Below are positions 1 to 64,000 of a stretch of DNA of 64,000 nucleotides, one piece after another. The notes under the pieces were generated by a model, which was not told the DNA's origin, searched no databases, and worked only from the letters and a program-made list of their open reading frames with translations. The position numbers and the translations under genes were made by a program. Source of the stretch: Acidimicrobiales bacterium (GTDB lineage Bacteria > Actinomycetota > Acidimicrobiia > Acidimicrobiales > JAVJTC01); NCBI GenBank assembly GCA_040219085.1, contig JAVJTC010000007.1, forward strand, positions 67,995 through 131,994, in the 5' to 3' direction. Every line of letters begins with the position of its first letter. Positions within the stretch are counted from its first letter, which is position 1.

Positions 1-195
1 ACGGGGACCGAGGAGATCGACGCCCCGACGGTCGGTGCCGTGATCGACGCGGCGAGCGAACGCTATGGCCCCGGATTCACTGCGCTGTTGGGAACGTGCC
101 GGATCTGGCTCAACGGCGAGCCCGCCGACCGGTCCGACATCGTGGGTGTCGGCGACGAGGTCGCCGTGCTGCCGCCGGTCTCGGGTGGGGCCTGA
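1..195 (+). CDS. MoaD/ThiS-like ubiquitin-fold protein, C-terminal part
   Basis: The reading frame is open from the left edge and ends at the TGA at 193-195, so only the last 64 residues are visible. The end, LPPVSGGA, has the Gly-Gly terminus typical of small sulfur-carrier proteins of the MoaD/ThiS family, and the preceding VGVGDEVAVLPPV is typical of MoaD. In that family the C-terminal glycine is adenylated and thiocarboxylated to donate sulfur, for example to molybdopterin. One residue follows the Gly-Gly here (Ala), so processing, or a non-canonical member, must be assumed. The neighbour upstream is outside the window, so the pathway (molybdopterin, thiamin, cysteine or other) cannot be fixed. 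Confidence 0.7.
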   Translation, partial: TGTEEIDAPTVGAVIDAASERYGPGFTALLGTCRIWLNGEPADRSDIVGVGDEVAVLPPVSGGA

Positions 196-218
196 GCGGG
201 CGCAGTCCCGCCCGGCGC

Positions 219-234
219 TAGCCTGATCATCCGG
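219..234 (+). promoter_or_regulatory. Candidate leaderless promoter of the rsiG-like gene
   Basis: The box TAGCCT (219-224) lies 10 nt before the ATG at 235. This fits a -10 element of the TANNNT type placed so that transcription would start at or next to the start codon. No clear -35 box is seen and no Shine-Dalgarno sequence precedes the ATG. Confidence 0.4.
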
Positions 235-783
235 ATGGAACCGGGCATCGACACCATCATCTCGGAAGGCTTCGTAGCGGGCCTGGCCGACCTCCCCCTC
301 GAAGAGGTCCGCGCCCGTCGCACCGCTGCGCAGCGCTTCGAGAACGCCGTGTCCTACGTGCGTCGTCTCGCCCACGGCCGCCTCGACATCCTCGGTTCCG
401 AGGTCGCCCGGCGCGACGACGGCGCGGGCGTGTTCGAGGACCTCGTGGGGGCACTGCGGTCCTCTCTCGGCGGGGGTGCGCAGAGCCGTACCGCTCCCGA
501 GTTCGGCCTGCCGGCGCGCGCCCCCCAGGACCTCGAACCGACGGCGGAGGCCGACCCGCTGGTGGCCGACCTCGACGTCGCCGTCAGCCCGGGTCTGATC
601 TCCGCCGTGGCAGAGGCCTCCGATGAGGAACTCGCCGCGGCTCTGGTGCGACTCAACGCGTTCGAGGACTCGATCTCCGCCCGCCGCCGGGCGCTGCACG
701 AGACGTTGGACGCCCTCCAGGCCGAAATCGTCCGGCGTTACCGAGACGACGGTGTCGACGTGAGCTCGGTTCTCGGCCGGTGA
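235..783 (+). CDS. rsiG: RsiG-like c-di-GMP-binding anti-sigma factor
   Basis: A 182-residue protein with two copies of the c-di-GMP signature known from Streptomyces RsiG, E(X)3S(X)2R(X)3Q(X)3D. Copy 1 is E36-S40-R43-H47-D51 and copy 2 is E144-S148-R151-H155-D159. Spacing is exact in both, with His replacing Gln in both. The first helix (NAVSYVRRLAHGRLDIL) reads like the RsiG family, in which two helices form an antiparallel coiled coil that binds a c-di-GMP dimer and holds a WhiG-type sigma factor. Residues 75-110 between the motifs are low-complexity. The stop overlaps the GTG start of mshA, so the two are probably co-translated. Assignment rests on the paired motif. The partner sigma factor is not in the window, and whether His can replace Gln in ligand binding is unknown. 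Confidence 0.75.
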   Translation: MEPGIDTIISEGFVAGLADLPLEEVRARRTAAQRFENAVSYVRRLAHGRLDILGSEVARRDDGAGVFEDLVGALRSSLGGGAQSRTAPEFGLPARAPQDLEPTAEADPLVADLDVAVSPGLISAVAEASDEELAAALVRLNAFEDSISARRRALHETLDALQAEIVRRYRDDGVDVSSVLGR

Positions 784-2036
784 GTTCGCTGGATCCGTGC
801 GCGGGCGAAGGGACGGACCGCCCGACGCGTGTCGCTGTCCTGTCGCTGCACACCTCCCCGCTCGTGCAACCTGGATCGGGGGACAGCGGCGGAATGAACG
901 TCTACGTCCGTGAGCTCGTCGCTGCGCTCGCCCACGTGGGGGTGTGCGGCACCGTGTATGTCCGGCGGTGGTCCCGGGACCTCCCCCGGGTCGTCGGCGT
1001 CGAGCCGGGCGTACGTGTGGTCCACGTCGACGCAGGCCATCCGGATCTCCCCAAAGAGGAACTTCCCGGGATCGTCGACGCCTTCACCCGTGGGGTGGTG
1101 GACGACATCGTCGCCACGGGCGGTACCGATGCCGTCCACGCGAACTACTGGCTGTCGGGTGTCGCCGGTCACGCCATCAAGCACGAACTCGATCTGCCCC
1201 TGGTGTCGACGTTCCACACCCTCGCGCGCGTCAAGGCCGAGAACGGCGACCTCGAACCGCACAGGCGTGTGGCCGAGGAGACCCGTGTCGTGGCCTGCAG
1301 CGACCGGATCACGGCGTCCTGTGTCGCCGAGGCCCACCAGCTCCAGCGCCTCTACGGGGCCCCGGCCGACCGGATCGAGTTGGTCGCCCCGGGTGTCGAC
1401 CATGCGCTGTTCTCGCCTGGCGACCGCACCGCGGCGCGCCGCGCGCTGGGCCTCGACGACCGCCCGACACTTCTGTTCGTCGGGCGTATCCAACCCCTGA
1501 AGGGTCTCGGCGTCGCGGTGGCCGCCCTGGCTGCCCTGGAGGACGAGACGGCCCGCCTGGTGGTCGTCGGTGGCCCGTCGGGCCCCGACGGGCCGGAGGA
1601 GTTCGCACGGGTGTTGGATCTGATCGCCGCGCACGGTCTCGCCGATCGGGTGGTGTTCGTCCGACCTCAGCCCCATCACCTCCTGTCGACCTACTACCGC
1701 GCGGCCGACGTCTGTGTCGTGCCTTCCCGCAGCGAGTCCTTCGGCCTCGTCGCCCTCGAGGCGTCGGCGTGCGGCACCCCGGTCGTGGCGGCTGCCGTCG
1801 GCGGTCTGCGGACGCTCGTCGACCACGGCCGCACGGGGTTCCTCGTGGAGTCGCGTGATCCGGCGCGCTACGGGGCCTTCATCGACGAGATTCTCGCCAA
1901 CCCGATCGTCGCCGCCGAGATGGCGATGGACGCCGCCAGCGCCGCCCGGGCCTACACGTGGTCGACGACGGCGGAGCGGCTTGCGGGCGTGTACCGCGAG
2001 CTCACGAGTTCCCAACTCGTCGACTGCGCGATGTAG
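780..2036 (+). CDS. mshA: D-inositol 3-phosphate glycosyltransferase MshA
   Basis: This 418-residue GT4 (GT-B fold) enzyme should join UDP-GlcNAc to 1D-myo-inositol 3-phosphate, the first step of mycothiol synthesis in the cytoplasm. The N-terminal PGSGDSGGMNVYVREL is the MshA-type glycine-rich donor/acceptor loop, FVGRIQPLKG opens the C-terminal Rossmann domain, and ESFGLVALEASACGTP is the EX7E motif that contacts the sugar nucleotide. Length is normal for MshA. The GTG start at 780 overlaps the stop of the rsiG-like gene by four bases. The YbjN-family gene follows, as it does mshA in mycobacteria (Rv0486-Rv0487). No other mycothiol gene is in the window. Confidence 0.9.
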   Translation: MSSLDPCAGEGTDRPTRVAVLSLHTSPLVQPGSGDSGGMNVYVRELVAALAHVGVCGTVYVRRWSRDLPRVVGVEPGVRVVHVDAGHPDLPKEELPGIVDAFTRGVVDDIVATGGTDAVHANYWLSGVAGHAIKHELDLPLVSTFHTLARVKAENGDLEPHRRVAEETRVVACSDRITASCVAEAHQLQRLYGAPADRIELVAPGVDHALFSPGDRTAARRALGLDDRPTLLFVGRIQPLKGLGVAVAALAALEDETARLVVVGGPSGPDGPEEFARVLDLIAAHGLADRVVFVRPQPHHLLSTYYRAADVCVVPSRSESFGLVALEASACGTPVVAAAVGGLRTLVDHGRTGFLVESRDPARYGAFIDEILANPIVAAEMAMDAASAARAYTWSTTAERLAGVYRELTSSQLVDCAM

Positions 2037-2066
2037 GGGGCTGGGCGCACCTGTGCGGGTTCGCCC

Positions 2067-2546
2067 ATGATGCATCCCATGAACGTCGATCGCCCGCCAT
2101 CGAACCAGGACCTCGACCGTGTCGAGGGCGTCATCGCCCGCTGGGCTGCCACCCAGGAGGCGGAGAACCCGGCGGTCGTCGCCGCAGAGCGCGGTGAGCC
2201 CGGGCAGCGGCGCTGGTACCTGCGACTCCGCGGTGAGAGCCGGGACGTGTTCACGGTCTGGCTGACCGTGCGCCAACGGACGCTGCGTCATGAGACCTAC
2301 TTCATGCCGCCCCCGGCCACGAACGCGCAGCGCCTCTACGCCCACCTCCTGGGTCGCAACCACGCGCTGCGTTCGATGCGTTTCTCCATCGGCGACGAGG
2401 ATGCCGTGTTCGTCGTCGGGGAGTTCGCCGTCGACGACGTGGACGAGACGAGCCTGGATCGGATGCTCGGCGGTGTCTATCAGGTGGTGGAACAGAACTT
2501 CACGGCGGCGATGCGGATCGGATACGAGGGGACCTTCCGGGGCTGA
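2067..2546 (+). CDS. YbjN-domain protein
   Basis: A 159-residue soluble protein of the YbjN / type III secretion chaperone-like family, recognised from the RRWYLRLRGE strand, the HETYFMPPP segment and the LLGRNHALRSMRFSIGDED region. The function of the family is not established. Its gene is a regular neighbour of mshA in mycobacteria, so a link with mycothiol or redox physiology is possible but only inferred. Start codons ATG at 2067, 2070 and 2079 are all in frame. The third would give MNVDRPPSNQ and cannot be excluded. It follows mshA by 30 bases and is probably in the same transcript. Confidence 0.75.
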   Translation: MMHPMNVDRPPSNQDLDRVEGVIARWAATQEAENPAVVAAERGEPGQRRWYLRLRGESRDVFTVWLTVRQRTLRHETYFMPPPATNAQRLYAHLLGRNHALRSMRFSIGDEDAVFVVGEFAVDDVDETSLDRMLGGVYQVVEQNFTAAMRIGYEGTFRG

Positions 2547-2784
2547 TTCAGAATCTCTTGCACTTTCAGTCTATTTCCATCTACTCTGATCTCCGTCCGG
2601 AGGGCTCGGGGTCGCTTGGGGAAGAGGCACCGGCCCCTCTGGACGCTCCCGCGCCGGTGTCGGAGGGGCGTTATTTGGACCATTACCGTTCTGTTACGCT
2701 TTCATGCGGTTGCCGGATGGCATGGGGCCGCTACAGTCCGGCACCGACGTACCGACGCCGTTTCGTGGCGTGCGGGTGGAGGAC
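2547..2784 (+). other. Intergenic region before the M23 peptidase gene
   Basis: These 238 bases hold no convincing gene. The first 50 are T-rich (CTTGCACTTTCAGTCTATTT), unlike the surrounding GC-rich DNA. Two overlapping dyads follow: CACCGGC near 2626 with GCCGGTG near 2652, and TGCCGGA near 2710 with TCCGGCA near 2740. A possible promoter is TTGGAC (2675-2680) with TACGCT (2695-2700), but the 14-base spacer is short. The second dyad would then lie in the 5' leader of the peptidase mRNA. A GGAGG stands just before the ATG at 2785. Confidence 0.35.
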
Positions 2785-4089
2785 ATGGGACGAACTCGAC
2801 TGATCGCGATCGTCGCAGTCGCGGCGTTGTGCGCCGGACTCGGTATGGGTCTGGTGGCAGCCCAGACCGACGAGATCGACGACGCCAAGGCCCAGCGCGA
2901 CGAGATTCGCGCCCGTGCGGCCGAGTGGGCGTCCGCCCTGGATCCCCTCGTCGCCGAGAACGACGAGCTCGAGGCCGCTGTCGCGACCCTCACCGCCAAC
3001 GTCGAGACCCAGCAGGCCGAACTCGAGGGGATCCGCTCGGCTCTGGAGCAGGCCGAACGTGACGTCATGATCGCCGACGAGGCGGTCGCCGAGGCCGAGG
3101 CCGAGGTTGCGGCACTGCGCGAGCTGATCCGTGCACGCGCAGTCGAGGCCTTCATCAACCCTGACGACGACGTGTTCGAACAGGTCCTGTCCGCGACCGA
3201 CATCGGCGAGGCGGCCCTACGTCGGGCTTTCATCCGCAGCGTGTCGATCAGCGACGCAGAGCTGCTCGACGAACTGCGGGTCGCGGAGGCCGAGGTCGTC
3301 GACCAGCGCGAGGCCGCCGCCGCCGCTCGCGACGAGGTCGGGCTCCAGCTGAATGCTGAGGCCGAGACGCTCGCCGAACTCGAAGTCGCCCTCGCCGACC
3401 AGCAGAGGCTCCGGGACGCGCTGGAGCAGCGCATCGCGGACTACAACGCCGAGATCGACGCGCTCGAGGCATCCGAAGCCGACGTCACGGCGCGGATCCA
3501 GGGCCTGATCGCCGACGAGGCTGCCCGCGAGGCGGCCATCGCCGAGGCCGCGCGTGTCGCCGCCGAACGCGAACGTCTCGCCCGCCTGCAGGCCGAACAG
3601 GAGGCCGCACGTGCGGCAGCCGCGGCTCAGCAGTCGCTCGCGACGGGCGAGGTCACCGTTGCGGAATCCACCGCGCTGGGTGCAGAAGCGTTCGATTCCG
3701 TGCCGCTTCCGGCGTCGGCCCCCTCGGCGCTGGTATGGCCCGTCGGTGGCGTCGTCACCTCGCCATTCGGACCACGCTGGGGTCGTATGCACGAAGGCAT
3801 CGACATCGGCGCCCCCACGGGTAGCAGTATCGGTGCCGCGGCGGGTGGTGTCGTGATCTCGGCGGGCTACGACGGTGGCTACGGCAACGCCGTGATCGTG
3901 GACCACGGCGGCGGTCTCGTCACGTTGTACGGCCACATGAACGAGATCCTGACCTCGACCGGGGCGCAGGTCTCGACGGGCCAACTCCTCGGGACGGTCG
4001 GCTGTACAGGGTCGTGCACGGGACCCCACGTCCACTTCGAGACCAGGGTCAACGGGATTCCCTACGACCCGATGGCCTACCTCGGCTGA
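2785..4089 (+). CDS. Secreted coiled-coil M23 peptidase (peptidoglycan hydrolase)
   Basis: The 434-residue product starts with a signal peptide or N-terminal anchor (about residues 3-24, hydrophobic, ending VAAQ). A long Ala/Glu-rich coiled coil (about 25-290) follows, with a LytM/M23 domain in the last 120 residues. Metal ligands are visible as HEGIDIGAP (His and Asp) and HVHFE (HxH), so it should be an active zinc endopeptidase that cleaves peptide cross-links in the cell wall. The architecture resembles EnvC/RipA-type division or wall-remodelling factors. I chose the ATG at 2785 because GGTGGAGGAC stands directly before it and it puts the signal peptide at the N-terminus. The frame is open back to 2704. 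proC follows by 8 bases. Confidence 0.85.
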   Translation: MGRTRLIAIVAVAALCAGLGMGLVAAQTDEIDDAKAQRDEIRARAAEWASALDPLVAENDELEAAVATLTANVETQQAELEGIRSALEQAERDVMIADEAVAEAEAEVAALRELIRARAVEAFINPDDDVFEQVLSATDIGEAALRRAFIRSVSISDAELLDELRVAEAEVVDQREAAAAARDEVGLQLNAEAETLAELEVALADQQRLRDALEQRIADYNAEIDALEASEADVTARIQGLIADEAAREAAIAEAARVAAERERLARLQAEQEAARAAAAAQQSLATGEVTVAESTALGAEAFDSVPLPASAPSALVWPVGGVVTSPFGPRWGRMHEGIDIGAPTGSSIGAAAGGVVISAGYDGGYGNAVIVDHGGGLVTLYGHMNEILTSTGAQVSTGQLLGTVGCTGSCTGPHVHFETRVNGIPYDPMAYLG

Positions 4090-4097
4090 GGCCCCCG

Positions 4098-4898
4098 ATG
4101 GCGACCCTCCAGTTCATCGGCGGTGGCCGGATGGCCACCGCACTGGTCGGTGGCCTCATCGATTCGGGGGGATACAGCGCGAGCGACATCGTCGTCGTGG
4201 AGCCCGTCGAGGATCGGCGCCGGGAACTCGAAGCGACCCATCCCGGTCTCGTCACCTCGGCGACACCCATGGGTGTCGCCGACGTCGTGTTGGCCGTGAA
4301 GCCCGATGTCGCGGCCGAGGCATGTCGGTCGCTGCGGGACACGGGCGTCGAGCGGTTGCTGTCGATCGCCGCCGGCGTGAGAACAGCGGACCTCGAGGCC
4401 TGGACCGGACAGGGTGTGCGGGTCGTCCGTGCGATGCCGAACACGCCCGCTCTCGTGGGTGCCGGCGCGGCGGGGGTGGCGCCGGGGGCGGACGCGACCA
4501 CGGCGGACCTGGACTGGGCGGTCGAGATCGTCGGGGCCGTGGGCATCGTCGAGATGGTCACCGAGGCCGATCTGGACGCGGTCACGGCGGTGTCGGGTTC
4601 AGGCCCGGCCTACCTCTTCTATCTCGCCGAGGCGATGAACGCTGCGGCCGTGTCGCTCGGTCTGTCTCCGGAGGTCGCCGAACGGCTCGTGACGGCGACA
4701 CTCGTCGGATCGGCGAGGCTCCTGGCCGACTCGGAGGACGGGCCGGCGGAGCTTCGGGCCCAGGTCACCTCGCCCGGCGGCACCACCGCCGCCGCCGTCG
4801 GGGTGCTCGAGGAAGCTGATGTACGCGCGGCGATCGTCGCGGCCATCGCGCGCGCCGCGCAGCGGGCGGTCGAACTCGGCGACTCGTCAGCGAGCTGA
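4098..4898 (+). CDS. proC: Pyrroline-5-carboxylate reductase
   Basis: A 266-residue enzyme for the last step of proline synthesis: NAD(P)H-dependent reduction of 1-pyrroline-5-carboxylate in the cytosol. The N-terminal FIGGGRMATALVGGL is the dinucleotide-binding glycine motif. MPNTPALVGAGAAG and VSGSGPAYLFY are the conserved substrate and dimer segments, and VTSPGGTTAAAV is the C-terminal ProC signature. Length matches the family. The ATG at 4098 gives this full domain and lies 8 bases after the peptidase stop. The BldC-like gene downstream repeats the proC/excisionase-family arrangement of mycobacteria (Rv0500-Rv0500A). Confidence 0.93.
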   Translation: MATLQFIGGGRMATALVGGLIDSGGYSASDIVVVEPVEDRRRELEATHPGLVTSATPMGVADVVLAVKPDVAAEACRSLRDTGVERLLSIAAGVRTADLEAWTGQGVRVVRAMPNTPALVGAGAAGVAPGADATTADLDWAVEIVGAVGIVEMVTEADLDAVTAVSGSGPAYLFYLAEAMNAAAVSLGLSPEVAERLVTATLVGSARLLADSEDGPAELRAQVTSPGGTTAAAVGVLEEADVRAAIVAAIARAAQRAVELGDSSAS

Positions 4899-4956
4899 CA
4901 GACGCTGTTCACGGGCGCTTCGCGTGCCTGTCGCCCATACCCATCACGTGTCCCAC

Positions 4957-4985
4957 TTTCCACATCCGCAACAGTGGCCTAGAGT
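4957..4985 (+). promoter_or_regulatory. Candidate sigma-70-type promoter of the BldC-like gene
   Basis: TTTCCA (4957-4962) and TAGAGT (4980-4985) are separated by 17 bases. Transcription would start near 4992, giving a leader of about 25 nt with a GGGAG ribosome-binding site 9 nt before the ATG at 5017. This gene therefore appears to be leadered, unlike many others in the window. Confidence 0.45.
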
Positions 4986-5016
4986 CTGCGCAGGCTGGAG
5001 TAGGGAGTTTCCTCCG

Positions 5017-5211
5017 ATGGTGCATTCAGACGCGCAACCGCGTTTCATGACCGTCGCCGAGGTGGCGCAGTTGATGCGCGTCTCGACGATGACGGTGTAC
5101 AGGCTGATCAAGGCAGGCGACCTGCCTGCGGTTCGCGTGGGCAAGTCGTATCGGCTGCGTGCCGAGGACGTCGACCGCTACCTGTCGAATCGCTACACCG
5201 AGGCGGGTTGA
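5017..5211 (+). CDS. BldC-like MerR/excisionase-type DNA-binding protein
   Basis: A 64-residue single-domain winged-helix protein: MTVAEVAQLMRVSTMTVYRL is the recognition helix-turn-helix, followed by KAGDLPAVRVGKSYRL and the AEDVDRYL helix. This matches the small excisionase/BldC family (BldC of Streptomyces is a developmental regulator that binds DNA head-to-tail). Its place directly after proC matches mycobacterial Rv0500A, supporting a conserved chromosomal regulator rather than a phage excisionase. A GGGAG Shine-Dalgarno and a plausible promoter precede it. Target genes cannot be told from the window. Confidence 0.85.
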   Translation: MVHSDAQPRFMTVAEVAQLMRVSTMTVYRLIKAGDLPAVRVGKSYRLRAEDVDRYLSNRYTEAG

Positions 5212-5253
5212 CCCGGGGCGGTCCCGACCGCTCCGGGAGGTGCCGCGGGCCGG

Positions 5254-5265
5254 TAGGTTCGTGAC
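5254..5265 (+). promoter_or_regulatory. Candidate leaderless promoter of the DUF62 gene
   Basis: TAGGTT (5254-5259) is followed after 6 nt by the GTG start at 5266. There is no Shine-Dalgarno sequence before the GTG, so a leaderless transcript is likely. Confidence 0.45.
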
Positions 5266-6117
5266 GTGGCGCGCTACGAGACCATCTCGTTCATGTCGGA
5301 CTACGGACGCGTCGACGAGTTCGTCGGCGTCGTCCACTCCGTGATCCGTTCGATCGTCCCCGACGTGGCGGTCGTCGACATCACCCACGACGTCGCCCAC
5401 CACGACGTGCGGGGCGGCGGCCTGTTGTTGGCCCGCGCCGCCCAGTACCTCGTTCCAGGCGTGGTGCTCGCCGTCGTGGATCCGGGCGTCGGCGGCGATC
5501 GCAGGCGCATCGCGGTAGAGGTCGGTGGAGGGGTGTCGGTCCTCGTCGGACCCGACAATGGGCTCCTCGCGCCGGCCGTGGCGCTCGTCGGCGGGGCCGA
5601 TCGTGCTGTCGAGCTGACCTCTGAGGACTTTCACCTTCCCGCCCCGGGCCCGACCTTCGACGGACGTGACGTGTTCGGTCCCGTCGCGGCGCACCTGGCC
5701 GCCGGCGTCGACCTCGCCGAGTTCGGTCCGCCACTGAACCCCGCGACCCTCGTCCCCGCCGTCGTGCCTGTGACGAGGACCGAGGACGACGGCGTACACG
5801 CGGAGGTGCTCTGGGTCGACACGTTCGGCAACGTGCAACTCAACGTGGACCCCGCCGAACTCGACGACATGGGTGAACGGGTCGCGGTCGCGACGGGAGG
5901 GACCACCACCGTGTGCCGGCGCTGCGACACCTACGCGGACATCGGCCCCGGGGCTGTCGGCGTCGTCGTCGATTCCTACGGGATGACGTCGCTCGCAGCG
6001 AACAGAGCCTCCGCAGCGGAAGCACTGGGTGTGACGAGCGGCGCGGAGGTCATCTTGTCGGCCGCCACGGACGAACCCTCGGTCACGACCGCCGTCGAGT
6101 TGGGCAGGCGGTCATGA
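5266..6117 (+). CDS. SAM hydroxide adenosyltransferase (DUF62) family protein
   Basis: A 283-residue protein of the SAM-dependent halogenase / DUF62 family. Family marks in order are FMSDYG near the N-terminus, VVDITHDV, VVDPGVGG, VGPDNGLL and PGPTFDGRDVFGPVA, all around the SAM-binding trimer interface. Most bacterial members hydrolyse S-adenosylmethionine to adenosine and methionine rather than making fluoro- or chloro-adenosine. Halogenation is not suggested by anything nearby. The C-terminal domain includes VLWVDTFGNVQLN, also typical. The stop overlaps the ATG of a tiny membrane-peptide gene. Confidence 0.85.
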   Translation: MARYETISFMSDYGRVDEFVGVVHSVIRSIVPDVAVVDITHDVAHHDVRGGGLLLARAAQYLVPGVVLAVVDPGVGGDRRRIAVEVGGGVSVLVGPDNGLLAPAVALVGGADRAVELTSEDFHLPAPGPTFDGRDVFGPVAAHLAAGVDLAEFGPPLNPATLVPAVVPVTRTEDDGVHAEVLWVDTFGNVQLNVDPAELDDMGERVAVATGGTTTVCRRCDTYADIGPGAVGVVVDSYGMTSLAANRASAAEALGVTSGAEVILSAATDEPSVTTAVELGRRS

Positions 6118-6203
6118 GGCCGGCCACGACGCTCGTGATAGCGGTCCTGCTGCTCCTCATTCTCGGCGCGGCGGTCCTGCAGTTGTTCATCCTCGCCCGC
6201 TGA
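6114..6203 (+). CDS. 29-residue single-span membrane peptide
   Basis: The short frame starts at an ATG (6114) overlapping the TGA of the preceding gene (ATGA), which suggests translational coupling. The product is almost one transmembrane helix: TTLVIAVLLLLILGAAVLQL flanked by MRPA and FILAR, with positive residues at both ends. I do not recognise the family. It could be a genuine small membrane protein or a chance frame. The coupling and the clean hydrophobic pattern favour a real gene. Confidence 0.45.
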   Translation: MRPATTLVIAVLLLLILGAAVLQLFILAR

Positions 6204-6222
6204 CGCCGGTGGGCCCCGACGC

Positions 6223-7680
6223 TCACAGAAGGCGTCGGCGGACCTTGCCGCCGAGTCCCGTCGGGAGTTCGTCGACGAGCACGATCTCGCGGGGGCACTT
6301 GTGCCCAGCCAGAAGGGTTCGGCAGTGCGCCAGGAGGTCGCGGGGGTCGACTGTCTCTCCCGCGGCGGCGACCACGTACGCGACCACCCGTTCCCCCGTG
6401 TGTCCGTCGGGGCGCCCGACGGCTGCGGCGGCCCTCACCGCCCGGTGGGAGCTGAGCGCGTCCTCCACCTCACCGGGGTGGACATTGAAACCCGACACCA
6501 GGATCAGTTCCTTGGCGCGGTCGACGAGATAGAGCCAGCCGTCGTCGACGACCCCGATGTCGCCGGTGTGCAGCCAGCCGTCGCGAAGTACCGCAGCCGT
6601 CGCATCCGGGTCCTGCCAGTAGCCCGGGAAGACGTTGGCGCCCCGCACGAGGATCTCCCCGGTGTCGCCCGCGAGCGTGTCGCTCCCGTCGGCGTCGACG
6701 ATGCGTACCTCGACGCCGGGAACCGGGAGCCCGACCGACAGAGCGGGGCAGTCGAGGCCGAGGCCGAGCGAGACCGTCGGGGACGCCTCGGTGAGCCCGT
6801 ACCCCTGGGTGAGCCTGATCCCCAGGCACTCCTGCGCCGCCGACACCGTCGTGGCGTCGAGAGGGGCCGCTGCGGACACCGCCGTTGTGATGGTTACGAG
6901 GGGTCCCGGTCCCGGGTCGGCGGCGGCGAGCGCTGACCACAGCGTGGGAGGGCCGACGAGAGCCGTGGCTCGATGCCGATCCACGGCATCGAGCACCGAC
7001 GCGGCGTCGAAGTCGTCGCGGAACACCACGGTCGCACCGGACCGCAGGGCCGCACCCAGAATCGAGTTGAGGCCCATCACGTGGAACAGGGGCACCGAAC
7101 AGACGGTGGTGTCGTCGGGGCCGAGGATGCTGCGGCGTCCATCCACGTTCTCCAGGTTTGCCCGGAGGTTGCCATGGGTGAGGACCGCGGGCCGGGGCGC
7201 GCCCGCTGTGCCGCTGGTGAAGAGGAGCACGGCGGGTGCGTCTGCGGCCGCCTCCACGACCGGCCGCGGCGCGGCTTCGAGCATGGACGCCGTGCCGTCG
7301 TCAGCGGCCTCGTCGTCGCCGATGACGACGGACCGGGTCCGCAGCATCGCGCCCGCACCGGGATCGCGTAGACCGGCGACCACGGCCACGTCGGCGCCTA
7401 CCGCGGCGACTTCGGCGTCCAACTCGGCAGCGGGCGCCCGGCGGTTGAGCGGCACTGCGATGGCGCCGAGGCCGAGCACGGCGAGGTAGGTCTCGACGAA
7501 CAGGGCGCCGGCAGGCGTGATGATGGCCACCCGGTCGCCGGGAGCCACGCCGGCCGCCGCGAGTCGACCGCGTCGTCGGGCCGCACGCTCGCGGAGCTGG
7601 CCGAACGTCCACCCCCCGTCGTCGTCGACGACCGCCTGAGCGTCCGCTGGGTGTGCGTCGACGACCGTCGCGAGGTTCAT
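6223..7680 (-). CDS. Acyl-CoA synthetase / AMP-dependent ligase
   Basis: The 485-residue protein belongs to the adenylate-forming (ANL) superfamily. It has the phosphate loop LLFTSGTAGAPRPAVLTHGN, the ATP motif YGLTEASP, the hinge motif GWLHTGDIG, the RAKELILVSGFNVHP core and the C-terminal catalytic lysine in GGKVRRR. It should activate a carboxylic acid, probably a fatty acid, as acyl-AMP and then thioester. The usual TGxPKG of the loop is AGAPRP here: the lysine is Arg and the following Gly is Pro. The frame is open 19 codons upstream, but the ATG at 7680 is chosen because a TACGAT box sits 7 nt before it. It is transcribed divergently from the CAP-domain gene. Confidence 0.85.
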   Translation of the reverse strand: MNLATVVDAHPADAQAVVDDDGGWTFGQLRERAARRRGRLAAAGVAPGDRVAIITPAGALFVETYLAVLGLGAIAVPLNRRAPAAELDAEVAAVGADVAVVAGLRDPGAGAMLRTRSVVIGDDEAADDGTASMLEAAPRPVVEAAADAPAVLLFTSGTAGAPRPAVLTHGNLRANLENVDGRRSILGPDDTTVCSVPLFHVMGLNSILGAALRSGATVVFRDDFDAASVLDAVDRHRATALVGPPTLWSALAAADPGPGPLVTITTAVSAAAPLDATTVSAAQECLGIRLTQGYGLTEASPTVSLGLGLDCPALSVGLPVPGVEVRIVDADGSDTLAGDTGEILVRGANVFPGYWQDPDATAAVLRDGWLHTGDIGVVDDGWLYLVDRAKELILVSGFNVHPGEVEDALSSHRAVRAAAAVGRPDGHTGERVVAYVVAAAGETVDPRDLLAHCRTLLAGHKCPREIVLVDELPTGLGGKVRRRLL

Positions 7681-7693
7681 CGCACGAATCGTA
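7681..7693 (-). promoter_or_regulatory. Candidate leaderless promoter of the acyl-CoA synthetase gene
   Basis: On the minus strand the box TACGAT (7693-7688) is followed by 7 nt and then the ATG at 7680. No ribosome-binding site lies between them. Confidence 0.45.
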
Positions 7694-7801
7694 GGCCCCG
7701 GGACCGGTCCGGAAGTCGGGAACTCCCGGTCCGACACCGCTCACAGGCCCCTCAAGGCCGGTGTCTTCGCGGCCGATATGACACACAGGAGGATCGGATC
7801 G

Positions 7802-8587
7802 ATGCGATCGGCAAGGACGGCTCAAATGAGAACGATGAAGCGTCGGCACCGCCTGGCGGCGACCGTGGTGCTGGTGGTCACGGCGATGCTCGCGCCCCTC
7901 GGCCCGCTGTCGGTGGCCACGGCGGACGCGGCGACGCTGGCGACGGGTGACGAATCCGCTTTCGTGGCGAACATCAACGCCGCCCGTGCCGCTCAGGGTG
8001 TGCCCGCCCTGGTCGTGTCGGGTTCGATGACCGGCGCCGCACGCAGCTGGTCGGAGTGGATGGCGAACAACCAGACACTCGCACACTCGTCGGACATCAC
8101 GAGCGGTGCTCCGGCAGGTTGGCGCAAGGCCGGCGAGAACGTCGGCCGGGGTCCCAGTGTCTCGTCGGTCTGGCAGGCCTACATGGCCTCGTCGGGCCAC
8201 AAGGCCAACATCTTGGACGCGGAGTTCACCCACCTCGGCATCGGGGTCTACCACGACGACAGCGGCCAACTCTGGAACACCCAGCGGTTCGCCTACGTGC
8301 CGGGAGCGGCCCCGGCTCCGACGCCGGCTCCGACGCCTGCGCCCACGCCGGCTCCGACGCCTCCGCCCACGCCGGCTCCGACGCCTCCGCCCACGCCGGC
8401 TCCGACGCCTGCGCCTACTCCGGCTCCGACGCCTGCGCCCGTCCCGTCGACACCGCCGACCCCGTCGGCCACGCCTGCGCCCACGCCGGCTCCCGAACCC
8501 GGTGAGACCGAGGATCCCGACGTCGTGGAGGCGAAAGCGGAACGGGCGATGCGTGTCCTCGACGTCCTGTCGATGATCGAGGGCTGA
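7802..8587 (+). CDS. Secreted CAP/SCP-domain protein with Pro-rich tail
   Basis: A 261-residue exported protein. A basic N-terminus is followed by a signal peptide (HRLAATVVLVVTAMLAPLG, cleavage probably near ATADA). The CAP (cysteine-rich secretory / pathogenesis-related) domain spans about residues 48-165, with AHSSDITSGAP, KAGENVGRG and GHKANILDAEFTHLGIGVY as family marks. A (PAPT)n tail of about 45 residues and a short charged end follow. Bacterial CAP proteins are extracellular and of uncertain activity. The tail would let the domain stand off or bind the wall. The ATG at 7802 is preceded by AGGAGG with 9-nt spacing, better than the ATG at 7778 or 7826. Confidence 0.82.
   Translation: MRSARTAQMRTMKRRHRLAATVVLVVTAMLAPLGPLSVATADAATLATGDESAFVANINAARAAQGVPALVVSGSMTGAARSWSEWMANNQTLAHSSDITSGAPAGWRKAGENVGRGPSVSSVWQAYMASSGHKANILDAEFTHLGIGVYHDDSGQLWNTQRFAYVPGAAPAPTPAPTPAPTPAPTPPPTPAPTPPPTPAPTPAPTPAPTPAPVPSTPPTPSATPAPTPAPEPGETEDPDVVEAKAERAMRVLDVLSMIEG
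8312..8440 (+). repeat. In-frame tandem repeat encoding (PAPT)n
   Basis: About 130 bases are built from 12-base units related to CCGGCTCCGACG and CCTGCGCCCACG, encoding Pro-Ala-Pro-Thr and Pro-Pro-Pro-Thr units of the tail of the CAP-domain protein. Copy number is likely to vary between strains by slippage. Confidence 0.8.
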
Positions 8588-8637
8588 GACCCGCCCCCCG
8601 GCGCGCCGCCTGCCACGTCGGCGCACCCGTCGCCGGG

Positions 8638-8651
8638 TAGCTTTGGCCGAC
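8638..8651 (+). promoter_or_regulatory. Candidate leaderless promoter of the HTTM gene pair
   Basis: TAGCTT (8638-8643) is followed after 8 nt by the GTG at 8652, which is the reason for choosing that start over the TTG at 8643. Confidence 0.4.
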
Positions 8652-9182
8652 GTGGCGACGGGGGATGACCACAGCGATCTCGGGTTCTTCGCCGCGAACC
8701 CGGTGGGGCGCGTCCTGTTGTCGGCGTTGCTCGCCGGTTTCGTCGCCACCGTCGTGGTGTGGAACCTTCCCGACGGGGACGTGCAGGACGAGCTCGCCGG
8801 CGAGATGGCCGACCACGTCAACGCCCTGCACATCAACCAGAACTGGGCCCTGTTCTCCCCCAATCCGTCGACGACGTCGATCGAGACCTATGCCGTCGTC
8901 ACCTTCGACGACGGCACCACCACCGAGTACCGGTTCCCCGACGGCGACCCGTTGGTCGGCGCGTTGCGCGAGTACCGCTGGCGCAAGTTCGAGGGCCGGG
9001 TCCGCCTCGACCGCAACAGCTACCTGTGGCAGCCCACGGCGGAGTGGATCGCAGACCGCTACGACGACCCGGTGGACACGGTGGTGTTGATCCGACGCTG
9101 GTCCGAGACCCCCGAACCAGGCACCGACGAGCAGCGTGAATGGCAGGAGTTCGCCTTCTACACGCTCGAGGCGACGCCGTGA
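8652..9182 (+). CDS. Single-span membrane protein paired with an HTTM protein
   Basis: The 176-residue product has one N-terminal transmembrane segment (VLLSALLAGFVATVVVW) after a short cytoplasmic lead, then a soluble domain with HINQNWALFSPNP and a pattern of beta strands. Proteins of this type are encoded next to HTTM-domain genes, and here the stop overlaps the HTTM start. The WALFSPNP motif is common in that partner family. Function is not known. The soluble domain is probably extracytoplasmic and may work with the HTTM protein. The TTG at 8643 would add three residues. Confidence 0.65.
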   Translation: MATGDDHSDLGFFAANPVGRVLLSALLAGFVATVVVWNLPDGDVQDELAGEMADHVNALHINQNWALFSPNPSTTSIETYAVVTFDDGTTTEYRFPDGDPLVGALREYRWRKFEGRVRLDRNSYLWQPTAEWIADRYDDPVDTVVLIRRWSETPEPGTDEQREWQEFAFYTLEATP

Positions 9183-10309
9183 CGTCCAGGCGTGACGGAC
9201 GTGCGGCGAGCCCCGGCGTTCACGGCTCAGAGGTGCGCCCGGTCGTCAGCCGGGAAGGGGTGGATCTCGTTCGCCTCGGATCGGCCATCGTGATCGTCGG
9301 CGTCGGCGTGCTGGCGGATGCGGCTCTCGGCATCGCCCACGGCGCTCTCGTCGGCGGACTGGTCGCCGTGGGGTACCTCGGCGTGACCTTCGGGTGGTGG
9401 CGCCGTTTCTGGCTCGAACCCACGTCGGCCGCCACGCTCACCGTCATGCGCGTCATGATCGGCGCAACGGTGTTCGCCTACGGCCTGTCGCTGTCGCGTG
9501 ACGTCACCGTCTTGTTCTCCGAGGACGGCCTGCTCCCTTCTCCGACCTACCGGGACGGACGCTTCGGCGTGTTCCAGTGGTGGGAGGGGGACGGGGCGCT
9601 GTGGACGATGTACGCCGTACTGCTCGCCAGCGCCCTGGCGGTCATCGCGGGCCGCGGGGTGCGGATCGCGGCCCCCCTCATGTGGCTCGCTGTGATGTCG
9701 TTCCATCAGGACAACCCGTCGCTGCTCAACGGAGGCGACGACCTGCTGCGGATCTGGACGGCCTACTTCGCGGTCTTCGCCGTCCTGACGCCGTCGCGGT
9801 TCCTGTCGGTGCCGTTGTTCGGATGTCGCGACGAGCACGGCGTGCGGCGTTGGCCGCTCGCGCCGACCTGGATCGTCAGGGTCGCCCAGATCCAGTTGAC
9901 CGTCATCTACCCGGCGACGGTGATAGCGAAGCTCCCCGGGGAGACCTGGCGCAACGGCACGGCCTCGCTGTACGCCCTCGGCCTACAGGACTTCGAGCGG
10001 TTCTGGATCCCCGACTTCATGAGGACGTCCGTCTACCTCGGTACGTTCATGACGTGGTTCACGCTCGCGGTGGAGATCTCGCTGCCCTTCCTGTTGTGGA
10101 CACGGCGGACCCGCTGGATCGGGATCGTCGCCGGTCTCGGGATGCATCTCGGTTTCGACTACACGATGCGGGTCGGCTTCTTCATGTGGTCCCTGGCCAT
10201 CGGCTACGCGTCGTTCGTGAAGCCCGAGGAGTTCGAGCGGGCGCTGCGTCGGCTGGCCCGCGTCCCCGCCCGGATGACCCCGAGCGGTCGGCGAGTCGCG
10301 CGGACCTGA
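9179..10309 (+). CDS. HTTM-domain multi-pass membrane protein
   Basis: This 376-residue integral membrane protein with several hydrophobic helices belongs to the HTTM (horizontally transferred transmembrane) family, distantly related to vitamin K-dependent gamma-carboxylase. Marks are TLTVMRVMIGATVFAYGLSL, SFHQDNPSLLNGGDDLLRIW and QIQLTVIYPATVIAKLPGE. The substrate of bacterial HTTM proteins is mostly unknown, and the soluble carboxylase part of true gamma-carboxylases is absent. The start is the GTG at 9179, which overlaps the stop of the partner gene (GTGA). Upstream ATG codons in the frame lie inside that gene. The C-terminal tail is basic. Confidence 0.8.
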   Translation: MTSRRDGRAASPGVHGSEVRPVVSREGVDLVRLGSAIVIVGVGVLADAALGIAHGALVGGLVAVGYLGVTFGWWRRFWLEPTSAATLTVMRVMIGATVFAYGLSLSRDVTVLFSEDGLLPSPTYRDGRFGVFQWWEGDGALWTMYAVLLASALAVIAGRGVRIAAPLMWLAVMSFHQDNPSLLNGGDDLLRIWTAYFAVFAVLTPSRFLSVPLFGCRDEHGVRRWPLAPTWIVRVAQIQLTVIYPATVIAKLPGETWRNGTASLYALGLQDFERFWIPDFMRTSVYLGTFMTWFTLAVEISLPFLLWTRRTRWIGIVAGLGMHLGFDYTMRVGFFMWSLAIGYASFVKPEEFERALRRLARVPARMTPSGRRVART

Positions 10310-10349
10310 ACGCTCCCGGCCGCTTGTGCGTTCGTGCAGTGCAGCGGAC

Positions 10350-10361
10350 TACCGTGCCCGG
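10350..10361 (+). promoter_or_regulatory. Candidate promoter of rex and the heme cluster
   Basis: TACCGT (10350-10355) lies 6 nt before an in-frame GTG (10362) and 9 nt before the ATG at 10365. The mRNA is probably leaderless or nearly so. No good Rex operator palindrome was found around it. Confidence 0.35.
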
Positions 10362-10364
10362 GTG

Positions 10365-11033
10365 ATGGACGATCGACGTCGCAGACCCATCCCCGAGGCC
10401 TCTGTCGCACGTCTTCCCGTCTACCGGCGCAGCCTGATGGAGCTGCGGGAGGCCGGTGTCGCCACCGTCTCGTCCGAGCGCCTGGCCGGTCTCGCCGGCG
10501 TCAACGCCGCCAAGGTCCGCAAGGATCTCTCCTACCTCGGCTCGTACGGCACCCGTGGCGTCGGCTACGAGGTCGAGTACCTGCTCTTCCAGGTGAGTCG
10601 GGAGCTCGGCCTCACCCACGACTGGCCGGTCGCCATCGTCGGCATGGGCAACCTCGGGCAGGCCCTGGCCAACTACGGGGGCTTCCGTGAGCGTGGCTAT
10701 CCCACCGTGGCCCTGGTCGACGCGGACCCCGACAAGGTCGGTACCGAGATCGCGGGCCTGGTGGTCTCCGACATCGCCGACCTGGCCGAGACGGTCGCCG
10801 GGACCGGCGCGAGCATCGGCATAATCGCCACGCCGCCCGGTGCTGCGCAGGATGTGGCCGACGCACTCGTGGCGGCGGGCATCAACTCCATCCTCAACTT
10901 CGCGCCGGCGGTCGTCCAGGTGCCCGCGGACATCTCGATCCGCAAGGTCGACCTCTCCGTCGAGTTGCAGATCCTGTCGTTCTACGAGCACCGCCACGCG
11001 GCCCTGTCGCCGCTCGCTCCCGATGCCGGCTGA
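10365..11033 (+). CDS. rex: Redox-sensing transcriptional repressor Rex
   Basis: A 222-residue Rex: N-terminal winged helix (about 1-80, with ASVARLPVYRRSL and VNAAKVRKDLSYLGSYGTRG) and a C-terminal Rossmann domain with VAIVGMGNLGQALANY. It senses the NADH/NAD+ ratio and releases DNA when NADH is bound. It heads the heme cluster, as rex does before hemA-hemC-hemD in Streptomyces, so control of tetrapyrrole synthesis, and perhaps of the nuo/bc genes downstream, is likely. The ATG at 10365 is used, though GTG at 10362 is possible. It overlaps the next gene by 11 bases. Confidence 0.93.
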   Translation: MDDRRRRPIPEASVARLPVYRRSLMELREAGVATVSSERLAGLAGVNAAKVRKDLSYLGSYGTRGVGYEVEYLLFQVSRELGLTHDWPVAIVGMGNLGQALANYGGFRERGYPTVALVDADPDKVGTEIAGLVVSDIADLAETVAGTGASIGIIATPPGAAQDVADALVAAGINSILNFAPAVVQVPADISIRKVDLSVELQILSFYEHRHAALSPLAPDAG

Positions 11034-11673
11034 CCCGCCCGCAGCGGCGACCGGTGGCTACCCGGTGTCGCTTCGGATCGCGGGCGAGCGCTGTCTCGTG
11101 GTCGGCGGGGGACCCGTCGCCGTGTCGAAGGTCGCCGGGTTGCGCGAGGCGGGCGCGGTCATCGACCTCGTCGCACCCGTCGTCGACCCGAGGCTCCGGG
11201 ATCTGCCCGACGTCACCGTCCACGAGCGTCGTTACGACTCCGCCGACATCGCAGGGCACCGACTGGTCATCACCGCGACCGACGACCCGGCCGTCAACCG
11301 GCAGGTCTTCGTGGATGCCGAGGCGGCGGGCGTTCTCGTCAACAGCGCCGACGATCCGCAGAACTGCCGCTTCACGCTGATGTCGCGTTTCCGGCGCGGT
11401 GCGCTGCTCGTGACCGTCTCGACCGACGGACGCAGCCCGGCGGTGTCGGCCTGGTTGCGTCGCCGGATCGAGGCCGGTATCGGCGAGGAGTACGGAATCC
11501 TGGTCGAAGTCGCGGCCGAGGTCCGGTCCGGGATTCTCGCGTCGGGCCGCTCGAGTGAGGGCCTGGGTTGGAAGTCCGCGCTGGATTCGGGAATCCTTGA
11601 GTTGATCCGCGAAGGTCGCGTGACCGAAGCGAAGGAGCGTCTCGAGACGTGTCTCTCGTCGTCATCGGACTGA
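11023..11673 (+). CDS. Precorrin-2 dehydrogenase / sirohydrochlorin ferrochelatase (Met8/CysG-N type)
   Basis: The 216-residue protein matches the N-terminal half of CysG and yeast Met8. It carries the NAD-binding motif CLVVGGGPVAVSKVAGL, ITATDDPAVNRQVF, and NSADDPQNCRFTLMSRFRRG around the catalytic Asp region, then VSTDGRSPAVSAWLRRRIE. It oxidises precorrin-2 to sirohydrochlorin with NAD+ and may insert iron to give siroheme. It overlaps the end of rex and the start of hemA, so all three are co-translated. Together with the cobA-hemD fusion downstream it completes the siroheme branch. Confidence 0.85.
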   Translation: MPADPPAAATGGYPVSLRIAGERCLVVGGGPVAVSKVAGLREAGAVIDLVAPVVDPRLRDLPDVTVHERRYDSADIAGHRLVITATDDPAVNRQVFVDAEAAGVLVNSADDPQNCRFTLMSRFRRGALLVTVSTDGRSPAVSAWLRRRIEAGIGEEYGILVEVAAEVRSGILASGRSSEGLGWKSALDSGILELIREGRVTEAKERLETCLSSSSD

Positions 11674-12908
11674 ACCACCGAACCGCGCCGCTCGAACTGC
11701 TCGAGCGGCTCTCCATCCCGCGTACCCGAATGGAGAAGGCCCTCGCCGACGTCTCGAGTCGTGAGAACGTCCACGAGGCCGTCGTGTTGTCCACGTGCAA
11801 CCGCACGGAGGTCTACGTCGACGCGGACAAGTTCCACGCCTCCTACGGCGACGTGCGGGACTTCCTCGCCGAGAGCGGGCACATCGCGCCCGAGGAGTTC
11901 TCCGAGAGCCTCTACACCTATTACGACGTCGACGCCGTCACGCACCTCTTCTCGGTGGTCTCGGGTCTCGACTCCGGCGTGCTGGGTGAACACGAGATCC
12001 AAGGCCAGGTGAAGCGCGCGTGGGAGGACTCCCTCGACAACGACGCGTGTGGTCCGACCCTGAACGTCGCGTTCCGTCATGCGCTGGAGGTCGGCAAACG
12101 CGTCCGCACCGAGACCGGTATCTCGTCCAACATCGCGTCGGTGTCGTCCGCTGCGGTCGCGATGGCGGCCGACCGCCTAGGCGGCTTCGCCGGGCGCACG
12201 ATCCTCGTCGTAGGTGCCGGCGAGATGGGTGGCGGTATGGCCGCGTCCATCGCATCCATCGACGGCGCCGAGGTTCTCGTCGCGAGCCGCCGCTGGTCAC
12301 GCGCCAACGAGGTCGCTGTCAGCGTGGGCGGCCGGGCCGTCCACCTCGACGAGATGGCCGAGGTCCTGCTGACGGCCGACGTCATGTTCACCTCGACCGG
12401 TGCGAGTTCGATCATCCTCGAGCACGGCCAGATCTCCGAGATCATGGAGCGTCGCGGGGATCGCCCGCTCCTCATCGTCGACACCGCCGTTCCCCGTGAC
12501 GTGGACCCGGCGTCCGACGAGATCTCCGGCGTCACCCTCCTGGACATGGACGACCTGCGGGCGTTCGCAGATGCCGGCGTGCGCGAACGCGAGAAGGAGA
12601 CGGGCCGCGCCCGCGAGATCATCGACACCGAGCTCGCCCGCTTCCTCGGCGACCGGTCGGTCCGGGATCTCGCGCCGCTCATCACGAGCTTCCGTCGTCG
12701 GATCTGCGACATCTCCCAGAACGAGTTCGAACGGTTCGAGGGGCGCCTCGGTTCACTGGACCACGATGAGCTCGAGATGGTCGAGGCTCTCGTGCACGGC
12801 ATCGTCAACAAGGTTCTCCACGAGCCGACGGTGCGCCTCAAGGAGGCCGCTGACGGCCCCCGGTCGGATCGCCTGGCCGACGCGCTGAGCGAACTGTTCG
12901 ACCTCTGA
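11649..12908 (+). CDS. hemA: Glutamyl-tRNA reductase
   Basis: A 419-residue HemA, the NADPH-dependent reduction of glutamyl-tRNA to glutamate-1-semialdehyde that commits glutamate to tetrapyrroles by the C5 route. The catalytic Cys50 is in VVLSTCNRTEVY. LNHRTAPLELLERL at the start, GLDSGVLGEHEIQGQVK and the nucleotide-binding ILVVGAGEMGGGMA follow in normal order, and the C-terminal dimerisation domain is complete. The GTG start at 11649 overlaps the preceding gene by 25 bases. hemC begins 22 bases later. Confidence 0.95.
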   Translation: MSLVVIGLNHRTAPLELLERLSIPRTRMEKALADVSSRENVHEAVVLSTCNRTEVYVDADKFHASYGDVRDFLAESGHIAPEEFSESLYTYYDVDAVTHLFSVVSGLDSGVLGEHEIQGQVKRAWEDSLDNDACGPTLNVAFRHALEVGKRVRTETGISSNIASVSSAAVAMAADRLGGFAGRTILVVGAGEMGGGMAASIASIDGAEVLVASRRWSRANEVAVSVGGRAVHLDEMAEVLLTADVMFTSTGASSIILEHGQISEIMERRGDRPLLIVDTAVPRDVDPASDEISGVTLLDMDDLRAFADAGVREREKETGRAREIIDTELARFLGDRSVRDLAPLITSFRRRICDISQNEFERFEGRLGSLDHDELEMVEALVHGIVNKVLHEPTVRLKEAADGPRSDRLADALSELFDL

Positions 12909-12930
12909 GCCCGATGGGCGTCGGCTCACC

Positions 12931-13833
12931 GTGCGACCGCTGAGAGTCGCCACCCGCGGCAGCGCACTCGCGCTCTGGCAGGCCCGCCACGTGGCCACGC
13001 TGATCGCGGCACGTGGCGGACCCGAGGTGGAGCTCGTCATCACCGAGACCAGCGGCGATCTCCGCACGGACGTCCCGATCCATCAGATCGGCGGGACCGG
13101 CGTGTTCGCCAAGGAGGTCCAGGCGGCGGTGACGGGGGGACTCGCCGACGTGGCCGTGCACTCCGCCAAGGACCTGCCCTCGACGCCCACCCCGGGGCTC
13201 GTCATCGCAGCCGTGCCGCCGCGCGGCGACGCCCGTGACGCGCTCGTCGGCTGTCGCCTGGAGTCCCTCCCCTTCGGTGCGGAGGTCGCGACCGGGTCGG
13301 TGCGGCGGCGCGCGCAGCTCGCGGCCCTGCGACCCGACCTGCGCTTCGCCGAACTGCGCGGCAACATCGGGACGCGCCTCGCCCGGGCCGCCGACCACCA
13401 CGCCATCGTGGTGGCCAAGGCCGCCCTGGACCGCCTCGGTGAGACGCCGACGGTCGTGGACCCCCTCGCCGTGGCGGACATGGTCCCCCAGGTCGGGCAG
13501 GGTGCCCTCGCGATCGAGTGCCGCACCGACGATGCCGAGGTGGTCGCGCTGTTGAGGGCCATCGAGGACGAGTCCACCCGGCGCGCCGTCGACGCCGAGC
13601 GGGCCTTCCTCGCGACACTCGGTAGCGGCTGCGACCTCCCGGTCGGCGCCCACGCGGTCGTCTCGGTCCACGGGGCGATCGTCATCGACGGTCTCATCGC
13701 GGCCCTCGACGGCGCCACCGTCGTGCGGGGCTCGTCGTCGGGGGAGGAGCCCGTCGAGGTAGGCCGACGGCTCGCCGAGCGGCTTCTCGCCGACGGAGGG
13801 CGTGAGCTGCTCGCGGCCGGCGACTCCACCTAG
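12931..13833 (+). CDS. hemC: Hydroxymethylbilane synthase
   Basis: A 300-residue porphobilinogen deaminase that condenses four porphobilinogens to the linear tetrapyrrole. The catalytic Asp81 is in HSAKDLPS, the dipyrromethane-cofactor Cys234 in LGSGCDLPVGA, and the N-terminal RVATRGSALALWQA and ELRGNIGTRL motifs are intact. It starts with GTG at 12931 in the same direction as hemA and is likely in one operon. It is followed by a 69-base gap and a new leaderless-type promoter before cobA-hemD. Confidence 0.95.
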   Translation: MRPLRVATRGSALALWQARHVATLIAARGGPEVELVITETSGDLRTDVPIHQIGGTGVFAKEVQAAVTGGLADVAVHSAKDLPSTPTPGLVIAAVPPRGDARDALVGCRLESLPFGAEVATGSVRRRAQLAALRPDLRFAELRGNIGTRLARAADHHAIVVAKAALDRLGETPTVVDPLAVADMVPQVGQGALAIECRTDDAEVVALLRAIEDESTRRAVDAERAFLATLGSGCDLPVGAHAVVSVHGAIVIDGLIAALDGATVVRGSSSGEEPVEVGRRLAERLLADGGRELLAAGDST

Positions 13834-13890
13834 GGGCCGCGCCGCGCACCCCGCCGAGCGGGAACCCTCCGGTGCGCCGGACGGCCCCGT

Positions 13891-13902
13891 TAGGATCCGG
13901 CC
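13891..13902 (+). promoter_or_regulatory. Candidate leaderless promoter of cobA-hemD
   Basis: TAGGAT (13891-13896) is followed after 6 nt by the GTG at 13903, with no ribosome-binding site. This may give a second transcript inside the heme cluster. Confidence 0.45.
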
Positions 13903-15384
13903 GTGACCGTCTTCCTCGTCGGCGCCGGGCCCGGTGATCCGGGACTCCTCACGGTCCGGGCGGCCGAGGTGATCTCGCGGGCAGATGTCGTCGTCTACGA
14001 CCGTCTCTCCGTGGGTGGCGTCCTCGAATCGGTGCCCGAGACCGCCGAGCGCGTGTACGTCGGCAAGAAGCCCGGCGATCCCCGCACCCGCCAGGGTGAG
14101 ATCAACGACCTGCTCGTCGACCTTGGCCGCCGTCACGGGACCGTCGTCAGACTGAAGGGGGGTGACCCGTTCGTGTTCGCCCGCGGCGGCGAGGAGGCGG
14201 CCGCCCTCGCGGCGGCGGGGGTCCCCTTCGAGATCGTGCCGGGGATCACCTCGGCGATCGCCGTCCCCGCCTATGCCGGCATTCCCGTCACCCTGCGGCA
14301 CTCGTCCACCTCGTTCACGGTGGTCACCGGCCACGAGGATCCCGACACGCCCGACAGCGTCGACTGGTCCGCCGTCGCCCGGGTCGGTGGGACCATCTGC
14401 ATCCTCATGGGGGTCATGCGCTGGGAGCGGATCGCGGCCGCGCTGATCGACGGCGGCCTCGACCCGCACACGCCGGCCGCGGCGGTGCACTGGGGTACCC
14501 GACCGAACCAGCGGACCACCCGCGCCACGCTCGCCACCCTGGGCGACCACCCTCTCGAGTCGCCTTCGGTGGTGGTCGTCGGCCGGGTCGCGGCCACCGA
14601 CGTCGCCTGGTTCGAGACGAAGCCGCTGTTCGGGATGCGGGTCGTCGTCACCCGGACCCGCGATCAGGCATCCGCGCTCAGCGCCCGGCTCGCGGAACTG
14701 GGCGCCGACGCGGTGGAGATCCCGACGATCGCCGTGACCGAACCGGCCGACGGCGGTGAGGCACTCGCTGCGGCGGTGGAGGAACTGAGGGCCGGTGCCT
14801 ACGAATGGATCGTGTTGACGTCGCCCAATGGCGCCGATCGTCTCCTGCGTGCACTGCACGACGCCCGCGATCTCGTGGGTGTGAAGGTCGCCTGTATCGG
14901 CCCGGGCACGGCGGCGCGCCTCGCGCAGGGCAACGTCGTCGCCGATCTGGTTCCGGGGCGCTTCATCGCCGAGGGGTTGCTGGAGGCGCTGACGGCCCAC
15001 GAGCCGGGGCGGGCGTTGATCGTGCGGGCGGCGGTCGCCCGCGACACGCTGCCCGAGGGCCTGGCGGCAGCGGGGTGGGAGGTCGACGTGGTCGCCGCCT
15101 ACCGCACCGTCCCCGCTGAGATCAGCGACGTTGCCCGGGAGGCGCTCGCCTCGGCGGACGCGATCACCTTCACGTCGTCGTCCACAGTCGAGAACTTCGT
15201 CGCCGCCACCGGCGCCCCGTCCACCCCGCCGATCGTCGCCTGCATCGGGCCGATCACCGCCGCCACCGCCACCGCGGCGGGGATCGACGTGACCGTCACG
15301 TCACCGGTGCACACGATCGACGGTCTCGTCAGCGCCCTCGTGGAGGCCGTCGGCCGCACGGGCGTCGACGACGACCGGACGTAG
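13903..15384 (+). CDS. cobA-hemD: Uroporphyrinogen-III methyltransferase / uroporphyrinogen-III synthase fusion
   Basis: This 493-residue two-domain enzyme has an N-terminal half (about 1-240) that is a SUMT/CobA methyltransferase: [34 protein letters not shown] and [19 protein letters not shown]. It makes precorrin-2 from uroporphyrinogen III and SAM. The C-terminal half (about 245-490) is Hem[34 protein letters not shown] and [12 protein letters not shown]. The fusion is common in Actinobacteria and lets one protein close the ring and start the siroheme branch. The GTG start gives the exact N-terminal glycine motif. The stop overlaps the -10 box of hemB. Confidence 0.93.
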
Positions 15385-15394
15385 GATCGAATCC
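15382..15394 (+). promoter_or_regulatory. Candidate leaderless promoter of hemB
   Basis: TAGGAT (15382-15387) overlaps the TAG stop of cobA-hemD and lies 7 nt before the GTG at 15395. There is no ribosome-binding site before that GTG. Confidence 0.45.
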
Positions 15395-16372
15395 GTGAGC
15401 TTCCCCACCCACCGGCCGCGTCGCCTGCGCACCACGGCGGCCCTTCGCCGCCTCGTCGCCGAGACACGCCTGGACGTCGACGACCTCGTCGCCCCGCTGT
15501 TCGTGCGCGAGGGCATCGGCGAACCTCAGCCGATCGCATCGCTGCCCGGCGTCGTCCAGCACAGTCGGGCCTCGTTGCGCGCGGAGGTCCGTGACCTGGT
15601 CGCGAAGGGTGTGCCCGCCGTGATCCTCTTCGGCATCCCCGAGACGAAGGACGCTGTGGGCTCGGAGGCCTGGAATCCCGACGGCGTCGTGCAGGTGGCC
15701 CTGCGTGACCTGCGCGAAGACAACGGCGACGCCGTCGTCGTGATGGCCGATCTCTGTGTGGACGAGTACACCGACCACGGCCACTGCGGTGTGGTCGCCG
15801 ACGACGGCACCGTGGACAACGACGCCACGCTCGAGTTGTACGCCCGGGCCGCCGTGGCCCAGGCCGACGCGGGCGCCCATGTCTGCGCACCGTCGGGGAT
15901 GATGGACGGTCAGGTGGGCGCCATCCGTACCGCCCTCGACGAGGCCGGCCACGGCGATGTGGCGGTCCTCGCCTACGCCGCCAAGTACGCCTCGGCCCTC
16001 TACGGCCCGTTCCGCGATGCCGTGGACGTCACCATCGCCGGGGGAGGGGACCGCAAGGCCTACCAACAGGACTGGCGCAACGCCCGTGAGGCGCTGGCGG
16101 AGATCCACGCCGACATCGCCGAGGGCGCGGACATGGTGATGGTGAAGCCCGCCGTCACCTACCTCGACATCATCGCCCGGGCCCGGCCCGAGGTGGACGT
16201 CCCGATCGGCGCCTATCACGTGTCGGGCGAGTACTCGATGATCCGCGCGGCCGGGGCCAACGGCTGGATCGACGCGACGGCGGTCGCAGTCGAACAGTTG
16301 ACGGCGGTGCGACGCGCCGGTGCCGACTTCATCCTCACCTATTTCGCCTCGGAGCTCGCGGAGATCCTGTGA
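15395..16372 (+). CDS. hemB: Porphobilinogen synthase (delta-aminolevulinic acid dehydratase)
   Basis: The 325-residue HemB joins two 5-aminolevulinate molecules into porphobilinogen. The Schiff-base lysines are K197 (LAYAAKYAS) and K251 (MVMVKPAV). In the metal site, ADLCVDEYTDHGHCG, the Zn-ligand cysteines C121 and C131 are present, but the middle cysteine of the E. coli-type CxCx7C triad is Asp123. The site is therefore intermediate between zinc-type and zinc-independent enzymes. The stop overlaps the GTG of hemL, so the two are translationally coupled. Confidence 0.95.
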   Translation: MSFPTHRPRRLRTTAALRRLVAETRLDVDDLVAPLFVREGIGEPQPIASLPGVVQHSRASLRAEVRDLVAKGVPAVILFGIPETKDAVGSEAWNPDGVVQVALRDLREDNGDAVVVMADLCVDEYTDHGHCGVVADDGTVDNDATLELYARAAVAQADAGAHVCAPSGMMDGQVGAIRTALDEAGHGDVAVLAYAAKYASALYGPFRDAVDVTIAGGGDRKAYQQDWRNAREALAEIHADIAEGADMVMVKPAVTYLDIIARARPEVDVPIGAYHVSGEYSMIRAAGANGWIDATAVAVEQLTAVRRAGADFILTYFASELAEIL

Positions 16373-17628
16373 CCGGTACCAATGAAGAACTCTTCGCCCG
16401 CGCGTCGGCCGTCATCCCCGGAGGGGTGAACTCGCCGGTGCGGGCGTTCGGTTCGGTCGGCGGCACGCCGTACTTCGTGGCGCGCGCCGAGGGGCCCTTC
16501 GTGTTCGACGCCGAGGGGCGCCGCCTGATCGACTGGGTCCAGAGCTACGGGCCGGGAATCCTCGGTCACGCCCACCCCGCGGTGGTGGCGGCGATCACCG
16601 CCGCGGCGGCTGACGGCTCCACGTACGGTGCCCCGACCGAGCGTGAGGTCCGCCTCGCCGAGGAGATGATCGAGCGCGTGCCCGGCCTCGAGATGGTCCG
16701 AATGGTCTCGTCGGGCACCGAGGCCGCCATGTCGGCCATCCGCCTCGCCCGGGGTGTCACCGGCCGGTCCAAGATCCTCAAGTTCGCGGGTTGCTACCAC
16801 GGTCATGCCGATGCCCTGTTGGCCGCCGGCGGTTCCGGTGTCGCCAACCAGGGTCTGTCGGGCTGTGACGGCGTGACCGACGGCGCCGTGGCCGACACCG
16901 TGGTCGCGCCCTACAACGTCGTGCCGACGCTGGACGAGAGCTTCGCGGTCGTGGCGGTCGAACCCGTTGCCGCGAACATGGGCGTCATCGAGCCTTCTCC
17001 CGACTTTCTCGCAGGCCTGCGGGCCGAGTGCGACCGTGTGGGCGCACTGCTCCTGTTCGACGAGGTGATCACCGGCTTCCGCCTCGGTCGGGGTGGGGCC
17101 ACGGAGTGGTCGGGCGTGACGCCCGACGTCTGGTGCTTCGGCAAGGTCATCGGCGGCGGTCTGCCGATGGGTGCGTTCGGTGCAAGCCGCGCGGTCATGT
17201 CGCACCTGGCTCCGCTGGGCGGGGTCTACCAGGCGGGAACCCTGTCGGGGAACCCACTGGCCACCGCCGCGGGCCTCGCTACCCTCGCGCTACTCGACGC
17301 TGACGCCTACCTGCGGCTGACCGCCACGGCGCGACGCCTCGCCGACGGTATGACGGCGGCCTTCGCTGCGGCGGGTGTCCCCGCGGTCGTGCCCCGGATC
17401 GGCCCGATCGTCGGGCTGTTCTTCACCGACACGGCGCCGACGAACTTCGACGAGGCCTCGGCTGCCGCCGACAACGGCGTGTACCCCCGCTTCTTCCACG
17501 GGATGCTCGACCGGGGAGTGGCGTTGGCGCCCGGCGCCTACGAGGCCCTGTTCCCGAGCCTCGCCCACGGCGACGACGAGGTGGACGCCACCGTCGCCGC
17601 GTGCGCCGAAGTGGCCGTCACCCTCTGA
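16369..17628 (+). CDS. hemL: Glutamate-1-semialdehyde 2,1-aminomutase
   Basis: A 419-residue PLP enzyme turning glutamate-1-semialdehyde into 5-aminolevulinate, the second step of the C5 route that hemA starts. The PLP lysine is K259 in WCFGKVIGGGLPMGA. VIPGGVNSPVRAFG, GPGILGHAHP and LLFDEVITGFRLG are the expected family motifs, and length is normal. The GTG start at 16369 overlaps the hemB stop (GTGA). It converges on the minus-strand flavoprotein gene with only 4 bases between the stops, with no visible terminator. Confidence 0.95.
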   Translation: MTGTNEELFARASAVIPGGVNSPVRAFGSVGGTPYFVARAEGPFVFDAEGRRLIDWVQSYGPGILGHAHPAVVAAITAAAADGSTYGAPTEREVRLAEEMIERVPGLEMVRMVSSGTEAAMSAIRLARGVTGRSKILKFAGCYHGHADALLAAGGSGVANQGLSGCDGVTDGAVADTVVAPYNVVPTLDESFAVVAVEPVAANMGVIEPSPDFLAGLRAECDRVGALLLFDEVITGFRLGRGGATEWSGVTPDVWCFGKVIGGGLPMGAFGASRAVMSHLAPLGGVYQAGTLSGNPLATAAGLATLALLDADAYLRLTATARRLADGMTAAFAAAGVPAVVPRIGPIVGLFFTDTAPTNFDEASAAADNGVYPRFFHGMLDRGVALAPGAYEALFPSLAHGDDEVDATVAACAEVAVTL

Positions 17629-17632
17629 TTCT

Positions 17633-18886
17633 CTATTCCGGCGTGACCTTCACGATTGCGGCGATGGCCCTGTAGGCCGCCTCGGCCGGGCCGACCTCGT
17701 CGGGGCGCAGGAGGTTGGCCATGATCCGCAGTGCCCACTCCATGAGGGGCCGGGACTGCATCCCGGCCCGGGTCAACTCCGCGATGAGGCGGGGGTTGCC
17801 GATCACCTTCGCGAAGATGCGGGCGACCTTGAAGTAGAGGCCGTACTCGTCGTCGAGCCAGCGCTCGTAGCCGTTGAGGATCAGTCCGTCGTCGGCCGCG
17901 TGGGCGGCCGCGATCAACTCAGCGGCCTTGCGGCCGGTCTCGTAGGCGTAGTCGATCCCCTCGCCGTTGAACGGGTTGATGGAACCGGCGGCGTCGCCGA
18001 TCACCACCCAGTTCGGGCCGAGCTTGGGGTCCACCGATCCCGCCATCGGTAGACGACCACCGGTGGCGTCCTGCAGGGGAGCGGTCGGGTCGATCCCCCA
18101 GTGCTCCGGGACGGCGTGGGCCCACTCCTCCATGAGGTGCGAGGTGTTGACGGACTTGTAGTCCCGGAAGGTGGACAGCAGCCCGATCCCGACGTTGATG
18201 GTCCCGTCGCCGAGAGGGAAGATCCAGCCGTACCCGGGCAGGGAGTTCCCCTGGCGGTCCCGCACGTCGAGTGCGGACTCGATCCACGGGTCCGTCGAGA
18301 GTGGACTCTCGAAGTAGGTGCGGATCGCCATGCCCTGGGGCCAGCTTCGTTCCCGGGAGCAGCCGAGCGCCCGGCCGAACCGGGAGTTGGCGCCGTCCGC
18401 GATGATGACCCAGCTGGCGCGGATCTCCGACGTGGCGTCCGAGGCGACGTCACGAACCTCGGCGCCGCGCAGCAGGCCGGACTCGAGGATCGGCCGGGTC
18501 GCCTCGGTGCCCTGGAGGACCTTGGCACCCGCCGCCTGGGCGTGTTCGGCGACCATGGTGTCGAGGTCCCGACGTCGCACGACGTAGCCGTAGGACGGAT
18601 GCTCGGGATGGTCGGGCCACGGCAGCTCGAGGGTGCGGCCGTGGGCGATCGTGCGCAGACCGTCGTGGCGGTGGTGGGACCCGGCGATGCGGTCTTCGAG
18701 CCCCATGGCCGCGAGTTGGGTGACGGCACGCGGGGTCAGACCGTCACCGCAGGTCTTGTCACGCGGAAAGGTCTTCTTCTCGACGACGACGACGTCGAGT
18801 CCGGCCCGGGCCGCCCAGTACGCGGCGGCCGAACCCCCCGGACCTCCCCCTACGACGAGCAGGTCGTGTCGGGTGGCCTCGGTCAT
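17633..18886 (-). CDS. Geranylgeranyl reductase-family flavoprotein (menaquinone reductase MenJ-like)
   Basis: This 417-residue FAD enzyme has the Rossmann motif LLVVGGGPGGSAAAYWAARA at residues 9-28, the PRDKTCGDGLTPRAV segment typical of the geranylgeranyl-reductase family, and the second FAD motif NWVVIGDAAGSINPFNGEGI. In mycobacteria the related MenJ (Rv0561c) saturates one isoprene unit of menaquinone. Its place here beside cytochrome bc and complex I genes makes quinone reduction the likeliest role, but polyprenyl or archaeol-type lipid substrates cannot be excluded. The ATG at 18886 begins MTEATRHDLLVVGGG. The frame is open further upstream but runs into the cytochrome gene 23 bases away. 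Confidence 0.82.
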   Translation of the reverse strand: MTEATRHDLLVVGGGPGGSAAAYWAARAGLDVVVVEKKTFPRDKTCGDGLTPRAVTQLAAMGLEDRIAGSHHRHDGLRTIAHGRTLELPWPDHPEHPSYGYVVRRRDLDTMVAEHAQAAGAKVLQGTEATRPILESGLLRGAEVRDVASDATSEIRASWVIIADGANSRFGRALGCSRERSWPQGMAIRTYFESPLSTDPWIESALDVRDRQGNSLPGYGWIFPLGDGTINVGIGLLSTFRDYKSVNTSHLMEEWAHAVPEHWGIDPTAPLQDATGGRLPMAGSVDPKLGPNWVVIGDAAGSINPFNGEGIDYAYETGRKAAELIAAAHAADDGLILNGYERWLDDEYGLYFKVARIFAKVIGNPRLIAELTRAGMQSRPLMEWALRIMANLLRPDEVGPAEAAYRAIAAIVKVTPE

Positions 18887-18909
18887 GGCGGTGTCTCCTC
18901 GGGTGGCTG

Positions 18910-19746
18910 TCAGCCTCCGCCGCCGGCCGTCTCGGCATCGCCGGTCGCTGCGAACGCAGGTGCCAGTGTCGCCTGGATGTCGGCCACGGTCACGTCCAGC
19001 GGCCAGTTCTCCGGCAACACGATCTCGCCGGCTTCGATCTGCTCGAGCAGGATGGTGGCCAGGGTCTCGTCGGCGGCACTCATGCCGTGCTGGACGCGCT
19101 CGTAGAGGACGACCGCGAGCAGTTCCTCGGCGGTGATGGACTCCCCGAACCCGGGCATGACGCCGAACCAGCCGCCGACGCGGCCGCGCTCGGGACTGCC
19201 GTAGGGCGTCCCGGCGCCGATGCCGTTCGTGCCCTTGACGACCCACTCGACCATCTGTGCGAGGCCCAGGCCGTCGGGGTCCGCGGGGAAGGTGATGAGG
19301 ACCTCGCCGGCGTTGAGCTGCGGGCCGGCGTTGGCCCCGGCGCCGCCGGCGCCGTGGCACTGCGCGCAGTTGGCGATGGCCTCGTAGACCTCGGCGCCCT
19401 CGCCGAGGAGGCCGACAGCGCCCTGCTCGGGTTCTTCGAGAGTCCCGAAGTAGATGAAGGCCCACAGGGGGAGGAACAACAACACGGGCATCACCCAGTA
19501 GGGGATGCGCTTGCGCTTCCTGGCGGCCTCGACCCACGGCCGGGTGGGGGCGGGCGGCTTGGGCTTGGCCGGTTCGATGTCGAAGGCCGGCAGGCTCGGC
19601 GCCGCAGGTGCCGAGGCGGCCGGGGTGGCCGCGCCGGCGGCGGCCGGAGCAGCGGCGTCGCCGCCACCGTCGTCGTCGCCACCCAGACCGAGGGCCTTGC
19701 GGCGGTCCCGCGAGCGTTGCAGCAGGTGCTCGGGTACTTCGGTCAA
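18910..19746 (-). CDS. Membrane-anchored monoheme cytochrome c
   Basis: A 278-residue protein: a short N-terminal motif TEVPEHLLQRS, an Ala/Pro/Asp-rich linker (about 20-70), a basic stretch, one transmembrane helix (about 83-101, YWVMPVLLFLPLWAFIYF) and a periplasmic class I cytochrome domain with CAQCH at 127-131 (heme c) and a distal Met in FGVMPGFG. It probably carries electrons from the bc complex encoded divergently on the other strand. I chose the TTG at 19746 because a GAGG ribosome-binding site precedes it and because the resulting N-terminus matches that of the subunit-IV-like protein at 22040 (TEVPEHLL). The open frame continues to 19914. Confidence 0.8.
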   Translation of the reverse strand: MTEVPEHLLQRSRDRRKALGLGGDDDGGGDAAAPAAAGAATPAASAPAAPSLPAFDIEPAKPKPPAPTRPWVEAARKRKRIPYWVMPVLLFLPLWAFIYFGTLEEPEQGAVGLLGEGAEVYEAIANCAQCHGAGGAGANAGPQLNAGEVLITFPADPDGLGLAQMVEWVVKGTNGIGAGTPYGSPERGRVGGWFGVMPGFGESITAEELLAVVLYERVQHGMSAADETLATILLEQIEAGEIVLPENWPLDVTVADIQATLAPAFAATGDAETAGGGG

Positions 19747-20125
19747 GGGATTCCTCGCTCGGTCGGTCTCGTGCTGTCTCGTCCGTGGCGTTGCGTCTCG
19801 CACCGCTGCCGTGCCGGCGTGGTCGGGGACCTCTCCGACGGACGGAGCGTACTGTAGGTCGGCGCCGAGTCGGGGGCCCAAATCACACAGACGCTCTCGC
19901 GCGTCGGCCGACACCGGGATCTGTCGGCTCCCCGCCGCGAAGTGCCCGCAGACGCGTCCGGGGGAAGAATGTGTCAGCTCCGCGTCACGCGTGGTAGACC
20001 GAAGCCCGAACCGAAACGGCGAAGCGGGCCCGCCTAGACTCGTTTGTGCGTGGATTCACGATCTACGCTGGACGCACGGCCGCCAGCCGACCGAACCCGA
20101 TTCCCGAGACACGACGAGGAGCGAC
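19747..20125 (+). promoter_or_regulatory. Divergent intergenic region between cytochrome c and bc clusters
   Basis: These 379 bases separate the divergent cytochrome c and bc-complex genes. They hold no gene I can support, although a frame on each strand stays open. Candidate -10 boxes for the plus strand are TAGACT (20035-20040) and TACGCT (20064-20069). For the minus strand TACAGT (19856-19851) and TACGCT (19851-19846) are candidates. If correct, both operons have leaders of about 50-100 nt. A purine-rich GACGAGGAGCGAC stands before the GTG at 20126. Confidence 0.4.
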
Positions 20126-20728
20126 GTGGCCACTACCCGACCGATCGACCGCGCGGTCCTGATGTTCTACGGCGCCATGGCTGCGACGACCATCGGGCTG
20201 TTCGGCATCATCGCCCTGTGGACCGGCGTGAACGGTGACGTCGACAAGCCCTACGTGAACGTCGGGCTCGGCGCATCGTGGGTCATCACCGTCATCTGCA
20301 CCGTCGCCATCCTCGAGTACGCACGACGCCGTCCCGACGGGCGACCCGTCACCTGGGGGGAGGCGATGTTCGGTGCAACCTTCGCGTTCTTCGTCATGTT
20401 CTGGATCTACGGCGTGGTCCCGCACCAGTGGCTGGTCTTCGCCGACTCCGAGCTCAACTGGCGTTCGGACCGCCTGGTTGTCGGCTGGGGCCTCCCCGGT
20501 TGGTGGCCCGGCGCCGAGAACCAGGGAATCCTCGAGTGGGCGCTGCCCTTCGAGCTCACCTACCGTGTGGCCCGTGACGTCATCGCCACCGTCATCTACG
20601 GAGCCTTGCTCGTGGGACAGGTCGCGCTGCACATCGTGTGGCAGAACCGCGGCAAGGTCGCAGAGGCGGCACCGGTGCCGACCTCACGCTACGGCCGCCC
20701 GATCGTACGAGAGGGTGTGAACGCCTGA
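20126..20728 (+). CDS. Four-helix membrane protein of the bc cluster, unrecognised
   Basis: The 200-residue product has about four transmembrane segments: AVLMFYGAMAATTIGLFGII, SWVITVICTVAILEYA, MFGATFAFFVMFWIYGVV and DVIATVIYGALLVGQVAL. Several Trp and His residues lie at membrane edges (VVPHQWLVFAD, GLPGWWPGAEN). I recognise no cofactor motif. It heads the bc operon and the next gene starts one base after its stop, so it is probably a structural or assembly subunit of that complex. The GTG at 20126 is chosen because GAGGAGCGAC precedes it. The longer open frame upstream has unlikely composition. Confidence 0.65.
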   Translation: MATTRPIDRAVLMFYGAMAATTIGLFGIIALWTGVNGDVDKPYVNVGLGASWVITVICTVAILEYARRRPDGRPVTWGEAMFGATFAFFVMFWIYGVVPHQWLVFADSELNWRSDRLVVGWGLPGWWPGAENQGILEWALPFELTYRVARDVIATVIYGALLVGQVALHIVWQNRGKVAEAAPVPTSRYGRPIVREGVNA

Positions 20729-20729
20729 C

Positions 20730-21146
20730 ATGGCTGTCACCGACGCCAACCCCCCGATGCCCGAGTTCCGCGGCGACTACGTGCTCGCCGAGGTCGACGC
20801 GCAGTGGCTCACCTCCGCGGTGAAGCCGAAGCAGTTCATCCACATCGACCAGTCCGAGTGCATCATGTGCGAGGGCTGCGTCGACATCTGCCCGTGGAAG
20901 TGCATCCACATGGTGTCGCCGGACGCGATCGAGTCGTCCATCGGGACCGAACAACCCGGGAGCGACCCGAGCGACCACGTGATCTTCACCATCGACGAGG
21001 ACGTGTGCACCCGGTGCGCGCTGTGTGTCGACCGCTGCCCGACCGGTGTGATCATCCTCGGCAAGCTCGGTGACGGTGGCGGAGCCGGTGACATCCACCA
21101 GCGGATGCCCTCGTACGGATACGGCTACGGCATGCGATTGGCGTGA
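20730..21146 (+). CDS. Two-[4Fe-4S] ferredoxin-like protein of the bc cluster
   Basis: A 138-residue NuoI/ferredoxin-type protein with two CxxCxxCxxxCP motifs: C44, C47, C50 and C54 in CIMCEGCVDICPWKC (with an extra C58), and C93, C96, C99 and C103 in CTRCALCVDRCP. It therefore should hold two [4Fe-4S] clusters. No transmembrane helix is seen, and the C-terminus is Tyr/Gly-rich (YGYGYGMRLA). Such a protein is not a usual cytochrome bc subunit. Its position between a membrane protein and cytochrome b suggests a ferredoxin-linked input or output for the complex, or for the EFG-less complex I encoded 21 kb downstream. That is inference only. Confidence 0.8.
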   Translation: MAVTDANPPMPEFRGDYVLAEVDAQWLTSAVKPKQFIHIDQSECIMCEGCVDICPWKCIHMVSPDAIESSIGTEQPGSDPSDHVIFTIDEDVCTRCALCVDRCPTGVIILGKLGDGGGAGDIHQRMPSYGYGYGMRLA

Positions 21147-21243
21147 ACCCCCCGCGAGCGACTACCACCTCACGCGGCCCGAGTGGCCCGTGACGACCAC
21201 CTGAACAGAACGACCGAGGCGAGACGAGAGAGGATCCGACAGC

Positions 21244-22020
21244 GTGCCGAAGCTTCCCACCGGCGCCGATGTGCGTGACAAGGCAGGCGACCTGACCGAC
21301 AAGGTCCAGGCGTCGCAGGCCTGGACGTCCATCTTCCGGCCCGGCTCGATCTTCCGGAAGGGCTACACGGACAGCCCGCGGAACCGGTCGTACGTGATCA
21401 TGAACAGCGTGCTCTACCACCTTCACCCCGTGAAGGTGAAGCGCCACGCCGTGAAGGTGTCCTACACCCTGTGCCTGGGCGGACTCAGCTTCTTCCTGTT
21501 CATCTTGTTGACCGTGACGGGCATCTTCTTGATGTTCTTCTACCGTCCGACCGCGGCCGCGGCCTGGGACGACATCTCGACGCTGCAGACCTCGGTGACG
21601 TTCGGTCTGCTCGTGCGGAACATGCACAGATGGGCCGCCCACCTCATGGTGTTGACGGTGTTCCTGCACATGGCCCGCGTCTTCTACCACGGCGCCTACA
21701 AGTCCCCGCGTGAGTTCAACTGGGTCATCGGCGTCATCTTGTTGACCCTCACCCTGTTGCTCTCGTTCACCGGCTATCTCCTGCCCTGGGACCAGTTGGC
21801 GCTGTGGGCGGTGACCGTCGGTACGAACATGATGGGGTTCACCCCGGTGTTCGGTGATCAGGTCAGATTCGTGCTGCTCGGTGGTGTCGAGATCGGCACG
21901 GACACTCTCCTACGGTGGTATGTGTTGCATGTGTTGATGCTGCCGTTCGTCATCGTCATCTTCATGGCGATCCACTTCTGGCGGGTGCGTAAGGACGGAG
22001 GTATCTCCGGGCCGCTGTAG
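21244..22020 (+). CDS. Cytochrome b6-type subunit (N-terminal half of cytochrome b)
   Basis: A 258-residue four-helix cytochrome b. Heme ligands are H128 and H142 (x13 spacing, in HRWAAHLMVLTVFLH) and H229 and H244 (x14 spacing), the spacing of chloroplast/cyanobacterial b6. GYLLPWDQ and the C-terminal ISGPL also match b6. Cys77 in YTLCLGG aligns with the b6 cysteine that binds heme c(n) covalently near the Qi site, so a third heme is likely. About 45 hydrophilic N-terminal residues precede helix A. It starts with GTG after GAGAGGATC. With the separate subunit IV gene downstream this is a split, b6f-like cytochrome b rather than a fused mitochondrial type. Confidence 0.92.
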   Translation: MPKLPTGADVRDKAGDLTDKVQASQAWTSIFRPGSIFRKGYTDSPRNRSYVIMNSVLYHLHPVKVKRHAVKVSYTLCLGGLSFFLFILLTVTGIFLMFFYRPTAAAAWDDISTLQTSVTFGLLVRNMHRWAAHLMVLTVFLHMARVFYHGAYKSPREFNWVIGVILLTLTLLLSFTGYLLPWDQLALWAVTVGTNMMGFTPVFGDQVRFVLLGGVEIGTDTLLRWYVLHVLMLPFVIVIFMAIHFWRVRKDGGISGPL

Positions 22021-22039
22021 GCCACGGAGAGCAAACACC

Positions 22040-22852
22040 ATGACCGAAGTCCCCGAACACCTCCTGAAGCGGGCCGCCGAGGCCCGGGAGCGTTCCGCCG
22101 CCAAGAAAGGCGGCGGCAGCGACGGCACCCCGTCCGCGGAATCGGGCGGAGCGGAATCTGCCGGCGAAGGTGCAGCCCAGCCGGCATCGGCTGCCGGTGG
22201 TGCCGCAGCCGGGGCCGGCAGCGACAGCGCAGGGAAGATTCCCGCCCACCTGCTGGACCGCACCAAGTCGGCCAAGGACGCCCCCCCGACGGCGGTTGCC
22301 GCCGGTGGTGGTGCCGTCGCCGCAGCAGCCCCGCCTCCTCAGCCGACCGGTCCGGGTGGTCACACCCAGCGCCTGCTCACGGTCGTGAAGTCCGGGTCCA
22401 TCCAGGACGTCAAGGCCGTCCCGCAGGACAGGGTCCACACCTGGCCGCACCTGCTCGTCGTGGAGTTCGTGGCGGCCCTGTTCGTGACCGGATTCATCCT
22501 CGTCTTCTCGGTGTTCGTGAACGCGCCGCTCCTGGAACTGGCCAACTTCAACGAGACGCCCAACCCCTCCAAGGCACCGTGGTACTTCCTGGGTCTTCAG
22601 GAGCTCCTCACGATGTTCCACCCGATGGTGGCCGGCGTGATGTTGCCGGGGATGGCGCTGTTCCTGTTGATCCTGGCGCCCTACATCGACAAGAACCCCC
22701 ACCCCCAACCCGAGAAGCGCAAGTTCGCTGTGTCCGTCATGACCGTGCACCTGATGTTCTGGGCGGTGCTGGTCCTGATCGGCTCGTTCTTCCGGGGCCC
22801 CGGCTTCAACTTCGTGTTCCCGTGGGTCGAAGGCCTCTTCTTCGAGTTCTGA
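22040..22852 (+). CDS. Subunit-IV-like C-terminal half of cytochrome b with long Ala/Pro-rich N-terminus
   Basis: A 270-residue protein. Residues 136-270 form about three transmembrane helices like b6f subunit IV, with the Qo-side segment PSKAPWYFLGLQELL. The PEWY motif of most cytochromes b is APWY (179-182), so the usual Qo glutamate is missing. The first 130 residues are soluble and Ala/Gly/Pro-rich. They carry two copies of a short motif, VPEHLLKR at 4-11 and IPAHLLDR at 67-74, also found at the N-terminus of the divergent cytochrome c. The extension is unusual for this family and probably cytoplasmic. It lies 19 bases after the b6-type gene. Confidence 0.88.
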   Translation: MTEVPEHLLKRAAEARERSAAKKGGGSDGTPSAESGGAESAGEGAAQPASAAGGAAAGAGSDSAGKIPAHLLDRTKSAKDAPPTAVAAGGGAVAAAAPPPQPTGPGGHTQRLLTVVKSGSIQDVKAVPQDRVHTWPHLLVVEFVAALFVTGFILVFSVFVNAPLLELANFNETPNPSKAPWYFLGLQELLTMFHPMVAGVMLPGMALFLLILAPYIDKNPHPQPEKRKFAVSVMTVHLMFWAVLVLIGSFFRGPGFNFVFPWVEGLFFEF

Positions 22853-22902
22853 TGCCGATGACGTACCTGCCCCCCTCACCCGAAACGGAGTGCTGATCGG
22901 CC

Positions 22903-23766
22903 ATGGCCGTTCTCGCGATCGTCATCCCAATCCTGGTCGTCGCCGCGGCGATCCTGTTGTTCGCGTCGTACCGACGTCGCGACACCCGCGCTGCGACGGG
23001 TCACCTGTCGCGTGAGACGCGCTCGCGTGACACCCACGAGGTGATCGACGTCGGTGACGAGACCGACGCCCTCAGCGGCCGCGAGGTCGAGAAGGCCGCC
23101 GCTCTCGCCCGACGCGACGCCGAGAAGGACCTCGTCAGGTCCGAGGCTGCGCTCCCCGCCGAGTGGGTCGAGCCGGACCCTGAAGCGGTTGGCGTCTCGC
23201 GCCGCCAGTTCTTCAACCGCTCGATCGTCGCGTTCATGGGGCTCGGCCTCAGCGGTTTCGGTGCCGCTGTCATCGCCTTCCTGTGGCCGCCGTTCGTCAC
23301 CGGTTTCGGTGCGGACTTCAACCTCGGCGAGGTCGACGACCTCAAGGCGCAGGTGCGTGACAACAACGGCTTCCTGTACCGCCCCGAGGCGCGTGCGTGG
23401 CTCACCGAGTACCCGGTGGAGGCTCTGGAGAAGGCACGGGCCACCTACTCGGCAACCGAGTTGGTGTCCATGGAGGTCGGTCTGATCGCGCTCTTCCAGA
23501 AGTGTCCGCACCTCGGTTGCCGCGTGCCCGAGTGCGTCCCGTCGCAGTTCTTCGAGTGTCCGTGCCACGGCTCGCGCTACAACCGCGTCGGTGAGAAGCG
23601 GGCCGGTCCGGCACCGCGGGGCATGGATCGGTTCGGAACGAGTGTCACGGGCGGCAACGAGCTCGTCGTTCAGACCTCGGTGATCATCCAGGGTCCCGCC
23701 ATCGGCACGAACACCACGGGCCAGGAGCCAGAGGGCCCGTCCTGTCTGGGAGATTCGTCGCATTGA
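22903..23766 (+). CDS. Rieske iron-sulfur protein
   Basis: The 287-residue Rieske subunit has [2Fe-2S] ligands C201 and H203 in CPHLGC and C219 and H222 in CPCHGS, with C206 and C221 forming the usual disulfide. There are two hydrophobic segments: one at the extreme N-terminus (about 2-20) and one at about 107-130 directly after SRRQFF, a twin-arginine-like signal as in other Rieske proteins. Between them lies a charged 80-residue cytoplasmic-like stretch. It transfers electrons from quinol at the Qo site to the cytochrome c. The stop overlaps the TTG start of the diheme cytochrome gene. Confidence 0.92.
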   Translation: MAVLAIVIPILVVAAAILLFASYRRRDTRAATGHLSRETRSRDTHEVIDVGDETDALSGREVEKAAALARRDAEKDLVRSEAALPAEWVEPDPEAVGVSRRQFFNRSIVAFMGLGLSGFGAAVIAFLWPPFVTGFGADFNLGEVDDLKAQVRDNNGFLYRPEARAWLTEYPVEALEKARATYSATELVSMEVGLIALFQKCPHLGCRVPECVPSQFFECPCHGSRYNRVGEKRAGPAPRGMDRFGTSVTGGNELVVQTSVIIQGPAIGTNTTGQEPEGPSCLGDSSH

Positions 23767-25034
23767 TCACTGTCCTCGCTGCTTCGACGCAGCGCAACGT
23801 CGGCGCGGTCATCGCCGCTCTCGCCATCGGCGGGTTCCTCGTCTACTGGTTCTTCAACTGGTTGCAGGGGCGCGGCGAGACGGGCGCGGAGTTGGAGCTC
23901 GCGTCCAACCGCAAGCCGTACATGTCCGACGACGAGCTCGAGACGAAGAAGCTCGACGTCTCACTCGCCGCGGGCCTCGCCTGCCTGGCCGTCATCGGCG
24001 TCGCCCTGCCGCTCTACTGGCTCGGTGAACCGGGTCGTCACGAGGGTCGTGAGGAGCTGAACGACACCATCTCGGAGAGCCGGGGCGAAGAGCTCTACGC
24101 CGCCAACTGCGCCCAGTGTCACGGCACCGTCGACGGCGCCGGCGGGCTCGTCGATTTCGTGCTGGTGGACGACAACGGCCTCTTCGTCGAGAACGTCCAG
24201 TGGAAGGCGCCGTCGCTCAACACCCTCATGTACCGCTTCTCCAAGGACGAGGTCACCTACGTCCTCAACTTCGGTCGTCAGAACTCGCCGATGCCGGCGT
24301 GGGGTGCGCCCGGCGGCGGTCCCCTGACCAGCCAGCAGGTCGAAGAGGTCATCGACTACATCACTCTCGAGCAGATCCCGCTCGCGGAGCTGCGTGAGCG
24401 GGTCGAGGCCGGCCTCGACGACACCGCCCGGGTGCTGGTACTGCGTGAGAATCCCGATCTCGAAGGCGATGACGCTGCGATCGACGCAGCTGTCGCGGCA
24501 ATGCTCGCGGAGGCAGAGGTCGACCCGACCGTCCTCGGCGAACTCCTCTTCAACAACGAGGCGGATGCCGGCGTCTACGGCTGCGCCCGTTGCCACACGG
24601 CCGGTTGGAGCTACAACGCGACCGACCTCGCCGTGGAGAACCCGCTGGTCGCACCCGAGGTGCCCGGAGGCGGCGGGTTCGGCCCGAGCCTCGTCGGTGG
24701 TGCCACCCTGCGGCAGTTCGACACCGCCGAGGAACAGGCCGGCTTCATCGAGGTCGGGGTGATCGAGGGTCAGGCCTACGGCAACTTCGGTCAGGGCGAC
24801 GGAGGCGGTCAGATGCCCGCCTTCGGTCTCTGCGTCGGCGACAGGATCTCCGACGAACGCGACATCATCGTGCGCAACGACTTCTGTGAGACCGTCCTGA
24901 TCGAGGGTGAAGAGGACATGACACCTGAGGAGTTCGACGCCGCTGTGGAAGCCGCGCTGGCCGAACACGGTGGTAGCGGCACCCTCACGACCGAACAGAT
25001 CGCGGCCATCGTCGCTTACGAGCGGGGTCTCTGA
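23763..25034 (+). CDS. Membrane-bound diheme cytochrome c
   Basis: A 423-residue protein with two transmembrane segments (about 14-34 and 67-87) and two class I cytochrome domains: CAQCH at 116-120 with distal-Met candidate NSPMPAW, and CARCH at 274-278 with GGQMPAFG. About 80 residues separate the domains. It likely replaces cytochrome f/c1 as the acceptor of Rieske electrons, as diheme QcrC does in other Actinobacteria, though the layout differs from QcrC. The TTG start at 23763 overlaps the Rieske stop (TTGA) and the stop overlaps the next ATG, so all are translationally coupled. Confidence 0.88.
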   Translation: MITVLAASTQRNVGAVIAALAIGGFLVYWFFNWLQGRGETGAELELASNRKPYMSDDELETKKLDVSLAAGLACLAVIGVALPLYWLGEPGRHEGREELNDTISESRGEELYAANCAQCHGTVDGAGGLVDFVLVDDNGLFVENVQWKAPSLNTLMYRFSKDEVTYVLNFGRQNSPMPAWGAPGGGPLTSQQVEEVIDYITLEQIPLAELRERVEAGLDDTARVLVLRENPDLEGDDAAIDAAVAAMLAEAEVDPTVLGELLFNNEADAGVYGCARCHTAGWSYNATDLAVENPLVAPEVPGGGGFGPSLVGGATLRQFDTAEEQAGFIEVGVIEGQAYGNFGQGDGGGQMPAFGLCVGDRISDERDIIVRNDFCETVLIEGEEDMTPEEFDAAVEAALAEHGGSGTLTTEQIAAIVAYERGL

Positions 25035-26263
25035 TGAGCCTGGGAAACCTGATCATCGCCGGCATCGGCTGGGAGCCCGAGATCCGCGGCATGTTGACCG
25101 TCGCGCTCGCGGCGGCGGTTCTGTGTGGTTCGGTCTGGCTGCTGTTGATGACCAACATGGGCACCCGGCTGGGGGCCATGGTCGCGCTCGCCGGCTTCTT
25201 CGGCTGGATGGCCATCATGGGTCTCGTCTGGTGGGTCTACGGCATCGGTATCGCCGAGCAGGGCGACCTGCCGAGCTGGCAGTACATCGAGGCGTTCGCA
25301 GACGAGCCTGGTGCGGAGCCCGGAGGCCTCGAGGCCGCGTTCGTCGGCAACGTCGGCGATCTCCCCGACCCGAACTGTGACAACGACCCGATCTTCCCGC
25401 CCTACAAGACCGGGTGGACCTTCACCGCACCGGCCGACGGATGCCTCCCCCGTGCCATCGGTCTCCTGTTGGAGTTCCCCGAGGGCCCGGTCAAGGACCG
25501 CATCGTCGAGGAGATCGCGACTGTCGACGAGGAGGCCATCCGCGCCACCGTCGTCAGCCGCAACGATCTGATATCCGACGACGACCCCCGCAAGCTGGAC
25601 GCCGCCGGGATCGACGCGGAGGTCGCCGAACAGGTGGAACGACGCGAGGCCCGCATCGACCAGGAGACCCTGTCGGAGCTGGCGGCGGTCGGTCCCGAGG
25701 TCATCGAGTGGGCGGTCGACGAGGGTTACCTGGTGCTCGACGGTTGGAACCTTCTCGCCTCGACCGCCTCGGGTGAGGCGGTCGCCTCGGCCGAGGCCTT
25801 CATCGCCGAGGAGTCCCTCTTCGACTTCGTCACGGGGACGCTCGTGGTCGACGGTGAAGAGGTGAATGCAGCAACGTCGGACTTCATCATCGTCGACACG
25901 TTCCAGCAGGGCGGCAAGCCCAAGCGGACCGATAATTCGGTGTGGGGCCGCGTCTGGCACAAGATCGAGAACTCGGCGCGGTTCACCCACCCGACGAACT
26001 ACGCCGTCGTCCAGGCGCGCGCGGTCCTGCCCAAGGCTCAGGAGCCCGGGGCGCCGCCGCCACCCGACGAGGTGGACCGCGACTCGCCCACGATCTCCAT
26101 CGTGATGGAGCGGGATCTCGGTAACCGGCGCCTGCTGCCGGGCCTGGTCACCATCGGATCGCTGTTGATATTCCTCGCCCTGTCACTCAACCTGCACATC
26201 CGCGACCTCGCGTTGTGGCGAAAGCAGGAGGAGTTCGAGGCGAACAACGGCGCGACGCCCTAG
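25034..26263 (+). CDS. Membrane protein with large soluble domain, unrecognised, in bc cluster
   Basis: The 409-residue protein has two N-terminal transmembrane segments (about 18-40 and 45-68), a soluble region of about 290 residues rich in Glu, Asp and Ala, and one C-terminal transmembrane helix ([19 protein letters not shown]). Two cysteines (NCDNDP and DGCLPRA) lie at the start of the soluble part, with no heme or Fe-S motif. I recognise no family. It is the last gene of the bc operon, with a TGATG overlap to the diheme cytochrome, and its stop overlaps the -10 box of nuoA. An accessory or assembly subunit of the bc or oxidase supercomplex is a guess. Confidence 0.65.
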
Positions 26264-26274
26264 GGTCCAAGGCG
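26261..26274 (+). promoter_or_regulatory. Candidate leaderless promoter of the first nuo operon
   Basis: TAGGGT (26261-26266) overlaps the TAG stop of the preceding gene and lies 8 nt before the ATG of nuoA at 26275. There is no ribosome-binding site. Confidence 0.4.
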
Positions 26275-26733
26275 ATGCTCGGCCAATACCTCCCGGTCCT
26301 CGCCATGATCATCCTGGCGATCCTGTTCGCCGCGCTCAGCTTCGGTGCGTCGAAGCTGTTGGCGCCGCGTCGGCCGACCTCCGCCAAGGAGGCGCCCTAC
26401 GAGTGCGGCATCGTCCCGGCGCGCGAGGTCCCCGAGCGCTTCCCGGTGAAGTTCTTCCTCGTGGCCATGATCTTCATCGTCTTCGACATCGAGATCATCT
26501 TCCTGTACCCGTACGCCATGGTCTTCAGCGGGCTCGGCCTGTTCGGCCTCGTGGCGATCCTGATATTCGCCTTCGCGGTGTTCGAGTCCTTCGTGTACCT
26601 GATCTCCAACGGCGCCCTCGACTGGGGCCCCATTCGGGCTGCCCGGCCCGGTGTGAGTGCGCAGCGCACGGCTGCATCGACGGTTCGTCGCGTCGGCACC
26701 GACGGCCGCGGCGCGCAGACCGAGGCGGCCTGA
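26275..26733 (+). CDS. nuoA: NADH-quinone oxidoreductase subunit A (complex I, set 1)
   Basis: A 152-residue three-helix membrane subunit. [11 protein letters not shown] is the conserved cytoplasmic loop with its redox-switch cysteine, and [13 protein letters not shown] is the acidic second helix lining the quinone-side proton path. A 35-residue basic, Ala-rich C-terminal tail is extra relative to most NuoA proteins. It opens a 14-gene operon in standard A-N order. Its stop overlaps the nuoB start. Confidence 0.92.
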
Positions 26734-27341
26734 TGGTCAAGGTCCCGCTTCTCGGCGAGAGCCAGAACATCCTCGACGAGGGTCTCGAAGGCCTCGAGCA
26801 CAACTTCCTCACCGCGAAGGTCGAGGACCTCGTCCAATGGTCGAGGGCGCGCAGCGTCTGGCCCGCCACCTTCGGCCTGGCGTGCTGTGCGATCGAGATG
26901 ATGGCGGCCGGCGGGGCCCACTACGACCTCGCCCGCTACGGCATGGAGGTCTTCCGGGCGTCACCGCGTCAGGCGGACCTCATGATCGTCGCGGGACGGG
27001 TGAGTCAGAAGATGGCCCCCATCCTGCGCCAGATCTACGACCAGATGGTCGAGCCCAAGTGGGTCATCTCGATGGGTGTGTGCGCCTCGTCGGGTGGCAT
27101 GTTCAACAACTACGCAATCGTCCAGGGCGTCGACCAGATCGTCCCGGTCGACGTCTACGCACCCGGCTGTCCCCCCGGACCACAGACGCTCATGCATGCG
27201 ATCCTGACGCTGCACGCCCAGATCGAAAACGGTGAACTCGCTCGTCGACGCGACGAGACGGGAAGCGGTGCCGGCATCACGGTCGAGCAGCGCGACGGCC
27301 AGACGGCCACCTCGACGATCGTCCCTGTCCACGCGCGATGA
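26733..27341 (+). CDS. nuoB: Complex I subunit B (set 1)
   Basis: This 202-residue peripheral-arm subunit holds the terminal [4Fe-4S] cluster N2, with cysteines in [20 protein letters not shown] and YAPGCPPGP. It passes electrons to menaquinone at the NuoB/NuoD interface. The C-terminal 30 residues ([12 protein letters not shown] and on) are a hydrophilic tail. The ATG overlaps the nuoA stop, and its own stop overlaps the nuoC start. Confidence 0.95.
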
Positions 27342-27910
27342 CCGACGACTCGAGCCCCGACGAGGCACCAGAAGGCCCTGACGCGCCTCCACCCGACGCG
27401 GTGGGCGGGTCCGCCGAAGGCGGCGAGGACCAGCCCACCCGTCACGGTGTGCCGGTGGTGGAGTCGCCGGGCCAGACGGTGCTGCACCCCGACCGCGAGT
27501 CCTACATCGGCGTGGTCGAAGCTCTGCGCGACGAGGGCTTCACGGTCTGCGTCGACGTCTGTGGGGTCGACTACCTGCACCACCCGGGCCGCGCCGACCT
27601 TCCCGCCGGCGTGATCGGCGAACGCTTCGAGGTGGTCGTGGGCCTCATCTGCCATGACCCGCCGCAGCGGGTGCGCCTGCGGGTCCAGGTACCCGCCGAG
27701 GACCCCACCATCGCGTCACTGTTCGACATCCATCCCGGTACGGAGGCGCTCGAGCGCGAGACCTACGACATGTTCGGCATCGTCTTCGATGCCCACCCCG
27801 ACATGACCCGCATCCTGATGCCCGAGGACTGGGAGGGCCACCCGCTGCGCAAGGACTTCTCCGTCGGCGCCGTCCCCGTCCAGTTCAAGGGCGCCCCGCC
27901 GCCGCGTTGA
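27338..27910 (+). CDS. nuoC: Complex I subunit C (set 1)
   Basis: The 190-residue 30 kDa-type subunit carries the signature [17 protein letters not shown] and GHPLRKDF. It lacks any fused NuoD domain. The first 45 residues are acidic and Pro-rich, without family similarity. It begins inside the nuoB stop (ATGA) and is followed by 31 bases containing a GAGGAGG-type ribosome-binding site before nuoD. Confidence 0.93.
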
Positions 27911-27941
27911 GCGGCCCGACCGACGAGGAGGCGATGACCAC

Positions 27942-29207
27942 ATGGCGGTGACAGACGAGACCCCCCGTAGCCGGGTGCGTGATCGCGACGACAGTCCGGT
28001 ACTGCGGTTGTCCGAAGCGGCTGCGCAGGAGTTCGTGCCATCCGACGGCCGGATGATCATGAACATGGGGCCCCAGCACCCCAGCACGCACGGCGTGCTG
28101 CGACTCATGCTCGAACTCGAGGGCGAAACGGTCCTGCGCTCGAAGCCGGTCATCGGCTACCTCCACACCGGCATGGAGAAGACCGGCGAGACGCTGAGCT
28201 ACATCCAGGGTGCGACCAACGTCACGCGCATGGACTACGCCTCGCCGTTGTTCAACGAGTTGGCGTTCTCGCTCGCCACCGAGGCGCTACTCGGCATCGA
28301 GGTTCCGCCGCGCGCCGTGTGGATCCGCATGCTGTTGACCGAACTCAACCGGATGACATCGCACCTGCTGTTCCAGGCCACCAACGGCATGGATCTGGGC
28401 GCGGTGTCGATGATGATCTACGGGTGGCGCGAGCGAGAGCCGGGCCTGCAGCTTCTCGAACGGATCACCGGCCTGCGGATGAACCACAACTTCATCCGTC
28501 CCGGCGGTGTCGCTGCGGATCTCCCCGACGGGTGGGAGGACGACGTCGCCGCGTACCTCGACGCCGTCGAGCCCCGCCTCGACGAGTACGACGTGCTGCT
28601 CACCGGCCAGCCGATCTACCGCGAGCGGCTCCAGGGCGTCGGCGCCATCTCCGCGGAGGACTGCCTTGCGCTCGGTGTCACCGGTCCGATCCTGCGTTCC
28701 ACCGGGTACGCCTGGGACCTGCGCCGCGACATGCCCTACCTCGCCTACCCGGAGCTGGACTTCGACGTCATCGTCGGCAGCTACGGCGACTGCTTCGACC
28801 GCTACGCGATCCGCCTCAACGAGATCCGCGAGTCCATCCACATCATCCGCCAGATCATCGAGGCGATGCCGTCAGGTGACTATCGGATCCAGGACAAGAA
28901 GGTGACGCCGCCGCCGCGGGCCCGCATCGACGAGTCGATGGAGGCCCTGATCCACCACTTCAAGATCTTCACGGAGGGGTTCAAGGTCCCCGCCGGCGAG
29001 GTCTACGTCGCGGTGGAATCGCCCCGGGGAGAGCTCGGGTGCTACATCGTGTCCGATGGCACGTCGAAGCCGTACCGCATGCACATCCGTGGACCCAGCT
29101 TCGTGAACCTGCAGACGCTGCCCCACATGATGGAGAACGCGCTGGTCGCGGACGCCGTGGCCATCATCTCGTCGGTGGATCCGATCATGGGTGAGGTGGA
29201 CCGCTGA
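27942..29207 (+). CDS. nuoD: Complex I subunit D (set 1)
   Basis: A 421-residue 49 kDa-type subunit forming the quinone site with NuoB. NMGPQHPSTHGVLRLMLELE and the C-terminal VDPIMGEVDR are typical. At the position equivalent to the dimethylated arginine of mitochondrial NDUFS2 (HRGTEK) this protein has Thr76 (HTGMEK), unlike the second NuoD in the window, where it is Arg. The first 38 residues are a hydrophilic extension. The nuoE start overlaps its stop (TGATG). Confidence 0.95.
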   Translation: MAVTDETPRSRVRDRDDSPVLRLSEAAAQEFVPSDGRMIMNMGPQHPSTHGVLRLMLELEGETVLRSKPVIGYLHTGMEKTGETLSYIQGATNVTRMDYASPLFNELAFSLATEALLGIEVPPRAVWIRMLLTELNRMTSHLLFQATNGMDLGAVSMMIYGWREREPGLQLLERITGLRMNHNFIRPGGVAADLPDGWEDDVAAYLDAVEPRLDEYDVLLTGQPIYRERLQGVGAISAEDCLALGVTGPILRSTGYAWDLRRDMPYLAYPELDFDVIVGSYGDCFDRYAIRLNEIRESIHIIRQIIEAMPSGDYRIQDKKVTPPPRARIDESMEALIHHFKIFTEGFKVPAGEVYVAVESPRGELGCYIVSDGTSKPYRMHIRGPSFVNLQTLPHMMENALVADAVAIISSVDPIMGEVDR

Positions 29208-29818
29208 TGGCGCGTCTGTCCGACGAGAACCTCGTCGTCGCGCGTGAGATCATCTCGCGCTATCCGCGGCCCAAGTCGGCGCTGATCCCCCTTCTGCACC
29301 TCGCCCAGGAACAGGACGGCTGGGTGACCGATGAGGCGATGGCCCACATCGCCGAGCTCGTCGGTGTCACCTCCGCCGAGGTCCTCGGTACCTGCTCGTT
29401 CTATGAGATGTTCAAGCGGCACCCGGTGGGTCGCTACCAGGTCAACATCTGTCACGGCATCGCCTGCCACCTGTTGGGTGCCGACGATCTCATCCACCAC
29501 GCCGAGCAGTCGCTCGGGGTGCGCGAAGGCGGCACCACCCCCGACGGCGCCATCACGATGGAAGGCGTCGAGTGCATCGCAGCGTGCACCGAGGCACCGT
29601 GCCTACAGGTGAACTACCGCTACGAGTACCGGGTGACCAACGACGACTTCGACGGCCTCGTCGACGATCTCCGTGAGGGGCGTCGGCCCGAGATTCCCCC
29701 GCACGGGACACTGGCCAGGGTGCGCCAGCACATCCCGGCCGCGTCGGCAGCGGGCAACGCCGATCCCGACTCCGGCTCCGAGCCCGCATGGCTCGCCTCG
29801 CCCGGAGGTGACGAATGA
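29207..29818 (+). CDS. nuoE: Complex I subunit E (set 1)
   Basis: The 203-residue 24 kDa-type subunit has a thioredoxin-like [2Fe-2S] (N1a) domain with ligands in NICHGIACHLLGA and VECIAACTEAPC. With NuoF it forms the NADH-input module. The last 35 residues are a Ser/Asp/Gly-rich tail. It overlaps nuoD before it and nuoF after it. Confidence 0.94.
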   Translation: MARLSDENLVVAREIISRYPRPKSALIPLLHLAQEQDGWVTDEAMAHIAELVGVTSAEVLGTCSFYEMFKRHPVGRYQVNICHGIACHLLGADDLIHHAEQSLGVREGGTTPDGAITMEGVECIAACTEAPCLQVNYRYEYRVTNDDFDGLVDDLREGRRPEIPPHGTLARVRQHIPAASAAGNADPDSGSEPAWLASPGGDE

Positions 29819-31152
29819 CCGTCACCGACGCATCACCGATCATCACGACCCGCTTCGACGTCGCCGACGGCCACACGATCGCCGGATACGAGCGCACCGG
29901 TGGCTACCAGGGCCTGCGCAGGGCTCTCACCATGGCGCCGGGTGAGGTGCACGAGGAGGTCAAGACCGCGAGCCTGCTCGGGCGCGGCGGTGCCGGCTTC
30001 CCGGCCGGCATCAAGTGGGGCTTCTGCCCCCCGGGTGTGTGGCCGCGCTACCTCGTCGTCAACGGTGACGAGTCCGAGCCCGGCACCTACAAGGACCGCC
30101 TCCTCATGGAGCGCGACCCCCACCAGCTCATCGAGGGTTGCCTGATCGCGTGTTACGCGGTCGGCCTGTCCCAGTGCTTCCTCTACATCCGCGGCGAGAT
30201 GGCTGACGCCCAGGAACGGGTGGCGGCCGCGCTCAACGAGGCGTACGAGGCCGGCTACGTCGGGAAGAACATCCTCGGCTCGGATCTCTCGGTCGACATC
30301 GTCCTTCACTGGGGTGCCGGGGCCTACATCGTCGGTGAGGAGACCGCACTCATCGAGAGCCTCGAGGGCAACCGCGGTATGCCGCGGCTCAAGCCACCGT
30401 TCTTCCCCGCGGCCATCGGCGTGTACGGAAAGCCGACGATCGTCAACAACGTCGAGACCCTGTCCAACCTGCCGTGGATCGTCTCCAACGGCGGCGACGC
30501 CTTCGCGGACATCGGCGCGGAGAACTCCAAGGGGACCCGCGTCTTCGCCGTCTCGGGCCACGTGAAGAACCCCGGCGTGTTCGAGGTGGAGTTCGGCGTC
30601 ACGACGTTCCGCGACATCATCTTCGACGACCGCTACGCCGGCGGCCTCCTCGAGGGCCGGTCACTCAAGGCCTTCATCCCCGGTGGCGCGTCGGCCATCT
30701 GGTTCTTCGAGGAACATCTGGACCTGCCGCTCGAGAAGACCGCAGTCGACAAGGCCGGGTCCATGCTCGGCTCGGGCGCCATCGTCGTGATGGACGACAC
30801 GACGGACATGGTCAGGGCCTGCCACAACATCGTGCGCTTCTTCGCCCGGGAGTCCTGCGGCAAGTGCACGCCGTGCCGTGAGGGCACCTCGTGGCTCGAA
30901 CGGATCCTCGCGCGGGTCCTCGCCGGCCAGGCCCGGCCCGCCGATCTTCGGCTCCTGCGCGACGTGTGTGACAACATCTCGCCCGGCATGGAGTGGCCCC
31001 CGAAGATGACGACCATCTGCCCGCTCGGGCCGTCGGCGGTCTCGCCGATCATCTCGGTGCTGGATCGCTTCGCGGACGAGTTCGACACCTACGTCACGCT
31101 TTCCGACCGCGTGACCATTCCGGTCACCGCGGCTGCCGGAGGCACCCCGTGA
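29815..31152 (+). CDS. nuoF: Complex I subunit F, NADH-binding (set 1)
   Basis: A 445-residue flavoprotein that oxidises NADH through FMN. GRGGAGFPAGIKWGF is the NADH/FMN glycine-rich motif, GAYIVGEETALIESLEG is the flavin site, and SCGKCTPCREGT plus a later Cys (TTICPLGPSA) bind the N3 [4Fe-4S] cluster. Its presence makes set 1 a genuine NADH-dependent complex, in contrast to set 2. The nuoG GTG overlaps its stop. Confidence 0.95.
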   Translation: MTVTDASPIITTRFDVADGHTIAGYERTGGYQGLRRALTMAPGEVHEEVKTASLLGRGGAGFPAGIKWGFCPPGVWPRYLVVNGDESEPGTYKDRLLMERDPHQLIEGCLIACYAVGLSQCFLYIRGEMADAQERVAAALNEAYEAGYVGKNILGSDLSVDIVLHWGAGAYIVGEETALIESLEGNRGMPRLKPPFFPAAIGVYGKPTIVNNVETLSNLPWIVSNGGDAFADIGAENSKGTRVFAVSGHVKNPGVFEVEFGVTTFRDIIFDDRYAGGLLEGRSLKAFIPGGASAIWFFEEHLDLPLEKTAVDKAGSMLGSGAIVVMDDTTDMVRACHNIVRFFARESCGKCTPCREGTSWLERILARVLAGQARPADLRLLRDVCDNISPGMEWPPKMTTICPLGPSAVSPIISVLDRFADEFDTYVTLSDRVTIPVTAAAGGTP

Positions 31153-33671
31153 CCGACGTCGCCGACGAGAAGGCCCAGAAGACGACGGTGACGATCACCG
31201 TCGACGGCAACGAGTTCGAGGCCGAGCCGGGCCGGATGCTCATCGACGCCTGCGAGGATGCCGGCGTCTACATCCCGCGCTTCTGCTACCACCCGCGGAT
31301 GCGACCTGTCGGCATGTGTCGCATGTGCATCGTCGACGTCGACACCGGGCGCGGCGCCGCCCTGCAGCCCTCGTGCATGCTCAAGGTGGCCGACGGCATG
31401 GTCGTCGACACCGAGTCCGATCGCACGAAGAAGGCCCAGGACGGGGTCCTCGAGTTCCTGCTCGTCAACCACCCGTTGGACTGTCCCGTCTGCGACAAGG
31501 GCGGCGAGTGTCCGCTGCAGGACCAGACGATGTCGCACGGCCCCGGCGAGAGTCGTTTCGTCGAGGAGAAGCGCCACTTCGAGAAGCCCATCCCGATCTC
31601 GGGGCTGGTGGACCTGGACCGGGAACGCTGCATCCTGTGTGACCGTTGCACCCGCTTCGCCAAGGAGGTGGTCGGCGATCCGCTGATCCACTTCATCGAC
31701 CGCGGCAACCAGACCCAGGTCAACACGTTCCCCGACGAGCCGTTCTCCAGCTACTTCAGCGGCAACACCGTCCAGATCTGCCCGGTCGGTGCCCTCACCG
31801 CGAGCAGCTACCGCTTCAAGGCCCGCCCCTGGGATCTCGACGAGGTGCCGGGCACCTTCCCCAACCCGATGGGCGACCGCGTCACCATCCAGGCGTCGCG
31901 CAACCGTGTGCTGCGCTATCTCGGCGTCGATTCCGACGCCGTCAACTGGAGCTGGCTCACCGATCGCGACCGCTTCTCGTTCACGGCCATCCACAGCGAG
32001 CAGCGCCTCACGGAGCCGCTCGTCCGCAGCGCCGAGGGCGACCTCGTGGCCGCGTCGTGGTCGACGGCGTTGACCACGGCCACCGACGCCATCCGCGCCG
32101 CTCTCGACACAGGGGGCCCGACCTCGGTCGGCGTGATCGGCGGGGCCCGCCTGAGTACCGAGGACCAGTACGCCTGGGCCCGCCTCGCCAAGGGTGTCAT
32201 CGGTACCGACAACGTCGATGCCCAACTCGCCGACGGGCTCCCCGTGGACCTCGTGCTCGGCGCGCCGCGGGCCACCATCGCCGACGCCTGTGAGCCCGGG
32301 GGAACGACGCTGCTGTTGTCGGCGGACCCCAAGGAGGAACTCGGGACGCTGTTCATCAGGCTGCGCCACGCCGCCACCGAAGACCGCGCCACCCTGGTGG
32401 AGCTCACGCCGACAGCGACGGGCCTATCCGATGTCGCCGCCCATTCGCTGCGTGTGCGCCCCGGCGATCTCGCCGAGGTGGCCCGCCGCCTCGTAGGTGC
32501 CGGTGGTACCGGTGATCTCGGACCGACCGGTGACGACGCCATCGCATCGGCGCGGGCGGCACTCGGCGACGGCCCGGTCACGCTGGTCGTCGGGCGGGCA
32601 TCCCTGGCGGAATCACCGGCGGTGATCGCCGACGCCGTCCGCGTCCTGCTCGACGGACTCGACGGCTCGCGGGTCCTTCCCGTCATGCGCCGTGGCAACG
32701 TGTTCGGCGCGCTGGACACGGGCCTCGTTCCCGGTCACCTACCCGGCCGGACCACTCTCGCCGCGGCCGGCGACTGGTACCGCGAAGCCTGGGGTCAGGT
32801 TCCCGCCGAGGTCGGCCTCGACACCACGGGCATGCTGCGTGCGGCCGCGGCCGGTGACCTCGACGTGCTCGTGCTCCTCGGCGCCGACCCACTCGTCGAC
32901 CACCCTGACCGCGAACTCGTGCGCTCGGCCCTCGCCGGCGTCGGCACGGTCATCGCGCTCGACCTGTTCGCAACCACCACCGTGGACCGCCACGCGGACA
33001 TCGTGTTCCCCACAGCCGGTTTCGCGGAGATCGACGGAACCCACACCAACCTGGAGGGGCGTCTCTCGCCTCTGGGTCGCAAGGTCACCCCACCGGGGAC
33101 CGCCCGCAGCGACTGGATGATCGCAGCCGAACTCGCCCACCGCCTGGGCGGCGATCTCGGGTTGGACTCGGTGGACGCCGTGTGGGACGAGATCGAGGCG
33201 CTGTCACCGCTGCACGCCGGCGCCACCCGCTCCATCGTGGCCGAGTCCGCCGACGGTGTCGTCGTTCCGATCGCCGACGCGAACCGCGACGGCCGGCCGC
33301 CGATGGTCACCGGTCTCGCTCCTGTCGATCCCGTCGCCGCGGTGCGCGCCGACGCCTATGCGCTGCGTCTCGTCGTGGACCGTCCTCTCTACGATGCCGG
33401 CACGACTGTCTCCCACGCGCCCGCCCTGGCCGCCCTGACGGTGCCCGCCCGGGCGCGTCTGAACCCCGCCGACCGCGAGCGCCTCGGCGTGAGCGGCGAT
33501 GCCGAGGTCACCGTGTCCACCGGGCGGGGATCCATCCGGATCGCGACGGTTGCAGATCACCGTGTCCCGCCGGGTTCGATCGCCATCGCGTTCAACTGTC
33601 CGGGTGCCGACGCCGGTGAACTCATCGACGTGGACGCCCCCTTCGCCGAGGCCCGGGTGCAGACGCGGTGA
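31149..33671 (+). CDS. nuoG: Complex I subunit G (set 1)
   Basis: The 840-residue 75 kDa-type subunit has an N-terminal [2Fe-2S] N1b (C46, C57, C60, C76), then N5 with H108 and C112, C115, C121 (HPLDCPVCDKGGEC), then N4 with C161, C164, C167 and C211. The rest is a molybdopterin-oxidoreductase-like fold without cofactor. The extra N7 cluster motif seen in some bacteria is not obvious. The GTG at 31149 overlaps the nuoF stop. The long upstream open frame lies within nuoF and is not used. Confidence 0.95.
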   Translation: MTDVADEKAQKTTVTITVDGNEFEAEPGRMLIDACEDAGVYIPRFCYHPRMRPVGMCRMCIVDVDTGRGAALQPSCMLKVADGMVVDTESDRTKKAQDGVLEFLLVNHPLDCPVCDKGGECPLQDQTMSHGPGESRFVEEKRHFEKPIPISGLVDLDRERCILCDRCTRFAKEVVGDPLIHFIDRGNQTQVNTFPDEPFSSYFSGNTVQICPVGALTASSYRFKARPWDLDEVPGTFPNPMGDRVTIQASRNRVLRYLGVDSDAVNWSWLTDRDRFSFTAIHSEQRLTEPLVRSAEGDLVAASWSTALTTATDAIRAALDTGGPTSVGVIGGARLSTEDQYAWARLAKGVIGTDNVDAQLADGLPVDLVLGAPRATIADACEPGGTTLLLSADPKEELGTLFIRLRHAATEDRATLVELTPTATGLSDVAAHSLRVRPGDLAEVARRLVGAGGTGDLGPTGDDAIASARAALGDGPVTLVVGRASLAESPAVIADAVRVLLDGLDGSRVLPVMRRGNVFGALDTGLVPGHLPGRTTLAAAGDWYREAWGQVPAEVGLDTTGMLRAAAAGDLDVLVLLGADPLVDHPDRELVRSALAGVGTVIALDLFATTTVDRHADIVFPTAGFAEIDGTHTNLEGRLSPLGRKVTPPGTARSDWMIAAELAHRLGGDLGLDSVDAVWDEIEALSPLHAGATRSIVAESADGVVVPIADANRDGRPPMVTGLAPVDPVAAVRADAYALRLVVDRPLYDAGTTVSHAPALAALTVPARARLNPADRERLGVSGDAEVTVSTGRGSIRIATVADHRVPPGSIAIAFNCPGADAGELIDVDAPFAEARVQTR

Positions 33672-34879
33672 TGGACACGCTGACCTTCGCCCTCGACCCG
33701 CTCTACATAGGCGGGGTCGGCCTCGAAGAGGTCATCATCACGATCGTCAAGGTCGTCGCCGCGTTCACGATCCTGCTCGTGGGCGTGATGTTGATGATCT
33801 GGTTCGAGCGCAAGCTGATCTCGGACATGCAGAACCGGGTCGGCCCCGATCTCGCCGGACCGTGGGGGATCCTCCAGACGCTCGCCGACGGGATCAAGCT
33901 GTTCTTCAAGGAGGACCTCGCCCCGGCCAGGGCGGAGCCTTTCGTCTACAAGCTGGCGCCGTACCTGTCGCTGATACCGGCCCTCGCTGTGTTCGTCGTC
34001 GTGCCGATCGGCGGCGATTTCGACAACGCCGGGGGCGCCGTGACGTGGTTCGGCAACACGACGTTCCTGCAGGTGGCCGACCCCCACGTCGGCATCCTCT
34101 TCGTCCTCGCCATGTCGTCGATGGCGGTCTACGGCATCATGCTCGCGGGCTGGTCGTCGGGTTCGAAGTACCCGCTGCTGGGCTCGGTGCGGGCCTCTGC
34201 GCAGATGGTCTCCTACGAAACGGCCCTCGGCCTGTCGCTCGTCACGGTCCTGTTGTTCAGCGGTTCGCTCTCCACCCATGACATCGTGGCCGAGCAGGCC
34301 GACGGGTGGAACTGGAACCTGTGGCTCACGGGCTTCATCCCGTTCTTCGTCTTCATGGTGGCCGCCACGGCGGAGTTGAACCGACCCCCCTTCGATCTCG
34401 TCGAGGCCGAGCAGGAGATCGTCGGCGGCTTCCACACCGAGTACACGTCGCTGCGGTTCGCGCTCTTCTTCCTGGCCGAGTTCATGAACGTGATCACGAT
34501 GTCGGCGATCATGGTCACCCTGTTCTTCGGTGGCCCCGACGGGCCCATCCCGTTCTGGGAGAGCATCGGCTGGCTGTGGGGCGTCTTCTGGTTCTTCCTC
34601 AAGGTCGTGGCGTTCCTGTTCACCTTCATCTGGTTCCGCGCGACCCTGCCCCGGGTCCGCTATGACCAGCTCATGGACCTCGGATGGAAGTTCCTCATCC
34701 CACTGTCGCTCGGCTGGTTCCTGGTCATCGCCGCCATCCAGGTCGGTGACGACCGGGACTGGAACATCGCCGCGGTCCTCGGGATAGCGATCGGCGGGCT
34801 CCTGCTCGGCTCGCTGGTCCTGTTCGGGGCCATCCGCGAAGGTCGCTCGCGCCGCCTCGCCGGGGAGGGGATCGACTGA
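33671..34879 (+). CDS. nuoH: Complex I subunit H (set 1)
   Basis: A 402-residue multi-pass subunit joining peripheral and membrane arms and forming the quinone chamber. WFERKLISDMQNRVGPDLAG and AELNRPPFDLVEAEQEIVGG are the two conserved loops, with acidic residues in the E channel. About eight or nine transmembrane helices can be counted. The ATG at 33671 overlaps the nuoG stop. A GTG one codon earlier is also in frame. Confidence 0.95.
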   Translation: MDTLTFALDPLYIGGVGLEEVIITIVKVVAAFTILLVGVMLMIWFERKLISDMQNRVGPDLAGPWGILQTLADGIKLFFKEDLAPARAEPFVYKLAPYLSLIPALAVFVVVPIGGDFDNAGGAVTWFGNTTFLQVADPHVGILFVLAMSSMAVYGIMLAGWSSGSKYPLLGSVRASAQMVSYETALGLSLVTVLLFSGSLSTHDIVAEQADGWNWNLWLTGFIPFFVFMVAATAELNRPPFDLVEAEQEIVGGFHTEYTSLRFALFFLAEFMNVITMSAIMVTLFFGGPDGPIPFWESIGWLWGVFWFFLKVVAFLFTFIWFRATLPRVRYDQLMDLGWKFLIPLSLGWFLVIAAIQVGDDRDWNIAAVLGIAIGGLLLGSLVLFGAIREGRSRRLAGEGID

Positions 34880-35502
34880 TGGGACTCTTCGAAGGTTTCG
34901 GCATCACCTTCAACAAGATGTTCGAGGACCGGGTCACCACCAAGTACCCGACCGACAAGCGCCCCAAGCCCGAACGGCTGCATGGCCGCCACGTCCTCAA
35001 CCGGTACGAGGACGGGATGGAGAAGTGCATCGGCTGCGAGTTGTGCGCCGGTGTGTGTCCCGCCCGCTGCATCTACGTGCGCGGCGCCGACAACCCACCC
35101 GACGACCCCGTGTCGCCCGGCGAGCGCTACGGCTTCGTCTACGAGATCAACTACCTGCGCTGCATCCACTGCGACCTGTGCGTGGAGGCCTGTCCCACCG
35201 AGGCCATCACCGAGACGAAGCTGTTCGAGTTCTCGTTCACCAACCGCGAAGACGCCATCTACACCCGCGACGAACTCCTCGTCGACGACGAGGGCCGTCC
35301 GAAGCATCTGCCGTGGGAGGACTGGCGGCCCGGTGAGGACGAGCACACCTCGGCGTGGATGCGGGCCACCTCACCGTCGGGATCGGCCGCCTACGAGGGC
35401 CGGGTCGCCTGGTCCGGTGAGCTCGGCTACGGCGTGCGCGCCCCCGAGCGGGGCCAGTCTGCACCGGCGGCCGACGCCGCGTCCGAGGAGGACGACGCCT
35501 GA
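34879..35502 (+). CDS. nuoI: Complex I subunit I (set 1)
   Basis: The 207-residue TYKY-type subunit has clusters N6a and N6b in CIGCELCAGVCPARC and CIHCDLCVEACP, which carry electrons from NuoG to NuoB. The N-terminal amphipathic segment lies on the membrane. A 50-residue hydrophilic C-terminal extension ends in an acidic tail. TGATG overlaps occur at both ends. Confidence 0.94.
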   Translation: MGLFEGFGITFNKMFEDRVTTKYPTDKRPKPERLHGRHVLNRYEDGMEKCIGCELCAGVCPARCIYVRGADNPPDDPVSPGERYGFVYEINYLRCIHCDLCVEACPTEAITETKLFEFSFTNREDAIYTRDELLVDDEGRPKHLPWEDWRPGEDEHTSAWMRATSPSGSAAYEGRVAWSGELGYGVRAPERGQSAPAADAASEEDDA

Positions 35503-36281
35503 TGGAAACAGTGGTTTTCATCATCGCTGCAGTCATCGTCGTGCTCGGATCGCTCGGCGTGGTCCTCGCCAAACACACCGTGCACAACGCGCTCATGCTC
35601 GTGGCCACGCTCTTCGGTATCGCGGTCCTGTTCCTCGCCCAGGACGCGCAGTTCCTGGCGGTCGTCCAGGTGATCGTGTATGCCGGCGCCATCGTCGTGC
35701 TGTTCCTGTTCGTCATCATGTTGCTCGGCGTCGACAAGGTGGACGACCTGCGGGTCGAACCTCTCGGCGGGCAACGCCCCCTCGCCCTGGCGCTCGGGGT
35801 CGCCGTCATGGTCCTCGGCATCGTCTTCGTGGCTGTCGCCTCGGACAACGGATCGACAGGTCAGCCCGCCTCGACCGCGGCCATCGTCGACAGCGTCACC
35901 GGCCAGCCCATCGTCGACCCTCTCACGGGTGAGGACCTGCCCACCTCCGCGACCGAGTTGCGCGAGGACGATCAGGAGTTCGGCACCGAGACGGAGTCCA
36001 ACATCCGCCAACTCGGTCGGGTGGTGTTCACCGACTACGTGTGGGCGTTCGAGATCACCGCGGTCCTGTTGACGATCGCAGTGGTGGCCGCCGTCGCCCT
36101 GGCGCGCCGACCCGACCCCGACGACCGCGAAGACATCGACGAGGGGTACGTGATCCCGCCGCCGGAGCGCCTGATCGACATGTCGCGCCTGTTCGGCCAC
36201 CGCGGCGACGACGACCCGGCGGACGAAGATCCAGCTCTCGTGAGTGGACCCGATGACAGCGCTGACGGGGGCGAGGCCTGA
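35502..36281 (+). CDS. nuoJ: Complex I subunit J (set 1), with insertion and long tail
   Basis: A 259-residue membrane subunit, longer than the typical 165-200. Five helices are visible, and the core [20 protein letters not shown] and [16 protein letters not shown] contain the pi-bulge helix region. A 50-residue hydrophilic loop (about 118-165) precedes the last helix, and an acidic 55-residue tail ends the protein. Overlaps nuoI and nuoK. Confidence 0.92.
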
Positions 36282-36586
36282 TGGAGGTCACGACCACCTG
36301 GTACCTGATCCTCGGCGCCGTCGTCTTCTCCATCGGCGCGGTGGGACTGCTCGTCAGGCGCAACCCGCTGGTGATGTTCATGTGCGTCGAGTTGATGCTG
36401 AATGCGGTCAACCTGACCTTCGTCGCGTTCGGGCGGGACCTGGGCGACCTGGGGGGTCAGGCATCGGTGTTCTTCGTTCTCGTGGTGGCGGCGACAGAGG
36501 TGGTCGTCGGCCTGGCGATCGTCGTCGCGATCATGCGACGGCGCCCCGGTGCGACAGCCGACGACGTGTCGCTGATGAGGGGCTGA
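36281..36586 (+). CDS. nuoK: Complex I subunit K (set 1)
   Basis: A 101-residue three-helix antiporter-related subunit. The two membrane glutamates that carry protons are in [16 protein letters not shown] and [17 protein letters not shown]. Starts with ATG overlapping the nuoJ stop. nuoL follows after one base. Confidence 0.95.
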
Positions 36587-36587
36587 C

Positions 36588-38473
<1,886 letters not shown>

Positions 38474-38474
<1 letters not shown>

Positions 38475-40114
38475 TGAACACACTCACCCTCGCGGACGCC
38501 GGAGCGAGCTGGCCCGTCCTTCCGACGCTCGTCGTCCTCCCCGTCATCGGCGCGCTCCTGATCGCCGTCATCCCGCGTTCGCGCACCGAGCTGGTGAAGC
38601 CCATCGCCGTGACGTTCTCCGTGGCGGTAGCCGCTGTCGCGGGCTGGATGCTCGCCGCGTTCGAGTACGACGCGGACGAGGTCGGCGACGAGGTGGCGTC
38701 GGGCTTCCAGTTCGTCTCCACCCACAGCTGGATCGAGCCGCTCGGGATCACCTGGAACGTCGGTGTGGACGGCATCTCGCTGTTCCTCATCGTCATGACC
38801 GTCGTGTTGTTCCCGATCGCCATGCTCGCGGTCTCGCCCGGGCACGACGACAAGCCCTACTTCGCGTGGCTGCTCGTCCTCGAGGCCGGTGCCATCGGCG
38901 TGTTCATCGCGCTCGATCTGTTCCTGTTCTTCTCGTTCTTCGAGATCGTGCTCGTGCCGATGTACTTCCTCATCGCCCAGTGGGGTCACGGCAACGCCCG
39001 GTACGCGGCGATGAAGTTCTTCCTCTACACGATGTTCGGTTCCGCGCTGATGCTCGTGGGGATCGTGTCGCTCGCGTTCCTGCACCGCGCCGAGGTCGGC
39101 GGCGACCTCACGTTCAGCCTCGTGGAGATCGCCGAGGCCCAGTCCATCGCGACGACGACGGGCCGTTGGATCTTCCTCGCCTTCGCGCTCGCGTTCGCCG
39201 TGAAGGTGCCGCTGTTCCCGGTGCACACGTGGCTTCCTGACGCACACACCGAGGCGCCCACGGCCGGCTCGGTCATCCTCGCCGGTGTCATGTTGAAGCT
39301 GGGCACCTACGGATTCCTGCGTTTCGGCGTGTACCTGTTCCCCGAGGCGGCCGAGTTCTTCGCTCCGGCGATGTTGACGCTCGGCGTCGTCGGCATCCTC
39401 TACGGCGCCATCGTGGCCACGATGCAGCGGGACCTGAAACGTCTCGTCGCGTACTCGTCGGTCGCCCACCTCGGATTCATCGTGCTCGGTACGTTCGCAC
39501 TCAACACCGAGGGCATGACGGGCAGCCTTCTGCAGATGGTGAACCACGGTCTCTCGACCGGCGCGTTGTTCCTGCTCGTGGGTTGGCTCTACGAGCGCCG
39601 CCACACCCGACAGATCTCCGAGCTCAGCGGGCTCCAGAAGGCGGCGCCGATCATGGCGGCGGTCTTCACCGTCGTGATGTTCTCCTCGATCGGCCTTCCC
39701 GGCCTCAACGGTTTCGTCGGGGAGTTCCTCATCCTCCTCGGAACCTTCACGGCCGCCCGTTGGTGGGCCGTGGTCGCCACCGCCGGGGTCATCCTCGCCG
39801 CGCTCTACATGCTGTGGGCCTACCAGCGCGTCTTCCATGGGACGCCCAGCGGCGACAACGAGGACATGGCCGACCTGAACTGGCGTGAAGGTCTCGTCAT
39901 CGCCCCGCTTCTCGTGCTGATCGTGTTCATGGGCGTCTACCCCCGCCCGGTCATCGAGCGGATGGAACCTGCGGTGGACCGCCTCGTCGCCCATGTCGAG
40001 ACCCATGTCGAGGACTTCGACGAGCCGGTCAACCAGGGCCGCGCCGGCGGCGGTTTCGACGAGATCGAACACGGCCACCAAGAGGGCGAAGCAGCCGAAG
40101 GGGACGGTGAGTGA
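38474..40114 (+). CDS. nuoM: Complex I subunit M (set 1)
   Basis: This 546-residue antiporter-type subunit has the key glutamate in FFEIVLVPMYFLIAQWG and the HTWLPDAHTEAPTAGSVILA motif. About 14 helices. A His/Glu/Gly-rich hydrophilic tail of about 45 residues ends the protein. It begins at the ATG overlapping the nuoL stop. Upstream open frame lies within nuoL. Confidence 0.95.
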
Positions 40115-41694
40115 TGAGCTCCCTCTTCGCCGCCGCCGTCTCCCCGCTCCTCGGGGCGCTGACCCACCTGGCCCAGGTGAACCCGATCGATCCCGGATCG
40201 ATCGACACGCCGTCGGTCGACTGGACCGCGATCATCCCGCACCTGGTGCTGATGGGTGGTGGCGTCGTCGCGCTGACCCTGTCGTCGATCGCCGGGCGCT
40301 GGCTGCCCGACTGGTTCTGGTCGGCGTGGACCGCGGCAGTGGGAACCGGCGCCCTCGGCGGTTCGATCTGGCAGTGGTTCCGGGTGCAGGACGAGCCGTC
40401 GGGTGGCTTCTCCACGCTGGGCGGTGCCGTCGGGGTCGACGGCTTCTCCGTCTACCTGACCGGTCTCATCTCGGCCACCGTCGTGCTGACCGCGATCCTG
40501 GCCTACGACTACACGAAGCGCCGCGGCGTCGCCCAACTCGAGCTGTACGTCCTGTTGCTCTTGTCGGCGTCGGGTGGCGTCGTGATGGCCGGCGCCAACG
40601 ACCTCATCGTCATGTTCCTCGGCCTCGAGGTCCTCTCGATCGCCGTCTACGTGCTCGCCGCGCTGGACCTGCGCCGTTTCCGTTCCCAGGAGGCGGGCAT
40701 GAAGTACTTCGTGCTCGGGGCCTTCTCGTCGGCCTTCTTCCTCTACGGAATCGCTCTCATCTACGGCGCCGCCGGATCGACCAACCTCTTGGACATCGAC
40801 CGGTTCCTGTCGACCAACCAGCTCCTCGACGACGGCCTGCTGCTCGGTGGCTTCGCACTGCTGCTCGTCGGTCTGCTGTTCAAGGTGGGGGCCGTGCCGT
40901 TCCACGCCTGGACGCCCGATGTCTACCAGGGCGCCCCCTCGCCGATCGTCGCCTACATGGCCTCCGGCGTGAAGGTCGCCGGCTTCGCCGCCATGTTGCG
41001 GATCTTCTGGCTCACCTTCGGGGACTACCGCACCGACTGGCAGCCGATCATCTACGCGATCGCCGCGATAACCCTGCTCGTCGGCTCGATCGTCGCCGTC
41101 GTGCAGACCGACGTGAAGCGCATGCTCGCCTACTCGTCGATCAGCCACGCCGGCTACATCCTGGTGGGCGTGCAGGCGGCCACCGCCGACGGCACGTCAG
41201 CCGCGTTGTTCTACCTCGGTGCCTACTCCTTCATGGTGATCGGCAGCTTCGCCGTCGTGACCGTCATGGGATCCGACGGCGAGTCCGCCCAGTCGCTGGG
41301 GGACTACTCCGGACTCGCCCGGCGTCGACCCGTCCTCGCTCTCACGTTCACCCTGTTCCTGTTCGCGCAGGCCGGCGTCCCCTTCACGTCGGGCTTCTTC
41401 GCGAAGTTCTACGTCATCAGCGCCGCCGTCGACGCCCGGTCCTACTGGCTCGCGGCGATTGCGATGATGGCCGCTGTCATCGCAGCGGTCCTGTACCTGC
41501 GCATCGTCCTCGCCATGTACATCGGGACCGGCGACGACACCGCCGACGCTCCCACCGGTGCGGTGCGCATCGCCCCCGGGGCGGCCTTCGTGCTGTTCGT
41601 CGCCGCGGCGATGACCGTCACCTTCGGCATCATCCCGTTCCCCATCGTCGATCTGGCCAGGGACGCGGTCCCCGTCCTCGTCGCAGCAGGTTGA
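40114..41694 (+). CDS. nuoN: Complex I subunit N (set 1)
   Basis: The 526-residue antiporter-type subunit carries the proton-path Glu in FLGLEVLSIAVYVLAAL and VPFHAWTPDVYQGAPSPIVA around the central lysine. It closes the first nuo operon. A 109-base gap with a new -10 box follows before the second set. Confidence 0.95.
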   Translation: MSSLFAAAVSPLLGALTHLAQVNPIDPGSIDTPSVDWTAIIPHLVLMGGGVVALTLSSIAGRWLPDWFWSAWTAAVGTGALGGSIWQWFRVQDEPSGGFSTLGGAVGVDGFSVYLTGLISATVVLTAILAYDYTKRRGVAQLELYVLLLLSASGGVVMAGANDLIVMFLGLEVLSIAVYVLAALDLRRFRSQEAGMKYFVLGAFSSAFFLYGIALIYGAAGSTNLLDIDRFLSTNQLLDDGLLLGGFALLLVGLLFKVGAVPFHAWTPDVYQGAPSPIVAYMASGVKVAGFAAMLRIFWLTFGDYRTDWQPIIYAIAAITLLVGSIVAVVQTDVKRMLAYSSISHAGYILVGVQAATADGTSAALFYLGAYSFMVIGSFAVVTVMGSDGESAQSLGDYSGLARRRPVLALTFTLFLFAQAGVPFTSGFFAKFYVISAAVDARSYWLAAIAMMAAVIAAVLYLRIVLAMYIGTGDDTADAPTGAVRIAPGAAFVLFVAAAMTVTFGIIPFPIVDLARDAVPVLVAAG

Positions 41695-41789
41695 CCCGCT
41701 CAGCCGCGGGCCACGTGCCCACCGCCGGGCCGGTCGCGCCCCCACCGCAAGCCACCGAGCTTGCTTTGGTCACCTTCGCGACGGCTGGG

Positions 41790-41803
41790 TAGGCTCACCT
41801 GCC
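41790..41803 (+). promoter_or_regulatory. Candidate leaderless promoter of the second nuo operon
   Basis: TAGGCT (41790-41795) lies 8 nt before the GTG of the second nuoA at 41804, without a ribosome-binding site. The 95 bases before it, after the nuoN stop, show no gene and no clear terminator. The two nuo sets may therefore be transcribed separately. Confidence 0.45.
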
Positions 41804-42169
41804 GTGTCGGAGTTCCTTCGCTCTTATCTCACCGTCGGCCTCTTCGCGGCCCTCGCCATCGGCATGGTCGCGGCCATGCTCGGCGCGGGCGCGCTCCTGC
41901 GTCCCGATCGGCCCCAGAGGCAGAAGTACATCAACTACGAGAGCGGCGTGGATCCCGTCGGCCAGGCGTGGGCCCAGAGCAACGTCCGCTACTACGTGTT
42001 CGCACTGCTCTTCGTCATGTTCGATGTCGAGGCCGTGTTCATCTTCCCGTGGGCGACCCGCCTCGAGGCCTACGGTCTCTTCGGGCTGGTCGAGATGGCC
42101 ATCTTCATCTTCATCCTCGCCCTGGGGCTCTTCTACGCATGGCGCAAGGGAGTCCTCCGATGGGTCTGA
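41804..42169 (+). CDS. nuoA: Complex I subunit A (set 2)
   Basis: A 121-residue three-helix subunit of the second complex. [20 protein letters not shown] matches NuoA, and [17 protein letters not shown] is the acidic helix. The loop cysteine of set 1 (YECG) is Ser here (YESG). It lacks the C-terminal tail of set 1 NuoA. nuoB follows after 13 bases. Confidence 0.93.
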
Positions 42170-42182
42170 ACGGAGCCCGCTG

Positions 42183-42683
42183 ATGGGACTCGTCGAGAGC
42201 GGCAAGATCCCCAAGCCCCTGACCACCCTGCTCAACATGAGCAGGAAGTACTCGCTGTGGGTCTACCAGTGGGGGCTCGCGTGCTGTGCCATCGAGATGG
42301 GCGCCGCGTTCGGCTCACCGCGCTACGACGTGATGCGCCTCGGCGTCATTCCGTTCCCCGCCAGCCCCCGCCAGGCGGACCTCGTGGTCATCTCCGGGAC
42401 GGTGACCGACAAGATGGCACCGGCGATCGTGCGTCTCTACGAGCAGATGCCGGACCCCAAGTACGTGATCTCCATGGGTAGCTGCGCCAACTGTGGCGGC
42501 CCCTACTGGGACTCCTACTCGGTGACCAAGGGCGTGGATCAGCTGATTCCGGTCGACGTCTACGTGCCCGGGTGCCCGCCGAGACCCGAAGCGCTGCTCG
42601 AGGGCATCGTCCTGCTCCAGGAGCGCATCCAGAACGAAGACATGGCGCAACGTTGGAAGGGTGACCCCATTGTCGTCCAGTGA
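42183..42683 (+). CDS. nuoB: Complex I subunit B (set 2)
   Basis: The 166-residue N2-cluster subunit has the ligand motifs [20 protein letters not shown] and [13 protein letters not shown]. Compact, without the C-terminal tail of set 1. Only moderately similar to set 1 NuoB (MGSCANCGG against MGVCASSGG), so the two sets look like separate lineages and not a recent duplication. Overlaps the nuoC start by 23 bases. Confidence 0.94.
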
Positions 42684-43359
42684 CGTGGTCGACGACCCCC
42701 AGACCGACGGTGGCTCCGACGACGAGGCGGCCGTCGAGCCCGATCCGCGTCGCGACGCGCTGCTCGCCATCCTCACCGAGGGTCTCGGCGACGACCTCGT
42801 CGAGTCCCACCTCGTCGGTGGCGTCGACCTGTGGGTCCGCGTCCGCCGCGAGGCGTGGCGCCGCGCGGCCGACGTCGCCTCGACCGAGGCCGGTTGCCGC
42901 TGGTTCGACTGGCTCGGGGCGATCGACTGGCTGCCGTCGCCGTTCGGGCGCGACATGGAGTCCGAACAGGACTGGGCCGTTCACGGCCGCGAAGAGAAGG
43001 AACCCGTGGAGATGGTCACGGGCTTCGCCGGTGGCGACACCCGTTTCCAGGTGCTCATGCGGCTGTTCTCGATCACGAGCAATGTCGGCGTGACGATCAA
43101 GACCGACCTTCCCGACGACGACGTCTCGGTCGAGACGCTCATCCCGGTCTTCGCCGGCGCCAACTGGCATGAGCGTGAGACCCATGAGATGTACGGCATC
43201 GACTTCGTCGGCCACCCCGATCTGCGCAACCTCTACCTGCCGGGCGCTTTCGAGGGTTACCCGATGCGCAAGGACTTCCCTCTTCTGGCCCGGCGCGTGA
43301 AGCCGTGGCCCGGCATCGTCGACGTCGAGGCCATGCCCGGCGAGGGGGACGACGCGTGA
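42661..43359 (+). CDS. nuoC: Complex I subunit C (set 2)
   Basis: A 232-residue 30 kDa-type subunit with [20 protein letters not shown] and GYPMRKDFP. The GTG at 42661 lies within nuoB. About 30 acidic residues precede the domain, so a start further in is possible. Not fused to NuoD. The stop overlaps the next GTG. Confidence 0.92.
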
Positions 43360-44525
43360 CCGCCACCGAATCCCAGAAGCTCGCCTACATCGCCGGCCAG
43401 GCCGCGGACGCCCGACTCAACGTCGAGCTCGAAACCGACGGCATGACGCTCAACATCGGTCCGCAGCACCCCGCCACCCACGGCACCCTGCGGATCGTCG
43501 CCCGTCTCGACGGCGAGCAGGTCATCGAGGCCGAGCCGATCATGGGTTACATGCACCGGGGCTACGAGAAGCTCACCGAGGTGCGGACCTACCCGCAGGT
43601 CACGACGCTCATCAACCGCATCGACTGGCTCGGTAGCTTCGCGAACGAGGTGCCGTTCATCCTCGCCGCGGAGCAGCTCATGGAGGTCGAGGCACCGCCG
43701 CGGGCCCAGTGGATCCGCACGGCGCTCTTCGAGCTCTCCCGCATCGCCAACATCGCACTGTTCCTCGGCGACATGGGTGTCCAGCTCGGCGCCATCACCC
43801 CCGTCTTCTTCGCCTTCCGTGACCGCGAGTTCGTCCTCAACCAGATCGAGGCCGTCACGGGTGGCCGTTTCCACCCCAACTTCGACCGCATCGGCGGCCT
43901 CAAGGACGATCTGCCCAAGGGTTGGATCGCCGAGACCAAGGCCGTGATGGAGAAGATGCGGACCTTCTGCGACGAGCTCGAGGACCTCGTGCTCGGCAAC
44001 GAGATCTTCCAGTCCCGTTGCCGGGGGATCGGCGTCATACCGCCCGAGGTCGGGCTCGAGTACGGCCTGTCGGGCGCCAACATCCGTGCGTCGGGCGTGG
44101 ACTGGGACATCCGCCGCGACGTCGAGTCCCCGCTCGTCTACGACCAGCTGGACTGGAAGGTGTGGACGCACCCAGACGGGGACTCCTTCGCCCGCTACTG
44201 GGTGCGGTTGCAGGAGACGCGCGAGGCAACCCACCTGGTGGACCAGATCCTCGACGGCATCCCGTCGGGTCCGGTCATGGCCAAGGTCCCCCGCATCATC
44301 AAGGTCCCGGCCGGGGAGGCCTACGTCGAGACCGAGAACCCGCTCGGCGCGATGGGGTACTACGTCGTCTCCCAGGGGGACCTGATCCCGTTCCGGGTCA
44401 AGATCCGTTCGGCGAGCTTCTCGAACCTGTCCATCGCGCCGTGGCTTCTCAAGGGCGTCTACGTTCCCGACATCGTCACGATCCTCGCCAGCCTCTACTT
44501 CATCCTGGGTGACATCGACCGATGA
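43356..44525 (+). CDS. nuoD: Complex I subunit D (set 2)
   Basis: The 389-residue 49 kDa-type subunit begins with GTG overlapping the nuoC stop. LNIGPQHPATHGTLRIVARL is the family start. At residues 67-72 it has HRGYEK, so R68 occupies the position of bovine NDUFS2 Arg85, the arginine dimethylated by NDUFAF7. A MidA/NDUFAF7 homologue is encoded at the end of this operon. The C-terminus ILGDIDR replaces the usual (M/L)GEVDR. It is immediately followed by nuoH because nuoE, F and G are absent. Confidence 0.94.
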   Translation: MTATESQKLAYIAGQAADARLNVELETDGMTLNIGPQHPATHGTLRIVARLDGEQVIEAEPIMGYMHRGYEKLTEVRTYPQVTTLINRIDWLGSFANEVPFILAAEQLMEVEAPPRAQWIRTALFELSRIANIALFLGDMGVQLGAITPVFFAFRDREFVLNQIEAVTGGRFHPNFDRIGGLKDDLPKGWIAETKAVMEKMRTFCDELEDLVLGNEIFQSRCRGIGVIPPEVGLEYGLSGANIRASGVDWDIRRDVESPLVYDQLDWKVWTHPDGDSFARYWVRLQETREATHLVDQILDGIPSGPVMAKVPRIIKVPAGEAYVETENPLGAMGYYVVSQGDLIPFRVKIRSASFSNLSIAPWLLKGVYVPDIVTILASLYFILGDIDR

Positions 44526-45568
44526 CGCCCACGTTGACGGTCCTCGCCGACATCGAGCTCGCCTACTGGCAACAGACAGTCATCAAGGTCGGGATCGTCG
44601 CGGCCGTCATCCCGACGGCCGCCCTCATCCTGGGCTACGTCTTCCTGTTGAAGATGATGAGCTTCATGCAGAGCCGCCTCGGACCGATGGAGGCCGGCCC
44701 GCACGGCACCCTCCAGCTCCTCGCGGACGGCCTCAAGTTCATCCAGAAGGAGGACATCTTCCCCGAGCGGGCCGACCGGTACGTGTTCGCCATGGCGCCG
44801 GTCGTCGTGTTGATGTCGACCTTCCTGCTCTACGTCGTGATCCCGGCCGGCCCCGATGCCGTCGTCTCCAACCTCGACGTGGGCGTCTTCTACGCGCTGG
44901 CCGTCTCGTCGCTGTCGGTCATCGGCATCCTGATGGCCGGATGGGCATCTGCGAACAAGTACGCGCTCCTCGGTGGTCTGCGGGCCGCCGGTCAGCTCAT
45001 CGCATACGAACTGCCCCTCGTCCTCGCCGTCGTGGGTGTTGTCATCCAGGCCGGAACGCTCAACCTCCAGAACATCGTCGCCGCCCAGGCCACCGGCGAG
45101 ATCTTCGGCTGGGGTGCGATCGGCAACCCGTACATCTTCACCCAGTTCGTCGGGTTCGCGATCTTCCTCGTCGCCGTCCAGGCCGAGTTGACCCAGCCGC
45201 CGTTCGACATGCCGGTGGCCGAGTCCGAGATCGTCGGCGGGTACCAGGTCGAGTACACCGGCTTCCGGTTCCTGTTCTTCTTCATGGGCGAGTTCGGCAC
45301 GGCCTTCGCCTTCGCCGGGCTGTCGTCGATCCTGTTCCTCGGGGGCTGGTACATCCCGGGCTTCGACGTGGACTCGAACTGGCTGAACCTGTTCGGGCCG
45401 CTGGTGCTGTTCGCGAAGATCATGGCCGTGTCGTTCCTCATCTTCTGGTTCCGGTTCACCTTCCCCCGGTTCCGCGAAGATCAGCTTCAGCGGCTCGCCT
45501 GGAAGTTCCTGATCCCGCTCGCCCTGGCGAACATCGTGGTCACGGGCGTACTCAAGGTCGCGCTGTGA
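44522..45568 (+). CDS. nuoH: Complex I subunit H (set 2)
   Basis: A 348-residue eight-helix subunit: [20 protein letters not shown] and [20 protein letters not shown] are the two quinone-chamber loops. It follows nuoD directly, with a four-base overlap, where set 1 has nuoE, F and G between. Length is normal. Confidence 0.95.
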
Positions 45569-45578
45569 GGAGCATCTG

Positions 45579-46136
45579 ATGGGGCTCGTACCCGGAATGG
45601 TCAAGGGGCTCGCCGTCACCGCGAAGACGATGGCGCGCACCCTGTTCCCGGATCCGCGCAAGCCGGTCCCGTCGCCCACCAAGGGCGCGCACACGGTGCA
45701 GTACCCCCACGTGAAGGAGGCCCCGCCCGCGCGGGCCCGCGGGGTGATCGCGCTGCACACCGAGAACTGCACGGCCTGCATGTTGTGCGCCCGCGAGTGC
45801 CCGGACTGGTGCATCTACATCGAGGGCCACAAGGAGCTCGCACCGCCGCGCCGCGAGGGGGGCAAGCCCCGCCAGCGCAACAAGCTCGACCGCTTCGACA
45901 TCGACTACGCGCTGTGCATGTACTGCGGGATCTGCGTCGAGGTCTGCCCGTTCGACGCGCTCTTCTGGAGCCCCGAGTTCGAGTACTCCGAGCCGTCCAT
46001 CGCTGACCTGCTCCACGACAAGGACCGCCTCACCGACTGGATGCACACGGTCCCGGCGTTCGAGGACTACGAGGCCGGATCCGAAGCCAAGGTCCGCAAG
46101 GTCCCGGAGCCGCCCGAGCGGACGGGAGCCGGCTGA
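45579..46136 (+). CDS. nuoI: Complex I subunit I (set 2)
   Basis: The 185-residue two-[4Fe-4S] subunit has motifs [15 protein letters not shown] and [15 protein letters not shown]. With no NuoE, F or G in this set it would be the electron-entry subunit, as proposed for ferredoxin- or F420H2-linked 11-subunit complexes. A GAGGAGC ribosome-binding site precedes the ATG. Confidence 0.94.
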
Positions 46137-46139
46137 GCC

Positions 46140-46658
46140 ATGACCCCCGTTCTCGGCCTGATGGTCGCCCAGAACATCGCCTTCTACGTGATCGCCGCGA
46201 TCATGGTCCTCGCCGGCCTGCGCGTCGTCACGACCAACAACGTCGTGCACGCGGCGCTCTATCTGGTCGTGGTGCTCGCCGGGGTCGCCGCACAGTTCCT
46301 GATCCTCGGTGCCGAGTTCATCGGCGTCACGCAGGTGCTGGTCTACATCGGCGCCGTGATCGTGTTGTTCCTGTTCGGCATCATGTTGACCCGGGCCAAG
46401 ATCGGCCGTGAGGACGTCACGGATCACACCGGAGCGGTCCGGGGCGCGGCCCTGTTCACGGCACTCCTGCTCACCGCCGTCACGGTCTACTCCGTCCTCG
46501 ACTGGTTCCGGGACGTCGAGTTGCCCACCGAGACCCGCACCACCACGGCCCAGGTCTCGGACTCGATCTTCTCGCAGTACATCGTCGCCTTCGAGGCGAC
46601 CTCGGTCCTGCTGCTGGCGGCGCTCATCGGCGCCATCGTCATAGCGAGAAAGGAGTAG
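46140..46658 (+). CDS. nuoJ: Complex I subunit J (set 2)
   Basis: A 172-residue five-helix subunit: FLILGAEFIGVTQVLVYIGA and VIVLFLFGIMLTRAKI are the core helices. Normal length, without the insertion and tail of set 1 NuoJ. Four bases separate its stop from nuoK. Confidence 0.94.
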   Translation: MTPVLGLMVAQNIAFYVIAAIMVLAGLRVVTTNNVVHAALYLVVVLAGVAAQFLILGAEFIGVTQVLVYIGAVIVLFLFGIMLTRAKIGREDVTDHTGAVRGAALFTALLLTAVTVYSVLDWFRDVELPTETRTTTAQVSDSIFSQYIVAFEATSVLLLAALIGAIVIARKE

Positions 46659-46662
46659 CACC

Positions 46663-46962
46663 GTGTACCTGAGCCAGTTCCTCGTCCTGTCCGCGGTGCT
46701 CTTCTCGATCGGTGTCTACGGCGTCCTCGCCCGCCGCAACGGCGTTCTCGTCCTCATGTCGATCGAGTTGATCCTCAACGCGGTCAACATCAACCTCGTG
46801 GCGTTCGGCGCCTTCCACGGCAACATCGCCGGCGAGGTCTTCGCTCTGTTCGTCATCGCCGTCGCCGCCGCTGAGGTCGGCGTCGGGCTGGCGATCGTCC
46901 TGTTGATCTACCGCAACCGCCGCAGCGTCGACCTGGACCAGGTCGACACGATGAGGGGCTGA
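46663..46962 (+). CDS. nuoK: Complex I subunit K (set 2)
   Basis: A 99-residue three-helix subunit with GTG start. The conserved glutamates are in LVLMSIELILNAVNINLV and AVAAAEVGVGLAIVLLI. Four bases lie between it and nuoL. Confidence 0.95.
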   Translation: MYLSQFLVLSAVLFSIGVYGVLARRNGVLVLMSIELILNAVNINLVAFGAFHGNIAGEVFALFVIAVAAAEVGVGLAIVLLIYRNRRSVDLDQVDTMRG

Positions 46963-46966
46963 TCGC

Positions 46967-49294
<2,328 letters not shown>

Positions 49295-49312
49295 GAAGGA
49301 CAGCCGAGAACA

Positions 49313-50962
49313 ATGAATCTCGACGACTGGGGCCTGAGCCTCATCACCTTCATCCCGCTCGTGGGTGCGGTGCTGTTGATGCTCATCCCGAAGGCCGAGG
49401 AGCAACTGATCAAGGCCGTGGCGCTGTTGGCGTCCCTGGCGACGGCCGTGTTCGCCGTCATCCTCCTCGCCGAGTTCGATTTCAGTGACACGAGCGAATT
49501 GCAGTTCGTCGTCGACGAACGCTGGATCGATGTCATCAACAGCCGCTACATCATGGGAATCGACGGCATCTCCCTGCCGATGATCCTGTTGACGGTGGGC
49601 ATCGTCCCGTTGTGCATCATCTACTCGTTCAACCACTTCCCCGAGCCGCACAACCCCAAGGCCTTCCTCAGCCTCATCCTGATCCTCGAGACGGGCATGA
49701 TCGGCACCTTCGTCGCCCAGGACCTGATCCTGTTCTTCGTGTTCTTCGAGGTCGTCCTTCTCCCGATGTACTTCATGATCGGAGTCTGGGGTGGCGAGGA
49801 CCGGCGGTACGCCTCGCTCAAGTTCTTCATCTACACGATGTTCGGTTCGGCGCTGATGCTCATCAGCTTCCTGGCCCTGTTCTTCCTGTCCGACGGGACC
49901 CTCGTGGGCCTCGACGTCGTCAACACCTTCGACATGCGGGCACTGTCCGGCGGCGCCACCTCCGCCATCGCCCGGTCGGCCCAGCTGTGGATCTTCGCCG
50001 GGATGTTCGTCGGCTTCGGCGTCAAGGTGCCCATGTTCCCGTTCCACACGTGGCTGCCCGACGCGCACACCCAGGCGCCCACCGTCGGCTCCGTCATCCT
50101 GGCCGCGGTGCTGTTGAAGCTCGGCACCTACGGGTTCATCCGGATCGCCTTCCCGATGCTGCCCGAGGCTGCAGCGGCGTGGGCGCCGTTCATCGGCCTC
50201 CTGGCGGTGATCGGCATCATCTACGGTGCGCTGGGCTGTCTCGCGCAACGCGACATGAAGAGACTCATAGCGTTCTCGTCGGTCGCGCACATGGGTTTCG
50301 TCATGCTCGGTATCTCCACGATGACCGACTTCGGTATCAACGCCGCCGTGTTCGGCATGGTCGCCCACGGTCTCATCACCGGCATGTTGTTCTTCATCGC
50401 CGGTTCGGTGAAGGACCGGTTCCACACGCTCGACATGGGTCGGCTGGGTGGGCTTCTGATCCAGGCACCGCGGATGGGCTGGATTCTGGGTTTCTGCGTC
50501 ATGGCGTCGTTGGGACTTCCCGGCCTCGCCGGGTTCTGGGGTGAGTTCCCGGCCATCCTCGCGTCCTACAACCCGGCCGCTGCGCTGCCCGAGGCCACCT
50601 TCCGGGGCTACATGGTGGTCGCCGCTCTGGGCACAGTCCTGGCCGCGGGCTACCTCTTGTGGATGCTCCAGAAGACGGCCTTCGGGACTCCCACCGAGGA
50701 GTTCGCGGACGACCCCCACATCACCGACGCCAAGCCCATCGAGTACGTCGCATGGGCGCCGATCCTCGTCTTCATCGTGCTGCTCGGCTTCTACCCGCGC
50801 CTTCTGCACGAGGCGACCGACGACGCCGTCGTCCAGAGCCTCGTGGTCGAGGACCACGGAACCGGTGAGGGCAACTGTCTCGAGCTCGAAGGCGACCTCG
50901 CCGACGACTGCTTCGACGCGATCCGCGTCGCTCTCGGCGGCGAATCCGCCCAGGGAGGCTGA
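49313..50962 (+). CDS. nuoM: Complex I subunit M (set 2)
   Basis: A 549-residue antiporter-type subunit: VFFEVVLLPMYFMIGVWGG and HTWLPDAHTQAPTVGSVILA are the key segments. It starts with ATG after AGGAAGGACAG, a good ribosome-binding site. nuoN begins 3 bases after the stop. Confidence 0.95.
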   Translation: MNLDDWGLSLITFIPLVGAVLLMLIPKAEEQLIKAVALLASLATAVFAVILLAEFDFSDTSELQFVVDERWIDVINSRYIMGIDGISLPMILLTVGIVPLCIIYSFNHFPEPHNPKAFLSLILILETGMIGTFVAQDLILFFVFFEVVLLPMYFMIGVWGGEDRRYASLKFFIYTMFGSALMLISFLALFFLSDGTLVGLDVVNTFDMRALSGGATSAIARSAQLWIFAGMFVGFGVKVPMFPFHTWLPDAHTQAPTVGSVILAAVLLKLGTYGFIRIAFPMLPEAAAAWAPFIGLLAVIGIIYGALGCLAQRDMKRLIAFSSVAHMGFVMLGISTMTDFGINAAVFGMVAHGLITGMLFFIAGSVKDRFHTLDMGRLGGLLIQAPRMGWILGFCVMASLGLPGLAGFWGEFPAILASYNPAAALPEATFRGYMVVAALGTVLAAGYLLWMLQKTAFGTPTEEFADDPHITDAKPIEYVAWAPILVFIVLLGFYPRLLHEATDDAVVQSLVVEDHGTGEGNCLELEGDLADDCFDAIRVALGGESAQGG

Positions 50963-50965
50963 TCG

Positions 50966-52552
50966 ATGGTCCTGGCCGCCCTGGCCGCCGTCGCCCGGAC
51001 CGCCCAGACGGTCGTGGAGCAGGCCCCGTTCATCCGGCCTGACATCGACTGGCACGCCATCGCGCCCGAGCTCACCCTGCTCGGTGTCGGCGCGCTGCTG
51101 ACGCTGTTCGACATCATCTTCGCCGAGCGCGGGCGCGCTCTCACCGCGGCTCTCGCGGGTGTCGGCCTCCTCGGTGTCATGATCCCCATCGCCACCCTCG
51201 CCATCGACGGAGTGGCCTCCGAGCCCAGGGTGATGTTCGGTGGGGCCTATGTCGTCGACGGCTATTCGCTGGTCCTCAAGGCCGTGTTCGTTCTCGCGGG
51301 CTACCTGGTCATCTTGTTGTCGACCAACTACATAGCCGAGGGCGACTACTGGGAGAACGAGTACTACGGCCTGCTGTCGGCCTCGATTCTCGGCATGGTC
51401 GTCATGGCGTCGGCCCGGGACCTCATCACGATTTTCATCGCCCTCGAACTCATCTCCATCCCCGCCTACATGCTCGCCGCATGGCGCAAGCGCGATCTGA
51501 AATCGAACGAGGCCGGGCTGAAGTACTACCTGATGGGTGTGTTCGCCAGCGGCATCCTGCTCTACGGCATGTCGCTGCTGTTCGGCGTGACCGGTACCAC
51601 GATCCTCGAGGAGATCGCGACCTTCAACGCGTTCAACCCCGCTGTGGACTCGACGTCGGACCCGATCGTCAGCGTCGGGCTCATCTTCGTCATCGTCGGA
51701 TTCGCCTTCAAGGTCTCGTCCTTCCCGTTCCACACCTGGGCACCCGACACCTATGAGGGCGCACCGACGCCTGTCACCGCCTTCTTGTCGGTGCTGTCGA
51801 AGGCCGCCGGATTCGTCGGCCTGATGAACCTCGTCTTCGTCGGCTTCTGGGGCCGCGACGACGTCTACGGCCCCGCCATCTGGTTCCTCGCCGCAGCATC
51901 GATGACCGGCGGCAACCTGATGGCTCTGCGACAGACGAGCATCATCCGGATGATGGCCTACTCCGGCGTCGCCCAGGCCGGTTTCATGCTGGCGCCGCTG
52001 GCCATCGCCGGCGAGAACCTCGACACAGCCGACAAGGCGGTGACGGCGACCGTCACCTACGTGGTCATCTACGCGGCCATGAACCTCGGGATCTTCGGGG
52101 TGATCATGGCGGTCTCGCGCCGCACCCGCAGCGCGGAGCTCGATTCCTACAACGGTCTGTTCAAGTACGCGCCCGCCCTGGGTGTGTCCATGACGGTGTT
52201 CCTCGCTGCGCTGGCCGGGATCCCCCCACTGGGCGGTTGGTTCGCCAAGTTCTCGGTCTTCTCGGCGATCGTCTCGGCCGACACGCCCGCCGCCTATGCG
52301 CTCGCCGCGATCGCCGCCGCCAACACCGCCCTCGCCTTCGGCTACTACGGCCGTGTGGCCGCCAGGGTGTGGATCGAAGATCCCGCAACCGACGCCGACA
52401 CGACGCCGATCAGGGTCCCCTTCGCGCTGCAGTCGGCGTTGGTGCTCACCGCAGCCGGGACCCTGCTCTTCGGCATCTACCCGCAGGTGGTCACGAGGTT
52501 CACCGACGTCTCACTCGTGCCCCAGGCGGTCGCCGTCGCCATCGGCGGCTGA
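50966..52552 (+). CDS. nuoN: Complex I subunit N (set 2)
   Basis: The 528-residue antiporter-type subunit has FIALELISIPAYMLAAW with the proton-path Glu and FPFHTWAPDTYEGAPTPVTA with the central lysine region upstream. It ends the 11-gene set A-B-C-D-H-I-J-K-L-M-N. The methyltransferase gene midA follows after 24 bases on the same strand. Confidence 0.95.
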   Translation: MVLAALAAVARTAQTVVEQAPFIRPDIDWHAIAPELTLLGVGALLTLFDIIFAERGRALTAALAGVGLLGVMIPIATLAIDGVASEPRVMFGGAYVVDGYSLVLKAVFVLAGYLVILLSTNYIAEGDYWENEYYGLLSASILGMVVMASARDLITIFIALELISIPAYMLAAWRKRDLKSNEAGLKYYLMGVFASGILLYGMSLLFGVTGTTILEEIATFNAFNPAVDSTSDPIVSVGLIFVIVGFAFKVSSFPFHTWAPDTYEGAPTPVTAFLSVLSKAAGFVGLMNLVFVGFWGRDDVYGPAIWFLAAASMTGGNLMALRQTSIIRMMAYSGVAQAGFMLAPLAIAGENLDTADKAVTATVTYVVIYAAMNLGIFGVIMAVSRRTRSAELDSYNGLFKYAPALGVSMTVFLAALAGIPPLGGWFAKFSVFSAIVSADTPAAYALAAIAAANTALAFGYYGRVAARVWIEDPATDADTTPIRVPFALQSALVLTAAGTLLFGIYPQVVTRFTDVSLVPQAVAVAIGG

Positions 52553-52576
52553 CCGCTGCCGACAGGTTGGCCGCGG

Positions 52577-53785
52577 ATGCTGCCGGCCATCGTCGCTGCC
52601 ATCGAGCGGGAAGGCTCGATCGGGTTCGACCGCTATCAGGAACTGGCCCTCTACGGCCCCGGTGGTTTCTTCGAAGCCGGCGCCGGAGCGGGCCGTCGCT
52701 CGGACTTCCTCACCAGCGCCGAGGTCGGCCCACTGTTCGGCGAGGTCATCGCCCGCGCCCTCGACGGGTGGTGGGACGAACTCGAGCGTCCTGAGCCCTT
52801 CGTCGTCGTCGAGGCCGGCGCCGGCGTCGGGAGACTCGCACGGGCGGTGCTGGCCGCCGAACCGCGCTGCGCGAGCGCGCTGCGCTACGTCCTCGTCGAG
52901 CGTTCGCCGGTCCTGCGCCGTGCCCAGGAGCGGATTCTGACCCTCACGGACCCCGCGCTGAGCTTCGCCGGTGTCGGCGACGACGACGAGGAGAGCGACC
53001 GGCGACGACCACCGCCCGGCCCGATCGTCACCAGCCTCAGCGAGCTTCCGACCGGGCCCTTCGTCGGGGTCGTTCTCGCCAACGAACTCCTCGACAACCT
53101 GCCCGTCCGCATCGCCGAGAAGAACGCCGCCGGCTGGTCCGAGATCCGGGTCACCCTCACGAAGACGGGCGGTGGTGACGATGCCCTCTGCGAGCTGTCC
53201 GTGCCGCTCGCCGAGGAGGCATCCGCCCACCTCGACCGACTCGTGCCGGTTCCGCTCGAACCCGGCTCGCGTGTCCCCATCGCTGTCGCTGCCAGGAACT
53301 GGCTGCGCGACGCCGGCGAGATCGTGGATCGGGGCCGAGTCGTGGTCGTCGACTACGGCGAGACCACAGCGACGCTCGGTCGACGAGGTGGTTGGCTGCG
53401 CACCTATCGCGACCACGACAGGGGCGCCGACCCCTACCTCGAACCCGGTTGCCTCGACATCACCAGCGACGTGCCGCTCGATCAACTCGATCCCCTCGGG
53501 TCGCCCGACATCGACGTGGACCAGGCATCGTTCCTGCGTGGCCACGGGATCGAGGACCTCGTGGCCGAGGGCCGGCGCATATGGGCTGAACGGGCCGCCA
53601 TCGGTGACCTCGCGGCCATGCGGGCCCGAAGCCGCATCGGCGAGTCCGAAGCCCTGCTCGATCCGGCGGGGCTCGGGGGGTTCCGCGTTCTCGGCTGGCG
53701 CATCGGACGGCAACTCATGATTCCCCCGGCCGGCGCCGATAGTGGTTGGAGAGGCGCGCCGGGCGGGACCCTCCCGTCGCGGTAG
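52577..53785 (+). CDS. midA: MidA/NDUFAF7-type SAM-dependent methyltransferase (complex I assembly)
   Basis: A 402-residue protein of the DUF185/MidA family. The SAM motif EAGAGVGRLA is at 79-88, the family signature NELLDNLPV at 169-177 and VVVVDYGET in the C-terminal half. The N-terminus GSIGFDRYQELALYGPGGFF is also typical. Mitochondrial NDUFAF7 dimethylates an arginine of NDUFS2 (NuoD) during complex I assembly. Here the gene stands 24 bases after the second nuo operon, whose NuoD has that arginine. Role in this bacterium is inferred from family and position. The last 20 residues (PPAGADSGWRGAPGG) are a tail without family similarity. Confidence 0.88.
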   Translation: MLPAIVAAIEREGSIGFDRYQELALYGPGGFFEAGAGAGRRSDFLTSAEVGPLFGEVIARALDGWWDELERPEPFVVVEAGAGVGRLARAVLAAEPRCASALRYVLVERSPVLRRAQERILTLTDPALSFAGVGDDDEESDRRRPPPGPIVTSLSELPTGPFVGVVLANELLDNLPVRIAEKNAAGWSEIRVTLTKTGGGDDALCELSVPLAEEASAHLDRLVPVPLEPGSRVPIAVAARNWLRDAGEIVDRGRVVVVDYGETTATLGRRGGWLRTYRDHDRGADPYLEPGCLDITSDVPLDQLDPLGSPDIDVDQASFLRGHGIEDLVAEGRRIWAERAAIGDLAAMRARSRIGESEALLDPAGLGGFRVLGWRIGRQLMIPPAGADSGWRGAPGGTLPSR

Positions 53786-53801
53786 CCTCCGGACAGACGC
53801 C
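53783..53801 (+). promoter_or_regulatory. Weak candidate promoter before the GtrA-like gene
   Basis: TAGCCT (53783-53788), overlapping the midA stop, lies 13 nt before the ATG at 53802. The distance is longer than at the other leaderless candidates, so confidence is low. Confidence 0.25.
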
Positions 53802-54281
53802 ATGTTTCTCTACCACCTGATCCGCCGACTTCTCGACCGCTACCGCTTCCTGCGGTACGCCAGCGTGTCGGCCGTCGTCGTCCCGCTCGGCCAGATCATG
53901 CTCTACATCTTCCACTCCGGACTCGGTTGGGCGCCCGTCACCTCCAACATCGCTGCGGTCGCCATTGCGACCGTCCCCGCCTACCAGCTCAACCGGATGT
54001 GGGTGTGGGGCCAGACCGGAAAGTCGCATCTGACCCGGGAGATAATTCCCTTCTGGGCGATCGCCTTCGCGGGGCTGCTCCTGTCGACATTGGCCGTGAA
54101 CTTCGTCCAGGGCCGCACGGACGCCCAGCTCGCCGTGAACGGTGCCAACCTGGTGGCGTTCGGGGCCCTGTGGGTCGTCAAGTTCTTCGCCTGTGACCAG
54201 CTGCTGTTCGGCGGAGCCGACGATGAGACGCATTCGACCGCGGGCGACGTGGTGGCGGCCGAGGTCCCGACTGCCCCATGA
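53802..54281 (+). CDS. GtrA-family membrane protein
   Basis: A 159-residue four-helix membrane protein of the GtrA/DPMS family, with FLRYASVSAVVVPLGQIMLY and the motif AYQLNRMWVWG (family: N(R/K)xWTF-type loop). Relatives flip or bind polyprenyl-phosphate sugars in cell-envelope glycan synthesis. The glycosyltransferase genes within 6 kb fit such a role. A perfect inverted repeat begins directly after its stop codon. Confidence 0.75.
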   Translation: MFLYHLIRRLLDRYRFLRYASVSAVVVPLGQIMLYIFHSGLGWAPVTSNIAAVAIATVPAYQLNRMWVWGQTGKSHLTREIIPFWAIAFAGLLLSTLAVNFVQGRTDAQLAVNGANLVAFGALWVVKFFACDQLLFGGADDETHSTAGDVVAAEVPTAP

Positions 54282-54305
54282 TCGTGCGGGATGGATCCCG
54301 CACGA
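54282..54305 (+). repeat. Perfect inverted repeat at the gtrA-like stop / methyltransferase start
   Basis: The arms TCGTGCGGGAT (54282-54292) and ATCCCGCACGA (54295-54305) are perfect complements separated by GG. As RNA it would form a 10-bp stem with a TGGA loop. It starts on the base after the gtrA-like stop and contains the ATG (54291-54293) of the next gene. No T-tract follows. It could be a U-less terminator, a translation-blocking hairpin, or a DNA operator. Confidence 0.85.
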
Positions 54306-54905
54306 CGCCGACACGCTGAGGCCGCACGCGGCTTCATGCCCCCTGAAGAGGGGGTCGCACTCCACGAGGCGGCACTCGCCGCGCCCCGGGGTCCGTTCCT
54401 CGAGGTCGGTAGCTACTGCGGGAAGTCGGCCATCTACATCGGAGCTGCCGCAGAGGCGAGGTCGACGATCCTGTTCTGCGTCGATCACCACCGTGGCTCC
54501 GAGGAGAACCAGCCGGGCTGGGAATGGCACGAGCCCGACCTGGTCGATCCGGCCACCGGCCGAATCGACACCCTGCCCCGGTTCCGCCGGGCGGTGCACG
54601 ATGCCGGCCTGGAGCCCATCGTGGTCGGGGTCGTGGGAGACTCGTCGACCGTGGCCCAGCACTGGTCGACACCGCTCGGATTCCTCTTCATCGACGGTGG
54701 TCACGGCGCGGAGCCCGCGCATGGGGACTACGAGGGCTGGACACCACACGTGTCCGGCGGCGGCCTTCTCGCCATCCATGACGTGTTCCCCGATCCCGCC
54801 GACGGTGGTCGTCCGCCATTCGAGATCTACCTGCGGGCCCTGGAGGACGGCTTCCGTGAGGTCTCCGCGACAGGCTCTCTGAGAGTGCTGGAGCGGACCG
54901 GGTGA
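54291..54905 (+). CDS. Class I SAM-dependent methyltransferase (Methyltransf_24 type)
   Basis: This 204-residue protein has the SAM motif I FLEVGSYCGKSAIYIGAAA (about 36-54), FLFIDGGHG (motif IV-like) and LAIHDVFPDP. This is the pattern of the small cephalosporin hydroxylase/TylF-like methyltransferase group. The substrate is unknown. The start is uncertain: the ATG at 54291 lies in a strong inverted repeat, while ATG at 54336 (M16, MPPEEGVALH) lies beyond it. The residues AEAARGFM before M16 look like part of the family's first helix and favour 54291. The stop overlaps the GTG of the lipoprotein gene. Confidence 0.72.
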   Translation: MDPARRRHAEAARGFMPPEEGVALHEAALAAPRGPFLEVGSYCGKSAIYIGAAAEARSTILFCVDHHRGSEENQPGWEWHEPDLVDPATGRIDTLPRFRRAVHDAGLEPIVVGVVGDSSTVAQHWSTPLGFLFIDGGHGAEPAHGDYEGWTPHVSGGGLLAIHDVFPDPADGGRPPFEIYLRALEDGFREVSATGSLRVLERTG

Positions 54906-56440
54906 TCCGCCGTCTCGCAGTCGCCCTGATCTGTGTCGCCGTTCTCGCGGCGGCGTGTTCCGGCGGTGACGACGGGGGAGAGGTTCCGGCACCCGCCGGC
55001 TCGGCTCTCGACATCGACGGGACCGTCCTATGGTCCCGGACTTTCGCCCGCACGGGTGACCCTGCGGCGTCGTCGGGGGTCATCTTGCGCACCGACGTCC
55101 TCGCGTCGACCGCGGCGGGTCTGGTGGTCGCCTCCGGTCCTACCGCGGCGTTCTCACAGGTCTCGGTGGGCGTGATCGACCCCGCCGACGGTGGCAGCGT
55201 CTGGATCCAGGACGTCGGCGTCGGCCTGCGCAGTGACGTGATCGGCGTCGTCGACGACGTCGTGGTGGTGGTGGCCCGGGAGAGCGGCGCCGAGATCGAC
55301 ACCGTGCGGGGATTCGATCTCGTCGACGGCGAGCAGCGTTGGACCTTCGAGGCCCCGGCGGTGACCGTCCTCGTCGTCGACGACCTGGTGGTGGTCGGTT
55401 CGAGCGACGGTACGACTGCGCTCGAGCCTTTCACGGGCGTGGCCGTGTGGAGTGACTCCAGACGGACGCCCCTCGGCGAGGTCGGGGCCGGTCTCCTCTC
55501 CGTGCGACTGTCCGACACCGAACCGCCGAGCCTCGCGCTCATCGACATGGCGACCGGCGAGGCCGACTGGACACTCGACGTCGGCGAAGACGCCGTCGCC
55601 GAACTGCGGGCGCTGCTGGCCAATGCCGAGGCCGAGGCCCTGGTCCCACCCGCAGTGCTACCGCTGGTGGCCGGTGACGGCTCGATCCGGGCACTCGACC
55701 TCGAGACGAGTGAGGTCTCCGCTCCACTTCAGGTCGGGCTGTCGTCGCCCACGGCCGGGGTCGTCGAGGTCATCGCCGTCGGTCGCCCCGACGAGATCAT
55801 CGTGTGCAGCGGCGACGACACGAGGGTGCGCCTCGTCGGCGTCGAGCTCGTGGCCGGCCAGCGGCCCGAGGTCCTCTTCGATCGCGTCCTCCCAGCGTTC
55901 CAGGTGGGAGCGACGTCCTTCACGCCCCAGGTCGCCGATCCCGGTATCCGTCGTCTCGTTCTCACCGGCGGGGCGCGGCGGCCGTGTCGTCCGGACGCGT
56001 CGGAGGGATTCGGTGGACTGGCGGTGCTGGACTCGGTGACGGGCGAAGTGATCTCCACGGCCGACGGCCTCGATCGGGTCATCCTCGACTCGCAGCCCGT
56101 ACTGGCGGGCCTCAACCGACCGGTCTCGCCGCTCATCGTCTTCCGTGAGACCGACCAGGCCTCCGGCGAGGTCAGCTGGACACTGATCGACCTGTCATCG
56201 GGGGAGACGCGCTGGCGCGTGGTGGACACGACCCCCGCCCGGGTCCTGTCGATCGTCGCGGGTTCGGTGATCGTCTGGGAGGCGGAATCCACGACGGTCG
56301 GGGGCCTCGACATCACCACCGGCGAGTTGTCGTGGGTGGTACCCCTCACCGATGTCGACCCGGCGGGGGAGCGCACCGCTGCGGCCGACTCGGAGACTCT
56401 CTACCTGGGGTTCGGCGATCGTCTGGTCGCCGTCGGCTGA
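54902..56440 (+). CDS. Lipoprotein with PQQ-type beta-propeller
   Basis: The 512-residue product begins with RRLAVALICVAVLAAAC, a lipoprotein signal peptide with lipobox LAAAC, so it should be lipid-anchored outside the membrane. The body consists of repeated strands such as DPADGGSVWIQD, DLVDGEQRWTFE, DMATGEADWTL and DITTGELSWVV, typical of PQQ-enzyme / BamB-like propeller repeats, probably seven or eight blades. No PQQ-binding or catalytic residues are evident, so a binding or scaffold role is more likely than dehydrogenase activity. GTG start overlaps the previous stop. The 3' end overlaps the convergent gene by 40 bases. Confidence 0.78.
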   Translation: MIRRLAVALICVAVLAAACSGGDDGGEVPAPAGSALDIDGTVLWSRTFARTGDPAASSGVILRTDVLASTAAGLVVASGPTAAFSQVSVGVIDPADGGSVWIQDVGVGLRSDVIGVVDDVVVVVARESGAEIDTVRGFDLVDGEQRWTFEAPAVTVLVVDDLVVVGSSDGTTALEPFTGVAVWSDSRRTPLGEVGAGLLSVRLSDTEPPSLALIDMATGEADWTLDVGEDAVAELRALLANAEAEALVPPAVLPLVAGDGSIRALDLETSEVSAPLQVGLSSPTAGVVEVIAVGRPDEIIVCSGDDTRVRLVGVELVAGQRPEVLFDRVLPAFQVGATSFTPQVADPGIRRLVLTGGARRPCRPDASEGFGGLAVLDSVTGEVISTADGLDRVILDSQPVLAGLNRPVSPLIVFRETDQASGEVSWTLIDLSSGETRWRVVDTTPARVLSIVAGSVIVWEAESTTVGGLDITTGELSWVVPLTDVDPAGERTAAADSETLYLGFGDRLVAVG

Positions 56441-57480
56441 TCATCGTCGACCGACAGCAGCGTCGGCAGCGCCGCGTGGTCGATGAGGACGCCCGAGGTC
56501 GATGAGGACCGGGCGAGGGCGTCCGCGGCGAGGATGACCGCCGCGCCGCTGTACGTGGTGCGTTCGTCGGCGGGGAACCGCACACCCTGGGGGTGGACCA
56601 CTCCGGTCCAGTAGTGACCGTCGTCGGTGCGCATGCTGCGCGTGAGCGAGAGCAGGTCGAGCGCGCGGTGGTGACTGCCGACCGCGGCGTGTGCCATCGT
56701 GCACTCCGCGGTCTCAGCGGTCGTGACCCACGTCCGGTCTGCGACGCAGCGGACCCCCTTGCCCGCCATCACGAACTCGTCGTAGCGATCGGCGAGGCGT
56801 TCGCGCCCCTCGTCGCCGGTGATCACCCCGCACAGGACCGGGTAGTACCAGTCCATCGCCCAGCGTTCTTTCGGGGCGAAGGCGTCGGGGTCGCTGCGGA
56901 TCACGTGGGCCAGCCGGGCGGCCGCGAGTTCCCAGTCGGGGCGTTCGTGACCGAGGCGCTCCGCGAGCGCGAGGGCGCAGCGGATCGAGTGGTGGATGCT
57001 CGCGGAACCTGTGAGGAGTGCGAACGACCAGGGCGTGCCGTCGGGGTGGCGGGCCCAGCGGATCTCGCCCCGGGGACGTTGGAGCTCGAGGACCCAGTCG
57101 ATCGCCCGGTCGACGACGGGCCACATCTCGGAGGCGAAGGCGAGGTCGGCCGTCGCCTTCAGGTGGTGCCAGATCCCCGTAGCGACGTACGCGACGCAGT
57201 TCGCATCGAACTTCTGTTGAGAGACCCCCTCGGCGACGTAGTACTGGTGCCAGGCGCCGTCGGGACGTTGGCGGCTCCGCAGCCAGTCGTATCCGCGGGC
57301 GGCGGCATCGTGGAGGCCGGCGACGTCGAGCGCCATGGCCGCCTCGACGTGATTCCAGGGGTCGGCGTGCCCGCCCGGGAACCAGGGGATCATCCCGTCG
57401 TCGAGCTGCCACGCGGCGATGGCCTCGGCGCTCTGGACCACCTCGGCGGCGGAGATCACGCCCGGCAGGTCAGGCGGCAC
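56401..57480 (-). CDS. Prenyltransferase / six-hairpin alpha-toroid protein
   Basis: A 359-residue protein made of repeated helical hairpins with QW-like motifs: WQLDDGMIPWFPGGHADPWN, SRQRPDGAWHQYY and LQRPRGEIRWARHPDG. The fold is that of squalene-cyclase-like, prenyltransferase or glycosidase toroids. No DxDD or other catalytic motif is clear, so the reaction is unknown. It is the last gene of a minus-strand set (GT4, methyltransferase, this gene), its start overlapping the methyltransferase stop by 11 bases. The order suggests joint work on an envelope lipid or glycan. Confidence 0.65.
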   Translation of the reverse strand: MPPDLPGVISAAEVVQSAEAIAAWQLDDGMIPWFPGGHADPWNHVEAAMALDVAGLHDAAARGYDWLRSRQRPDGAWHQYYVAEGVSQQKFDANCVAYVATGIWHHLKATADLAFASEMWPVVDRAIDWVLELQRPRGEIRWARHPDGTPWSFALLTGSASIHHSIRCALALAERLGHERPDWELAAARLAHVIRSDPDAFAPKERWAMDWYYPVLCGVITGDEGRERLADRYDEFVMAGKGVRCVADRTWVTTAETAECTMAHAAVGSHHRALDLLSLTRSMRTDDGHYWTGVVHPQGVRFPADERTTYSGAAVILAADALARSSSTSGVLIDHAALPTLLSVDDDQPTATRRSPNPR

Positions 57481-58231
57481 GGTCGACGCCTCTCTTCGCC
57501 GGCGTCGCCGTCCACGGTAGGGCGGGTCTCGTCGCGTAGATCACGAGACTCTTGCCGATCAGCGGGTCCAGGATCCGCTCCGCCGTGCGGGTTGCGAGCG
57601 GCCGCCGGCTGATGTCCCACAGCAGGAGACGATGCCATGCCCGCACCGCCCGGTGCTCGTCGTCGGTGACGCCGACGGCACACTTGAGCCACCAGTAGGG
57701 AGAGTGCAGGGAGTGGACCTTGTGGTGGCCGTGCACGACGAGGCCGGCCGCCTCGATCATGGCAACGAGTCGGCGACGGCGGTAGATCCGGACGTGGCCG
57801 CCTTCCACGAAGGGGGCGTGGTATTCGTCGGTCAGCGCCCAACAGACCCGCTCGGGAAGCCAGGCCGGGACCGTGACCGCCAGCGCACCGCCGGGCTGCA
57901 GGACGCGCACCAACTCGGCCAGCGCGGCGCCGTCGTCGGGGACGTGCTCGAGGACCTCCGAGGCGATGATCCGGTCGAACGTGGCGTCGTGGAAGGGGAG
58001 GCGGGTGGCATCGGCGAGCGTCAGGTTCGCCGGGTCGCACCGTTCGCCCTCCGCGTGCATGGCGGCGAAGGTGGCACGGATCGACGTGAGCTCGGCGGGG
58101 GACAGGTCCACGGCGGTGACGTCCGCGCCGCGTCGGGCCGCCTCGAACGCATGACGACCGAAACCGGCGCCGAGGTCGAGGACCCGCTGGCCCGCGCGTA
58201 CCCCCAGACGTTCGTAGTCGACCGTCAGCAC
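57470..58231 (-). CDS. Class I SAM-dependent methyltransferase
   Basis: A 253-residue methyltransferase with motif I VLDLGAGFGRHAFEAARRGA (about 16-35), post-I VTAVDLSP, and ASEVLEHVPDDGAALAELVR with the usual PGGALAVTVP strand. The C-terminal part, with HSPYWWLKCAVG and LIGKSLVIYATRP, is long and may bind a membrane lipid. The GTG at 58231 overlaps the stop of the glycosyltransferase gene, which favours it over the frame open to 58315. Substrate unknown. Confidence 0.78.
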   Translation of the reverse strand: MLTVDYERLGVRAGQRVLDLGAGFGRHAFEAARRGADVTAVDLSPAELTSIRATFAAMHAEGERCDPANLTLADATRLPFHDATFDRIIASEVLEHVPDDGAALAELVRVLQPGGALAVTVPAWLPERVCWALTDEYHAPFVEGGHVRIYRRRRLVAMIEAAGLVVHGHHKVHSLHSPYWWLKCAVGVTDDEHRAVRAWHRLLLWDISRRPLATRTAERILDPLIGKSLVIYATRPALPWTATPAKRGVDRAA

Positions 58232-59499
58232 CGGGAGCGTCCCGTGCTCTCCCACTCTTCCAGGAGGACCCTGTACTGCTCGACCGTCTTGTCGGCGGTG
58301 TGGGCCCAGCTCCACCTGTCGATGACCCGCGTACGGCCGCGGGTACCGATTCCGGACGCGAGTTCGGGCTCGTCGAGAACCCGGCCGATTGCCGCAGCCA
58401 GCGCGGCGCCGTCACCGGGTTCCACCAGCAGCGCGGTGTCCCCGTCGGCGCCGACCACCTCGGGCAGCGCCCCGCCCGTCGTGGTCACGAGCGGGATGCC
58501 GGTGGACATCGCCTCGATGGCGGGCAGCGAGAAGCCCTCGTAGAGCGAGGGGACGACGGCCACCGCGGACTGGGCGTAGATCTCCACGATGCGTTCCTCG
58601 GGGACCCCGGAGATGAACTCGACGACGTCACCGAGGCCGAGCTCGGCGATGGTGCGTTGGGCGGCGCCGCCTTCCTTCTGGCGGCCGATGACCGTCAGGT
58701 GCACGGCACGTTCCGTGCGCAGCTTCGCGACGGCCTCGAGCAGGTGGGCGAGGCCCTTCATCGCCACGTCGGCGCTCGCCGTCGTGACGATGTGGCCCGG
58801 GCGCCGTTCGATGCCCGCTAGCGGTCGGAACGACTCGGGGTCCACGCCGACGGGGACGACGACGAGGCGCCCCGGGTCGACGCCGTGGTCGGCGACGATG
58901 TCGTCGAAGCTGGACTCCGACACGGTGAGGATCCGCAGCAGTCGTTTCGCCACCCGCGTCTGCATCTTCGTGAACGAGTACCAGCGGCTCTTCCCGAACC
59001 GCTCGATGAGACCTGACGCGTGCTCCATCTCGAGGCGGCGGTCGACCGTGATCGGATGGTGGATCGTCCCCATGACCGGGAGTCCGGCCCGCTGGATGGC
59101 GAGAAGGCCGTAGCCGAGGCTCTGGTTGTCCTGGACGAGGTCGAAGTCGTCGACCCGGTTGCGCAGCGCCCGGTATGCGCGCACCGAGAACGAGATCGGC
59201 TCGGAGAAGGCGCCGAACGTGTACGACGAGGTCTCGACCAGGTCGGCGATGTCCTTCAGTTCCCAGAACGCGGGCATCCGCCCGGGGAAGTGCTCGTTGA
59301 AGATGTCCAGGCTCGGCAGCTCGTGCAGGGCGATGCCGTCGTCGATCACGGGGTAGGGCTGTCCGCTGAACACCTCGACGTGGTGGCCGAGCCTGGTGAG
59401 CGCACGGGCGAGATGGCGCGTGTAGACGCCCTGGCCGCCCACGTGGGGCTTGCCGCGGTAGGTGAGAAGGGCGATGCGCAGGGGTCGGTCGTCGATCAT
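58225..59499 (-). CDS. GT4 glycosyltransferase
   Basis: A 424-residue GT-B glycosyltransferase: the N-terminal GKPHVGGQGVYTRHLARAL is the acceptor-domain glycine loop, and the C-terminal domain carries TTASADVAMKGLAHLLEA and YEGFSLPAIEAMSTGIP, the EX7E retaining-enzyme motif. It should transfer a nucleotide-linked sugar, probably to a lipid or wall glycan at the inner face of the membrane. First of three overlapping minus-strand genes and 58 bases downstream of the MauE-like gene. Confidence 0.82.
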   Translation of the reverse strand: MIDDRPLRIALLTYRGKPHVGGQGVYTRHLARALTRLGHHVEVFSGQPYPVIDDGIALHELPSLDIFNEHFPGRMPAFWELKDIADLVETSSYTFGAFSEPISFSVRAYRALRNRVDDFDLVQDNQSLGYGLLAIQRAGLPVMGTIHHPITVDRRLEMEHASGLIERFGKSRWYSFTKMQTRVAKRLLRILTVSESSFDDIVADHGVDPGRLVVVPVGVDPESFRPLAGIERRPGHIVTTASADVAMKGLAHLLEAVAKLRTERAVHLTVIGRQKEGGAAQRTIAELGLGDVVEFISGVPEERIVEIYAQSAVAVVPSLYEGFSLPAIEAMSTGIPLVTTTGGALPEVVGADGDTALLVEPGDGAALAAAIGRVLDEPELASGIGTRGRTRVIDRWSWAHTADKTVEQYRVLLEEWESTGRSRC

Positions 59500-59557
59500 C
59501 GTTGCGGGAATCAGGCGATGTCCGGGGCGTCACGGAGCTGTGCGGTCCGCGGAACGG

Positions 59558-60079
59558 TCACCGCACGGTACCTGGACGGGCCGCCTGAGCCGGTCGGCCG
59601 ACGAGGCCCAGCGTGACGACGGCGGCCGTGCCGAGAGCGATCGACACGTGGGCGATCACGTCGCCGGCGTCGCCGTCGAGTGAGCCGGTCAGGTCCTCGA
59701 CGCCCCGGACCACCGCTCCGACACCCACCACGAGCGCGCCGACCACCACGGCGACGTGTGTCGGGCCGACCGTGGTGTCGCGCCGACCGATGCAGCCGCA
59801 CGGGACCGCGAGGGGCGACATGGCGAGGGCGAAGGCGACGAGGGCGATTCCGGCCGTCACCACGACCACGAGCGCAGCCGGCCCTCGTCCGGGCCAGGCG
59901 AATGCGACGGCGGCGACGGCCAGCTCCACGACACCTGCGGCGCGTCCCACCGCGTCGGGGACGCGCACGCCGAGCGATGCGAGCGCGTCGACGGCGTCCC
60001 GGGGTTCGAGCATCTTCGTGGCGCCCGCGACGGCGAGCACGATCAACCATCCGTGCAGGAGGGCGGCGACGGCGTCCAC
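59558..60079 (-). CDS. MauE/DoxX-like membrane protein
   Basis: This 173-residue four-helix membrane protein has [20 protein letters not shown], a Glu-containing helix ([14 protein letters not shown]) and the CGCIG motif after the third helix, the pattern of MauE-type proteins. MauE/DoxX relatives are thought to handle disulfide or thiol redox chemistry, though no thioredoxin-like partner gene is seen here. The GTG at 60079 is chosen because TACGCT lies 7 nt before it on the minus strand. It is transcribed divergently from dtd. Confidence 0.68.
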
Positions 60080-60092
60080 GGGCCCGAGCGTA
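60080..60092 (-). promoter_or_regulatory. Candidate leaderless promoter of the MauE-like gene
   Basis: On the minus strand TACGCT (60092-60087) is followed by 7 nt and the GTG at 60079. With the dtd box below, two leaderless promoters diverge within 40 bases. Confidence 0.42.
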
Positions 60093-60104
60093 GGGCTACG
60101 GCGG

Positions 60105-60119
60105 TACCCTCCGCCGACG
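60105..60119 (+). promoter_or_regulatory. Candidate leaderless promoter of dtd
   Basis: TACCCT (60105-60110) is followed after 9 nt by the ATG at 60120. No ribosome-binding site is present. Confidence 0.42.
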
Positions 60120-60557
60120 ATGAGGGCAGTCGTACAGCGTGTCGAACGGGCCGAGGTCCGCGTCGACGGTGAGGTGGTCGGTGCGATCGGTCGGGGATTG
60201 TGTGTGCTCGTCGGCGTGACCCACGACGATGATGCCGCCTCCGCAGCGAAACTCGCCGACAAGATCTGGAACCTGCGGGTGATGGCCGACGACGGCGGCG
60301 TGATGAACCTGTCCGTGGCCGACACCACCGGCGAGGTGCTCGTCATCAGCCAGTTCACCCTCTACGGCGACACGAGCCGGGGGAGGCGACCGTCGTGGGT
60401 CGACGCCGCCCGCCCCGAGGCGGCCGCACCGTTGGTGGAGGCGGTGGTCGACGAGCTCCGCGAGGCCGGTGCGACGGTGGCCACGGGCATCTTCGGCGCC
60501 GACATGGCCGTCGATCTCGTCAACGACGGACCTGTCACGCTCCTGTTGGAGGTGTGA
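60120..60557 (+). CDS. dtd: D-aminoacyl-tRNA deacylase
   Basis: The 145-residue DTD frees tRNA from wrongly attached D-amino acids and glycine. [20 protein letters not shown] is the family N-terminus, [17 protein letters not shown] the SQxT active-site motif and [11 protein letters not shown] the cross-subunit Gly-cisPro motif. Length is typical. Its 3' end overlaps the convergent lnt gene by 23 bases. Confidence 0.95.
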
Positions 60558-62055
60558 CGGTGCCGTCCCGTGTGTCGCGACGGGCGAGTACCCATGCGGC
60601 GAAGATCGAGGCCAGGGCGATCGACACCATCGGCCACGGCCCGTAGCGGATCGCCCAGGTCTGACCGGTGCGCTGCTCGATGGTCCCGCGGATGATCTTG
60701 GTCTCCGAGACGCCCGAGCGGTCGATGACGTCGCCGTCGGGTTCGACGATGGCACTGAAGCCCGTGGGCGCGGCCTGAAGGACGTAGCGGCCCGTCTCGA
60801 GGGCCCGCAGACGGCTCGAGGCGATCTGTTGGCTCTGCACGATCGTGAGCCAGTAGGAGGAGCCGTTCGTCGGGTTCAACACGACGGTCCCGCCGTCCTT
60901 GATCCCCTCCCGGGCGCGGTCCTCGAAGAACACCTCCCAGGAGATGACGATGCCGAAGTCCCCGATGTCGGTAGCGAGGATCGCGGGGCCCGTGCCGGCG
61001 ACTGCTTCGCGGGACGGGAGCGACTCACCGGCGAGTGGCTCGATGAACGAGCGGAACGGGAAGTACTCACCGAAGGGGACCCTGCGTTCCTTGTCGTAGC
61101 GGCTGACGACGTCGCCGTCCGGGTCGATGGCGACGGAGAAGTTCAGGAACTCACCGGGACCGCCGTCTTCGATGATCCCGGGGATGAGGTAGGCGTCGAG
61201 GTCCCGGGCGAGTTGGGAAAGTTCGGCTTCGAGGTCACTGCCGGCGAACGTGCCGTCGACGTCGACGACGTTCTCGGGCCACAGGACCAGGTCCACCGGC
61301 GCCTGGATCAGGCGGCTCGCCTCGAGGTGCCGTTGGAACACCTCGCGCGAGTCCGTGTCGGTCGCCCGCGTGCGTTGGGGCCCCCCGCCCTGGACGATGG
61401 CGACATCGAGTGTCCCGATGGCGGTGCCGGTCGGGGCGACCGCCGCGCCGACGGCGGCGAGGCCGACGATCGCGGCGGCGCCGACGGCGATCCGCGGGCG
61501 ACGTTCGACCAGCGAGCTCAGGCCGACTCCGACCACACCGACGAGCCACACGGCGAGAAGGGGGCCGAGGACACGCACGGTCGGTGCGAGGGGTGCATCG
61601 GCCTGGCTCATCGCCAGGGTGGACAACGGGACGCCGCCGAAGGGCCAACGCCACCGGACGGCGGCGACCACGACGAGCATCGCCGGTAGAGCGATCGGTC
61701 GCCAGCGTCCCTCGGGGATCGCCGCGGCCCCGAGGCCGTACATGGCGGCGAACGCGAGCCCGGCGATGATCCAGCCCGGCGGGGAGAAGTCGAGCATCCA
61801 CAGCGTGGACGGGAACAGCCACGACGCCGCGACCGCAGCGGCCCGCAGGAAGCGGGTCTTCGGGGGCTGACCGGCGAGGAGACGGTCGAGTCCGGCGACG
61901 CCGACGAAGGCCAGCGGCCAGAACCCCCAGGGCGGCATCGAGAACGCGATGGCGAGACCGGACGCGATGGACGCAGCCGCGCTGATCAGGCGCGACCTCG
62001 CGTCGGTGCCTCGCGGGACCGTGAGCGGAATCGCCCGCGGTGTGCTCAGCGCCAC
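60535..62055 (-). CDS. lnt: Apolipoprotein N-acyltransferase homologue (nucleophile Cys replaced by Ser)
   Basis: A 506-residue Lnt-type protein: about six N-terminal transmembrane helices (to about 205), a nitrilase domain (about 215-455) and a C-terminal helix. The triad positions are E261 (LWPENVV), K322 ([15 protein letters not shown]) and, where E. coli has the nucleophile C387 (CYE), S372 (ISWEVFF). Lnt adds the third acyl chain to lipoproteins. With Ser at the nucleophile the activity may be lost or changed. A second lnt elsewhere is possible. GTG start. The window has at least one lipoprotein substrate candidate (54902). Confidence 0.82.
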
Positions 62056-62167
62056 CGGGGCACCATCGTCGACGTCACGCCGACAGTGTCGTCGTTACGG
62101 CCCCGAACCCCACCGCAGGGGGCCGGCGCCCGTCGTCGCCTGCCGTGCAGACCCCGCCGCAGCGCCG

Positions 62168-64000
62168 TCACGTCGCCGTCGTCAGCCTTTCCATGTGGTG
62201 GACAACGAACTCGACGATCTCGCTGTCGCTCATGGCGGCGCCCCGAGCAACGGCCTCTTCGAAGGCATCGGCGCCGAGTAGCGAGCGCAGTTCCTCGACG
62301 GTGTCGGCCAACCTCTGCGCGTCGGCGGGCTCGAAGGGCAGCGCGTGGGCCGCACCGGCCGCCACGAGGGCGCCGTGGAGCACGGCGGCCACCTCGAATG
62401 CACCCAGGTCCGTCAGGATCCCGAACACGTGGCGCAGCGACAGCCACTGGTTGGCCCAGTCGCCGCCGCGGTACCAGGTCCGGACGACCCCGCCGTAGCC
62501 CTCCAGAGCTGCGAGGTGCTCGCCGGACCGCGCACGGAGCCAGTGGACCTCGGTCAGCGCGAACGCGCCGATCCAGCGGTTGCCGGCCGACGCGCCGAGC
62601 TGGGCAGCGGTCTCCAGGTTGGACAGCGCTTCGGTGGCATCCGTGCGTTCGAGGGCGAGCCCGAGCGCGTAGGCGGCCAGAGAACGGGCGGTGGCCGATC
62701 CGACCTCAGCGGCCGCGGCCTTGGCCTCCCCTGCGAGGACGGCGCCGCGGATGCCGTCGCCGAGGCTCGTGTAGGCGACGGAGCGCATGTAGAGGGCGTG
62801 GGCGACGCGGGCGGTGTCATCGGCGATGCGGGCGGATTCGAGCATCCGGTCCATCCACATCAGCGCCGTGTCGGGGTCGCCCTTGTAGAAGTGGGCGTTG
62901 CCGAGGACCCGCTCGGGAAGTCCGCTGTCGGACACGCCATCGGCTCGTTCAGCCTCCAGGGCCTGTCCCGCCAGCTGTATCGCCGCGTCGAGGTCCCCCC
63001 TGACCCAGTGGCCGTATGCGCACATCGCGAGGACCGTCGGGTACTCGGGGTGCTCGCCGGCCCCGGGCAGATCCGCCACGGCGGCGGCCCAGGCCATCAC
63101 CTCGTACTGGACGCCGCGGAAGCCGAACTCGCGTAGCGCGGCCACGAGGCGCAGCGCCCGGTCCGTGTCGGCGGTGCGCAGCGAGAACAGGTGCGCCGAG
63201 CGCAGGTTGTCGAAGTCCCTGTCGAACCAGGCGGACCACACTGCCTCCTCCGGGGTGTCGAGCCCCTGCGCCCCGCGTTCGGCGAGGTCGACGAACCATG
63301 ACAGGTGGCGGAGCTCCACGGCGGCGAGGTCGCCGCTGTCTGCGAGGCGGTCGAGCCCGAACTCCCGCAACGGCTCCAGCAGGCGGTAGCGGGGGACGCG
63401 GGGGTCGGTGAGGATCACCATCGACTGCTCGACGAGGTCGGCGAGGGTGTCCACCGGGTCCGGCCGGTCGGCACCGGCCTGCCCACAGACCGCTTCGGCC
63501 GCCGTGAGGTCGAATCCACCGGCGAAGACGGCCAGCTCGGCGAAGACCCGGCGCGATCGCGGGTCGAGCAGGTCGTGTGACCAGCGGACGAGCTCGACGA
63601 GCGACCGTTGGCGCCCGTCGCGACCGTGTTGGGGACGGCCGAGGGACTGCACGCGCTGGTCGAGGCGTTCCGCCAGGGCGGCTACGCCCATGGCCCGCAG
63701 ACGCGCCGCTGCGAGTTCCAGGCCGAGGGGGATGCCGTCGACGCGCCGACAGATGGCGGCGACGATCCCGGCGTTCTCCTCGTCGAGCTCGAAGCCCGGT
63801 ACCGCGGCGGCCGCCCGGGTGACGAACAACTGGACCGCGGAGGACCGGCTGATCTCGTCGAGGGAGTCGGCTCCGAGGTCGGGGAGCGAGAGGGGCGAGA
63901 CGACCACGACGAACTCGCTGGCGAGGCCCAGGGGCTGGCGGCTCGTCGCCAGGATCCGCAGCTGCGGACACGACGATCGGAGCCGGTCGACGAGTGGCGC
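62168..64000 (-). CDS. STAND-type ATPase / TPR regulator, C-terminal part
   Basis: The frame is open to the right edge, so 610 residues are visible without the start. The first visible part has RILATSRQPLGLASEFVVVS, the sensor-1 TSR motif of NB-ARC/MalT-type (STAND) ATPases, followed by DGIPLGLELAAARLRAMG and LVEQSMVILTDPRVPRYRLL, the winged-helix region. The rest is helical TPR-like repeats. Such proteins are signal-regulated ATPases, usually with an N-terminal LuxR, SARP or cyclase domain, which lies beyond the window. Target genes are unknown. Confidence 0.8.
   Translation of the reverse strand, partial: APLVDRLRSSCPQLRILATSRQPLGLASEFVVVVSPLSLPDLGADSLDEISRSSAVQLFVTRAAAAVPGFELDEENAGIVAAICRRVDGIPLGLELAAARLRAMGVAALAERLDQRVQSLGRPQHGRDGRQRSLVELVRWSHDLLDPRSRRVFAELAVFAGGFDLTAAEAVCGQAGADRPDPVDTLADLVEQSMVILTDPRVPRYRLLEPLREFGLDRLADSGDLAAVELRHLSWFVDLAERGAQGLDTPEEAVWSAWFDRDFDNLRSAHLFSLRTADTDRALRLVAALREFGFRGVQYEVMAWAAAVADLPGAGEHPEYPTVLAMCAYGHWVRGDLDAAIQLAGQALEAERADGVSDSGLPERVLGNAHFYKGDPDTALMWMDRMLESARIADDTARVAHALYMRSVAYTSLGDGIRGAVLAGEAKAAAAEVGSATARSLAAYALGLALERTDATEALSNLETAAQLGASAGNRWIGAFALTEVHWLRARSGEHLAALEGYGGVVRTWYRGGDWANQWLSLRHVFGILTDLGAFEVAAVLHGALVAAGAAHALPFEPADAQRLADTVEELRSLLGADAFEEAVARGAAMSDSEIVEFVVHHMERLTTAT

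Follow-up and report, generated by a model that had tools for sequence, protein, structure and literature searches.

A 2[4Fe-4S] protein encoded beside cytochrome b6 in Actinomycetota and its candidate role as a cytoplasmic electron port

What does a protein with two predicted [4Fe-4S] clusters do inside a cytochrome bc operon, and with which complex does it work? The question is raised by a small gene, here called FD, in the window, a 64,000-nucleotide stretch of DNA from an Acidimicrobiales bacterium that was analysed as a whole. An earlier note on this DNA had suggested that the protein could connect the bc complex with a ferredoxin-level donor, or else work for a complex I lacking the EFG module.

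The FD gene and its operon

The operon and the residues discussed below lie at the following positions of the window:

20126..20728, plus strand: TM4, a membrane protein of ∼200 aa with a GTG start, an AGGAG-like site upstream and four long predicted helices
20730..21146, plus strand: FD, a 2[4Fe-4S] protein of 138 aa with a net charge of -11 and without a signal peptide
20859..20891, plus strand: first cluster motif of FD, C44xxC47xxC50xxxC54P, invariant in 113 homologues, then W56 and C58
21006..21038, plus strand: second cluster motif of FD, C93xxC96xxC99xxxC103P, invariant in 113 homologues
21244..22020, plus strand: cytochrome b6-type subunit (Pfam PF00033; cytochrome b6 structures come out best in the PDB), with four heme-b His and an N-terminal segment that is basic and conserved
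21418..21420, plus strand: His59 of cytochrome b6, 18 residues ahead of Cys77 and invariant in both operon types, that of the window and a fused type described below
21472..21474, plus strand: Cys77 of cytochrome b6, aligned with b6f Cys35 (covalent heme ci/cn ligand)
22040..22852, plus strand: subunit IV (Pfam PF00032) with a long N-terminal extension, the Qo motif KAPWYFLGL and the Glu of WPHxxxxE
22903..23766, plus strand: Rieske [2Fe-2S] protein (Pfam PF00355)
23763..25034, plus strand: membrane-anchored diheme c-type cytochrome with two CxxCH motifs
25034..26263, plus strand: M, a membrane protein without a family, the last gene of the operon, conserved

FD starts 1 bp past the end of TM4 and ends 97 bp ahead of the cytochrome b6 gene. 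Since inspection showed neither a signal peptide nor a hydrophobic segment, the protein is expected to be cytoplasmic, and the earlier description of a soluble protein between a membrane subunit and cytochrome b stands. Its translation contains two CxxCxxCxxxCP motifs, with Cys 44/47/50/54 and 93/96/99/103 exactly where they had been noted, Pfam Fer4 families match it far above cut-off, and a GC3 of 0.92 against a GC2 of 0.46 supports it as coding. The source genome (3.77 Mb) holds one copy of the gene. All eight Cys are 100% conserved across 113 homologues with identities down to ∼35%, which excludes chance, and the Pro after each motif is likewise invariant. A ninth Cys, C58, directly behind the first motif (CPWKC), is kept in 98% of these homologues and W56 in 88%, the latter being invariant in the stand-alone sequences examined; as judged from the alignment, these two residues are marks of the family.

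Structure prediction of FD from 28 sequences (pLDDT 71) gave a 2[4Fe-4S] ferredoxin fold near FwdF, NdhI and NuoI, and a fold search returned generic 2[4Fe-4S] proteins. FD thus shares its fold with the complex I subunits NuoI/NdhI and with the polyferredoxins FwdF/MvhB, and it also has the NuoI-like CPxxC behind the first motif. Among NCBIfam models, those of NuoI and of the Rnf/polyferredoxin types come nearest, and with each of them FD falls far short of the cut-off (39.3 bits against 113.05 for NuoI). Unlike NuoI, FD falls below all NuoI cut-offs and is tied to cytochrome b rather than to complex I.

The two membrane proteins at either end of the operon are less easily placed. The predicted structure of TM4 (44 sequences, pLDDT 84) consists of four long helices, for which a fold search against the PDB gave no match and searches of Pfam and NCBIfam gave no known family. 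We considered TM4 as a b-type heme protein and rejected this, as its His is not conserved beyond Acidimicrobiia and W, P, D and Q alone are conserved. M matched no family, is conserved across classes, and has a long insert in the window copy relative to those of other classes.

The remaining genes encode the parts of a split complex, with a four-helix cytochrome b, a separate subunit IV and a Rieske protein, all of which are shared with cytochrome b6f and the Firmicutes b6c complex, as is the heme-ci cysteine. The window operon differs from both in the FD gene, since b6f and b6c have no n-side FeS subunit, and in the Qo motif, which is KAPWY in place of PEWY. The c-type cytochrome carries a CBB3-type domain, and no cytochrome f was found in the operon; the complex is therefore b6-like and not strictly b6f. 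Downstream of the cytochrome operon lies a complete nuo operon (26215-41694), and beside that a second complex I operon without the NuoEFG module (42024-52552).

Linkage to cytochrome b and loss of FD

We surveyed genomes for the order membrane protein, ferredoxin, b6 and subunit IV, as the earlier note had suggested. FD matches were found in 124 of the 148 genomes of the class (E ≤ 1e-10), including genomes of ∼1 Mb, and in 96 of 296 genomes sampled across the phylum (E ≤ 1e-12). A strong cytochrome b match (E below about 1e-110) was likewise present in 96 of the same 296 genomes, 91 of which had FD. Where FD occurred without a full cytochrome b match, the assembly was fragmentary at that place (G207, G303, G320 and G361) or only the fused paralogue was present (G235), and genomes of the same order without FD had only a distant cytochrome b (E about 1e-25 to 1e-29). 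Among 209 loci examined by HMM, the order TM4-FD-cytochrome b-subunit IV-Rieske-cytochrome c-M was seen wherever the contig was long enough, except in FD-less and fused types. Cytochrome b adjoins FD in every locus holding both, and FD was never seen apart from cytochrome b in intact contigs. The few odd orders that were checked, with FD ahead of TM4 or an extra Rieske gene between FD and cytochrome b, proved to be artefacts of long out-of-frame ORFs.

This essentially invariant order spans several classes of Actinomycetota (about 200 loci), streamlined ∼1 Mb genomes included. The assignment of FD to the bc complex is borne out by this conservation, and the possibility that the gene would not be conserved beside cytochrome b in relatives did not materialize. 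Conservation of the operon is evidence of a functional linkage between FD and cytochrome b, not of a physical one. Named carriers include Salsipaludibacter albus AS10, Nitriliruptorales, Euzebyaceae, Egibacteraceae, Candidatus Microthrix and many Acidimicrobiia MAGs. The best 80 loci in a profile scan of named genomes are apparently all from Actinomycetota, counting one that is mislabelled: it bears the submitter label Acidobacteria and has a counterpart with the same match position in G157, which belongs to the phylum of the window. A literature search, most subscription reviews being outside its scope, returned no paper on the FD operon, and an earlier description is possible.

Five genomes that are 93–97% complete (G201, G256, G266, G286 and G305) lack FD, and in these TM4 is directly followed by cytochrome b, the gap being too small for an FD gene. 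A profile search for FD elsewhere in the five gave best scores of at most ∼43 bits, from NuoI-like or other proteins, where true FD scores 173–191 bits. In a quick cytochrome b tree, with several forks weakly supported, the FD-less genomes are nested among FD-bearing lineages at three places, and parsimony counts three changes. Because the losses are nested in this way, operons of this type probably had FD from the start and can carry out the core reaction without it, and the approximately three clean losses with the rest of the operon kept indicate a peripheral module rather than a core subunit. FD is acidic (-11) and the N-terminus of cytochrome b is basic (+8); since the N-terminal residues are the same in the FD-less genomes, they are not retained for contact with FD alone. 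A natural comparator from the same phylum is locus L128 (G273), a simpler Rieske-cytochrome b-subunit IV cluster in which FD and TM4 were not detected.

Heme-ci residues and a fused paralogous operon

At twelve Actinomycetota loci (for example L118 and L124) we found a second cytochrome b, about 51–57% identical to the first. Upstream of it is an ORF of 600–800 aa that joins a GltD/PRK12771-like NAD(P)H:FAD oxidoreductase to a C-terminal 2[4Fe-4S] domain, and this C-terminal domain matches the FD profile. In the two examples scanned, the oxidoreductase part scored 445–473 bits against a GltD/PRK12771-like cut-off of 516. In eleven of the loci a two-helix protein of 60–85 aa lies directly upstream of the fused ORF; one of the fused-operon loci, L117, ends at a contig end. 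The small protein aligned with the C-terminal half of TM4 in hhalign (probability 96.9%, E 1.4e-10), where control comparisons gave 0.1% with cytochrome b and 5.6% with the last membrane protein, and the two share the core pattern W..A - P - D - Q of the TM4 C-terminal helix pair. Given this homology, both operons have the same layout: a membrane protein, a 2[4Fe-4S] domain with or without an NAD(P)H module, cytochrome b, subunit IV, Rieske and cytochrome c. The last membrane gene, M, was not detected in the fused operons. By its gene structure, the fused operon would have electrons pass the FD domain on their way between cytochrome b and NAD(P)H/FAD. The source genome of the window also encodes a GltD-like protein (36% identity), which is probably a glutamate synthase.

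The two operon types agree in some residues of the cytochrome and differ in others. The four heme-b His are present in 160/160 sequences, or in 159/160 with a single gap, and are kept in both types, as is the Qo motif KAPWY. Cys35 of b6f is the covalent ligand of heme ci, and the equivalent position is Cys in 160/160 operons with stand-alone FD; in the fused type it is Arg or Tyr in 12/12, so that the heme-ci Cys is found in 0/12. In nearly all stand-alone types subunit IV contains WPHxxxxE, with a Glu that we take to lie at or next to Phe40 of plant subunit IV, the residue facing heme ci; in the fused type the motif reads WPHxxxRH, with His for Glu. In the alignment, then, the stand-alone-type cytochrome b carries a signature of heme ci. 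Ligation of heme ci by Glu has been described for other organisms (PMC12954380).

Among the closest known systems are the Rieske/cytochrome b complexes of anammox bacteria, Kuste4569-4574 and Kustd1480-1485 of Kuenenia stuttgartiensis, which have a split b6-like cytochrome b, a subunit IV and a Rieske protein as here (PMC12954380). These complexes have been proposed to reduce NAD(P)+, with FeS clusters leading electrons from hemes bN/cN to the nucleotide (PMC12954380). Their n-side [4Fe-4S] clusters form a path to the cytoplasm, of which FD, with its two motifs, its lack of a signal peptide and its gene beside cytochrome b, is a candidate counterpart. The NAD(P) oxidoreductase of the anammox complexes carries FAD and some four FeS clusters, where the window has two clusters in a stand-alone protein; an NAD(P)H/FAD oxidoreductase subunit is absent from its operon, and the fusion occurs only in the paralogous operons, which resemble the anammox complexes. 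The cytochromes also differ, being hexa- and octaheme cytochromes c in anammox and a diheme cytochrome c, accompanied by two extra membrane proteins, in the window. His59 of the window cytochrome b is a candidate equivalent of the His predicted for the anammox interface heme (Kuste4571 His43). The statement in the earlier note that no complex of this composition has been characterised therefore needs correction, as the anammox complexes are close relatives in kind (PMC12954380) and the phylum itself has a fused version. The fused NAD(P)H oxidoreductase Rieske/cytochrome b operon of Actinomycetota seems to merit a study of its own.

An electron port and its alternatives

We consider it moderately probable that FD and TM4 belong to a menaquinol:cytochrome c oxidoreductase of the b6 type and there form an electron port that opens to the cytoplasm and leads to the n-side cofactors of cytochrome b. 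FD would sit on the complex as a peripheral subunit of the cytoplasmic side, paired with TM4, and its two [4Fe-4S] clusters would move electrons between a soluble low-potential carrier (a ferredoxin or flavoprotein) and heme ci/Qi, such that the complex would trade electrons with the cytoplasm on top of its own Q cycle. An n-side port is the best reading because the fused domain lies between NAD(P)H/FAD and cytochrome b, and because an FeS path has been proposed for anammox. Binding of FD to the complex, its contact with heme ci, its redox partner and the direction of flow are what we infer from the genes, and the previously suggested link of the bc complex to a low-potential donor is plausible. 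In the window type, FD probably makes its n-side contact at heme ci; since the fused paralogue lacks the heme-ci residues, heme ci is not the general contact point.

The organisms with FD are probably aerobic heterotrophs for the most part. Because of this, and because the heme-ci residues are kept and the NAD(P) module is absent, our guess leans slightly toward entry, from a reduced carrier to menaquinone, over exit, in which menaquinol bifurcation would yield a reduced carrier. Tentatively, FD may inject cytoplasmic electrons via heme ci into menaquinone at Qi, acting as a built-in ferredoxin subunit. For b6f it has been proposed, without being settled, that ferredoxin or FNR reduces plastoquinone at Qi via heme ci (PMC5683061, PMC9720722). 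If the injection reading were true, the operon would encode a bacterial complex dedicated to the ferredoxin-to-heme-ci route that has long been proposed for b6f cyclic electron flow, and this route would be widespread in Actinomycetota, ∼1 Mb streamlined genomes included. As a donor tied to FD, 2-oxoacid:ferredoxin oxidoreductase (KOR) was considered and rejected: its alpha subunit is missing in FD-bearing genomes such as G009, G023, G031, G039 and G261 and present in FD-less ones, and as the two do not track, FD is not tied to a KOR donor.

Electron exit is a special case of the electron-port reading in which the flow is reversed: the complex would bifurcate menaquinol, sending one electron by way of Rieske and cytochrome c to oxygen and the other through hemes b to FD, to supply biosynthesis with reduced ferredoxin or NAD(P)H. 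Such a route has been proposed for the anammox complexes, with their n-side NAD(P) oxidoreductase and high-potential Rieske (PMC12954380), and the fused GltD-FD paralogue occurs in the window's own phylum. We nevertheless find exit doubtful for the window operon, where heme ci is kept with a Glu near the ligand position, the usual quinone-reducing arrangement, where the reductase is neither fused nor adjacent, and whose aerobic heterotrophic carriers have cheaper sources of NADPH. A role outside catalytic electron flow, with FD as an assembly subunit or a redox- or oxygen-sensing regulatory subunit, would account for a small, surface-type protein that was lost several times from an otherwise intact operon; the invariant ligands of two ferredoxin-type clusters and the fusion to a flavin oxidoreductase suit electron transfer better, and make this role improbable.

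Two further readings look to neighboring genes. A gene of the MenJ/geranylgeranyl reductase (GGR) family lies divergently at 17633-18886 on the minus strand, 1.8 kb from FD, and its product probably acts in menaquinone tailoring. A ferredoxin donates electrons to an archaeal GGR, and a GGR gene is near FD in many Acidimicrobiia as well as in the window. We think it very unlikely, however, that FD is the electron donor to this enzyme, since GGR is found in only 23/84 long FD loci overall whereas cytochrome b adjoins FD in every locus with both genes, and since other classes keep FD and cytochrome b together without a nearby GGR. The earlier suggestion that FD serves the EFG-less complex I would have it stand in for the module that the second nuo operon lacks. 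The nuo operon that starts at 26.2 kb and the EFG-less one at about 43–52.5 kb speak for this reading, but it is not supported, and we think it very unlikely too. Most lineages have no nuo gene near FD (NuoA was found in 27/84 long loci and not in 57/84) and FD stays by cytochrome b all the same, its NuoI score is 39 against a cut-off of 113, and each nuo operon of the window has a NuoI of its own.

On the electron-port reading, this is a complex III of wide occurrence that probably has an additional port for electrons on its cytoplasmic side, and the phylum offers a natural series in which the working of such a port can be tested: a fusion to an NAD(P)H oxidoreductase, a stand-alone FD and the loss of FD. 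It bears on whether heme ci takes electrons from ferredoxin, and on whether Rieske/cytochrome b complexes can swap electrons with NAD(P) or ferredoxin, as proposed for anammox. Since cultured relatives such as Salsipaludibacter albus AS10 exist, the port is testable.

Two minor observations concern neighboring subunits and annotation. An N-terminal segment, TEVPEHLLxR, is common to subunit IV (22040-22300) and the divergent c-type cytochrome (19500-19746, minus strand); it recurs in subunit IV as IPAHLLDR, and proteins from relatives, L037 among them, have it as well. The two proteins may use the shared segment to dock to each other. The window cytochrome b also scores above the cut-off of the NCBIfam equivalog model ExtP (306.6 against 290), a component of a selenite/tellurite reduction operon. 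The ExtQ score stays far below its cut-off (50.7 < 150) and the operon differs; the ExtP match is probably a naming artefact, and annotation pipelines may give this complex III cytochrome b a wrong name across the phylum.
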